IMG/VR virus record: IMGVR_UViG_3300044949_001749
Coordinates: 1 to 31,381 of that record
Length of the DNA: 31,381 bases
Origin: a virus
Strand: one strand, 5' to 3'
The notes beneath the pieces were generated by a model. That model was given only the letters and a program-made list of their open reading frames with translations. It did no database searches and had not been told where the DNA came from. The position numbers and the translations under genes were made by a program. The first letter of the stretch is position 1, and every line of letters starts with the position of its first letter. Positions 1 to 31,381 of this stretch are shown here, in pieces.

Positions 1-5
1 ACTAT

Positions 6-287
6 GTGAAGAACAGACAAATAGTGCCCGAAGAAAATTATGAATATCTTCCACCGGGCCTACCGTCTTCACAAATAAAAGATTTGAACAAACGTATGAA
101 TCCCAGTGAGCCTTTTGTCTGGAGAAAGCCTGCACATATTGGGGGCAGTTACACCGAAAAAGAACTACTGGATCGTGGCTTTAAAAAATCCAAATACAAC
201 ACCTGGGGCGGCACAGAAAGAATGTGGAATCGATTGGCAGGAATCTCTGAATCCGCGGACTACATTCAAGAAAAAATCAGTCGTTAA
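6..287 (+). CDS. Small conserved-looking protein, function unknown
   Basis: A 93-residue reading frame with a GTG start that overlaps an upstream stop codon (TGA at 7-9), which suggests translational coupling to a gene just left of the window. The frame is open to the window edge, so the true start could lie further upstream. The protein is polar, with a Pro-rich N-terminal third (YLPPGLPSS) and a central GGSYTEKELLDRGFKKSKY stretch that looks like a small folded module. Near the C-terminus it carries ESADYIQE, almost the same as ESADYIDE at the end of the 12337-13209 product. I do not recognise a family. Its position beside virion-type genes suggests a structural or packaged role, by inference only. 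Confidence 0.6.
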   Translation: MKNRQIVPEENYEYLPPGLPSSQIKDLNKRMNPSEPFVWRKPAHIGGSYTEKELLDRGFKKSKYNTWGGTERMWNRLAGISESADYIQEKISR

Positions 288-304
288 TTTAACTGCGTTA
301 AATA
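287..304 (+). promoter_or_regulatory. Inverted repeat overlapping a late-promoter-like TTAAATA
   Basis: A 7-bp inverted repeat (ATTTAAC, TGC loop, GTTAAAT at 287-303) starts at the stop codon of the first ORF and overlaps TTAAATA (298-304), close to the T4-type late-promoter core. The next gene starts at 329 behind a good ribosome site (AGAGGAA near 318-324). There is no T-run, so a terminator is unlikely. This is a weak call because AT-rich spacers throw up such strings by chance. Confidence 0.25.
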
Positions 305-328
305 TTCCATTAGTTTTAAGAGGAAACA

Positions 329-1246
329 ATGGCTGATAACCAACCCACAACCCAAGCACCTTCACAACCACAAGCTGGTCAAATTCAAGTCAACATTGAT
401 CGTATACGACAAACTCGTGTGCATATTTGTATGCCTTGCTACGGAGGGCAACTCACCGAGTCCACGTTTATGAGTTTTATCAAATGGTCAAACACTGCTC
501 GTCAATTGGGCATTGAATGGACCATGGAAACCATGACCAATGAGTCATTGATCACTCGTGCTAGAAACACACTCACTGCTAAATTTCTTACCAATCCTGA
601 TTCAACACACTTGATGTTTGTGGATGCTGACATTGGCTGGGAACCTTGGCACTTGCTGGTGCTGTTGGATCGTGACGTTGATGTGATCGGCGGTCTGTAT
701 CCCATGAAATCATTGCCCATTAAATGGTGTGTTAATGGTTTTGAAGGTGCCGAAGAAGGACCCGATGGCCTGCAAGAAGTCACAAAGACTGGCACAGGTT
801 TTATGTTGATCAAGAAACATGTGTTTGACAAGCTGAAATCACATCCTGCTGTGAAGCCGTTTAAAAATGACATTGGCTTGCCTGCTGATCTAGATCCGCA
901 CATGAAAACCTACTTTGACACTGCTGTGCGTGAAAATCGCTACTATTCCGAGGACTGGATGTTCTGCGAAAACTGGCGAGACATCGGTGGTAAAGTGTGG
1001 GTAGACAAGCGAGTGCTGTTACGCCACACAGGCACCTATGTGTTTGACTGGGCCGCACAACAACAGGTATATCAAGATCTACATGCCATGGCCACAGCCG
1101 GAACCAATGTTGCACCTGTGGACACTGGCAGACAGGCCACCACGCAATACGCTGCTCCGCAAATTGCAGCTCCTGCTGCACCTGCTGCTGCACCTGAACC
1201 AGTCAAGGGAAAAAAGCTTGGGTCCAAAGCCAAAGCCAAAGCCTAA
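329..1246 (+). CDS. Glycosyltransferase-like protein (GT-A type, DAD motif)
   Basis: A 305-residue protein. Residues 31-37 (VHICMPC) look like the first strand of a GT-A nucleotide-sugar fold. FVDADIGW has the metal-binding DxD motif at D99-A-D101, and YYSEDWMFC (205-213) supplies an acidic SED motif as expected near a catalytic base, followed by H233. This order (VxxCMP, ARN, DAD, SED) fits GT2/GT-A-like phage enzymes. The donor and acceptor cannot be read from the sequence. Residues 270-305 form an Ala/Pro-rich linker ending in a Lys-rich tail (KGKKLGSKAKAKA), a histone-tail-like feature that could bind DNA or a virion surface. The start is fixed by AGAGGAA about 6 bases upstream. The gene ends at a terminator, so it closes a transcription unit. 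It could decorate virion proteins, given its position beside virion-type genes. Confidence 0.7.
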   Translation: MADNQPTTQAPSQPQAGQIQVNIDRIRQTRVHICMPCYGGQLTESTFMSFIKWSNTARQLGIEWTMETMTNESLITRARNTLTAKFLTNPDSTHLMFVDADIGWEPWHLLVLLDRDVDVIGGLYPMKSLPIKWCVNGFEGAEEGPDGLQEVTKTGTGFMLIKKHVFDKLKSHPAVKPFKNDIGLPADLDPHMKTYFDTAVRENRYYSEDWMFCENWRDIGGKVWVDKRVLLRHTGTYVFDWAAQQQVYQDLHAMATAGTNVAPVDTGRQATTQYAAPQIAAPAAPAAAPEPVKGKKLGSKAKAKA

Positions 1247-1247
1247 T

Positions 1248-1271
1248 AAAAGCCCGCAAGGGCTTTTGTTT
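1248..1271 (+). terminator. Rho-independent terminator
   Basis: A perfect 8-bp stem AAAAGCCC / GGGCTTTT closes on a GCAA tetraloop (1248-1267) and runs into GTTTT. It lies 2 bases after the stop codon of the glycosyltransferase-like gene. This is the clearest terminator in the window. It separates that gene from the large polyprotein gene, which appears to have its own promoter just downstream. Confidence 0.8.
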
Positions 1272-1307
1272 TGACTAGTTCAACAAAAACTCTATAACAC
1301 TGCTGAC

Positions 1308-1315
1308 AATAAATA
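1308..1315 (+). promoter_or_regulatory. Candidate T4-type late promoter (AATAAATA)
   Basis: AATAAATA matches the T4 late-promoter core TATAAATA at 7 of 8 positions. It lies between the terminator and the polyprotein start at 1337, where a promoter is needed. A start site about 6-7 bases downstream would give a leader of only about 15 bases. Confidence 0.45.
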
Positions 1316-1334
1316 CAAGTTGATAACCAACTTG
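1316..1334 (+). repeat. 7-bp inverted repeat in front of the polyprotein start
   Basis: CAAGTTG (1316-1322), ATAAC, CAACTTG (1328-1334) is a perfect inverted repeat ending 2 bases before the ATG, in the place of the ribosome site. No Shine-Dalgarno sequence is visible for this gene. The repeat could be a protein-binding site next to the late promoter, or a hairpin limiting translation in read-through RNA. Confidence 0.4.
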
Positions 1335-1336
1335 CT

Positions 1337-4300
1337 ATGAATATTTTTGAAATTGATTCTTTTAATCTTGCGGACGCTGTAAAATTCAACAACGAATTAA
1401 ATCCGCGTATTTGGGATGGCATGAAAATGCGTCCCGAAGTTCGCGAAAAACTGTTGACCATTGCAGCAGATTTTCAACAAAGTTTGGGAGTCAACGGCCT
1501 AGATGTAGAAGACATCACTGTGAGTGGCAGCAACGCAGGATTCACGTATACCCCACATTCAGACATTGATCTGCACCTGGTGGTTCGCATGCCCGAAGAT
1601 TGCGACGAAGTTTATCAAGAACTGTTCAATGCCAAAAAATATCAATACAACGACGAACACGACATACGCATCGGCGGCTATGATGTAGAGCTGTATGTGC
1701 AGCCCAGCGACCAGCCACATGTGAGCGCAGGTGTTTACAGTGTAAAAAACAACGACTGGATTCATATTCCTCGACAGATTGCTGCTCAAGTTGATGACGA
1801 GTCTGTGCGCAACAAATACGAGGACGTCAAGGCCAGAATTGAATCTGCGCTGAAAAGCAACGACATCGATCGCCTGCGCAGACTCTGGGACAAGATCAAA
1901 GACATGCGCAAGTCGGGCCTGGCTCAAAACGGAGAACTGGGCCCAGAAAATCTTGCTTTCAAGATGCTGCGCACACAGGGAGATCTAGGCCAGCTCAAAG
2001 ATGCCATAAACCGCGCACGCGATGCTGAACTCAGCCTAAATGAACGACGCAAGAAAAAGAAAAAGTCTCGTGTAAAATATGGATTCGGTGGTTATTGGGC
2101 GCCTGGATTTGCGTTTGGCGGCAGTGGAGAATCCGGAGAAGGCGGTGGTGGTGATGGCGGTGGCGAGAGCAAATTTGGTGAAGACGTTACGCTGACACCA
2201 TCTGGTGTCAGTCCCAGCACCAAGATGTTTTTGAGTGAAAAGGATGTGCCCGGCCAGACCGAAATCATTTTTGACTTCATGCGTTATGTTGTCGATGAAT
2301 TAGAGCTGCACAATGTGCCCAAACTGAAAATTCACCGAGATCCACAGTGGAGCGTGATGCACAAAACATTTGGCAGATATCGCGATGACACAGGCCAAAT
2401 TGACCTGGCTGTGGGCAATCGTCACATCATGGATGTGCTGCGAACTCTGGCACACGAACTACAGCATCGCAAGCAGGACGAGCGTGAGCACATGCCCGAT
2501 GGTGCTGGCGAAACTGGATCACGTTTTGAAAATGAAGCCAATGCTGTGGCCGGTGTGCTAATGCGTCAGTATGCTGAACTGCACCCAGAATATTTTGAAG
2601 ATGTGCCTGTGAGTGAATCAGCATCAGGCTACATTCCCAAGAACAAAAAAGAAGCACAAAAGCCACAATACCAAATGGCCTTGAGTGTGGATATCAAGCC
2701 CGGACAAACAGGTAAGGAAGCCAACAAAATGGCCTTGGATACCGATCGTCAAGGCAAGCCCAGTTTGGTTTTCAAAAGTGTAAATCAGCTTGCTGAAGAA
2801 TTCGACCAATTTAAAAAAAACAAAAGTCACGGCTATAATTCCCAACCGCTGAGTCAAGAGCCTGGGGAACAAGAAGATGATCTGGGCAATCAGGAAGCCA
2901 CTGGCCCTGAATTCCCACCACAAATGCCTGCAGGCACAACCAAGATTGACGTGGATGATTTAACAGACTGGTATAGACTGGGCATGGACATCAGCGATTT
3001 AGACGACGCTGATCCCGAAGATTACGGCAAAGGGCCACCGCAAACTGTGGTTGTGTTTCCCAGTGACAAAGCCGAACAGGGCTATCTCAAACAATTCAAA
3101 CGCCTGGGCCTGAAAACACACGACATAGATCCCGATGTTGAGGGTGGCGAAGACATCTCTGGCAAGCACCTAAACGAAGCAGATCGCAGAGACGTGTTAA
3201 AAACCATGGCCGCAGGAGCAGCCGCTGCTGCTGTGCCAGGTATGTCAAAGGCCGGAACATTTGTTGATATACCAGCCATGGCCACCACTGATCCACAACA
3301 GGTTGAAAAAGTATGGGTTCCTCGTTTTCAAGAGCTCACTCTGAGATGTCAAAACATGTTACAGAGACTGATAGCTGCTGCTGGACCCCGATGGGCTCAA
3401 AGCCTGCGAGGATCAACTGTGCGTGTGGTGTCAAATCAAAACTATGCACAGGCCAACAGTCAAACCAAACTGGTCACTATTGATCTTTCGGTGTTCTGGG
3501 ATGCGCCCGATTCTGTGCTGGCATTTGCCATAGCACATGAGTTGGGACACATTGCGCTGGCTCACAAAGAAGTAGACATCGACAATGCCGATTACGCAAA
3601 ACGAGTTCAAGCAGCAAAAATATCACAGCAACAAGAACTCGACGCAGATGCATTTGCAATACAGGTATGTAAAATTCTTGGATACAATCGTTCAGAGCTG
3701 TTTAGATTTATTTCCAGAAATGAACAAGAATATCAGTTGTTCAGACAAATGATGCAGTCGCCCACTGACACACATCCCACCTACAGAGAACGCATTGAAC
3801 GTGCAAGAAAAAATGGATTTGAACTATCACGTGGCGGTATTCAACAGATGCAGGCTCTTCAGCAGCACTTGGCCGAAGACGAGCTGGTAGAAAGTCTGCG
3901 CCAGGAATTTGAGTTGTTGGAAAGTGAAATGCTGGGCGAAATTGTCATGAGTCCTTCCAATCTCAGAAAACAAGCTGCTCAAACAGGCGCACTAGCAGGT
4001 ATGGAATTTGAAATGATTGTGCCCGATGTCAATATTGAAGATGACATTGAGCCCGAATACGAACGCGACGACAGTGCGGATCAGCGAGCCCGTAGCTTTG
4101 ACGACATTGAACAATTCTTCTTGGATGGCGATTACAACGGTCGGGGTGATGTTCGCAGACTGATTAGCAGTCTTCAAGAAGCCTACCAGGAATGGATGAT
4201 GGAGCGCACCGACGACGACTGGGCCAACGAAGGCGAGGACTATGTTCACGATTATGTTACCGACAACGATCTATTTGATCGAGACGAAGCGTTGACTCAA

Positions 4301-5887
4301 GCCCGAGACGAAATCGCAGATGCTAACCCCAATCTTGACACTGATTCTGAAGAGTTCAATGAACTGTTGAGCACTCGAGTCAACGATCTAGAAGAGCAGT
4401 TTGCAAAAGATGAATTTGAAAATCAGGGAAGCATCTACAACGATGCGTTTGAACAGTTTGTTGATGAAAAAAATCAGGACTACGACGAAAGTGACTTTTT
4501 AGAAGACACTGTGCCTTACATGAGTGATGTCGCTAACAGTTATGACATACAGTGGCCCTATTGGGTTGACATCAATGCTGATAGACCAAGAAGCCCCGAC
4601 ATAGATTCAGTGGCCGAAGATTTCAGTGAAGCCATTGGCAGACCAGTAAACACCAGTCAACGATACAGCATGGGTGTGAGACAACCCGGCAAGTATGTTG
4701 TAGAGCCCGATGGCAGTTTGAATCCTGATGACGTCAATGACATGGGCTTGGAATTTGTAAGCCCGCCACTGCCCATTGACGAAATGCTGAGTGATCTCGA
4801 AAAGGTCAAGGCCTGGGCCGAACAACGTGGGTGCTACACCAACAGTTCAACTGGCTTGCACATCAATATTAGTGTGCCCGACTTTGATGTGGCCAAACTT
4901 GACTATGTGAAACTGGCACTGTTGCTGGGCGACAAGTATGTGTTGGAGCAGTTTGGACGTAGTTCAAACACCTATACAGAATCTGCCCTGGGCAAAGTTG
5001 AGAACATGGTGCGTCAAAATCCACAAGTGGCTCAGGCACTGTTGGACAAAATGCGCGGGCACATGGAAGATCTTGCCACCAAGGCTGTGCACTCAGGCGA
5101 AACAGAAAAATTCACATCAATCAATACCAAACAAAATCGCATTGAGTTTCGCTCACCGGGTGGCGATTGGTTGAATGATAACTTAGACAAGATTGGAAAC
5201 ACCCTGTTACGTTTCACCGTGGCTTTGAGTGCTGCCATGAACCCCGAAGCCTACAGAGAAGAATACCTCAAGAAGCTATACAAATTATTGTCACCCACTG
5301 CCGATACAAATCGCAACAAAGACACTGTGAAGTATTTTGCTGACTACGTTGCAGGCAATATACCCAAGGCTGCACTGCGTAGTTTCGTCAAGCAAGCACA
5401 GTTGGAGCGAGGTGTTGCCAAGGGCCGAGTCACTGGACCCATGTGGTGGGAGGTGATCAATCCTGCCATGCCCCAGGCCAGCATCAACGTCGTGGCCAAC
5501 AATGCGGAAGAGGCCATTGCCAGCGCAATATTGCCAGGCAACTATCCTGAGTGGGCCAAAGTGCAGAATAATCTTAAAGCAACTCCACTGCGTTCATATA
5601 CAGCACCCGCAGCAAAAACTACTGAACCTGCTGCCCAAGCACAGCAGCAGGCCACACCAGCTTCGCAGAATACCGGCGACCCTGGCAGTCTCATTGACCA
5701 AGGTCTTGCTGCCAGCAGCAACTTTACCGGCAACTGGTTGATTCAAGATCCTGAAGGAAGAACTCTGCACAGATTTGGCGGAGTTGGCAATAGTCAAGGT
5801 GATGCCAATAACTTTGCATTGCGCTGGTTGAGATCAAACCCGCAACACATATACACTGGTGTTGAAGTAGTTCCGGAACTTAGATAA
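1337..5887 (+). CDS. Giant modular protein: nucleotidyltransferase, two HExxH peptidases, amidoligase-like domain
   Basis: A 1516-residue chain. Residues 1-230 are a Pol-beta-type nucleotidyltransferase with SGS at 63-65, catalytic D76-I-D78, and an acidic third site at D116/E118. LSLNE (232-236) is followed by KKKKK and a Gly-rich linker (to about 277). Residues 285-425 hold a zinc peptidase-like domain with HELQH at 373-377 and a likely third ligand in FENEANA (E398/E400). Residues 535-610 are an unknown acidic module. HLNE (611-614) then precedes a Tat-like segment and an M48-like peptidase: HELGH 734-738, third ligand in ELDADAFA (E767), THP at 812-814. Residues 889-1350 resemble an amidoligase (MEFEMIVPD, GLEF, STGLHINIS, NRIEFRSPGGDW), with an acidic insert at about 900-1080. 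Two small modules end the chain (about 1365-1415 and 1463-1516). Internal xxE sites at module borders suggest prohead-protease processing. The module calls rest on motifs and the processing is inference. Confidence 0.85.
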   Translation: MNIFEIDSFNLADAVKFNNELNPRIWDGMKMRPEVREKLLTIAADFQQSLGVNGLDVEDITVSGSNAGFTYTPHSDIDLHLVVRMPEDCDEVYQELFNAKKYQYNDEHDIRIGGYDVELYVQPSDQPHVSAGVYSVKNNDWIHIPRQIAAQVDDESVRNKYEDVKARIESALKSNDIDRLRRLWDKIKDMRKSGLAQNGELGPENLAFKMLRTQGDLGQLKDAINRARDAELSLNERRKKKKKSRVKYGFGGYWAPGFAFGGSGESGEGGGGDGGGESKFGEDVTLTPSGVSPSTKMFLSEKDVPGQTEIIFDFMRYVVDELELHNVPKLKIHRDPQWSVMHKTFGRYRDDTGQIDLAVGNRHIMDVLRTLAHELQHRKQDEREHMPDGAGETGSRFENEANAVAGVLMRQYAELHPEYFEDVPVSESASGYIPKNKKEAQKPQYQMALSVDIKPGQTGKEANKMALDTDRQGKPSLVFKSVNQLAEEFDQFKKNKSHGYNSQPLSQEPGEQEDDLGNQEATGPEFPPQMPAGTTKIDVDDLTDWYRLGMDISDLDDADPEDYGKGPPQTVVVFPSDKAEQGYLKQFKRLGLKTHDIDPDVEGGEDISGKHLNEADRRDVLKTMAAGAAAAAVPGMSKAGTFVDIPAMATTDPQQVEKVWVPRFQELTLRCQNMLQRLIAAAGPRWAQSLRGSTVRVVSNQNYAQANSQTKLVTIDLSVFWDAPDSVLAFAIAHELGHIALAHKEVDIDNADYAKRVQAAKISQQQELDADAFAIQVCKILGYNRSELFRFISRNEQEYQLFRQMMQSPTDTHPTYRERIERARKNGFELSRGGIQQMQALQQHLAEDELVESLRQEFELLESEMLGEIVMSPSNLRKQAAQTGALAGMEFEMIVPDVNIEDDIEPEYERDDSADQRARSFDDIEQFFLDGDYNGRGDVRRLISSLQEAYQEWMMERTDDDWANEGEDYVHDYVTDNDLFDRDEALTQARDEIADANPNLDTDSEEFNELLSTRVNDLEEQFAKDEFENQGSIYNDAFEQFVDEKNQDYDESDFLEDTVPYMSDVANSYDIQWPYWVDINADRPRSPDIDSVAEDFSEAIGRPVNTSQRYSMGVRQPGKYVVEPDGSLNPDDVNDMGLEFVSPPLPIDEMLSDLEKVKAWAEQRGCYTNSSTGLHINISVPDFDVAKLDYVKLALLLGDKYVLEQFGRSSNTYTESALGKVENMVRQNPQVAQALLDKMRGHMEDLATKAVHSGETEKFTSINTKQNRIEFRSPGGDWLNDNLDKIGNTLLRFTVALSAAMNPEAYREEYLKKLYKLLSPTADTNRNKDTVKYFADYVAGNIPKAALRSFVKQAQLERGVAKGRVTGPMWWEVINPAMPQASINVVANNAEEAIASAILPGNYPEWAKVQNNLKATPLRSYTAPAAKTTEPAAQAQQQATPASQNTGDPGSLIDQGLAASSNFTGNWLIQDPEGRTLHRFGGVGNSQGDANNFALRWLRSNPQHIYTGVEVVPELR
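3179..3256 (+). other. Internal Tat-like signal segment directly after an LNE site
   Basis: This covers residues 615-640 of the 1516-aa product. After HLNE comes ADRRDVLKTMAAGAAA, then AAVPGMSKAG. It has twin arginines R617-R618, then x-hydrophobic-L-K, an Ala-rich weakly hydrophobic core and an Ala-x-x-Ala-like end. That fits a twin-arginine export signal (consensus S/T-R-R-x-F-L-K), but it sits mid-chain. Cleavage after E614 would expose it at a new N-terminus, immediately before the M48-like peptidase. It may also be a relic of a captured secreted bacterial peptidase. Confidence 0.55.
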
Positions 5888-5888
5888 C

Positions 5889-6434
5889 ATGAGAGCACTA
5901 GAGTTTGTCGTTGAGGCCCGAGTTCCCAGTGTGCGTGAGCAAATCATTGCTGACGTGCAAAAGCACGGGGCTGGTGAATACTTTGTGCGCTTCACTGACC
6001 GAGACAAACTGGGCTTTAGCGGACGTCAATGGTTTGGTCAAACTCCCGATGTGGATCACCCCAAATTTGATGTGGACTACATTGGACACGGCGTGGGACG
6101 TAGAGCCTTGTGGTTCTATCCCCTGGCAACATACTTGGATGAAACTCGCGGAGTTTACGCCGAAGAACAGCCCTATGTTTGGCTGATAAAGTTAAAGCCC
6201 GATGCTTGGTTACAGCCAGTCAGACGTGGCGATAAAGAACTACAGAAGCCTCCTGCAGGTAAACAACGTGTGGGTATCATGCGTTACAGCAACCCTCCAG
6301 CAGCAATATTTTTCACACACGGCTACAATGTCATTGGTCGTTATTATGATTACGCCAAGCGGCATCAAAGACATGGCGACGTCAAGGGACGCCCAGAACC
6401 CAGTTTCTTTGACCGTATCAGGGGCATGGCATGA
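5889..6434 (+). CDS. Putative internal head protein with capsid-targeting-like leader
   Basis: A 181-residue protein starting one base after the stop of the giant gene. The N-terminus MRALEFVVEA matches the pattern of T4 internal-protein leaders (short, basic then hydrophobic, ending in Glu before a small residue), so cleavage after E9 is plausible. The body (VGRRALWFYPLATY; YVWLIKLKPDAWLQPV) looks like a compact alpha/beta fold with alternating strands. I do not recognise a family. An ADP-ribosyltransferase-like fold crossed my mind but I cannot point to its catalytic residues. The C-terminal third is basic. The last codons overlap the next start (ATGA), so the two genes are translationally coupled. 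Confidence 0.7.
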   Translation: MRALEFVVEARVPSVREQIIADVQKHGAGEYFVRFTDRDKLGFSGRQWFGQTPDVDHPKFDVDYIGHGVGRRALWFYPLATYLDETRGVYAEEQPYVWLIKLKPDAWLQPVRRGDKELQKPPAGKQRVGIMRYSNPPAAIFFTHGYNVIGRYYDYAKRHQRHGDVKGRPEPSFFDRIRGMA

Positions 6435-6970
6435 GAGCTAGAGAATTTTTAACTGAACTCAGGGACAGAATGTTTCAATACATCAAGAGTGTATTGCCCA
6501 ATTGGCCCGACTATGTGTTAAAAGATTGGATATATAATCTTGCTCGTGGCGAACATCAGGCCGGTGTGTATTTTAAACCCGATGCTGACTTTGATCGCTG
6601 GGGCTTTAATCGAGAAACCATTTTAAAAATGATTGCAGATGCTGGGCTGAATCCCAATACAAAATGGCAACTGATTCCCAACATGAAGTTTACTATTGAT
6701 ATGTTTGAGCCAAATAGCAAGAAAAAATTAATCGGGCGCGCCGGCGGAAAAAGTATGCCAGGTATAGACGTATCAAACGACAAAGAAAGACATGCTACAC
6801 AGGCCGCACTGGCACAACAACAAGGTGGTGTGCGTAAAGAACCTGTGCTGTTGATTAAATCCAGTCAGGGTTATGAGTTACTGGAAGGCTGGCATAGAAC
6901 CATTCAACATTTTGCCATGTATCCAGATGGATACACAGGACCTGCATACGTAGCGGTGAGTGTCAAATGA
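6431..6970 (+). CDS. ParB/sulfiredoxin-like fold protein with capsid-targeting-like leader
   Basis: A 179-residue protein with the leader MRAREFLTE (1-9), likely removable after E9. Residues 137-161 (EPVLLIKSSQGYELLEGWHR and onward) resemble the ParB/Srx superfamily signature: a beta strand, then GYxLLEGxHR leading into a helix. The ExxR-type catalytic or nucleotide-binding core would be E152-G-W-H-R156. ParB-like proteins bind CTP or DNA and some are nucleases, so activity here cannot be fixed. The N-terminal half (20-110) is unrecognised. The gene overlaps both neighbours by ATGA (6431 and 6967), which places it in one coupled unit with the leader-bearing genes around it. Confidence 0.65.
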   Translation: MRAREFLTELRDRMFQYIKSVLPNWPDYVLKDWIYNLARGEHQAGVYFKPDADFDRWGFNRETILKMIADAGLNPNTKWQLIPNMKFTIDMFEPNSKKKLIGRAGGKSMPGIDVSNDKERHATQAALAQQQGGVRKEPVLLIKSSQGYELLEGWHRTIQHFAMYPDGYTGPAYVAVSVK

Positions 6971-8586
6971 GAGCAAGAGAATTCACTGAACCACAGGCTG
7001 CTGGCTGCGTCCTTAAAGCTGCTGATACTGGACGCTGGTGTCTGCAGAAGCGCAGTGACTCAGTGAGCGATCCTGGCGTATGGTCAACCTGGGGCGGTGG
7101 TCGTGAATCTGGAGAAACACTGGAACAAACAGTTCGCAGAGAGCTAGCAGAAGAAGGCGGCTACACAGGCCCACTCCGGCTAGAGCCCTTGATGATGAAT
7201 CAACGCTATGCCACATACATTGGACATGTGCCACACGAATTTGAGCCCCAGATCAACAACGAAGTCAAAGACTGGTGCTGGGTTGAACCCAATGATTTGC
7301 CTAGCCCATTGCACCCTGGTCTCAAATCAGCTTTACGCAAACTCACTGTGACGGAAAGCAAATTAACAGAATCTGCTATATTCTTGAACCCCAATACAGT
7401 TATAGTGGGACAAGCACATGGTCAGCCACTTGACTTATCTCCTGAAACACTGAAAAAAGTTCAAGCCATTGCAGCCAAACATGGTGCGTGGTATGAAGGC
7501 AACGGTGCAGATGTTGCTCGCACACAGGGACAAATCAATAGATATGTAGGAAGTTGGGATGACGAAGTTGCTAAAACTGCCAGTCCCAACGATCCAAAAT
7601 GGTTATATGTTTTATTTGCAAATGTAGATGAAAATAACAGAGTCAACCGAGTTGGTGTCAATCCCAAAGACACAATATTCAACCAATTGTTGGCGAATGC
7701 CAAAGATAATTCATTTCAGAACATAGGATTTACCTCTCAGGCACTGCAACAATTTCTATCGATGGCCAGTCAGGGCAAGTATGATTTTGTAAAAATGAGT
7801 CAACAACCGGCTACCCAAGAAAATCTTACTCGCTTCCTAAAAACTGGAGAAGCCTTGATGTGGCCAAGTAATTGGGAACAATATCCCAATCGTGCTGGCA
7901 AGATAGCCAAAGCAGCCACGGTTGATGTAAGAGACCGATATCTTGCCACACGAAAAGCCGGGGTTTATGTTACCGGTAGCGGACATTTAAAGGCAGTTCA
8001 AAATATTACAGGTCAGCAAGGTGTGGCAGAAAACTTTGCTGACGACCAAAGTAAAAAAATTACTTTTAACACACAAAAAGGCAAGAATAAATTTGCCACC
8101 ACAATGATGGTCAACAATGCACCAGTTGGTGTATATCAATACAATGCCGATACCGGACGCAGCATTGCTGAAATCTATCCAGAATACAAAGGTCAAGGTC
8201 TGGGCAAATTACTGGTATTGAATGCAATTTATACCGCTGCAAAATTAGGCCTAGACTTTGTGGAAGATGAATCGCGCACAGCAGAATATGACAACGTATT
8301 GGATAGTCTAAGCAGCAACGGTTACATTGTAAGCGACGACGGGTATTTGTATGTTACCAGCCAAGGTGAACAATATCTAAAACAATCATTGAAGCAGGGT
8401 GTGACAGAAAATTTTGCTGATGGTAAAAATCCAGGCCGCAAAGGATTAAGTCGCAGAGTTGGCATTCCTAAAAAAGCATCGTTGACTCAATTACAAAAAA
8501 TTGCTAGTTCAAGCACCGGGGAAAGACGTAGAATGGCCCAATGGCAGCTAAACATGCGTAGAGGCAAAGCAAGGAAAAACAAATGA
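6967..8586 (+). CDS. Modular Nudix hydrolase and GNAT acetyltransferase fusion with capsid-type leader
   Basis: A 539-residue protein with leader MRAREFTE (1-8). Residues 10-125 are a Nudix hydrolase, with a box that fits GX5EX7REUXEEXGU exactly (G44, E50, R58-E59, E62-E63, G65). VTE (128-130) and LTE followed by SA (133-137) mark a possible cut. Residues 136-350 are an unknown domain. GVAE (352-355) begins the first of two near-identical NFAD repeats. Residues 365-475 look like a GNAT acetyltransferase (EIYPEYKGQGLGKLL, 402-416, with the acetyl-CoA loop). The second repeat GVTENFAD (478-485) opens a very basic 55-residue tail (GRKGLSRRVGIPKK to RRGKARKNK) suited to DNA binding. The layout suggests leader, Nudix, unknown, GNAT and a DNA-binding peptide joined by protease sites. 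Overlaps with both neighbours are ATGA. Confidence 0.85.
   Translation: MRAREFTEPQAAGCVLKAADTGRWCLQKRSDSVSDPGVWSTWGGGRESGETLEQTVRRELAEEGGYTGPLRLEPLMMNQRYATYIGHVPHEFEPQINNEVKDWCWVEPNDLPSPLHPGLKSALRKLTVTESKLTESAIFLNPNTVIVGQAHGQPLDLSPETLKKVQAIAAKHGAWYEGNGADVARTQGQINRYVGSWDDEVAKTASPNDPKWLYVLFANVDENNRVNRVGVNPKDTIFNQLLANAKDNSFQNIGFTSQALQQFLSMASQGKYDFVKMSQQPATQENLTRFLKTGEALMWPSNWEQYPNRAGKIAKAATVDVRDRYLATRKAGVYVTGSGHLKAVQNITGQQGVAENFADDQSKKITFNTQKGKNKFATTMMVNNAPVGVYQYNADTGRSIAEIYPEYKGQGLGKLLVLNAIYTAAKLGLDFVEDESRTAEYDNVLDSLSSNGYIVSDDGYLYVTSQGEQYLKQSLKQGVTENFADGKNPGRKGLSRRVGIPKKASLTQLQKIASSSTGERRRMAQWQLNMRRGKARKNK
8017..8046 (+). repeat. First copy of QGV(A/T)ENFAD linker repeat
   Basis: This encodes QGVAENFADD (residues 351-360) between the unknown domain and the GNAT domain. 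The second copy at 8395-8424 encodes QGVTENFADG. Both contain a V-x-E site followed by Asn and sit at module borders, so the repeat looks like a reused protease linker. Confidence 0.6.
8395..8424 (+). repeat. Second copy of QGV(A/T)ENFAD linker repeat
   Basis: This encodes QGVTENFADG (residues 477-486) between the GNAT domain and the basic C-terminal tail. The DNA differs from the first copy at several third positions while the peptide is kept, which suggests selection on the protein. Confidence 0.6.
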
Positions 8587-8987
8587 GAAACTTTATCAAC
8601 TTAATTGAAGCTATGGAAAAGGGCTGCCCACCAGCCACACAAAGCATCGATCTCAACCTAATGAATCGTCAAAAAGCCATTGACGACTATCACTACGGTC
8701 CACTCAATCCCAACGAGCCCAACGATGAATACTGGGCAGAACTTGCGGACCGATGGAACACCGACGACATAGAATCTGTCAAACAAAATCGCTGCGGCAA
8801 TTGTGCTGCTTTTGACATCAGCGATGAAATGCAGGATTGCATAGCCAAAGGCATTGGTTCTGAACCTGGATCAGATCCACACGATACCATTGATGCCGGC
8901 GAACTAGGTTATTGCAAGTTTTTAAAATTCAAATGCGCAGCCAAACGCACCTGTGATGCCTGGGTCGAAGGTGGGCCCGTGACATGA
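8583..8987 (+). CDS. Cys-rich putative metal or Fe-S protein with capsid-type leader
   Basis: A 134-residue protein with leader MRNFINLIEA (likely cut after E9). It has seven cysteines: C15, C71, C74, C86, C111, C118 and C124. The pattern CGNCAAF ... GYCKFLKFKC ... CDAW is reminiscent of high-potential iron-sulfur proteins (CxxC, then two Cys, the last near Trp) or of a treble-clef zinc site. The spacing is not a textbook match, so the metal is open. Residues 30-70 are acidic and Asn/Pro-rich. ATGA overlaps join it to the Nudix/GNAT gene upstream and to the 64-aa gene downstream. Confidence 0.7.
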   Translation: MRNFINLIEAMEKGCPPATQSIDLNLMNRQKAIDDYHYGPLNPNEPNDEYWAELADRWNTDDIESVKQNRCGNCAAFDISDEMQDCIAKGIGSEPGSDPHDTIDAGELGYCKFLKFKCAAKRTCDAWVEGGPVT

Positions 8988-9178
8988 AAACTCGTGAAGT
9001 TGTGCCCAAACAAAAAAGTCTGTTATGGACAGCACCTGTGAGAATACAGCATCCCAACTATGTGGGACGCATTGATGTCACTGTGACTGCTGCCACAGCC
9101 AACCAAGCACGACAGCTAATGAAAGCACAATACGGGGTCGAAGATTGGCATATTGGCAGCATACGACAAGTCAAATAA
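8984..9178 (+). CDS. Small single-domain protein, function unknown
   Basis: A 64-residue protein that starts MKTREVVPK, similar in tone to the neighbouring leaders but without a final Glu. The rest is one small beta-alpha-beta-like unit: GRIDVTVTAATANQARQLM followed by a VEDWHIGSIRQV strand. The DVTVTAATANQA stretch resembles SINVVANNAEEA near the end of the 1516-aa product (about residue 1382), so this may be a free-standing copy of that module. It is the last gene of the ATGA-linked run that starts at 6431. Confidence 0.6.
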   Translation: MKTREVVPKQKSLLWTAPVRIQHPNYVGRIDVTVTAATANQARQLMKAQYGVEDWHIGSIRQVK

Positions 9179-9181
9179 ATA
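9174..9181 (+). promoter_or_regulatory. Candidate T4-type late promoter (AATAAATA)
   Basis: AATAAATA, 7 of 8 to the T4 late core, overlaps the stop of the 64-aa gene and ends 7 bases before the ATG at 9189. Transcription from here would start almost at the start codon, giving a leaderless or very short-leader RNA. That weakens the call unless a later start is used. Confidence 0.3.
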
Positions 9182-9188
9182 AAAGATC

Positions 9189-11381
9189 ATGAAAGCAAGA
9201 GATCTTTTATCTGCAGATTCCCGTGTAACTGAACAAATTCAAGACGACAAAAGTCGTTACGAGCAGGCTGCTCGCGACGTTGTTAAAGGTGCAGACCCCG
9301 ATCATATTGCCAGAGTCAGACAACTGGATCCCGAACTATTGAGAAAATATGTGGGCTATGCCTGGGACCGAGTAAATTCAGGTGAATACAAATTAAACCG
9401 CCCCAATCTAGAAGAAGACCTGCGCAAGTGGTTCAAAGAAAAATGGGTGCGATTTGGTCCCGACGGCAAAATTCGCGGTGATTGTGCTCGCGGTGATGAC
9501 TCAGAAGGCAAGCCCAAATGCCTGCCGCAATCAAAAGCACACAGTCTGGGCAAAAAAGGTCGTGCAAGTGCTGCTGCCAGAAAGCGCAGAGAAGACCCCA
9601 ATCCCCAACGCAAAGGAAAGGCCATCAACGTGGCAACTAAAAAGAAAACCAACGAAGCCAGCCAAGTCAATCTAAGCACTGCACAGTCGCTGGGTCGCGA
9701 CTTACACGACGCTGTGCTAGAATTAAATGAGCTTGTAAAATCAGGCAAAAAAGTTGTTGAGCTTGTTCAACTGCGTCGAGAAATACTGGATCTATATCAG
9801 CAACTGCAAAGCCTGGGCTACGATTATGATCCCAGAACCAGTGGTCATATTGCACCATTGACCATAGACAATCAGCCCACCAGAAAATTAAAAGGCGATC
9901 AAGACACTGTGACAGAAAATCAGTGCCCCAAGTGCGGCGGCACTGCTTTTAGTGACATGATGTTGGCCGAAAAGAAAGATGCCTGCTACAACAAAGTTCG
10001 TAGTCGTTACAAAGTATGGCCCTCGGCTTATGCATCAGGTGCACTAGTTCAGTGCCGTAAAAAGGGCGCTGCCAACTGGGGCAACAAGAGCAAAAACGAA
10101 AACGCAATCAACGAGTTTTCTCCTGCAGGCAGCGGCACCCCTCCGCGTGGTCCCCGGACTCCCGGTCGCGATCCCTGGGGCGGCAACGACAGCGGAGAGG
10201 ATCCTTATGGCCGTCCTGAGCCAAAGCACTATGGTCGTAGTATAGACTACTTTGGTCGTTTTGAAGCAGATCATTTTGACGACGAAGTGTTTGATAAAAA
10301 CACCGGCGTGTTCCGAGGTTACTGGGACGATGAAGAAGGTCGAGTTCAGATTGCTTACTTTAAGTTTGACAATCCTGCTGCCACCGGCAGCGATGACCCT
10401 GGCATGGGCTGGTATTATGAACCACAGAATGAAAGTGTAGCGGCGGGCCAGCTAGACGAAAAGTGCTGGGACAGTCACCGTCAAGTGGGAATGAAAAACA
10501 AAGGTGGTAGAATGGTGCCCAACTGTGTGCCCAAAGAAAGTGTTGAAGAAGCAATGGACTTAAACGCTCTGCGTGACGTAGCAAAAAATATGAAACCCAG
10601 TGATGCATTGCCAACAAAAACATCTGGCCATGGCCAGCCCGATCCCAACAAGAAACAACCAAAGAAGGGTGCGTTAGACCTAGCCACACTTAGAGCCGCG
10701 GCAAAAACTGCGAAACCTGCCAGTGATGTAGCAGAAGCCACTGGTGATCAAAAGTTCGATGCAATGATGAGCAAAGTCACAGGCACAGAACACGCTGATC
10801 AGTTGATTAAAAAATTGGGTCAGCTGGGCATCATGATTGTTAAAAATCCCAAGTTGTGGGCTAGATACAGCGATGCCATCGATCGCAACGACATCGACTG
10901 GATAATTTCGTTGATCCAGAATCAGTTGGGTGCAACCCGGGAAGAGATATATTATCTTGCTGATTTGTTTGGCGAAATCGGCGGAGGCCTGGGACGACTA
11001 ACAGATTTCGCCTGGGCTGTGAAAGAAGGCACCTGGATCAGAGATTTTCTTAAGCCCTGGGCAGCTTACAAGGCCAGTGTCAAAGAAAACATTGATCACA
11101 ACAATCCCTGGGGAGATCAGGGAAGATTTGCTGGTGATGTCAAGGTTGATGTGGGCAGAGTATCAATGAAACCATTGTCTGTTGGAGATATGGTCAAATA
11201 CTTTGACGAACTTGCACGAGTCGACGCTCTATCTACAGACAAAAAAGTTGCTAGAATAACCTTGAAGAATAGACCCATAACTAAAAATGTAAAAGCGTCT
11301 GACTTGACAAAGATCGGGCAAGGCATAGCAGAAGCAACCAAGTCTGCTATTTTCATTGGAATCGCCAAGAGTCGACGCTGA
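9189..11381 (+). CDS. Modular virion-type polyprotein with basic, Cys and Gly-rich modules
   Basis: A 730-residue chain with leader-like MKARDLL and a first candidate cut at RVTE (12-15). Modules are split by xxE sites: TNE 154-156, VTE 241-243, INE 307-309, LDE 422-424, VEE 452-454, VAE 514-516 and IAE 713-715, often followed by Ala. Module 1 (about 78-150) is basic with WVRFGPDGKIRGDCARG and AAARKRREDPNPQRKGK. Module 2 (157-243) is helical. Module 3 (244-309) has CPKCGG, C266 and C289, plus SRYKVWPSAYASGA. Module 4 (310-424) is Gly/Pro/Asp-rich. Module 5 is short (CWDSHRQVGMKNKGG ... PNCVPKE). Module 6 has two related segments (DLNALRDVAKNMKPSDA; DLATLRAAAKTAKPASD). Module 7 (517-730) is helical then beta-rich. 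Modules like 1, 3 and 5 occur in T4-like marine phage proteins, as I recall. No enzyme active site is evident. Confidence 0.8.
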   Translation: MKARDLLSADSRVTEQIQDDKSRYEQAARDVVKGADPDHIARVRQLDPELLRKYVGYAWDRVNSGEYKLNRPNLEEDLRKWFKEKWVRFGPDGKIRGDCARGDDSEGKPKCLPQSKAHSLGKKGRASAAARKRREDPNPQRKGKAINVATKKKTNEASQVNLSTAQSLGRDLHDAVLELNELVKSGKKVVELVQLRREILDLYQQLQSLGYDYDPRTSGHIAPLTIDNQPTRKLKGDQDTVTENQCPKCGGTAFSDMMLAEKKDACYNKVRSRYKVWPSAYASGALVQCRKKGAANWGNKSKNENAINEFSPAGSGTPPRGPRTPGRDPWGGNDSGEDPYGRPEPKHYGRSIDYFGRFEADHFDDEVFDKNTGVFRGYWDDEEGRVQIAYFKFDNPAATGSDDPGMGWYYEPQNESVAAGQLDEKCWDSHRQVGMKNKGGRMVPNCVPKESVEEAMDLNALRDVAKNMKPSDALPTKTSGHGQPDPNKKQPKKGALDLATLRAAAKTAKPASDVAEATGDQKFDAMMSKVTGTEHADQLIKKLGQLGIMIVKNPKLWARYSDAIDRNDIDWIISLIQNQLGATREEIYYLADLFGEIGGGLGRLTDFAWAVKEGTWIRDFLKPWAAYKASVKENIDHNNPWGDQGRFAGDVKVDVGRVSMKPLSVGDMVKYFDELARVDALSTDKKVARITLKNRPITKNVKASDLTKIGQGIAEATKSAIFIGIAKSRR

Positions 11382-11419
11382 TTCTTCAAGGTTCAAACCT
11401 CTGCCGGGCAAGGAATATA

Positions 11420-11427
11420 ACTAAATA
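11420..11427 (+). promoter_or_regulatory. Candidate late promoter (ACTAAATA)
   Basis: ACTAAATA lies in the 51-base spacer between the 730-aa polyprotein gene and the ATG at 11433. The CTAAATA form recurs in spacers at 15871 and 21185 of this window and resembles the late-promoter variant of marine T4-like phages. It ends only 5 bases before the ATG. Confidence 0.35.
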
Positions 11428-11432
11428 TATTC

Positions 11433-11726
11433 ATGACACGGCATTTTGTTAAAGTGTTGTTTGATGTGCATTGCGAGTGGCAAGGTCCAGCACCTTACTA
11501 TCGTGTGTATGTCAACGACGAACTGTTCACAGAACGCACATATAATTTTACGGATTGCTATTTGCAAGAAATGCTGCAGATAGAAGCACCCGAGGGCAAC
11601 TACAAAATACATTGTGAAATTGTTCCCCCGGCGTTTGCTCATCTACGAGTAGAAAACATGCATGTAGATTTGGGGCCTGGATCAATCAAGGGCAATACAC
11701 TAAGGATTCGAAATGAGATGGCGTGA
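11433..11726 (+). CDS. Small beta-rich protein, function unknown
   Basis: A 97-residue protein dominated by predicted beta strands (HFVKVLFDVHCEW; YYRVYVNDELFTERTY; NYKIHCEIVPPAF; LRVENMHVDLGPGSI), consistent with a small beta-sandwich. It has no leader and no membrane segment. I recall similar short proteins in T4-like marine phages but cannot name one. A binding or minor structural role is an inference from the fold and position. It overlaps the next gene by 14 bases. Confidence 0.65.
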   Translation: MTRHFVKVLFDVHCEWQGPAPYYRVYVNDELFTERTYNFTDCYLQEMLQIEAPEGNYKIHCEIVPPAFAHLRVENMHVDLGPGSIKGNTLRIRNEMA

Positions 11727-11928
11727 AATAGTAGAATCAGCATCAGTGGGTGCTACTTGTGCAGGTGGCATGGCTGTGGCAGAACAGCCCATGGGCATGA
11801 TCTCAAGAAATGGCACAAACATGCTGTCAGGTAAATATACAACAGATCCTACGCCTAACACGCCCCGGGAAATAAAAAGGTTTAAACAAAATGCTCGCGG
11901 ACAATTTAAAAACTCTATTAGCAACTGA
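11713..11928 (+). CDS. Short protein with capsid-targeting-like leader
   Basis: A 71-residue protein starting MRWREIVESASVGATCAG, with a likely cut after E8 before Ser-Ala-Ser. The rest is low-complexity Gly/Ala/Ser then basic (REIKRFKQNARGQFK). Such a short leader plus a basic tail is what a packaged internal peptide would look like, but no activity is evident. The start lies 14 bases inside the previous gene and the end 38 bases inside the Dps-like gene, so both overlaps are longer than the usual ATGA here. The leader argues that the frame is real. Confidence 0.6.
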   Translation: MRWREIVESASVGATCAGGMAVAEQPMGMISRNGTNMLSGKYTTDPTPNTPREIKRFKQNARGQFKNSISN

Positions 11929-12334
11929 ATATGCTTTTGTGATCAAAGCACAGTTTTTTCACTGGAACGTGGAAGGTCCAGATTTTGCTCAGTTGCATGA
12001 ATTTTTTGGTGACTTATACAACGAAGTCTACGACAACTCCATTGACCGCACAGCTGAATATATTCGCACACTGGATGATTACGCTCCTGGTAGTTTTGAA
12101 CGTTTTATGGAATTGTCACGTCTTTCAGGACAGACCAAAGTTCCACGTGCACGACTCATGATTGAAGAACTCCTGATCGACAATGGTCAAATGATAGAAT
12201 TATTGAACGAGTGCTTTGCTGCTGCTGAAGCAGAAAACCAACAAGGCATTGCTAACTTTGTTGCCGAACGCATCGATGCCCACGGCAAGCACGGCTGGAT
12301 GTTGAGAAGTTTCTTGAAGGATCAGAGAGCATAA
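11891..12334 (+). CDS. Dps-like ferritin-fold protein
   Basis: A 147-residue all-helical protein with the Dps signature FFHWNVEGPDFAQLHEFF. Dps proteins form 12-subunit shells that oxidise and store iron and protect DNA from peroxide. Ferroxidase ligands are partly matched: H24 and H36 have the family spacing of 12, and D52 and E56 follow. However, the Asp normally four residues after the second His is Gly40 with Asp41 next, and D52/E56 lie one residue later than in Listeria and E. coli Dps. The ferroxidase site may therefore be shifted or weak. There is no long basic N-terminal tail, so DNA binding is not obvious. It sits amid leader-bearing virion-type genes but has no such leader. It might protect phage DNA or handle host iron, which is inference. 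Confidence 0.85.
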   Translation: MLADNLKTLLATEYAFVIKAQFFHWNVEGPDFAQLHEFFGDLYNEVYDNSIDRTAEYIRTLDDYAPGSFERFMELSRLSGQTKVPRARLMIEELLIDNGQMIELLNECFAAAEAENQQGIANFVAERIDAHGKHGWMLRSFLKDQRA

Positions 12335-12336
12335 TC

Positions 12337-13209
12337 ATGAATGACAGCATGCACGACATTGTAAAGCGACTAGCTGTGCTAGAAGGACGCATTACTCCCA
12401 CCTATCCATCCGGCAGCATGAACCCACAGCAAAAGTCTGTGCATCAGTTGCCAGCATTGTTCAAGCCAGGCAAGGGTGGTCCTATCTTGGGTGGTGATCC
12501 CGACAAGAAAGCAGTGACCAAGGGTTATTTTGTGGGCGCTGAATCAGACGAACATCAGGAAGAAGAACCGATCAAAGAAGCAGTGGCCACAGAAGAAAAA
12601 TTACTGGACAAAGTCAAAAAGAGTTTTATTGATTATTTAGATTCTGTAGAAGATGCTGTGGCCAAGAAAAAAGATCAAGACATTGGCAATCGTGCAGCAG
12701 ACAAAGGCATCAGCAAAAAAGCCAAGGACCAGGGCATTGTTGCTAAGAACACAGAAGTTGATGAAGAGCAGTTGGACGAATTTTTGCCCGCACTGGGTGC
12801 TGCTGTGGGTCGAGCATTGGTGGGTGCCGAAGCAGGAGCCCTGACTCGAGGCGCTGCGGGCTTAGCCGGGCAGGCATTGGGCACTGCTGTTCAAAACAAA
12901 TTGTCCAACAACGACGAAGTCAACGAAGATCCCACACAGTCCGAACCCCCACCCGATACCGCAGTGGCGCCAATACAAGAACCAACTTATGCAGCACAAT
13001 CATCGGCACCGGTAAAGACTGTTGCTCTAGAAGATGGTCGTATTTGTGAAATACACGGCAACGAACACACCGGATTTGAAATTCGTCACGGCAACCGACG
13101 TTTGCCCAGTAGATTTAAAAATTTAGATCATGCAGTTATGGCCACGGAAATGTGGCAAGCACGACAGCGCTCACAAAGAGAGTCTGCAGATTATATTGAC
13201 GAAGCATAA
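12337..13209 (+). CDS. Putative internal virion protein with Gly/Ala-rich hydrophobic stretch
   Basis: A 290-residue protein. The N-terminus MNDSMHDIVKRLAVLEGRI is a short amphipathic helix followed by a Pro/Gly-rich region (PQQKSVHQLPALFKPGKGG), which I associate with T4-like marine phage structural proteins. Residues 78-148 are charged helix with candidate sites such as QLDE (145-148). Residues 149-185 form a Gly/Ala-rich hydrophobic stretch (LGAAVGRALVGAEAGAL and onward) that could be membrane-active. Residues 225-280 are a compact module (RICEIHGNEHTGFEIRHG ... AVMATEMW). The chain ends RESADYIDEA, close to the C-terminal motif of the first gene in the window. It starts 2 bases after the Dps-like gene. 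No enzymatic motif was seen. Confidence 0.7.
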   Translation: MNDSMHDIVKRLAVLEGRITPTYPSGSMNPQQKSVHQLPALFKPGKGGPILGGDPDKKAVTKGYFVGAESDEHQEEEPIKEAVATEEKLLDKVKKSFIDYLDSVEDAVAKKKDQDIGNRAADKGISKKAKDQGIVAKNTEVDEEQLDEFLPALGAAVGRALVGAEAGALTRGAAGLAGQALGTAVQNKLSNNDEVNEDPTQSEPPPDTAVAPIQEPTYAAQSSAPVKTVALEDGRICEIHGNEHTGFEIRHGNRRLPSRFKNLDHAVMATEMWQARQRSQRESADYIDEA

Positions 13210-13224
13210 GAAAGAAACCAAAAC

Positions 13225-14991
13225 ATGTTATCACAAGATTTGTTTGAAGCAGCGCCCAGCAACCTGGGCCAAGACACACTGAGACAATTACAGGCCATCG
13301 CTGCATCGGGGCAAAACGCAGATTTAAAAATTGGCGTAGAAATGATGCCGCTGCAACCTTGGCAGGCCACTTATTTGATGGGTGTTTACAAAAGTATCAA
13401 ACAGAAATACGGTGTTGACAAAGCTTTGTTGATGTTGGGAAATTACGATTTTGTTGACCATGCCTTGGCCAAGCAAGAAGAGAAACTGGCGAACATGTCA
13501 CGTGTGGGCAGCATACCCGGCGAACGCGGTGTAGGGGAAGGCGCAATGCCAGCTGCTGTGATTCGAGTCAAAGAAAAAATTCGCACCATGAGTGATGCTG
13601 AAAAGCGCGAATATTTCAAAGGCAAGTCTCATGATGAATTACGAGCCTTGGCTAGACGCCATGGCTACGGTGCAGACAGCAATGTTTATGCCAAGTATGC
13701 AACTGAAAAAGACAAGCAAGAAGTTGACGAGGATGTTAAATTTCCTTATCCGCCGAGATCTGAAAAACTAGGTCGGGCAAATTTTTCATTGCTGACTCGC
13801 GCATACAACGAGCCCACTGGACCAAGATTGACATTGAATTTTGGCGACAGAGTGATTGATCTGGATCGTGATGATGTTGAAGCCATTGCTGACTACTACG
13901 ACAATGAGCTCAAGACCCCGGATGCTCGAATGAATTTTATTCGCATAGTAATGAGCGATGCTGACAATATGTCTGATGTGCTGCGTAAATTGGGACGTAG
14001 ATCTGACAGTCAACAGCCGGGATTATTCCAAGAAGCTAAAAAAAAAGATGACGATGAGCTAGGTGCTCAAACCAAGGATGTGGCTCTTCAGCGTGCCATA
14101 ACCCGAGCCAAAGCAGATTTTCCTTCTGCTGGCTCAGGCATTGAAGCACTGGCCAAGGATTTCATACGAAGTCAAGAACAAGATCAAAAAAGTTTTGACC
14201 AGTTGCGAGATGCAGAACGCAAGCAGCAACAAATGCTAGATCAGATGTCCAAACTTGATCAACGTCAAGATCAAGAAATTGATGATTTAGAGAACGCAAA
14301 TAATTCACTGTCCCAAAGAATTCAACAACTGCAATCAGTCAACAGCGAGCTGGAGAAGAAGTTGGCCAGCATGAGTGGACGAAAATCCAAGGCAGAAAAA
14401 CCAGCCGGTATCACTGTGATTGAGCCTGACAGATCTGCTGTGGCTACAACTGCTCCAGCAGCAAAAGACACCACAGAGCCTGCAACGCAGCCTGCAGCTA
14501 GAAAAACCACACCACGACGTTTTAAGAAATCAACTGGTATACCCAGAATTAAATCTGCAATTCCCAGAAGGGCTCAGGAACCTGCACGATTAACAACCCA
14601 GAATCCAGACATACTTGAACCCATCGGTGGACGACGTCCGTCGCCATTTGCAGGACAAGGAGACGCTGTTGACGTAGTGTCCAGAATGGCACAATCATTG
14701 GCTGGCAAGGATCAAGCAACTGATAAAAAAGCAGATCGATACAGTCCCCCTGAGAGTATCAAGAAAACTGCTGCCAACGACACTCGAATGGAACCAGCGG
14801 CCAATGTGGCAGAAACCCGAAAGAAATCCGAAGCTGACTACGGTGCAGACTATCAGGACATGGTTCGGCGTGTAGGACAAATGGCCAAACAAGGACCACG
14901 CAAAACTGTTTGGGATCCTGTGAAACGTGTGTATAAAACTGTGCCAGTTAACCCACCTAAAGATCAAGGTGTGGCGGAAGGCAAAAAATGA
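13225..14991 (+). CDS. Large putative internal virion protein with coiled coil
   Basis: A 588-residue protein with leader MLSQDLFEAA (cut expected after E8). Residues 10-90 are helical (RQLQAIAASGQ; PLQPWQATYLMGVY). Residues 112-150 contain DAEKREYFKGKSHDELRALA, a helix-turn-helix-like pair. Residues 185-260 form a small alpha/beta module. LFQE followed by AKKK (268-274) is a candidate cut. Residues 317-383 are a strong coiled coil rich in Gln, Asp and Leu. Residues 390-588 are a low-complexity Pro/Thr/Lys-rich basic tail with NVAE near the end, finishing in QGVAEGKK, which resembles the QGVAE linker of the Nudix/GNAT gene. No catalytic motif was recognised. A core, scaffold or ejected protein is the likely role. 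Confidence 0.7.
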   Translation: MLSQDLFEAAPSNLGQDTLRQLQAIAASGQNADLKIGVEMMPLQPWQATYLMGVYKSIKQKYGVDKALLMLGNYDFVDHALAKQEEKLANMSRVGSIPGERGVGEGAMPAAVIRVKEKIRTMSDAEKREYFKGKSHDELRALARRHGYGADSNVYAKYATEKDKQEVDEDVKFPYPPRSEKLGRANFSLLTRAYNEPTGPRLTLNFGDRVIDLDRDDVEAIADYYDNELKTPDARMNFIRIVMSDADNMSDVLRKLGRRSDSQQPGLFQEAKKKDDDELGAQTKDVALQRAITRAKADFPSAGSGIEALAKDFIRSQEQDQKSFDQLRDAERKQQQMLDQMSKLDQRQDQEIDDLENANNSLSQRIQQLQSVNSELEKKLASMSGRKSKAEKPAGITVIEPDRSAVATTAPAAKDTTEPATQPAARKTTPRRFKKSTGIPRIKSAIPRRAQEPARLTTQNPDILEPIGGRRPSPFAGQGDAVDVVSRMAQSLAGKDQATDKKADRYSPPESIKKTAANDTRMEPAANVAETRKKSEADYGADYQDMVRRVGQMAKQGPRKTVWDPVKRVYKTVPVNPPKDQGVAEGKK

Positions 14992-15074
14992 GTGAAAGCA
15001 ACAACCAGTATCCGGTGTTACCGCCGCAGGATAGTGAGTGGGATCGACCACTCAACCCTTATAGTCCAGCATGA
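14988..15074 (+). CDS. 28-residue micro-ORF between virion-type gene and desaturase
   Basis: ATG at 14988 overlaps the upstream stop (ATGA), and its own TGA (15072-15074) overlaps the desaturase start (ATGA at 15071). It encodes 28 residues, MSESNNQYPVLPPQDSEWD and then RPLNPYSPA: polar, Pro-rich and with no membrane segment. The two four-base overlaps leave no gap and argue that it is translated, either as a true small protein or as a coupling device that carries ribosomes to the desaturase start. Confidence 0.55.
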   Translation: MSESNNQYPVLPPQDSEWDRPLNPYSPA

Positions 15075-15781
15075 TTGAATTACTGTATCTACTGATTGCC
15101 ACACACATTACTATTGTTTGTGTCACAGTATTTCTGCACCGAGGTCAAGCACATCGTGGCATAGAATTTCATCCTGTGCTGAGTCACTTCATGCGAGCCT
15201 GGTTGTGGTTGACCACAGGCATGGTAACCAAACAGTGGGTAGCCATCCATCGCAAGCATCACAGATACAGTGATCAGCCGGGTGATCCGCACTCACCACA
15301 TGTGTTTGGAATTTGGCGAGTGTTGACCCAAGGTGCGTTGTTGTATCATACAGCATCAAAAGATTCGGCCATGGTTGACTCATACGGTGCTGGCACTCCC
15401 GACGATTACATGGAGCACAACTTATACACTCCTTACTCCAGACTTGGCATTGTTGTTCTCCTTATGTTCAACCTCATCCTGTTTGGTTGGGTGGGCGCTG
15501 TAATATGGGGTATACAAATGCTGTGGATTCCGTTCTGGGCAGCAGGTGTGATCAACGGTGTTGGACACTGGTGGGGATATCGCAATGGCCAAACTAAAGA
15601 TAACAGCAGGAACATTAGTCCTTGGGGCATTATTATTGGTGGCGAATGTCTGCATAATAACCATCATTTGGATCCTGCTAACCCTAAACTGAGTCGACGA
15701 TGGTTTGAATTTGACATAGGATGGATGTATATAAAAATTTTCAGTTGGATGGGCCTACTGAAATTAAGAAACTCGCCTTAG
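15071..15781 (+). CDS. Membrane fatty-acid desaturase (delta-9 type)
   Basis: A 236-residue integral membrane protein with three His boxes of the acyl-CoA/acyl-lipid desaturase family: HRGQAH (23-28), HRKHH (60-64) and HNNHH (195-199), plus GVGHWWGYRN (163-172). These ligate the di-iron site that inserts a double bond into acyl chains. Hydrophobic segments lie at about 1-22, 40-56, 125-147 and 150-165. The family usually runs nearer 270-300 residues, so this copy is short, and it stops right after the conserved FDIGWMYIKIFSWMGLLK segment. It may adjust host membrane fluidity during infection. It starts by ATGA overlap with the micro-ORF. The electron donor would have to be a host ferredoxin or cytochrome. 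Confidence 0.88.
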   Translation: MIELLYLLIATHITIVCVTVFLHRGQAHRGIEFHPVLSHFMRAWLWLTTGMVTKQWVAIHRKHHRYSDQPGDPHSPHVFGIWRVLTQGALLYHTASKDSAMVDSYGAGTPDDYMEHNLYTPYSRLGIVVLLMFNLILFGWVGAVIWGIQMLWIPFWAAGVINGVGHWWGYRNGQTKDNSRNISPWGIIIGGECLHNNHHLDPANPKLSRRWFEFDIGWMYIKIFSWMGLLKLRNSP

Positions 15782-15868
15782 GACCGAGTGGGCGGCTTCT
15801 GCCCGGGCCAAGGATTCGCTACCCAGACGCCCAAAACGAGCACCATTTCAGTAAATTAAACTAACTCA
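15782..15868 (+). other. GC-rich spacer after desaturase, no clear gene
   Basis: The first half of this spacer is much richer in G and C than its surroundings (for example GGGCGGCTTCTGCCCGGGCC near 15790) and holds a GGGC/GCCC hairpin without a T-run. All three forward frames stay open across 15782-15840. In one frame the desaturase could be extended by a frameshift near 15770, ending at a TAA near 15862. I see no tRNA fold. The patch may be the remnant of a longer desaturase tail or of a gene lost when the homing endonuclease arrived. Confidence 0.35.
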
Positions 15869-15869
15869 G

Positions 15870-15877
15870 ACTAAATA
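15870..15877 (+). promoter_or_regulatory. Candidate late promoter (ACTAAATA)
   Basis: ACTAAATA lies 21 bases before the homing-endonuclease ATG (15899) and 8 bases before a good ribosome site. It has the same octamer as the one before 11433 and the most natural spacing of the candidates in this window. Confidence 0.45.
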
Positions 15878-15885
15878 AACACCTT

Positions 15886-15890
15886 AGGAG
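15886..15890 (+). promoter_or_regulatory. Ribosome binding site AGGAG that decides the start
   Basis: AGGAG is 8 bases from the ATG at 15899 but only 2 bases from an in-frame GTG at 15893. The ATG is therefore the better start of the GIY-YIG gene. Confidence 0.7.
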
Positions 15891-15898
15891 ATGTGTTT

Positions 15899-16633
15899 AT
15901 GTATTATGTCTACGCCCATTACAAAGCAGACGACCCCGACGGATTACCTTTCTATGTCGGCAAAGGTAAAAATCAAAGAGATCTGTCTCGGACTAGAAAT
16001 CAGTTTTGGAAAAATATTGTTAACAAACATGGTTTTGTGTCAAAGCGTCTACACGAAAATTTAACAGAACAAGAAGCATGGAATATCGAAACCGCGTTAA
16101 TTGAAGAATACGGAAAATTATCAGACGGCACTGGATGTCTATGTAATCTTTCCGATGGCGGGGAGGGGGCATCCGGAGTTATTCATAGTAAAGAAACAAA
16201 ACAAAAATGGTCTAACGCAAAAAAAGGAAAAACCTGGGAAGAAATCTATGGTGTTGAACAAGCAAATAAAATGCGAGAACAACGGAAAAAAGTCAAACGT
16301 GCTCATTCAGATGAAACACGGCAAAAAATATCGGCTTCAAAAAAAGGCGAAAATAATCCTATGTTTGCAAAAACTTTTTCAAAAGAACATAGAGAAAAAC
16401 TTTCTGAGTCCCGAACTGGTAAACCTAGTCCTACTAGAGGCATAAAACACAGCGAAGAAGCTAGACAAAACTATGCAAAAGCTGCTAAACTACGTGCTTC
16501 AAGAACAGACATTTACGAAAAAGTTTCTTCGAAGTTAACTGGTATTAAACGATCCGAAGAAACTAAAAAGAAAATGTCCGAAGCTGCAAAGGCTAGAGAA
16601 GCACTCAAAAAACTTAACAAAGGAAATATATGA
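15899..16633 (+). CDS. GIY-YIG homing endonuclease with NUMOD3 repeats
   Basis: A 244-residue protein from the ATG favoured by AGGAG. Residues 1-85 are a GIY-YIG nuclease: YVYAHYK, FYVGKGK (18-24), RDLSRTRN (27-34) and ETALIEEYG (64-72), whose Glu is the expected metal ligand. Residues 92-240 carry about five NUMOD3-like DNA-binding repeats of the form HSxETxxKxSxxKKGK, as in phage T4 Seg proteins. Such enzymes cut related phage genomes and spread by repair. The gene is visibly richer in A and T, and in Lys codons AAA, than its neighbours, which fits recent arrival. Its stop overlaps the dsbA start (ATGA), so insertion kept dsbA translation coupled. Confidence 0.92.
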   Translation: MYYVYAHYKADDPDGLPFYVGKGKNQRDLSRTRNQFWKNIVNKHGFVSKRLHENLTEQEAWNIETALIEEYGKLSDGTGCLCNLSDGGEGASGVIHSKETKQKWSNAKKGKTWEEIYGVEQANKMREQRKKVKRAHSDETRQKISASKKGENNPMFAKTFSKEHREKLSESRTGKPSPTRGIKHSEEARQNYAKAAKLRASRTDIYEKVSSKLTGIKRSEETKKKMSEAAKAREALKKLNKGNI

Positions 16634-16887
16634 CTAAAACATTTAACGGCGATCAAAAAATTAAGTTGACGGCGATTGTCAATGAAGGTTGTCAAGTAAT
16701 GCACGAAATTGATACCCTGCAAGGTGGGTTAAACGATACCATCAAGGCCGTAGCCGAAGAGCTGGAAGTCAAGCCGGCTATTCTCAAGAAAGCCATCAAA
16801 CTGGCACACAAGGCCGAATTTGGCAAAGAAAAGCAAGATCACGAAACCCTAGAAACCATTCTGGAAACTGTGGGCAAAACACTGTAA
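16630..16887 (+). CDS. dsbA: DsbA-like double-stranded DNA-binding protein
   Basis: An 85-residue protein, close to the 89 residues of T4 DsbA, a small dsDNA-binding protein linked to late transcription. The N-terminus ([20 protein letters not shown]) and the helical C-terminal half ([23 protein letters not shown]) match my memory of the T4-like family, which forms a mostly helical dimer. The ribosome site AAAGGAA lies inside the end of the homing-endonuclease gene. The ATGA overlap means its translation may depend on that selfish gene. It is followed by clpP after 8 bases. Confidence 0.75.
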
Positions 16888-16895
16888 GGATCAAC

Positions 16896-17489
16896 ATGGC
16901 ATTAGTTCCAATGGTGCTGGAGCAAACCAGCAAAGGTGAGCGTAGCTACGATATCTACAGTCGACTTCTTCGCGATCGTGTGATCTTGCTGGAAGGCGAA
17001 GTGCATGATCAAATGGCCAATCTCATTGTGGCTCAGCTGCTGTTTCTTGAAAGCGAAGATCCCGAAAAAGATATCTACATGTATATCAACTCGCCCGGTG
17101 GATCAGTTACAGCAGGCATGGCTATTTACGATACCATGCAGTTTATCCGCCCCGATGTGCAGACCATTGTGATGGGTCAAGCTTGCTCCATGGGATCGCT
17201 GCTGGCACAGGCAGGTGCTGCGGGCAAACGCAAAATGCTGCCCAATGCTCGACACATGATTCACCAGCCCAGTGGTGGTGCTCGTGGCATGCAAAGTGAC
17301 ATTGAAATCAGTTACAAGGAAATCACTTACCTGAAAAAACGTCTGACTGAGATCTATGTTCAGCACAACAGTGCCAACAAGACCTTTGAAGATCTTGAAC
17401 GTGATATGGATCGTGACAAATACATGAGCGCGGAAGAAGCATTAAATTACGGTCTAGTGGATCAGATCATAACTAAACGTGAAGTTTAA
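16896..17489 (+). CDS. clpP: ClpP-type serine protease
   Basis: A 197-residue protein, full length for ClpP. The N-terminus [20 protein letters not shown] is the typical ClpP start. The catalytic triad is intact: S98 in GQACSMGS, H123 in [10 protein letters not shown], and Asp in the ERDMDRD stretch (D174 by alignment with E. coli and B. subtilis). The oxyanion loop NSPGGS (65-70) is present. ClpP forms a tetradecameric chamber fed by an ATPase; no Clp ATPase gene is in the window, so it probably borrows the host's, or serves in proteolytic takeover or virion maturation. AGGA lies 5 bases before the ATG. It sits between dsbA and the DNA polymerase gene. Confidence 0.93.
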
Positions 17490-17551
17490 CTTTGCCGGCT
17501 CGCCCACGACACGGGCATGTATCAAGGCCTTCCGGCCATAAACGGAGAACA
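17490..17551 (+). promoter_or_regulatory. DNA polymerase leader with two small hairpins
   Basis: The 62-base gap before the polymerase ATG holds GCCC-loop-GGGC (17502-17516) and GGCC TTCC GGCC (17526-17537), the second lying 6 bases before the ribosome site GGAGAA (17544). T4 gp43 represses its own translation by binding a hairpin just upstream of its ribosome site, so this may be an analogous operator. The loop sequence does not match the T4 operator. Confidence 0.35.
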
Positions 17552-20215
17552 ATGAGTTACGTAGACGCATTATTTGATCGCGAGCACGATCGCATTCATG
17601 TTGTAGAACGCAAGAACGGCGTTCGCATATACCAAGAGTTCCCGGCGAACTATGTTTTCTACTACGACGATGCTCGTGGTAAATTTCAAAGCATCTATGG
17701 CACGCCCGTTTCAAGGTTTTCTACGCGGAATAACAAAGAGTTCCGCAAGGAAATCCGTATTCAAAGCGGCAAACAACTCTATGAATCAGACATCAACCCT
17801 ATTTTCAGATGTCTGGAAGAAAACTTCAAAGGTGCCGATGCACCCCGACTACACACAGCATTTTTCGACATTGAGGTCGACTTTGATCCAGAAAAGGGTT
17901 ACAGTCGACCCGAAGATCCGTTTAACAAGATTACTGCAATCTCTGTTTACTTAGACTGGTTAGGACAATTAGTTACACTGGCAATTCCACCTCGTCACAT
18001 GAGCATGGAAACTGCACAAGAGATTGCGGCAGAGTTCGAAAACTGTTTGCTATTCGATCACGAAGAAGACATGCTGAAAATGTTCCTGGATCTAATCGAA
18101 GATGCTGACGCACTATCCGGTTGGAACTCAGAAGGTTTCGATATTCCATACACTGTTATGCGTATCACTCGTGTGTTGAGCAAGGACGACACACGCAGAT
18201 TCTGCTTGTGGGGACAATTGCCCAAGCAACGCATGTTTGAACGTTTTGGTGCAGAGAACCTAACATTTGACCTTGTGGGTCGTGTGCATATGGACTATAT
18301 GCAACTGTATCGCAAATACACATACGAAGAACGTCACAGTTACTCATTGGACGCCATTGGCGAATATGAACTAGACGAACGCAAGACCCAGTTTGAAGGC
18401 ACACTGGATCAACTTTACAATCAGAACTTCAAGACATTCCTTGACTATAACCGTCAAGATACTTTGTTGTTGGCCAAGCTAGACAAAAAACTAAAGTTTT
18501 TAGACTTGGCCAATACACTGGCACATGAAAACACAGTGTTGCTACAGACCACCATGGGTGCTGTGGCTGTGACTGAGCAGGCTATTATCAACGAAGCCCA
18601 CGAACGTGGCATGGTAGTTCCCAACCGTAAAGAAAGACTCACAGATGAAGACACGCAAGCCGCAGGTGCCTATGTTGCTTATCCCAAAAAAGGCATCCAC
18701 GAATACATCGGCTCCATCGACATTAACTCGCTCTACCCCTCAGCGATCCGTGCTCTTAACATGGGCCCCGAAACAATCGTTGGGCAACTCCGATTAACAA
18801 TGACCGACAGGCTCATCAAAGATCGAATGGAAAATCAAAAGATGAGCTTTGCTGCTGCCTGGGAAGGTTTGTTTGCCACGTTGGAATATACCGCTGTAAT
18901 GGAACAGCAACGTGGCACAGAAATTACCATCGACTGGCAAGGTGGGGAAGAAACTGTGCACAGTGCCGCCGAAGTGTGGCACATGATTTTCGATTCCAAT
19001 CAACCTTGGGTGTTGAGTGCCAATGGAACAATCTTCACATATGAACGCGAAGGAATTATTCCTGGATTGCTGAAACGTTGGTATGCTGAACGCAAAGAGA
19101 TGCAGGCCAAGCTCAAGCAATGTGAGACCAAAGAAGATGAAGAATACTGGGACAAACGACAACTGGTTAAGAAAATTAACCTTAACTCACTATATGGCGC
19201 CATCCTTAACCCGGGTTGTAGATTCTTTGACAAGCGTATTGGTCAATCAACCACTCTTACTGGGCGTAGCATCGCGAAACACATGGATGCGTATGTCAAC
19301 GAATGCATTACCGGCAAATATGATCATGTTGGTGAAACAATCATCTACGGTGATACCGATTCGTGCTATTTCTCAGCCTGGCCCGTCCTTAAGAAAGAAG
19401 TGGAAGAAGGACGCATGGCGTGGAGCAAAGAAACTGCTATCCAATTATATGATTCAATCGCAGAGCAAGTTAACATCAGCTTTCCAGGCTTTATGGAGCA
19501 GGCCTTCCATTGTCCAAGGGAAATGGGCTCAGTAATCAAGGGTGGGCGTGAAGTAGTAGCAAGCAAAGGTTTGTTCATTACCAAGAAGCGTTATGCTGTG
19601 ATGATTGTGGACAAAGAAGGCAAGCGTGTAGACGTCGAAGGCAAGCCGGGCAAAGTAAAGGCCATGGGCTTGGATCTGAAGCGCAGTGATACACCCAAGG
19701 TTATTCAAGATTTTCTAAGCGAACTACTGCACGATGTGTTAACGGGTGGGCAAAAGGATGATGTCGTTGAAAAAGTCCGTGAGTTCAAGTATGCATTCAA
19801 AGAACGCCCAGGCTGGGAAAAAGGTTCGCCAAAGCGTGTGAACAATTTGACCAAGTATGGTGCTGAAGAACAACGTCTAGGCAAAGCCAACATGCCCGGA
19901 CATGTTCGAGCAGCGCTGAATTGGAACACTCTGCGCCGAATGAATTCGGACAACTACTCAATGCAGATTGTGGATGGTATGAAAACCATTGTATGCAAAC
20001 TCAAAGATAATCCACTGGGTTGGACCAGTATTGGCTATCCCACAGATGAACTGCATTTGCCGCAATGGTTCAAAGAACTTCCATTTGATGATGGTGCCAT
20101 GGAGGCCACGGTGATCGACGGCAAGGTTGATAACTTGCTGGGCGTATTAGATTGGGATATTGCATCTGCAACCAATACAGATAATACATTTACATCTTTG
20201 TTTGACTTCCAATGA
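17552..20215 (+). CDS. 43: Family-B replicative DNA polymerase (T4 gp43 type)
   Basis: An 887-residue protein from the ATG behind GGAGAA; the reading frame continues upstream by 20 codons with no ribosome site there. The 3'-5' exonuclease motifs are intact: FFDIEVD (D106, E108), GWNSEGFDIPY (N192, D197) and YNRQDT (Y299, D303). Polymerase motifs are DINSLYPS (D390), the motif-B run K541xxxNSxYG549, and YGDTDS (D601, D603), so both activities should work. The last residues FTSLFDFQ resemble the C-terminal clamp-binding peptide of T4/RB69 gp43, which fits the clamp gene about 1 kb downstream. It matches T4 gp43 (898 aa) in length and layout, with no intein or intron. The stop overlaps the next start by ATGA. 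Confidence 0.97.
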   Translation: MSYVDALFDREHDRIHVVERKNGVRIYQEFPANYVFYYDDARGKFQSIYGTPVSRFSTRNNKEFRKEIRIQSGKQLYESDINPIFRCLEENFKGADAPRLHTAFFDIEVDFDPEKGYSRPEDPFNKITAISVYLDWLGQLVTLAIPPRHMSMETAQEIAAEFENCLLFDHEEDMLKMFLDLIEDADALSGWNSEGFDIPYTVMRITRVLSKDDTRRFCLWGQLPKQRMFERFGAENLTFDLVGRVHMDYMQLYRKYTYEERHSYSLDAIGEYELDERKTQFEGTLDQLYNQNFKTFLDYNRQDTLLLAKLDKKLKFLDLANTLAHENTVLLQTTMGAVAVTEQAIINEAHERGMVVPNRKERLTDEDTQAAGAYVAYPKKGIHEYIGSIDINSLYPSAIRALNMGPETIVGQLRLTMTDRLIKDRMENQKMSFAAAWEGLFATLEYTAVMEQQRGTEITIDWQGGEETVHSAAEVWHMIFDSNQPWVLSANGTIFTYEREGIIPGLLKRWYAERKEMQAKLKQCETKEDEEYWDKRQLVKKINLNSLYGAILNPGCRFFDKRIGQSTTLTGRSIAKHMDAYVNECITGKYDHVGETIIYGDTDSCYFSAWPVLKKEVEEGRMAWSKETAIQLYDSIAEQVNISFPGFMEQAFHCPREMGSVIKGGREVVASKGLFITKKRYAVMIVDKEGKRVDVEGKPGKVKAMGLDLKRSDTPKVIQDFLSELLHDVLTGGQKDDVVEKVREFKYAFKERPGWEKGSPKRVNNLTKYGAEEQRLGKANMPGHVRAALNWNTLRRMNSDNYSMQIVDGMKTIVCKLKDNPLGWTSIGYPTDELHLPQWFKELPFDDGAMEATVIDGKVDNLLGVLDWDIASATNTDNTFTSLFDFQ

Positions 20216-21165
20216 AACTTAGCGAACTTGTTGCTTATCGAAATCAACTCAGTCGTCTCAATATCGACGAAGCAAAATCTCGCACGGATATTGATTTAGG
20301 AAAGATCAAACACCTAGTTAACGGCAAAGATTTTGATCCCAACAATATCAAAAGACTGATGCAGAGCAAACACAATGAGATTCAAGAAAAATTTCAAGAG
20401 TTTGTTGATCTCGTCAATATGGCCATTGAAGAAGCGCAACAACACATTGATATCAAAGAGCAATACTGGCTAGAAGAAACTTATAGACTTTACAGCCAAG
20501 AAATGGTCGACGATAGCGTTGAGCACATACTCAATCGCCGACAAATACTTGGTGATGAACATAACAATGTCATCCGAGCCAGAATTAGAAATTTCAGTAA
20601 CAATCAGTATCCTGCCATGATCATTAGACCTGGACTTGAAACTTTTGTCAATGACATGGTCAGTTTTGATCCTTTATATCTTGTGGACCAAGACCAGGAA
20701 CTATTGTTTCCTTCGATATTGCAGTTTCCCGAACAGTATCAACGACGATTGAGACCTTATGTTGTCGATGAAAGAGATGAATCATTGCCTATACTAGCTC
20801 AACTGCCTGATAATCAATTTGGCATGTGTTTGGCTTATAATTTTTTTAATTTTAAACCTTTGGCTGTGATCGAAAAATGGTTGGGAGAACTCTATACCAA
20901 GCTTCGCCCCGGCGGTCGGTTGATGATGACATTCAACGACTGCGACAACGAAAAAGCAGTGAAACTGGCTGAAAACTATTATGCATGTTACACACCCAGC
21001 CGAATGGTTCGGGATATTGCACTAAAGCACGGTTACGAAATTTATTTTGTTTGGAATGATAATTTACCCAGCACATGGATGGAGCTACAGAAACCCGGAA
21101 GCCTATCATCACTGCGCGGTGGCCAAGCATTGGCAAGAGCCATACCTTATCCTGAAAAAAATTAA
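20212..21165 (+). CDS. Methyltransferase-like protein with degenerate SAM site
   Basis: A 317-residue protein. Residues 40-115 are helical and probably coiled. Residues 134-280 look like a class-I methyltransferase: AMIIRPGLE (135-143, where motif I should be, but without GxGxG), LYLVDQD (155-161, acidic end of motif II), FGMCLAYNFFNF (203-214, motif IV region) and LYTKLRPGGRLMMTF (227-241, the usual motif VI loop). The lost glycine loop suggests it may no longer bind SAM normally or acts as a scaffold. It is tied by ATGA to the polymerase and precedes the clamp, so a replication-associated role is possible. The substrate is unknown. Confidence 0.65.
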   Translation: MKLSELVAYRNQLSRLNIDEAKSRTDIDLGKIKHLVNGKDFDPNNIKRLMQSKHNEIQEKFQEFVDLVNMAIEEAQQHIDIKEQYWLEETYRLYSQEMVDDSVEHILNRRQILGDEHNNVIRARIRNFSNNQYPAMIIRPGLETFVNDMVSFDPLYLVDQDQELLFPSILQFPEQYQRRLRPYVVDERDESLPILAQLPDNQFGMCLAYNFFNFKPLAVIEKWLGELYTKLRPGGRLMMTFNDCDNEKAVKLAENYYACYTPSRMVRDIALKHGYEIYFVWNDNLPSTWMELQKPGSLSSLRGGQALARAIPYPEKN

Positions 21166-21175
21166 TCAAAATCAC

Positions 21176-21204
21176 TTGAAAAATCTAAATAGATCTTGTA
21201 AACT
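21176..21204 (+). promoter_or_regulatory. Candidate host-type promoter for the clamp gene
   Basis: TTGAAA (21176-21181) and TAAACT (21199-21204) are 17 bases apart. The -35 box is good and the -10 box is weak. They sit in the 57-base gap before the clamp gene, which has a strong AGGAGA ribosome site (21212-21217). TCTAAATA (21184-21191) in the same gap could instead serve as a late-promoter core. Confidence 0.45.
21183..21194 (+). repeat. Inverted repeat ATCTA-AA-TAGAT inside the clamp promoter spacer
   Basis: A perfect 5-bp inverted repeat with a 2-base centre lies between the -35 and -10 boxes. Its size and place fit a dimeric repressor site, and it also contains the CTAAATA string. No regulator gene is visible nearby. 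Confidence 0.4.
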
Positions 21205-21222
21205 AACACATAGGAGAATACA

Positions 21223-21948
21223 ATGAGAGATCATCTACTTGACTTAGTAAGTCACACATACGACCTTGGCTGCATTGACTTGGTCAAAATTATCGGTGAC
21301 GATGCTACCACAGTAATCAACGGCTTGGCCGAAGATCGCAGTGTGGTCATCGAAGGACAGTTTGCAGGCCCTGTGCCAGAATTCATGGGCACGTTTGGCA
21401 TGCCCAATCTAAACAAACTAAAAATTCTTTTGAACTTGCAAGAATATCGAGAAAATTCCAAGTTAAGCATTACCAAGCGAGCAGCTGATAATCAACCCGA
21501 TGGCATCAATTTTGAAAATGCCTCAGGCGATTTTAAAAACAACTATCGTTTTATGGCTGCAGAGATCATCAACGAAAAACTCAAAACTGTGAAGTTCAAA
21601 GGAGTGAACTGGCATATTGAATTTGAGCCCAGCGCAGCAGCTATCATGAGACTCAAGATGCAGGCTCAGGCCAATGCAGAAGAAACTGTGTTTCAGGCTC
21701 GCACCGAAGGCAGTGATCTAAAATTCATGTTCGGTGATCACTCTACTCACTCAGGCAGTTTTGTGTTTGAAGCAGGAGTAAAGGGTCAACTCAAACGTGC
21801 CTGGTCCTGGCCTGTGAGCACTGTTATTTCTATCTTGAGTTTGACTGGAGACAAGGTTATGAAAATCAGCGACGACGGCGCTGCTATGATTACTGTGAAT
21901 TCCGGTGTTGCCACCTACAACTATATTCTGCCTGCACAGAGCAAATGA
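21223..21948 (+). CDS. 45: Sliding clamp (T4 gp45 type)
   Basis: A 241-residue protein, close to T4 gp45 (228 aa). It has the beta-rich two-domain pattern of a clamp subunit: MGTFGMPNLNKLKILLNLQE, then a central domain with FKNNYRFMAAEI and a C-terminal PVSTVISILSLTGDKVMKI strand-helix pattern. Three subunits form a ring that tethers the polymerase and, in T4, activates late transcription. The polymerase here carries a matching C-terminal peptide. The gene has its own candidate promoter and a strong ribosome site. The clamp-loader genes 44 and 62 are not in the window. The stop overlaps the sulfotransferase start by ATGA. Confidence 0.88.
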   Translation: MRDHLLDLVSHTYDLGCIDLVKIIGDDATTVINGLAEDRSVVIEGQFAGPVPEFMGTFGMPNLNKLKILLNLQEYRENSKLSITKRAADNQPDGINFENASGDFKNNYRFMAAEIINEKLKTVKFKGVNWHIEFEPSAAAIMRLKMQAQANAEETVFQARTEGSDLKFMFGDHSTHSGSFVFEAGVKGQLKRAWSWPVSTVISILSLTGDKVMKISDDGAAMITVNSGVATYNYILPAQSK

Positions 21949-22628
21949 ACCCGGCATTAAAAGATCGAGGCTATGGAGAGTTTTCAGGACTATTAAGTCC
22001 TGGTAAAACCAAATTCATAGTTAACATTCCCAAAAATGCCAGTAGCTATATTCACAACTGGGCAAAAGAATACGGATGGTTAACTACAGCTTTGATCAAC
22101 GATGACTGGAATGCTGTGAATCAAATCACAGTTGTTCTAAGAGATCCAGTAGAGCGCTGGATCAGCGGCATGGCACAATACTTGAAAACTTATGTGCTAT
22201 GCCCCGTGGGAGTCAATGGACCGATATACCCTGATTCGCCTCGGGCTTATCATGCGGGAAACAATCCTTTGTCTGCACAAGAATTTATTGATCTTTACAA
22301 TCTGTCAACAGAGAGATTGATATTTGATAACGTATACAGATTCGACGATCATGTTTGGCCGCAGTATGCATTTTTTTACAATCTTCGTCCATATGCAGAA
22401 AGAAAATATTTTTTTCTAGATCAAAATTTTGATAAAAATTTTTCGCCCTACGTCGGTGGCTTGCCTATCCCTGACTTAGATCGCAATGAAGGTGCAGCAG
22501 ATCCCAATACAAAAACTCTTCAGATGTTTTTGAAAAACTTGCTAGACAGTCGACCTGATCTATTGGATCGAGTCAAAGATGCATACAAAGAAGATTATGC
22601 TTTAATTAAACAAGCATTTAATAAATGA
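21945..22628 (+). CDS. Sulfotransferase-family protein (PAPS-binding motifs)
   Basis: A 227-residue protein with the two PAPS-contact motifs of the sulfotransferase-2 type family: IPKNASSYIH (28-37), equivalent to the 5'-phosphosulfate loop PKxxSSS, and VLRDPVERWISG (64-75), equivalent to the 3'-phosphate motif RDPxxRxxS. The C-terminal half is helical. Such enzymes move sulfate from PAPS to sugars, peptides or small molecules. The acceptor is not readable here. ATGA overlaps tie it to the clamp upstream and to the TGT/DpdA-like gene downstream, so its product may be needed together with the DNA-modification enzymes. A tail- or surface-glycan sulfation role is the main alternative. Confidence 0.8.
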   Translation: MNPALKDRGYGEFSGLLSPGKTKFIVNIPKNASSYIHNWAKEYGWLTTALINDDWNAVNQITVVLRDPVERWISGMAQYLKTYVLCPVGVNGPIYPDSPRAYHAGNNPLSAQEFIDLYNLSTERLIFDNVYRFDDHVWPQYAFFYNLRPYAERKYFFLDQNFDKNFSPYVGGLPIPDLDRNEGAADPNTKTLQMFLKNLLDSRPDLLDRVKDAYKEDYALIKQAFNK

Positions 22629-24208
22629 CACAAGACAATCTAACTGCCAAACAAAACGACTATGCTGTGTTTCTCCCGGCTATCTCTGGCTTCTACGCCA
22701 CATTCATAGGCAAACAACGCAATGAACCTTATGTGGATCCCGCCAGATTTCCTCAGGGTCTCTCGGATATGGAACAGCTTAATTGGCTTAACTCCACAAA
22801 GGCCCTATTTCCCTATCAGTGGTCACTCTACTCAGGAGGACATGCTAATCTGGATCTGGCAAAGCAGGATTGGTCAGAGGACATGGTACGAAATCGGGAG
22901 CCTGGGACTTTTATACTGGGGGACTCGGGCGGCTTTCAGATTGCTAAGGGACTTTGGGAAGGCGACTGGAAAGCTAACAGTGGTTGTGTAAAGGCTCAAA
23001 AGAAAAGAAGTTTAATTCTTAACTGGTTGGACAATGTGGCTGACTATGGTATGATCTTGGATATTCCCACCTGGGTTATTCACGATAAAAAAGCATCCGA
23101 AGCCTGTGGTATTTCGACATTGGAAGAAGCTGTGGCAGCTACCAAGTTTAACAATGAATACTTCATGACCCACCGTCGAGGCAAGAACAACGGTGGTGCC
23201 CGGTTTCTAAACGTGCTGCAAGGCGATAATCACACGTCGGCCGAAGCATGGTATCAAGAGATGAAACAATTTTGCGATCCCACAGTCTACCCCGACACGC
23301 ATTTTGACGGGTGGGCCATGGGAGGACAAAACATGTGTGATGTGCATCTGGTCCTCAAACGACTAGTGGCACTGCGCTATGATAACTTGCTGCAAGAAGG
23401 TGTGCATGATTGGATGCACTTCCTGGGAACCAGCAAGCTAGAGTGGGCAGTTCTCTTAACTGTTATTCAACGTGCCGTAAGGAAATATGTCAACCCAAAC
23501 TTTACCATCTCTTTTGACTGCGCATCCCCATTCCTCGCAACAGCAAATGGACAAGTCTACTTCGAAAATGTGTTCCCACAAGACGGCAAGTGGTCGTATC
23601 GCATGGCTCCTTCAGCCGATGACAAAAAATATGCCACAGACACACGGCCCTGGGCACAAGGTGTAGTTGCAGACGGTATCTATCCTACATGGCAAGATTC
23701 TCCCATCAGCAACATGCTGACAATGAAGGATATCTGCATTTACCGACCAGGTGATCTAAATAAGATTGGCAAGGAAGGTTCCACCAGTTGGGATAGTTTT
23801 AGCTATGCTCTGCTCATGGGCCACAATGTCTACATGCATTTGACTGCTGTGCAAGAAGCCAACAGACGTTTTGATGCAGGCGAGCATCCGGCCATGATGA
23901 GATTTTCGGGCACCAAAGGACGATTGGGTGACTTTTCTTACTTTGAAGATATTGTAGAGCAGATCTTTGCTGCGCCCGATCGATCAACGTCTGAGCAGAT
24001 AATCGACAAATACAGTCGATACTGGATGGACATTGTGGGCACACGTGGATTCAAAGGTGACAAAACCGTGAATGCACGAACACAGTTCAACAGTTTGTTC
24101 GATGTGGTTGATCAATCTACATCTGCTGTTGTAAACTCTGACCATACAGAAGATTTCTCAGCCGACGAAATAGACAATCTAAATAAACTCGAACATGAAC
24201 AGACCTGA
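22625..24208 (+). CDS. dpdA: TGT/DpdA-like guanine transglycosylase
   Basis: A 527-residue protein with the tRNA-guanine transglycosylase signature: ILGDSGGFQIAKG (catalytic D100), ILDIP (D146), LQG (199-200), WAMGG (230-234), MHFLGTS (264-270) and SFDCASPFLATANG (nucleophile D298). In TGT enzymes the D298-type Asp attacks the glycosidic bond and swaps guanine for a 7-deazaguanine. The CxCxxC zinc site of bacterial TGT is absent after residue 300, as in divergent, phage-borne DpdA proteins that act on DNA. GTP cyclohydrolase I and a QueD-like gene nearby support a 7-deazaguanine route. The C-terminal 150 residues are outside the shared core. It could instead modify tRNA. Confidence 0.8.
   Translation: MTQDNLTAKQNDYAVFLPAISGFYATFIGKQRNEPYVDPARFPQGLSDMEQLNWLNSTKALFPYQWSLYSGGHANLDLAKQDWSEDMVRNREPGTFILGDSGGFQIAKGLWEGDWKANSGCVKAQKKRSLILNWLDNVADYGMILDIPTWVIHDKKASEACGISTLEEAVAATKFNNEYFMTHRRGKNNGGARFLNVLQGDNHTSAEAWYQEMKQFCDPTVYPDTHFDGWAMGGQNMCDVHLVLKRLVALRYDNLLQEGVHDWMHFLGTSKLEWAVLLTVIQRAVRKYVNPNFTISFDCASPFLATANGQVYFENVFPQDGKWSYRMAPSADDKKYATDTRPWAQGVVADGIYPTWQDSPISNMLTMKDICIYRPGDLNKIGKEGSTSWDSFSYALLMGHNVYMHLTAVQEANRRFDAGEHPAMMRFSGTKGRLGDFSYFEDIVEQIFAAPDRSTSEQIIDKYSRYWMDIVGTRGFKGDKTVNARTQFNSLFDVVDQSTSAVVNSDHTEDFSADEIDNLNKLEHEQT
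24178..24185 (+). promoter_or_regulatory. Late-promoter-like TCTAAATA inside the end of the dpdA-like gene
   Basis: TCTAAATA lies 9 bases before the ATG at 24195, within the last codons of the previous gene. Similar strings also occur deep inside genes (for example near 23755 and 28630), so this one has weak standing. Confidence 0.2.
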
Positions 24209-24713
24209 ACACGACAACATTGACTTTTTTACTGGTAAAGAAGTAGAACATACGCCTGCGTTTGGAAAACAAACTTTGTTTGTTGTGGGGGTGCATTCCG
24301 TCGACCGGATTCACCAATATATAGATAACAACCCATTCGGCATTGAGCATATCTATTTCGGTGCCAATCAAAGTTTTCCCAATCTCAAAGTCAACGATGG
24401 TGGCGAATGGGCTCGATGGGAACACATGATCTATCATTTTCTTGACAAGGATTTTTGGTGCACTCTGGATGTTGACATTGCTTGTGTGGAAGGACTAACA
24501 GAATCGGGCATGTGCGAGCGTCACAAGTTTATTCCAATGATTTCGGCCAAATTGCCCTATTTACAACAGCTGGGGTATAATGCTACAATCAAGATCGACG
24601 ACAAAGATTTTCAAGCAACCAATCCCGGTGTATGGTGCCATTCGGTTCAATCGTTGATTAAGCGCCGCGTGTTCACGCCCTGGGATCATTATACCAAAGA
24701 TCAACCGCTATGA
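24195..24713 (+). CDS. Conserved-looking protein in the modification block
   Basis: A 172-residue soluble protein. Notable segments are NIDFFTGKEVEHTPAFGKQT (residues 8-27), IEHIYFGANQSFPN, CTLDVDIACVEG, FIPMISAKLPYLQQLGY and IKIDDKDFQATNPGVW. The alternating strands and the acidic DVD suggest an alpha/beta fold, but I cannot assign a family. Radical-SAM QueE is ruled out by the lack of a CxxxCxxC motif. It overlaps the dpdA-like gene by 14 bases and the next gene by ATGA, and I recall similar proteins beside 7-deazaguanine genes in marine phages, so a role in base modification is a reasonable guess. Confidence 0.7.
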   Translation: MNRPEHDNIDFFTGKEVEHTPAFGKQTLFVVGVHSVDRIHQYIDNNPFGIEHIYFGANQSFPNLKVNDGGEWARWEHMIYHFLDKDFWCTLDVDIACVEGLTESGMCERHKFIPMISAKLPYLQQLGYNATIKIDDKDFQATNPGVWCHSVQSLIKRRVFTPWDHYTKDQPL

Positions 24714-24979
24714 TTACAAAATTAAAAAGACGATTTGCGTATTGGCTAATCGATGAAGATGTTCCGACTGTCGAAGTCGGCCGGGAAGACAGAGTGCTAG
24801 AGTCAAACTACATTAGAATTGATGTATATCGAGGCGACGGCGGACTTGCAGTTGAAACTTCGGTATACAACAAAAAGAAAGACACCAATTACATTGGATT
24901 CCATATCTTGCACGACGACAAAGATCTCGGAAATGCACTCAGCAAAATTATCACAGTAGAAAGTATCAAAGCACTATGA
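24710..24979 (+). CDS. Small beta-rich protein, function unknown
   Basis: An 89-residue protein with a basic N-terminal helix (ITKLKRRFAYWL) followed by beta strands (NYIRIDVYRGDGGLAVETSVY; NYIGFHILHDDKDLG) and a final helix (ALSKIITVESIKAL). It looks like a single compact domain with acidic loops. No motif identifies it. It is coupled by ATGA to both the 172-aa protein and the QueD-like gene, which places it inside the modification block. Confidence 0.65.
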   Translation: MITKLKRRFAYWLIDEDVPTVEVGREDRVLESNYIRIDVYRGDGGLAVETSVYNKKKDTNYIGFHILHDDKDLGNALSKIITVESIKAL

Positions 24980-25419
24980 TTCAAGCAGAACGCGAACAAA
25001 TCGAAAGAATCAAACAACACGCAGAGCGAAAAATCTGGGTCACATTCCGCAAAGAAGGTATCCATCGCTATCCCGCAGCAGCCACAGACCCGACCTTGGC
25101 CACAGGTGATGAGTATGATGTTAGCTTTCTTGGTGTTCCACATCGCCATATCTTCCACTTTTGTGTGTGGATCGATGTGCTGCACAATGACCGCGACATT
25201 GAATTCATTCAGTTCAAGCGTTGGTTAGAAAATCTTTATCGAAATGGCACACTGCAACTCGACTACAAATCTTGCGAAATGATGGCAGATGATCTCTACC
25301 TTCAGATTGCATCACGCTATCCTGACCGTGCGGTCTGGATCGAGGTCGCCGAAGATGGTGAAAACGGCGCACTCATCAAATATGAAACTCACCGACCTGT
25401 TCAATCTGTTAATATCTAA
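24976..25419 (+). CDS. QueD-like T-fold protein (6-pyruvoyl-tetrahydropterin synthase type)
   Basis: A 147-residue protein. H30 (KEGIHRYPAA), H56 and H58 (VPHRHIFHF) match the three-His zinc site of 6-pyruvoyl-tetrahydropterin synthase/QueD, though the usual HGH is HRH here. EFIQFKRWLENL corresponds to the DFxxLK helix. SCEMMADDLYLQI with WIEVAEDGENGALIKYE matches the final helix and the strand with the pterin-anchoring Glu. QueD makes carboxy-tetrahydropterin from the FolE product, the second step to 7-deazaguanines. The first His motif differs from the usual FxAAHxL, so another T-fold enzyme is possible. It is coupled by ATGA to the 89-aa gene. Confidence 0.55.
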   Translation: MIQAEREQIERIKQHAERKIWVTFRKEGIHRYPAAATDPTLATGDEYDVSFLGVPHRHIFHFCVWIDVLHNDRDIEFIQFKRWLENLYRNGTLQLDYKSCEMMADDLYLQIASRYPDRAVWIEVAEDGENGALIKYETHRPVQSVNI

Positions 25420-25431
25420 TAGGAAACTAAA

Positions 25432-25653
25432 ATGTCTAAACCCGCAATCAAACCCAATCCCAAAGTTGCTCAAATTCTAGAGGATCTTGATCGATTCCGA
25501 GAGTTTGTGATAGAATACGGTTATAGGTTCAACGAAGCGGATCTGTATAACTTCAAGAGTTATGCATGGCAACAATACAGCAAATTTACTTCAGGTAAAA
25601 GTGCCAAAAACATGTGGGACGAAGATCTCCGTCGTCTTGCTACCAAGTATTGA
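25432..25653 (+). CDS. Small helical protein, function unknown
   Basis: A 73-residue, mostly helical and highly charged protein (NPKVAQILEDLDRFREFVIE; FNEADLYNFKSYAWQQY). It has an AGGAA ribosome site (about 25421-25425) before the ATG. There is no membrane segment, leader or catalytic motif. I recall similar short proteins in T4-like marine phages without an assigned role. It is followed after 3 bases by the next gene. Confidence 0.65.
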   Translation: MSKPAIKPNPKVAQILEDLDRFREFVIEYGYRFNEADLYNFKSYAWQQYSKFTSGKSAKNMWDEDLRRLATKY

Positions 25654-25656
25654 TTT

Positions 25657-26088
25657 ATGAGTGAATCAAGAAAAAAAGATCAAGCGGACTTTGATCTAGA
25701 ACGCTTCGTTGACATGTTTGATGAAGCCGCAACCAGTTCTGATCCACGTGTGGTCAATGCACTACGCAGTCTCCTGATGATTGTGACACTGACACGTTCC
25801 GAGAGCCTCGTCAATGGTTTGCACGATCGAAATGCAGGACCATTGAGAAGATTATACGAAGAGGTGGGTCACCTAAATAGACGACTGCATCGCGTAGAGG
25901 ATGAGTTCCGTCAGTCTCGGGCTCAAAATTATTCAAACGATGCCAAGTATCCCAATGAAAAGTATTATACTATTCAATCTGCGGCGGAAATGAGTCAGAA
26001 AGTTGATCAAGATGTGTTGAATCAACTAAAACAAAATGCCGTGAATGCGATCGCCGGTGGCGCAATACAAGGACTTTACGACAAATGA
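25657..26088 (+). CDS. Helical protein with central coiled coil, function unknown
   Basis: A 143-residue protein. Residues 10-55 are helical (FDLERFVDMFDEAATSSDP then VVNALRSLLMIVTL), and residues 65-90 form a basic coiled-coil-like helix (LRRLYEEVGHLNRRLHRVED). The C-terminus is helical with a short Gly/Ala stretch (AVNAIAGGAIQGLY). No enzymatic signature is seen. The stop overlaps the glycosyltransferase start by ATGA, so it is translated with the sugar genes, though nothing shows it acts on sugars. Confidence 0.65.
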   Translation: MSESRKKDQADFDLERFVDMFDEAATSSDPRVVNALRSLLMIVTLTRSESLVNGLHDRNAGPLRRLYEEVGHLNRRLHRVEDEFRQSRAQNYSNDAKYPNEKYYTIQSAAEMSQKVDQDVLNQLKQNAVNAIAGGAIQGLYDK

Positions 26089-27278
26089 GAAAACTATTCT
26101 ACATGGGCTTGGAAAGTTACGAAGCCCGCTACACACTACAACTAACTGAATGGAATCGCCGTGTGTTTGAGCGCCGTGGACTGGATGTTGTCTACGTGCA
26201 CGGCAATACCATCGACAACAGCCAAGCTATCTCAGTGGGGCAGGTGCTGGATGCACACGGGCGCAGCTACTTTTCTATGAGCCAAATGATGAACTTGGTT
26301 CAAATGATGAAGAACGGCAAAGTCACTGGCGACGATGTGATCTATTTCGAAGACATGTTCCAGCCTGGATTCGAAAGCCTTGGTTACATCATGAATCAGA
26401 TTCCTCGCGAACAGTGTCCACGTATCTATGTTCGTTGTCTAGCACAAGCCATTGACCCTGATGACTTTGTGCATGTGTGGGGCATGGCTCGATGGATGGA
26501 TCTCTATGAACAAATGGTCAATGAAATGGTGGTTTTCTCGGGGGGTGCAGTATTGGCTACCAACGAGGAAATGGTCGCGCACATGCGCATTGCTGGATGG
26601 ACTGCTCCGATCTACAACATTTCCGGCCTTGCATTTGGAAAAACAGAAGTTCTTGGCCGTATTGGCGGGAAAGAAAACATCCGGTCGTTTGATAGCCGTC
26701 CGCGGAGGGTGGGTTTCGCAGCTCGGTTCGATCAAGAGAAACAACCTGGCTTTTTCATGGATCTTATTGAAATGTATCAGCGGTGGGCCAGTGAGCCATG
26801 TGAATTTGCAATATTCAGTGGAGGACCTCTCCGAAGCAACAATCCAGAGTATATTGAACGTGCCCGCCGTATGGAGGCGGAGGGGAAAATCAAGATTTAT
26901 GATAACTTGAAGAAAGATAGTTATTATGCTCTCCTTAACGATACTCGTGTGTTGTTTAATTGTGCTCTACAAGACTGGGTATCTAACACTGTATCCGAAG
27001 CAGATACTCTGGGATGTAACGTGTTGTATCCTGCTTATCGCAGTTTCCCTGAAAGTTTTGCAAATGACTCTGATAGGCTTTACATTCCCTGGAGTCTAGA
27101 AGATGCCTATGACAAGCTTCAGCCTCTGCTGAATGCACCACATAAACGCATGGGCAAGCTCAGTGACTGGACTGACGGAACTGTGGACCGTGTAGTTGAT
27201 ATCATTACCGGGCAAGGCGAACAGTGGAACAGGGCAGGCAATAGATATCGCGATCATGTTGCTGGAGCAAAGTATTAA
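26085..27278 (+). CDS. GT-B glycosyltransferase (GT4-like)
   Basis: A 397-residue protein with a GT-B layout. The N-terminal domain (1-190) includes VIYFEDMFQPG and a linker. The C-terminal domain opens with RRVGFAARFDQEKQPGFF (207-224), where R214 and K219 match the donor-phosphate residues of GT4 enzymes, and EFAIFSGGP (240-248) follows. SNTVSEADTLGCNVL (300-314) carries the GT4-type acidic residue (E305) that binds the donor sugar, then SLEDAYDKL. GalE and an aminotransferase directly downstream suggest a UDP-sugar donor. The acceptor could be modified DNA, a virion protein or a surface glycan. It starts by ATGA overlap with the preceding gene. Confidence 0.85.
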   Translation: MRKLFYMGLESYEARYTLQLTEWNRRVFERRGLDVVYVHGNTIDNSQAISVGQVLDAHGRSYFSMSQMMNLVQMMKNGKVTGDDVIYFEDMFQPGFESLGYIMNQIPREQCPRIYVRCLAQAIDPDDFVHVWGMARWMDLYEQMVNEMVVFSGGAVLATNEEMVAHMRIAGWTAPIYNISGLAFGKTEVLGRIGGKENIRSFDSRPRRVGFAARFDQEKQPGFFMDLIEMYQRWASEPCEFAIFSGGPLRSNNPEYIERARRMEAEGKIKIYDNLKKDSYYALLNDTRVLFNCALQDWVSNTVSEADTLGCNVLYPAYRSFPESFANDSDRLYIPWSLEDAYDKLQPLLNAPHKRMGKLSDWTDGTVDRVVDIITGQGEQWNRAGNRYRDHVAGAKY

Positions 27279-28226
27279 ATGGCAACAGTTATTGTAACCG
27301 GAAGTGCAGGTTACATTGGGGGGCAAACTGCCCTCCAACTTCGTGACCTCGGGCATGCAGTTTACGGTATTGACCGTAGAAAATCTCCTCAACATCTTGC
27401 CGAAGTTTGCAACGGATTTTTACATCAAGACTTTGCATCAGATATGGCATTGAGTTGGATTATCGGCAAACAACCCGATGCCATTATTCATTGTGCTGGA
27501 ACAAGTCTTGTTGGACCTAGCATGACTGATCCCGGCGAATACTACAACAATAATGTGGCAAAGACATTGAAACTGTTAGACGTTGTCAAGCGAGCATTAC
27601 CGAGAACTCGAATTATTTTTAGTTCCAGTGCCGCAACCTACGGCGAACCGACTATGATTCCGATCAGTGAGACTGAACCCACTGATCCAGTCAGTCCATA
27701 CGGCGAAAGTAAACTGATGATTGATATGATGCTTAACAGCTATCATCGTGCTTATGCTACTAACTTTGTGAGTTTTAGATACTTCAATGCCTGCGGTGCA
27801 GACCCCCAAGGTCGTCACGGTCAAGAACCTGGTGCCACACACATCATTGGACGAGTGTTAGAAAGCATCAGGGACAGTCAGGAGTTTACACTGTATGGCA
27901 ACGATTACGATACATGCGACGGAACTTGTGTTCGGGATTATGTGCATGTGGCTGATATTGCACAGGCACACATATTGGCCTTGTCTCCGTCAATTCCTGC
28001 AGGCATCTATAACCTTGGATCAAATCAAGGAACCAGCAATCGAGAAATAATCGCCACTGCTGAACGTATTACTGGTCAAACAGTTAAAATCAAACAAGGG
28101 CCCAGACGCCAAGGTGATCCGGATGCCTTGGTGGCCGACTCCAGCAAGTTCAATCAACTGGTGCGTTGGCAACGTTTCAATTTAGACGACATGATTCAGC
28201 ACGCATGGAATTGGTATGTTCGATAA
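27279..28226 (+). CDS. galE: UDP-glucose 4-epimerase family enzyme
   Basis: A 315-residue extended short-chain dehydrogenase. The NAD loop is GSAGYIG (G8-x-x-G11-x-x-G14). The catalytic triad is present: S116/S117 in IIFSSSAATYG, with Y141 and K145 in SPYGESK. The substrate domain has RYFNACGADPQGRHG and VRDYVHVADIA, typical of GalE. GalE interconverts UDP-glucose and UDP-galactose (or the N-acetyl forms). It is slightly shorter than most (about 330-340). It begins right after the glycosyltransferase stop and overlaps the aminotransferase by 11 bases, so the three form one sugar module. Confidence 0.9.
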   Translation: MATVIVTGSAGYIGGQTALQLRDLGHAVYGIDRRKSPQHLAEVCNGFLHQDFASDMALSWIIGKQPDAIIHCAGTSLVGPSMTDPGEYYNNNVAKTLKLLDVVKRALPRTRIIFSSSAATYGEPTMIPISETEPTDPVSPYGESKLMIDMMLNSYHRAYATNFVSFRYFNACGADPQGRHGQEPGATHIIGRVLESIRDSQEFTLYGNDYDTCDGTCVRDYVHVADIAQAHILALSPSIPAGIYNLGSNQGTSNREIIATAERITGQTVKIKQGPRRQGDPDALVADSSKFNQLVRWQRFNLDDMIQHAWNWYVR

Positions 28227-28803
28227 GATCTTAAAATTTGAACAAGAACTAGCAGAGTTTACTGGTGCACCTTATGTTGTCATGACTGACTGCTGCACTC
28301 ACGCCATTGAACTGTGTTTGCGGCATGATCGTGTGCAAGAACTGGTGATGACTCCCTACAGCTATTTGAGCATTCCCATGACCATGCACAAGCTGGGTAT
28401 TCGTTACTATTTTCGAGAAGAAGAGTGGATTGGAGAATATCAATTTCACGGCACAAGAATTTGGGATAGTGCTCGGCGACTTGAGCCCAATATGTATCGA
28501 GCTGGACAAATGCAATGTTTGAGTTTTGGGCATGACAAGCCTTTACACATAGGCCGCGGGGGTGCTATACTGTTAGACAACGAACAGACATATCGCAGAC
28601 TAATTCGTATGCGATATGATGGACGAGATCTAAATATATCGCCCTGGGTGGCACAACAGGAATTTGAAGTTGGATATCATTACAAACCCACACCCGAAGA
28701 AGCTGTGCAAGGACTTGCACTGCTACAAGGGTTACGCGAGTTTTGTCCTCCACCACGACCAGTTGCTTATCCAGATTTAAGAACTATCACTATTAGAGAT
28801 TAA
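28216..28803 (+). CDS. Very short DegT-type aminotransferase homologue
   Basis: A 195-residue protein, about half the usual 370 or so of the DegT/DnrJ/EryC1 family. Kept features are FTGAPYVVMTDCCTHAIEL (the N-terminal PLP-phosphate region), MTPYSYLSIPMT, WDSARRL with D84 (PLP pyridine contact) and CLSFGHDKPLHIGRGGAIL with K108, the expected PLP lysine. The small C-terminal domain is missing or reduced to about 60 residues. It may be a minimal aminotransferase or a dehydratase-like PLP enzyme acting on the nucleotide sugar made by the epimerase. There is no sign of a frameshift in the region, so it looks deliberately short rather than broken. Confidence 0.75.
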   Translation: MFDKILKFEQELAEFTGAPYVVMTDCCTHAIELCLRHDRVQELVMTPYSYLSIPMTMHKLGIRYYFREEEWIGEYQFHGTRIWDSARRLEPNMYRAGQMQCLSFGHDKPLHIGRGGAILLDNEQTYRRLIRMRYDGRDLNISPWVAQQEFEVGYHYKPTPEEAVQGLALLQGLREFCPPPRPVAYPDLRTITIRD

Positions 28804-28805
28804 CA

Positions 28806-29507
28806 ATGACCGACAACAGTTTGAACCTATCACAAGTAATTCGTAAACGTATTCAACGCGAAGGCGGCCGATTCTGGGCCGGTGACAACATCAGTCAGTG
28901 GATCACCGACAAAGAAAAAGACTTGCTAGTGGACGAACTCACTGGCAAATTTGAAGGTGTGCTGGACAGTTTGATCATTGATCGACAAACAGATCCTAAT
29001 TCTGTGGGAACAGCTCGACGTTTAGCAAAGATGTATGTGTATGAAATCATGGCAGGCAGGTATGAGGAGAGTCCCAATGCTACGGCATTTCCAAATGACA
29101 CAGACGGGAAATATGAAGGTATGTTGGTTGTGCGAAGCGAGCTTAAGAGCATGTGCTCGCATCATCACCAACCTGTGTCGGGTGTGGCTTACATTGGAAT
29201 CATTGCTGGGCCTAAACTCATTGGACTATCAAAATACACACGTATTGCACAATGGTGTGCTCGACGGGGAACTCTCCAAGAAGAACTATGTATGGATATT
29301 GCAAGAGAAATCGAAGCGGCAACTGGCTCCCGGGACGTTGCGGTTTATATCCAAGCTACCCACGGATGTTGTGAGAACCGTGGTATTATGGCACACTCTA
29401 GCCTCACCCAAACCACAGTTTTACACGGTGCATTCAAAACTGATCCGGGCGTGAAAAAAGAGTTTTTTGACAATATCAAACTGCAACAGGACTTTGCTCC
29501 CCGTTGA
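28806..29507 (+). CDS. folE: GTP cyclohydrolase I
   Basis: A 233-residue protein with the FolE core intact. Zinc ligands are C117 and H120 in SMCSHHHQP and C188 in ATHGCCENRG. Substrate-site motifs are LIGLSKYTRIAQWCARR and ATGSRDVAVYIQATHG. It turns GTP into dihydroneopterin triphosphate, the entry to both folate and 7-deazaguanine synthesis. In phages with DpdA it usually supplies the 7-deazaguanine pathway. Here the dpdA-like and QueD-like genes lie 4-6 kb upstream in the same direction; QueC and QueE are not in the window. It starts 2 bases after the aminotransferase stop. Confidence 0.95.
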   Translation: MTDNSLNLSQVIRKRIQREGGRFWAGDNISQWITDKEKDLLVDELTGKFEGVLDSLIIDRQTDPNSVGTARRLAKMYVYEIMAGRYEESPNATAFPNDTDGKYEGMLVVRSELKSMCSHHHQPVSGVAYIGIIAGPKLIGLSKYTRIAQWCARRGTLQEELCMDIAREIEAATGSRDVAVYIQATHGCCENRGIMAHSSLTQTTVLHGAFKTDPGVKKEFFDNIKLQQDFAPR

Positions 29508-29509
29508 TG

Positions 29510-29538
29510 TTGACTAAAAAATAAACCTAGCTTACAAT
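29510..29538 (+). promoter_or_regulatory. Strong sigma-70 promoter for the lipoprotein gene
   Basis: TTGACT (29510-29515) and TACAAT (29533-29538) each match consensus at 5 of 6 positions, with an ideal 17-base spacer. This is the best host-type promoter in the window. The predicted start site (about 29545) falls on the ATG, so the RNA would be leaderless, and no ribosome site is seen. The -10 box is overlapped by an inverted repeat. Confidence 0.75.
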
Positions 29539-29565
29539 GAGTGCATGAAATACTTTGCACTCATT
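29536..29565 (+). repeat. Perfect 10-bp inverted repeat over promoter and start codon
   Basis: AATGAGTGCA (29536-29545), a 10-base loop, then TGCACTCATT (29556-29565). The left arm covers the end of the -10 box and the expected start site, and the right arm lies in the first codons. As DNA it fits a repressor site that would block polymerase. As RNA from upstream read-through it would hide the start codon in a hairpin. Confidence 0.7.
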
Positions 29566-31381
29566 CTGTTTACTTTAGTATTATCTGGCTGCGGTGGCGG
29601 CGGAGGAAGTAGCGGCTCCCTACTTCTTCGCGATGTTCCGTTTTATACACCAACCGGTATAAATCACTACAGCCCCCTGGTGACGTCGGTTTATGTAACT
29701 CCATCTACAGAAATATTCACAAAAGATCTAAACAACGACAGCGTGGACGAAGTTGTTGTTTCATCTGTGGCTTTTAACAGTCAATACACCACAGGCGGGT
29801 GGAAGGACTCAAAACTTCAAATTTACGGGTTCAATTCAGGTTCGTTTAAAAACGAAACTTCAACATGGATGCCCGGAACAGACAGTCAATATCTTGGCGG
29901 CACCACTGTTAGATTTGGTGATTTCAACGGTGATGGCAAAATTGACGTATTTGCCGCAACATTTTCGGACACAAACATCCATTCATCCATGCCTGTGTTT
30001 ATTAACAATGGCAACAACAGGTTTACAAGAACCAACATAGACTTTGGTAATGTTGGTGCCCATGACAGCATAGTGGTGGATCTTAACCGAGACGGTTATG
30101 CAGACATTGTGGTCACAGACATTGTTAATCAAAAGCCAGCTGTGGCATTTGGATCCAGCACAGGAAACTTCACTGTGTATCGCAGTGATACATTCGGTGG
30201 CGGCGCCGGCATCAGTGTTGCAGACTATTTGGGCAATGGCACACAAACTATAGTGCTGACTGATGCTCCAACAAGCGATAGTGGCAGCAACGACACAAAA
30301 TTATTTTCATGGAGCGTGTCCAACGGAAAATTAGTTTTGACAAAAATTGCAGATCTTCCGCCGGATCGTTTTAGTTTATCCAAGTGGTCCAGTGTTGTTT
30401 CACAATCTACTGTTGAGCCGCATGCAGTCCGTAACATCACTATGGACTTTGACAACGACGGCCGACCTGATGTTGTTGTGTTCAGCACCATGCCAAAAAA
30501 CGGAAACACACATGGTTACAGTGAAGTTCAATTTCTTAAAAACAACGGCGGCGGCAGTTTTACCGATGTCACTGACAGTGTTTTAGTCAACTACAACACC
30601 AATAAAACTACCACTTACAATCCACAACTGATCGATGTCAACAACGACGGGTTGGTTGACATTTTGATTTCAGCAACAGACTATACCGGGCAAGCATCTA
30701 CGTCGGTGCTGTTGGCAACCAAGGAAGGCAAATTTGTAGAGAGCTACACACAGGTTTTCTCAGATTTTGCAAATCAAACCAAGTCAATGAGTGCTAGTGC
30801 TGTGCAAAATCAATCTATTACTATTGTGGCTGGACCCAATGGCAAACGGTATCTAATGACCGGAGTGGAAACAACTGACAGCAGTGGTGTTCCGCAAATT
30901 GCTGTTTATCTCAGTTTGATTGGTTCCACAGGAACAGTGACTGCACCAGCCACAGTGGCAGTTATTCAACAGGCCTGGCCCTGGATGAGCGCAGCCGAAG
31001 CCAACGAAGCTCTAGCAAAAAGTATTGTGAGCTGGGTGGATGGTATGCCGGTATTGGATCTTAAATCGGTCATGAACCCCATTGGATCTTTGACAATTTC
31101 TCTTACAGGACGCACAGGAACACGCATACCAATTGCAGGATCTCTCAGTGTGCCCGGACTTGACAGTGCACTGCTCACTAACATTCAAGCGGTTGATTCT
31201 TTGAATCGTAATTTTTCCGTAAATGTGGCTGGCATGGCTCTCAAGCCACTGGGCATTCCTATTAGGTATAATTTATACACCGCCGATGTTACACAAAATT
31301 GGAGCAGTCGTTTTACCAACATTGAAAATCACAGTCACAATGGCATGGATACCAGTGGCGATGGGCAGTCGGCATATGCAC
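29545..31381 (+). CDS. VCBS/FG-GAP-repeat lipoprotein (3' end outside window)
   Basis: An open frame of at least 612 codons, with no stop before the window end. The N-terminus MKYFALILFTLVLSGCGGGG is a lipoprotein signal with lipobox LSGC (Cys16), so the mature protein should be anchored to a membrane, most likely the outer membrane. Five DxDxDG-like calcium loops of the FG-GAP/VCBS type follow: DLNNDSVDE (61-69), DFNGDGKID (126-134), DLNRDGYAD (179-187), DFDNDGRPD (301-309) and DVNNDGLVD (364-372), as in beta-propellers. Beyond about 430 the sequence is Ser/Thr/Gly-rich and unassigned. It has its own host-type promoter, unlike its neighbours. Possible roles are altering the host surface, blocking superinfection or adhesion. 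A captured host gene is also possible. Confidence 0.85.
   Translation, partial: MKYFALILFTLVLSGCGGGGGSSGSLLLRDVPFYTPTGINHYSPLVTSVYVTPSTEIFTKDLNNDSVDEVVVSSVAFNSQYTTGGWKDSKLQIYGFNSGSFKNETSTWMPGTDSQYLGGTTVRFGDFNGDGKIDVFAATFSDTNIHSSMPVFINNGNNRFTRTNIDFGNVGAHDSIVVDLNRDGYADIVVTDIVNQKPAVAFGSSTGNFTVYRSDTFGGGAGISVADYLGNGTQTIVLTDAPTSDSGSNDTKLFSWSVSNGKLVLTKIADLPPDRFSLSKWSSVVSQSTVEPHAVRNITMDFDNDGRPDVVVFSTMPKNGNTHGYSEVQFLKNNGGGSFTDVTDSVLVNYNTNKTTTYNPQLIDVNNDGLVDILISATDYTGQASTSVLLATKEGKFVESYTQVFSDFANQTKSMSASAVQNQSITIVAGPNGKRYLMTGVETTDSSGVPQIAVYLSLIGSTGTVTAPATVAVIQQAWPWMSAAEANEALAKSIVSWVDGMPVLDLKSVMNPIGSLTISLTGRTGTRIPIAGSLSVPGLDSALLTNIQAVDSLNRNFSVNVAGMALKPLGIPIRYNLYTADVTQNWSSRFTNIENHSHNGMDTSGDGQSAYA

Follow-up and report, generated by a model that had tools for sequence, protein, structure and literature searches.

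A probable QueC-less 7-deazaguanine gene block with a linked glycosyltransferase in a family of aquatic bacterial viruses

Gene content and order of the block

The window analysed here is an entire virus record of 31,381 b. A tight operon begins immediately 3' of the genes for DNA polymerase and its sliding clamp; all genes are on the + strand, and spacing from the clamp through FolE is -14 to +12 b. The features are as follows.

17492..20215, + strand: family B DNA polymerase (Pfam DNA_pol_B, 2e-38), 5' neighbour of the block
21223..21948, + strand: probable DNA polymerase clamp, assigned from its position and a weak similarity
21945..22628, + strand: PAPS-type sulfotransferase, accessory, by predicted fold and motifs
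22625..24208, + strand: TGT/DpdA-fold transglycosylase, by predicted fold and motifs
24195..24713, + strand: conserved 172-aa alpha/beta protein, predicted, block member, motif KIDDxDFxATNPGVW
24710..24979, + strand: predicted small ORF of no family, ATGA-coupled at both ends, 12/80 loci
24976..25419, + strand: QueD-like (T-fold type) protein with zinc-type His, without QueD catalytic residues
25432..25653, + strand: predicted small ORF, 59/80 loci
25657..26088, + strand: predicted small ORF, ATGA-coupled to the glycosyltransferase, 14/80 loci
26085..27278, + strand: GT-B glycosyltransferase (Pfam Glyco_trans_1_2, 1.7e-3)
27279..28226, + strand: GalE, UDP-glucose 4-epimerase, nucleotide-sugar supply (TIGR01179 galE, 306 bits, cut-off 262)
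28216..28803, + strand: short DegT-family aminotransferase (Pfam DegT_DnrJ_EryC1, 1.9e-14, above cut-off)
28806..29507, + strand: FolE, GTP cyclohydrolase I, first pathway step (Pfam, 4.4e-38)

The original prediction had placed a sulfotransferase ATGA-coupled to a transglycosylase at the head of this series, and the overlap of 21945-22628 with 22625-24208 can be seen directly. The GT-B, GalE, short DegT-type aminotransferase and FolE genes that it named are likewise present at the coordinates above, in the same direction.

The DNA polymerase is the same neighbour in nearly all relatives and also in the Pseudomonas jumbo phage PA5oct. The clamp ORF found no match in a Pfam search; it is kept in 79/80 loci and is 34% identical to the ORF preceding the PA5oct transglycosylase. 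Relatives of the transglycosylase are encoded in at least 600 stretches of viral contigs, and the gene order of the block is kept; many relatives are fragments. The conservation of the block is far beyond chance, and the operon is common to a large family of aquatic bacterial viruses. PADLOC returned no defence-system match. No true QueD is found in the window, which ends about 1.9 kb past FolE. Longer relatives carry true QueD and QueE 3' of FolE; therefore, both genes are cut off by the end of the record.

Transglycosylase and pathway genes

The transglycosylase, predicted to be DpdA-like, scores outside or below the curated family models and was identified through its predicted fold and motifs. 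Its AlphaFold model has a pLDDT of 78.6, and a Foldseek search of the PDB gave three matches at E<1e-3, all of them TGTs. The motifs DSGGFQ, LDIP, D146, QG, GG, and FDC, which hold the catalytic and base-binding residues, are invariant in 49 homologues; QG, GG, and FDC have counterparts in an alignment with E. coli TGT, and DSGGFQ was matched by inspection of that enzyme. The TGT zinc site CxCxxC...H was not seen by inspection, the stretch having one Cys only (C371) beside an invariant His400, and the enzyme is therefore not classed as a tRNA-TGT. By profile it is closer to E. coli TGT than to phage 9g DpdA or nt-1 DpdA2, with neither of which a significant alignment was obtained. From its context, we propose that the enzyme replaces guanine in DNA with a 7-deazaguanine. 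The same family occurs in Vibrio phage 2.275.O beside QueF-type, queuosine and FolE genes. PDB sequence searches with the transglycosylase and with the glycosyltransferase gave nothing useful, and no DSGGF-type motif was seen in the scanned stretches of Campylobacter phage CP81.

The original prediction had a QueD-like enzyme following the transglycosylase; the gene directly after it is not QueD-like. The protein of 24195-24713 has no PTPS, profile or fold match, and its PDB matches are artefacts of designed repeat proteins. Homologues are found in 36/36 and 66/73 relatives, and in phage ACP17 the homologue lies between FolE and DpdA2. The QueD-like gene is most likely 24976-25419, whose homologues occur in 36/36 and 72/73 relatives. 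In hhalign it scored 25.7 against E. coli QueD at a probability of 21%, non-T-fold controls reaching at most 17.0. H30, H56, and H58 are invariant in 19 diverse homologues, and H30 and the HxH pair align with His residues of E. coli QueD. An invariant Leu52 stands where E. coli QueD has the catalytic Cys27, and no DH pair matching its Asp70-His71 was found. Without these catalytic residues, the protein is not classed as QueD.

FolE is found in 32/36 and 46/48 relatives. A search for QueC and QueE beyond the block had been suggested earlier; of 12 larger relatives, 11 carry QueD with a QueE-type radical SAM enzyme adjoining or near, and none carries QueC. Full-length QueC is also missing from 16 genomes with a homologue of 24976-25419, three of which give partial, weak PF06508 matches, and nt-1, 9g, and HCTV-1 have QueC and no such homologue. 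Among the genomes tested, the 24976-25419 protein and full-length QueC never occur together. Therefore, the pathway probably branches at carboxydeazaguanine (CDG); the QueD-like protein appears to take the place of QueC and is proposed as a CDG-modifying enzyme, possibly a decarboxylase. In 2023, Cui and colleagues reportedly described a route to dDG/dCDG that involves DpdA3 and DpdL, the latter a proposed CDG decarboxylase. That pathway is QueC-less as well, and in phiST the FolE, QueD, and QueE genes are accompanied by a homologue of 24976-25419, which suggests that 24976-25419 may be DpdL. phiST differs from the block in having no match to its glycosyltransferase.

Glycosyltransferase and other sugar-related genes

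The profile score of the glycosyltransferase alone is 18.7 bits against a cut-off of 25; its BUCT-ZZ01 homologue (64% identity) passes the Glyco_trans_1_4 and Glycos_transf_1 cut-offs, and through it 26085-27278 can be assigned to the GT-B/GT4 profiles. Every relative with sufficient flank, 36/36 and 73/73, shows the gene linked to that of the transglycosylase, and the distances of the two proteins track each other (Mantel r=0.59). Homologues lie beside deazaguanine genes in five unrelated cultured phage lineages, PA5oct, Phosso, ACP17, Xanthomonas X1, and BUCT-ZZ01, among which two types of transglycosylase occur. The BUCT-ZZ01 transglycosylase, considered as a candidate of the type seen here, was rejected as DpdA2-like. 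When the X1 homologue was searched against 50,697 phage records, all 16 matches were these phages. A distant homologue (24% identity) belongs to an amino-sugar cluster around which no deazaguanine genes are annotated. Linkage across independent lineages and two transglycosylase types argues for a glycosyltransferase dedicated to 7-deazaguanine DNA, and the earlier suggestion of a 7-deazaguanine block with a glycosyltransferase is thus strongly supported.

GalE is found in 36/36 and 70/73 relatives. The DegT gene is lineage-specific (32/36 close vs 11/73 distant relatives), and one related locus, L091, has variable sugar genes (SDR, UDP-sugar dehydrogenase, epimerase) between FolE and QueE.

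The sulfotransferase matches Pfam Sulfotransfer_2 at E=0.013 (16.1 bits, cut-off 22) and PHROG 3347 at 3.5e-4. Across 27 homologues the 5'-PSB (PKN..S) and 3'-PB (RDPxxRW) motifs are present, with Lys30 and Arg71 invariant and neighbouring residues near-invariant. The gene is real but accessory, fast-changing and loosely coupled, being present in 33/77 and 10/73 relatives. A sulfated 7-deazaguanine, as originally raised, is suggested at most, and sulfation is possible.

Interpretation and comparison with known systems

It is probable, in our judgement, that the block serves to hypermodify guanine in the DNA of the phage itself, through a QueC-less 7-deazaguanine that then receives a sugar. This reading is based on gene content, order, linkage, the transglycosylase fold, QueC absence in the relatives tested and the replacement pattern; from these we infer every enzymatic step, DNA rather than RNA as the target, the sugar acceptor and sulfation. 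FolE, QueD, and QueE would convert GTP to 7-carboxy-7-deazaguanine (CDG), which, with QueC missing, would not be converted to preQ0. The QueD-like zinc protein would act on CDG, most likely removing the carboxylate, and the TGT-fold enzyme would put the resulting base in place of guanine in DNA that has just been replicated. A sugar drawn from the UDP-sugars that GalE helps to supply would then be attached by the GT-B enzyme, and the sulfotransferase may sulfate this sugar in some lineages. Protection from host nucleases is the likely purpose. Against this model, 7-deazaguanine itself has no obvious hydroxyl to accept a sugar, and if CDG is decarboxylated the sugar would need an unusual bond; the modest profile score of the QueD-like protein and the distant glycosyltransferase homologue in an amino-sugar cluster also count against it. 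The fuller version, in which glycosylated 7-deazaguanine from the QueC-independent branch also carries sulfate on its sugar in some lineages, is put forward tentatively.

Plain 7-deazaguanine (dDG or dCDG) in DNA, with the glycosyltransferase, GalE, DegT and sulfotransferase altering host surface or virion glycans, is judged unlikely. The variable sugar genes of L091, the lineage-specific DegT and a phiST pathway without the glycosyltransferase would fit it, but the glycosyltransferase is as conserved as the replication-linked genes, is never missing where flank is sufficient, and recurs in the deazaguanine clusters of five unrelated phages. The surface-glycan role offered in the original prediction is thus unlikely for the glycosyltransferase and still possible for DegT and the sulfotransferase.

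It is improbable that the glycosyltransferase modifies another base and merely shares the operon. In its favour, the base glucosylated by the GT-B enzymes of T4-type phages is hydroxymethylcytosine. However, PF00303 enzymes (thymidylate synthase / dCMP hydroxymethylase), through which T4 obtains its hydroxyl acceptor and which are one route among others to a hydroxylated base, are absent in 10/13 genomes carrying the glycosyltransferase, and deazaguanine genes accompany every carrier in the X1-homologue search. Equally improbable is a tRNA target, by which the block would tune host translation. The profile nearer to E. coli TGT speaks for it; the missing CxCxxC motif, the absence of QueC in relatives and the position beside polymerase and clamp, like that of DpdA in phage 9g, speak against it.

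Glycosylated 7-deazaguanine DNA, the reading preferred here, resembles the T4 system in that a phage glycosyltransferase would act on a modified base after replication, and differs in base and pathway, thymidylate-synthase-type enzymes being mostly absent. To our knowledge, the groups carried by the 7-deazaguanines described from phages are small. The DpdA and DpdA2 systems, which modify phage DNA with 7-deazaguanine, are established (Hutinet et al. 2019, PMC6884629). They have in common with the block FolE, QueD, QueE, and a transglycosylase of the TGT fold located close to replication genes, and the polymerase-clamp-DpdA-FolE neighbourhood recurs in phage 9g. The block differs in having the QueD-like protein in place of QueC, and in its dedicated GT-B, GalE and, sometimes, sulfotransferase. 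The deazaguanine system of PA5oct is noted in PMC7824862, where the passage on this phage does not mention a glycosyltransferase. PA5oct has the transglycosylase (33%), QueD-like protein (56%), glycosyltransferase, a short epimerase and QueE in one cluster; in contrast, a sulfotransferase was looked for and not found, DegT was not seen in the cluster, and the 172-aa homologue lies about 30 kb away. In the accessible literature, no description was found of glycosylated or sulfated deazaguanine DNA, and a QueC-less version with a dedicated glycosyltransferase, as predicted here, appears to be undescribed.

A dedicated glycosyltransferase family tied to the deazaguanine pathway in several unrelated phage lineages would join the deazaguanine and glycosylated-base classes of DNA hypermodification, which are otherwise separate; it would also prompt one to ask whether a new kind of glycosidic link, and sulfated DNA, exist. 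Cultured carriers (PA5oct/Paride, ACP17, X1, Phosso, and BUCT-ZZ01) make the model testable now. Such a glycosyltransferase family would account for many genes that are uncharacterised at present in abundant phages of aquatic habitats, and the system may help to explain the restriction resistance of jumbo phages such as PA5oct.

Operon layout and the transglycosylase

The window is one whole IMG/VR record, 31,381 b in length. From 17492 to 29507, plus-strand genes follow one another almost without gaps, the widest (57 b) lying just before the sliding clamp gene. ATGA overlaps are found at many junctions of the block, including clamp to sulfotransferase and into the glycosyltransferase (GT), and the ATGA coupling of sulfotransferase (21945-22628) to transglycosylase (22625-24208) noted from the sequence is present. 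Family searches confirmed GalE, the short DegT aminotransferase and FolE; the proposed identities of the sulfotransferase and GT also received support, but below threshold. Apart from this run of genes, the following features are seen:

1337-5887: one ORF of 1,516 aa in which a putative amidoligase domain is joined to a putative M48 peptidase domain
11891-17489: Dps/ferritin-like protein, fatty acid desaturase, ORF resembling a GIY-YIG endonuclease, and ClpP, in that order before the polymerase
29545-31381: probably a lipoprotein; it has FG-GAP-like repeats and continues past the record end

No match to the transglycosylase was found in Pfam, PHROG or NCBIfam. Its AlphaFold model, built from 49 homologues (pLDDT 78.6), matched only tRNA-guanine transglycosylases in the PDB below E=1e-3, and the DSGGFQ, LDIP, QG, GG and FDC motifs are invariant in the homologue alignment. 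Against its profile, E. coli TGT scored 29.7 and nine unrelated proteins 14.7-21.5. Because phage 9g DpdA and phage nt-1 DpdA2 scored inside this control range, the protein belongs, by that profile test, to a separate subfamily. A relative in Vibrio phage 2.275.O lies alongside FolE, a COG1738 transporter and genes whose annotations read queuosine biosynthesis and 7-cyano-7-deazaguanine reductase (QueF-type), which independently anchors the subfamily in deazaguanine metabolism. In one related locus (L148), the transglycosylase is relocated to directly before FolE; the sulfotransferase, GT and other members stay in place.

The glycosyltransferase and its neighbors

Among relatives with enough flanking sequence, the GT lies within the block in all 36 loci found via the transglycosylase, and a transglycosylase lies near all 73 GTs found via the GT. 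Conserved order inside one phage clade could reflect inheritance alone; cultured phages of other lineages are stronger evidence for a link between GT and deazaguanine. Their gene orders are:

PA5oct: transglycosylase, GT, QueD-like, epimerase, QueE
Phosso: QueD-like, GT, FolE, QueE; its transglycosylase gene lies at another place in the genome
ACP17: FolE, 172-aa homologue, DpdA2, GT, QueD-like, QueE
Xanthomonas X1: FolE, GT, DpdA2-type, QueD-like, QueE
BUCT-ZZ01: GT, QueD-like, DpdA2-type, second GT, FolE, QueD, QueE

The GTs of these five phages are homologous. When 50,697 phage records were searched with the X1 GT, all 16 matches came from these cultured deazaguanine phages. The PA5oct GT gave four additional records, whose matches cover part of the protein and show 24% identity. 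The one examined (Xanthomonas phage PhiXhv-12, L210:6735-9969) holds a distant homologue inside a cluster of amino-sugar genes; no deazaguanine genes are annotated nearby. Thymidylate-synthase-type enzymes provide the T4 route to hydroxylated pyrimidine; such genes were absent in 10 of 13 GT carriers.

The 172-aa protein (24195-24713), whose ACP17 homologue sits between FolE and DpdA2, is also conserved (36/36 and 66/73 relatives, found via transglycosylase and GT, respectively). GalE is near-universal and DegT lineage-specific. Downstream, a phosphoribosyltransferase is often encoded (39/48 among the relatives found via the GT); one also occurs in BUCT-ZZ01 and, by sequence, in PA5oct; speculatively, it might salvage the released guanine.

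Pathway genes and the QueD-like protein

Within the window, FolE is the sole gene of the pathway from GTP to 7-carboxy-7-deazaguanine (CDG), because the record ends. QueD (PF01242) is present in 11 of 12 longer relatives, downstream of FolE in those read gene by gene, and a QueE-type radical SAM enzyme of 280-290 aa adjoins or lies near it in those examined, but QueC was found in none of the 12. Since QueD and the QueE-type enzyme were found and QueC was not, the genes predicted to lead from GTP to CDG are present in these relatives, without the QueC step to preQ0. In three related loci (L091:10336-10842; L093, reverse complement, 10933-11436; L104:15506-15973), the true QueD apparently keeps only one zinc histidine of three (AAH has become AYR or VFR, and HGH has become HGY) but retains the catalytic Cys and Asp-His. 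A 320-kb relative carries three consecutive PP-loop (SGGxDS) ATPases between FolE and QueD (L094:14825-17402), and five relatives of 130-320 kb (G001-G005) have 10-15 radical SAM matches apiece.

The predicted QueD-like enzyme most likely corresponds to ORF 24976-25419. Among the proteins compared with it, E. coli QueD gave the best alignment, scoring 25.7 where non-T-fold controls reached no more than 17.0. Three histidines invariant across 19 diverse homologues align with the zinc-type histidines of QueD, but the protein lacks the catalytic Cys and Asp-His pair of QueD. Of 19 phage genomes tested, 16 encode a homologue, and the remaining three (nt-1, 9g and HCTV-1) are also the only ones that have full-length QueC; three of the 16 carriers gave only partial, weak PF06508 matches. 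Because its occurrence excludes full-length QueC in these genomes, this protein is the best candidate, from its distribution, for an enzyme acting on CDG. A CDG decarboxylase, DpdL, has reportedly been proposed in QueC-less phages, and this protein may be the same enzyme.

The sulfotransferase and the elements that appear new

PAPS motifs are retained in 27 sulfotransferase homologues despite a mean column identity of only 29%. Of the relatives found via transglycosylase and GT, 33/77 and 10/73, respectively, carry the gene. It lies directly upstream of the transglycosylase 37 times, and has a divergent copy immediately before the GT in one related locus (L138). No copy turned up in those cultured phages that were tested. 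Its divergence correlates weakly with that of the transglycosylase (r=0.11); the GT reaches 0.59 in this comparison and the QueD-like protein 0.52. The sulfotransferase looks like exchangeable cargo, which may serve to decorate the sugar.

7-Deazaguanine DNA in phages is already known (PMC6884629), and another paper (PMC7824862) had already noted the deazaguanine system of PA5oct. As far as checked, within incomplete literature coverage, three things are new: a dedicated GT family that recurs, the mutual exclusion of the QueD-like protein and QueC, and a transglycosylase subfamily that PA5oct shares with a very large group of aquatic phages. The same applies to the accessory sulfotransferase in a deazaguanine block.

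Follow-up and report, generated by a model that had tools for sequence, protein, structure and literature searches.

The window (the whole stretch of 31,381 nucleotides analysed here) belongs to a T4-like phage, whose DNA polymerase is closest to those of the jumbo phages Phosso, Atu_ph07, CBB and 121Q (43-52% identity). Close to its end, a folE-like gene is followed by a lipoprotein gene, and the gap of 37 nt between them holds TTGACT, a 17-nt spacer, TACAAT and the 5' arm of a hairpin. The features, all on the plus strand, are as follows:

28806-29507, plus: folE-like GTP cyclohydrolase I gene (Pfam PF01227, E 4e-38), adjoining the site upstream
29510-29515, plus: -35 element TTGACT (sequence, promoter scan)
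29533-29538, plus: -10 element TACAAT (sequence, promoter scan); TATAAT at the same position in the relatives L002 and L003
29536-29545, plus: hairpin 5' arm AATGAGTGCA, overlapping the -10 box; its last base is the A of the start codon
29545-29547, plus: start codon and predicted transcription start, seventh base past the -10 box, at the position of a family-wide +7 ATG peak; without Shine-Dalgarno motif
29545-31380, plus: accessory lipoprotein gene with signal peptide, lipobox LSGC and, after it, FG-GAP repeats; cut off by the contig end
29556-29565, plus: hairpin 3' arm TGCACTCATT, within codons 4-7 of the lipoprotein gene
29563-29576, plus: U-rich stretch ATTCTGTTTACTTT at and after the hairpin 3' end, a weak terminator tail with 6 T in a 9-nt window

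The earlier note had proposed a host-type promoter at this site. The promoter scan agreed, because TTGACT-17-TACAAT at 29510-29538 matches the consensus at 10 of 12 positions and is a predicted sigma70-type promoter, the only good one in the window. TTGAC-17-TATAAT also precedes the homologous lipoprotein genes in relatives. Because sigma70-type promoters are common in these relatives (many TTGAC-17-TATAAT promoters, often near TTGACCAATAATNCCCAATTTGCTATAAT, and few matches in reversed-pattern controls), the window promoter is a member of a normal class. The note had further contrasted this promoter with a phage genome that otherwise used T4-type promoters, and this view stood only in part. 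Several T4-late-like TAAATA boxes were found 11-59 nt before genes of the window, but the T4 late-promoter box TATAAATA is absent from it. The phage group uses both kinds of promoter, and therefore the contrast holds only inside the window. TAAATA or CTAAATA is the probable late-promoter variant of this group. CTAAATA boxes lie shortly before window genes, e.g. at 11422, 21186 and 24180; in relatives they are mostly biased to the sense strand, and some have leaderless spacing.

The folE-HIT junction in relatives

Two contigs of uncultured phages, L002 (76% identity) and L003 (60%), carry close homologues of the lipoprotein, in both cases directly after folE; the window folE is 91% identical to the L002 copy and 78% identical to the L003 copy. 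Searches for bacterial relatives and for relatives in isolated phages found none, and the structure prediction (mean pLDDT of 50) was too poor for a fold search. In ten related contigs or loci a HIT-family gene follows folE, with the HIT motif within about 150 nt. The lipoprotein unit of L002 and L003 sits between folE and HIT, and a lipoprotein homologue in L009 was also part of the junction comparison. At the same junction, L028 carries a different FG-GAP lipoprotein, and L085 a subtilase that is secreted and has a promoter-hairpin of its own.

These gene orders mark the folE-HIT junction as a place where genes for envelope or secreted proteins are inserted. Relatives have no insert there, a different lipoprotein or a secreted protease, and the unit of promoter and lipoprotein gene is best described as a moron-like insert. 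The moron-style unit proposed in the earlier note is thus upheld, as the unit has its own promoter and is present, absent or replaced in relatives. At another site of the window, 1337-5887, a protein of 1516 amino acids joins peptidase M48-like and amidoligase-like domains.

Leaderless starts in the phage group

The ATG at 29545 is evidently the only sensible start of the lipoprotein gene, because it opens the signal peptide MKYFALILFTLVLSGC, which is of the lipoprotein type with a lipobox. The mRNA appears to be leaderless and to start on this AUG, with the start predicted from the -10 spacing alone; the window sequence contains no Shine-Dalgarno motif for this gene. A leaderless start had also been claimed in the earlier note, and both the +7 spacing and a family-wide +7 peak argue for it. 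Among the relatives, 41 of 254 promoters had an ATG exactly at +7 after the -10 box. With a broader promoter definition, a +7 ATG followed 58 of 586 promoters, 40 of them opening frames of at least 50 codons, compared with a mean of about 8.5 at neighbouring offsets (Poisson p ~1e-28, for sites that are related and not phylogenetically independent). In whole records (n=15), the +7 pattern yielded 60 matches and a +9 pattern 7. A Shine-Dalgarno 4-mer was found in none of the 38 +7 genes of at least 50 codons. The orthologues of a 5'-3' exonuclease in five contigs kept the +7 ATG while their spacers differed, and the same was true for two further families, characterised by THIVYxxxxGxxFYIG and GFxCKxL.

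At the TATAAATA boxes of the same group, ATG also peaked, though less strongly, at +6 (10 of 86, all with long frames). Leaderless starts thus seem to be a genuine class in this phage group, apparently arising from both sigma70-type and T4-late-type promoters. The +7 peak was absent in the isolates 121Q, CBB and RB49, and therefore it is not a general T4-like trait.

Some of the +7 frames are very short. In L002 (about 4969-4998), the +7 ATG opens a frame of nine codons, MINYLHLFL, the TGA of which overlaps the ATG of the lipoprotein gene (ATGA); this frame may encode a leaderless leader peptide whose translation is coupled to that of the lipoprotein. L011 has a frame of four codons at the matching place. 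On the minus strands of L118 and L130, conserved short +7 frames (MLSSNAKHFLTL and MLSSDAKHFLNSVSKL) represent another possible leaderless leader peptide. The window itself contains the mini-frame ATG AGT GCA TGA at 29537-29548, which also overlaps the lipoprotein start by ATGA and would exist only in read-through RNA.

The promoter-embedded hairpin

AATGAGTGCA and TGCACTCATT pair perfectly over 10 bp as an inverted repeat, and the 10 nt between them make up the loop. As the earlier note had described, the repeat spans the edge of the -10 box and the first codons: the A of the ATG is the last base of the 5' arm, and the 3' arm lies within codons 4-7. Repeats of 10 bp with loops of 3-20 nt occur twice in the window, versus a mean of 0.7 in shuffles, whereas the exact combination with the promoter was found once in the window versus not at all in 100 shuffles. 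A 10-bp repeat is not rare by itself, and its overlap with a near-consensus promoter in a 37-nt gap is the unusual part. Folding showed that the hairpin forms in read-through RNA, where the A of the AUG and codons 4-7 are paired and the AUG lies at the edge between arm and loop, and that it is absent from the gene's own transcript with the predicted start. The U-tract of the window hairpin is interrupted, and therefore termination there would be weak.

The earlier note had named absence of the palindrome from relatives as evidence against its reading, and the outcome was mixed. The two nearest relatives retain the hairpin with a different sequence, and more distant ones lack it. In L002, the arms AATAGGTGTA/TGCACCTATT retain 10 of 10 pairs relative to the window, with two double compensations and one C-to-U change that retains a G-U pair, so that this compensatory evidence comes from one sequence pair. 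In L003, the hairpin that spans the promoter is longer and has TTTTT behind it. The more distant homologues L012, L018 and L019 have the promoter but lack a strong hairpin, which makes the hairpin optional. Because the arm sequence changed in L002 while the pairing was kept, once as G-U, the palindrome points to RNA; at sequence level, a hairpin in the RNA explains it better than an operator does.

Hairpins with the 5' arm in a promoter were also enriched as a class. At a score of at least 22, we found 11 compared with 0.8-1.4 expected, about tenfold over shuffles, and 0 in 42 coding decoys; the threshold was set after inspection of these results, the sites lack phylogenetic independence, and the counted set includes the window. 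The scan for ungapped stems misses bulged hairpins, e.g. the fuller L003 terminator, and the class counts are lower bounds. In isolated phages, promoter-embedded hairpins numbered 7 versus 0.4-0.7 (121Q) and 4 versus about 0.2 (RB49). U-rich tails (at least 6 T of 9) followed 14 of 20 strong stems and 18 of 343 weak stems (p 4e-9), and in 17 of the 20 strong stems the 5' arm ends upstream of a +7 start. The -10 hexamer lies inside the hairpin loop in L173, L113 and RB49; in the latter (L247, minus strand near 3200), promoter and terminator-like hairpin overlap and the -10 box is the loop.

Two further cases are of a similar kind. On the minus strand of L113 near 7864, a 17-bp hairpin has the -10 box in its loop and a perfect AAAGGAG Shine-Dalgarno motif in its 3' arm and is followed by TTTTTTATG; it could be a gate able to both mask and terminate. 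In L212 near 12055 (phage 121Q, record 52055-52110), a terminator-like hairpin is embedded in a promoter.

Readings of the hairpin and known systems

Our preferred reading, which we consider probable, is a compact expression cassette that has its own promoter and a hairpin acting on read-through RNA only, and that bypasses its own hairpin. The sigma70 promoter would start RNA at or next to 29545, so that the mRNA would begin with AUG. The hairpin's 5' arm is encoded in the -10/+1 region and its 3' arm in the first codons; a polymerase arriving through folE, a possible source of read-through RNA, would transcribe both arms, and the hairpin would form ahead of the U-rich stretch. The folE read-through RNA would then be terminated and/or its AUG masked. 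RNA from the internal promoter would lack the 5' arm and escape, and the lipoprotein gene, to which we would assign an accessory role, would thus be expressed mainly from its own promoter. Because the U-tract in the window is imperfect, masking of the start may contribute.

Alternatively, the hairpin might be a translational gate of the T4 gene e or I-TevI type, which would act on read-through RNA mainly by masking its start region and not by termination. This is unlikely, although the weak U-tract of the window, the AUG at the edge between arm and loop with codons 4-7 in the stem, the Shine-Dalgarno motif hidden in the L113 cassette and the T4 precedent (PMC3014915) all fit it. U-rich tails are strongly enriched after hairpins of the class, whereas masking needs none, and an internal AUG without Shine-Dalgarno motif would be poorly translated anyway. 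The earlier note had favoured a repressible operator, i.e. a dimeric repressor that binds the palindrome and blocks the promoter. The perfect, symmetric 10-bp arms over -10/+1 do occupy a classical operator position. However, L002 and L003 conserve the pairing and not the arm sequence, no second copy of the half-site occurs within the window, and the search for the same palindrome at other promoters, which the note had suggested, returned four exact copies in viral contigs, none of them at a recognisable promoter. We therefore regard the operator as very improbable. That the palindrome is coincidental and that only the promoter and the leaderless start matter is scarcely credible, because the frequency of such repeats in the window and the many homologues without a palindrome are outweighed by the compensatory conservation in L002 and the class-wide enrichment with U-tracts.

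Extended beyond this locus, the cassette reading leads to a generalisation that we favour slightly: in uncultured T4-like jumbo-phage relatives, many early and late genes may be leaderless, and some may be guarded by self-bypassing terminators whose 5' arm belongs to the promoter and whose 3' arm falls within the opening codons. If this is true, a gene could be inserted behind any operon, and its own start would remain the sole source of its transcripts. The testable rule would be that accessory genes join operons without crosstalk, one hairpin sorting transcripts by their start. For dozens of genes of an uncultured lineage of phages, the +7 ATG peak predicts the exact mRNA 5' ends, and leaderless translation in T4-like infection is therefore directly testable. 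The peak also shows gene callers where to place starts that lack a ribosome-binding site.

Morons have been described in temperate phages. The unit resembles them in having its own promoter, in occupying a junction at which relatives either have it, lack it or carry something else, and in its predicted envelope product, but it lies in a T4-like, probably lytic jumbo-phage relative; no obvious separate terminator was found downstream of the lipoprotein gene in L002. Leaderless mRNAs are known, e.g. that of lambda cI and actinobacterial and archaeal transcripts. The genes described here share with them the AUG at the predicted 5' end and the lack of a Shine-Dalgarno motif, whereas they form a sizeable gene class of one phage group.

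PeSL (promoter early stem-loop) elements, associated with Arbiol 2010 and Comeau 2014, are reportedly composite promoter-terminator motifs of T4-type phages. They are said to comprise a strong sigma70-like promoter and a stem-loop that is an effective terminator, and to mediate recombination and shuffling of cassettes; RB49 is reportedly among the phages in which they were described. The window site agrees with PeSL as so described in combining a strong sigma70-type promoter with a stem-loop between genes of a T4-like phage, and an overlapping form is present in RB49. Concerning the terminator feature, the stem is present and the U-tract is weak; concerning shuffling, a variable insertion junction, folE-HIT, was observed. 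Unlike in the reported PeSL elements, the gene here is leaderless and its coding sequence contains the 3' arm. At 1248-1298, the window also contains an intrinsic-terminator-like hairpin (AAAAGCCC/GGGCTTTT) with a T-run, directly upstream of TTGACT-16-TATAAC and an ATAAATA box; the layout is PeSL-like, but hairpin and promoter do not overlap.

Inhibitory hairpins occur at T4 gene e, soc, 49 and I-TevI (PMC3014915). For e and I-TevI, the hairpin is found only in upstream-initiated RNA, as an internal promoter lies in the 5' arm; this promoter is of the late type (TATAAATA), and the Shine-Dalgarno motif or AUG is hidden in the helix (PMC3014915). By positions and folding, with a predicted start, the window site shares the internal promoter in the 5' arm and the own transcript without structure. 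It differs in its sigma70-type promoter, in the absence of TATAAATA and of a Shine-Dalgarno motif, and in the U-rich tail that follows. The new element is the combination of a leaderless gene with a hairpin 3' arm in its codons, which would work like PeSL cassettes and T4 gene e hairpins.
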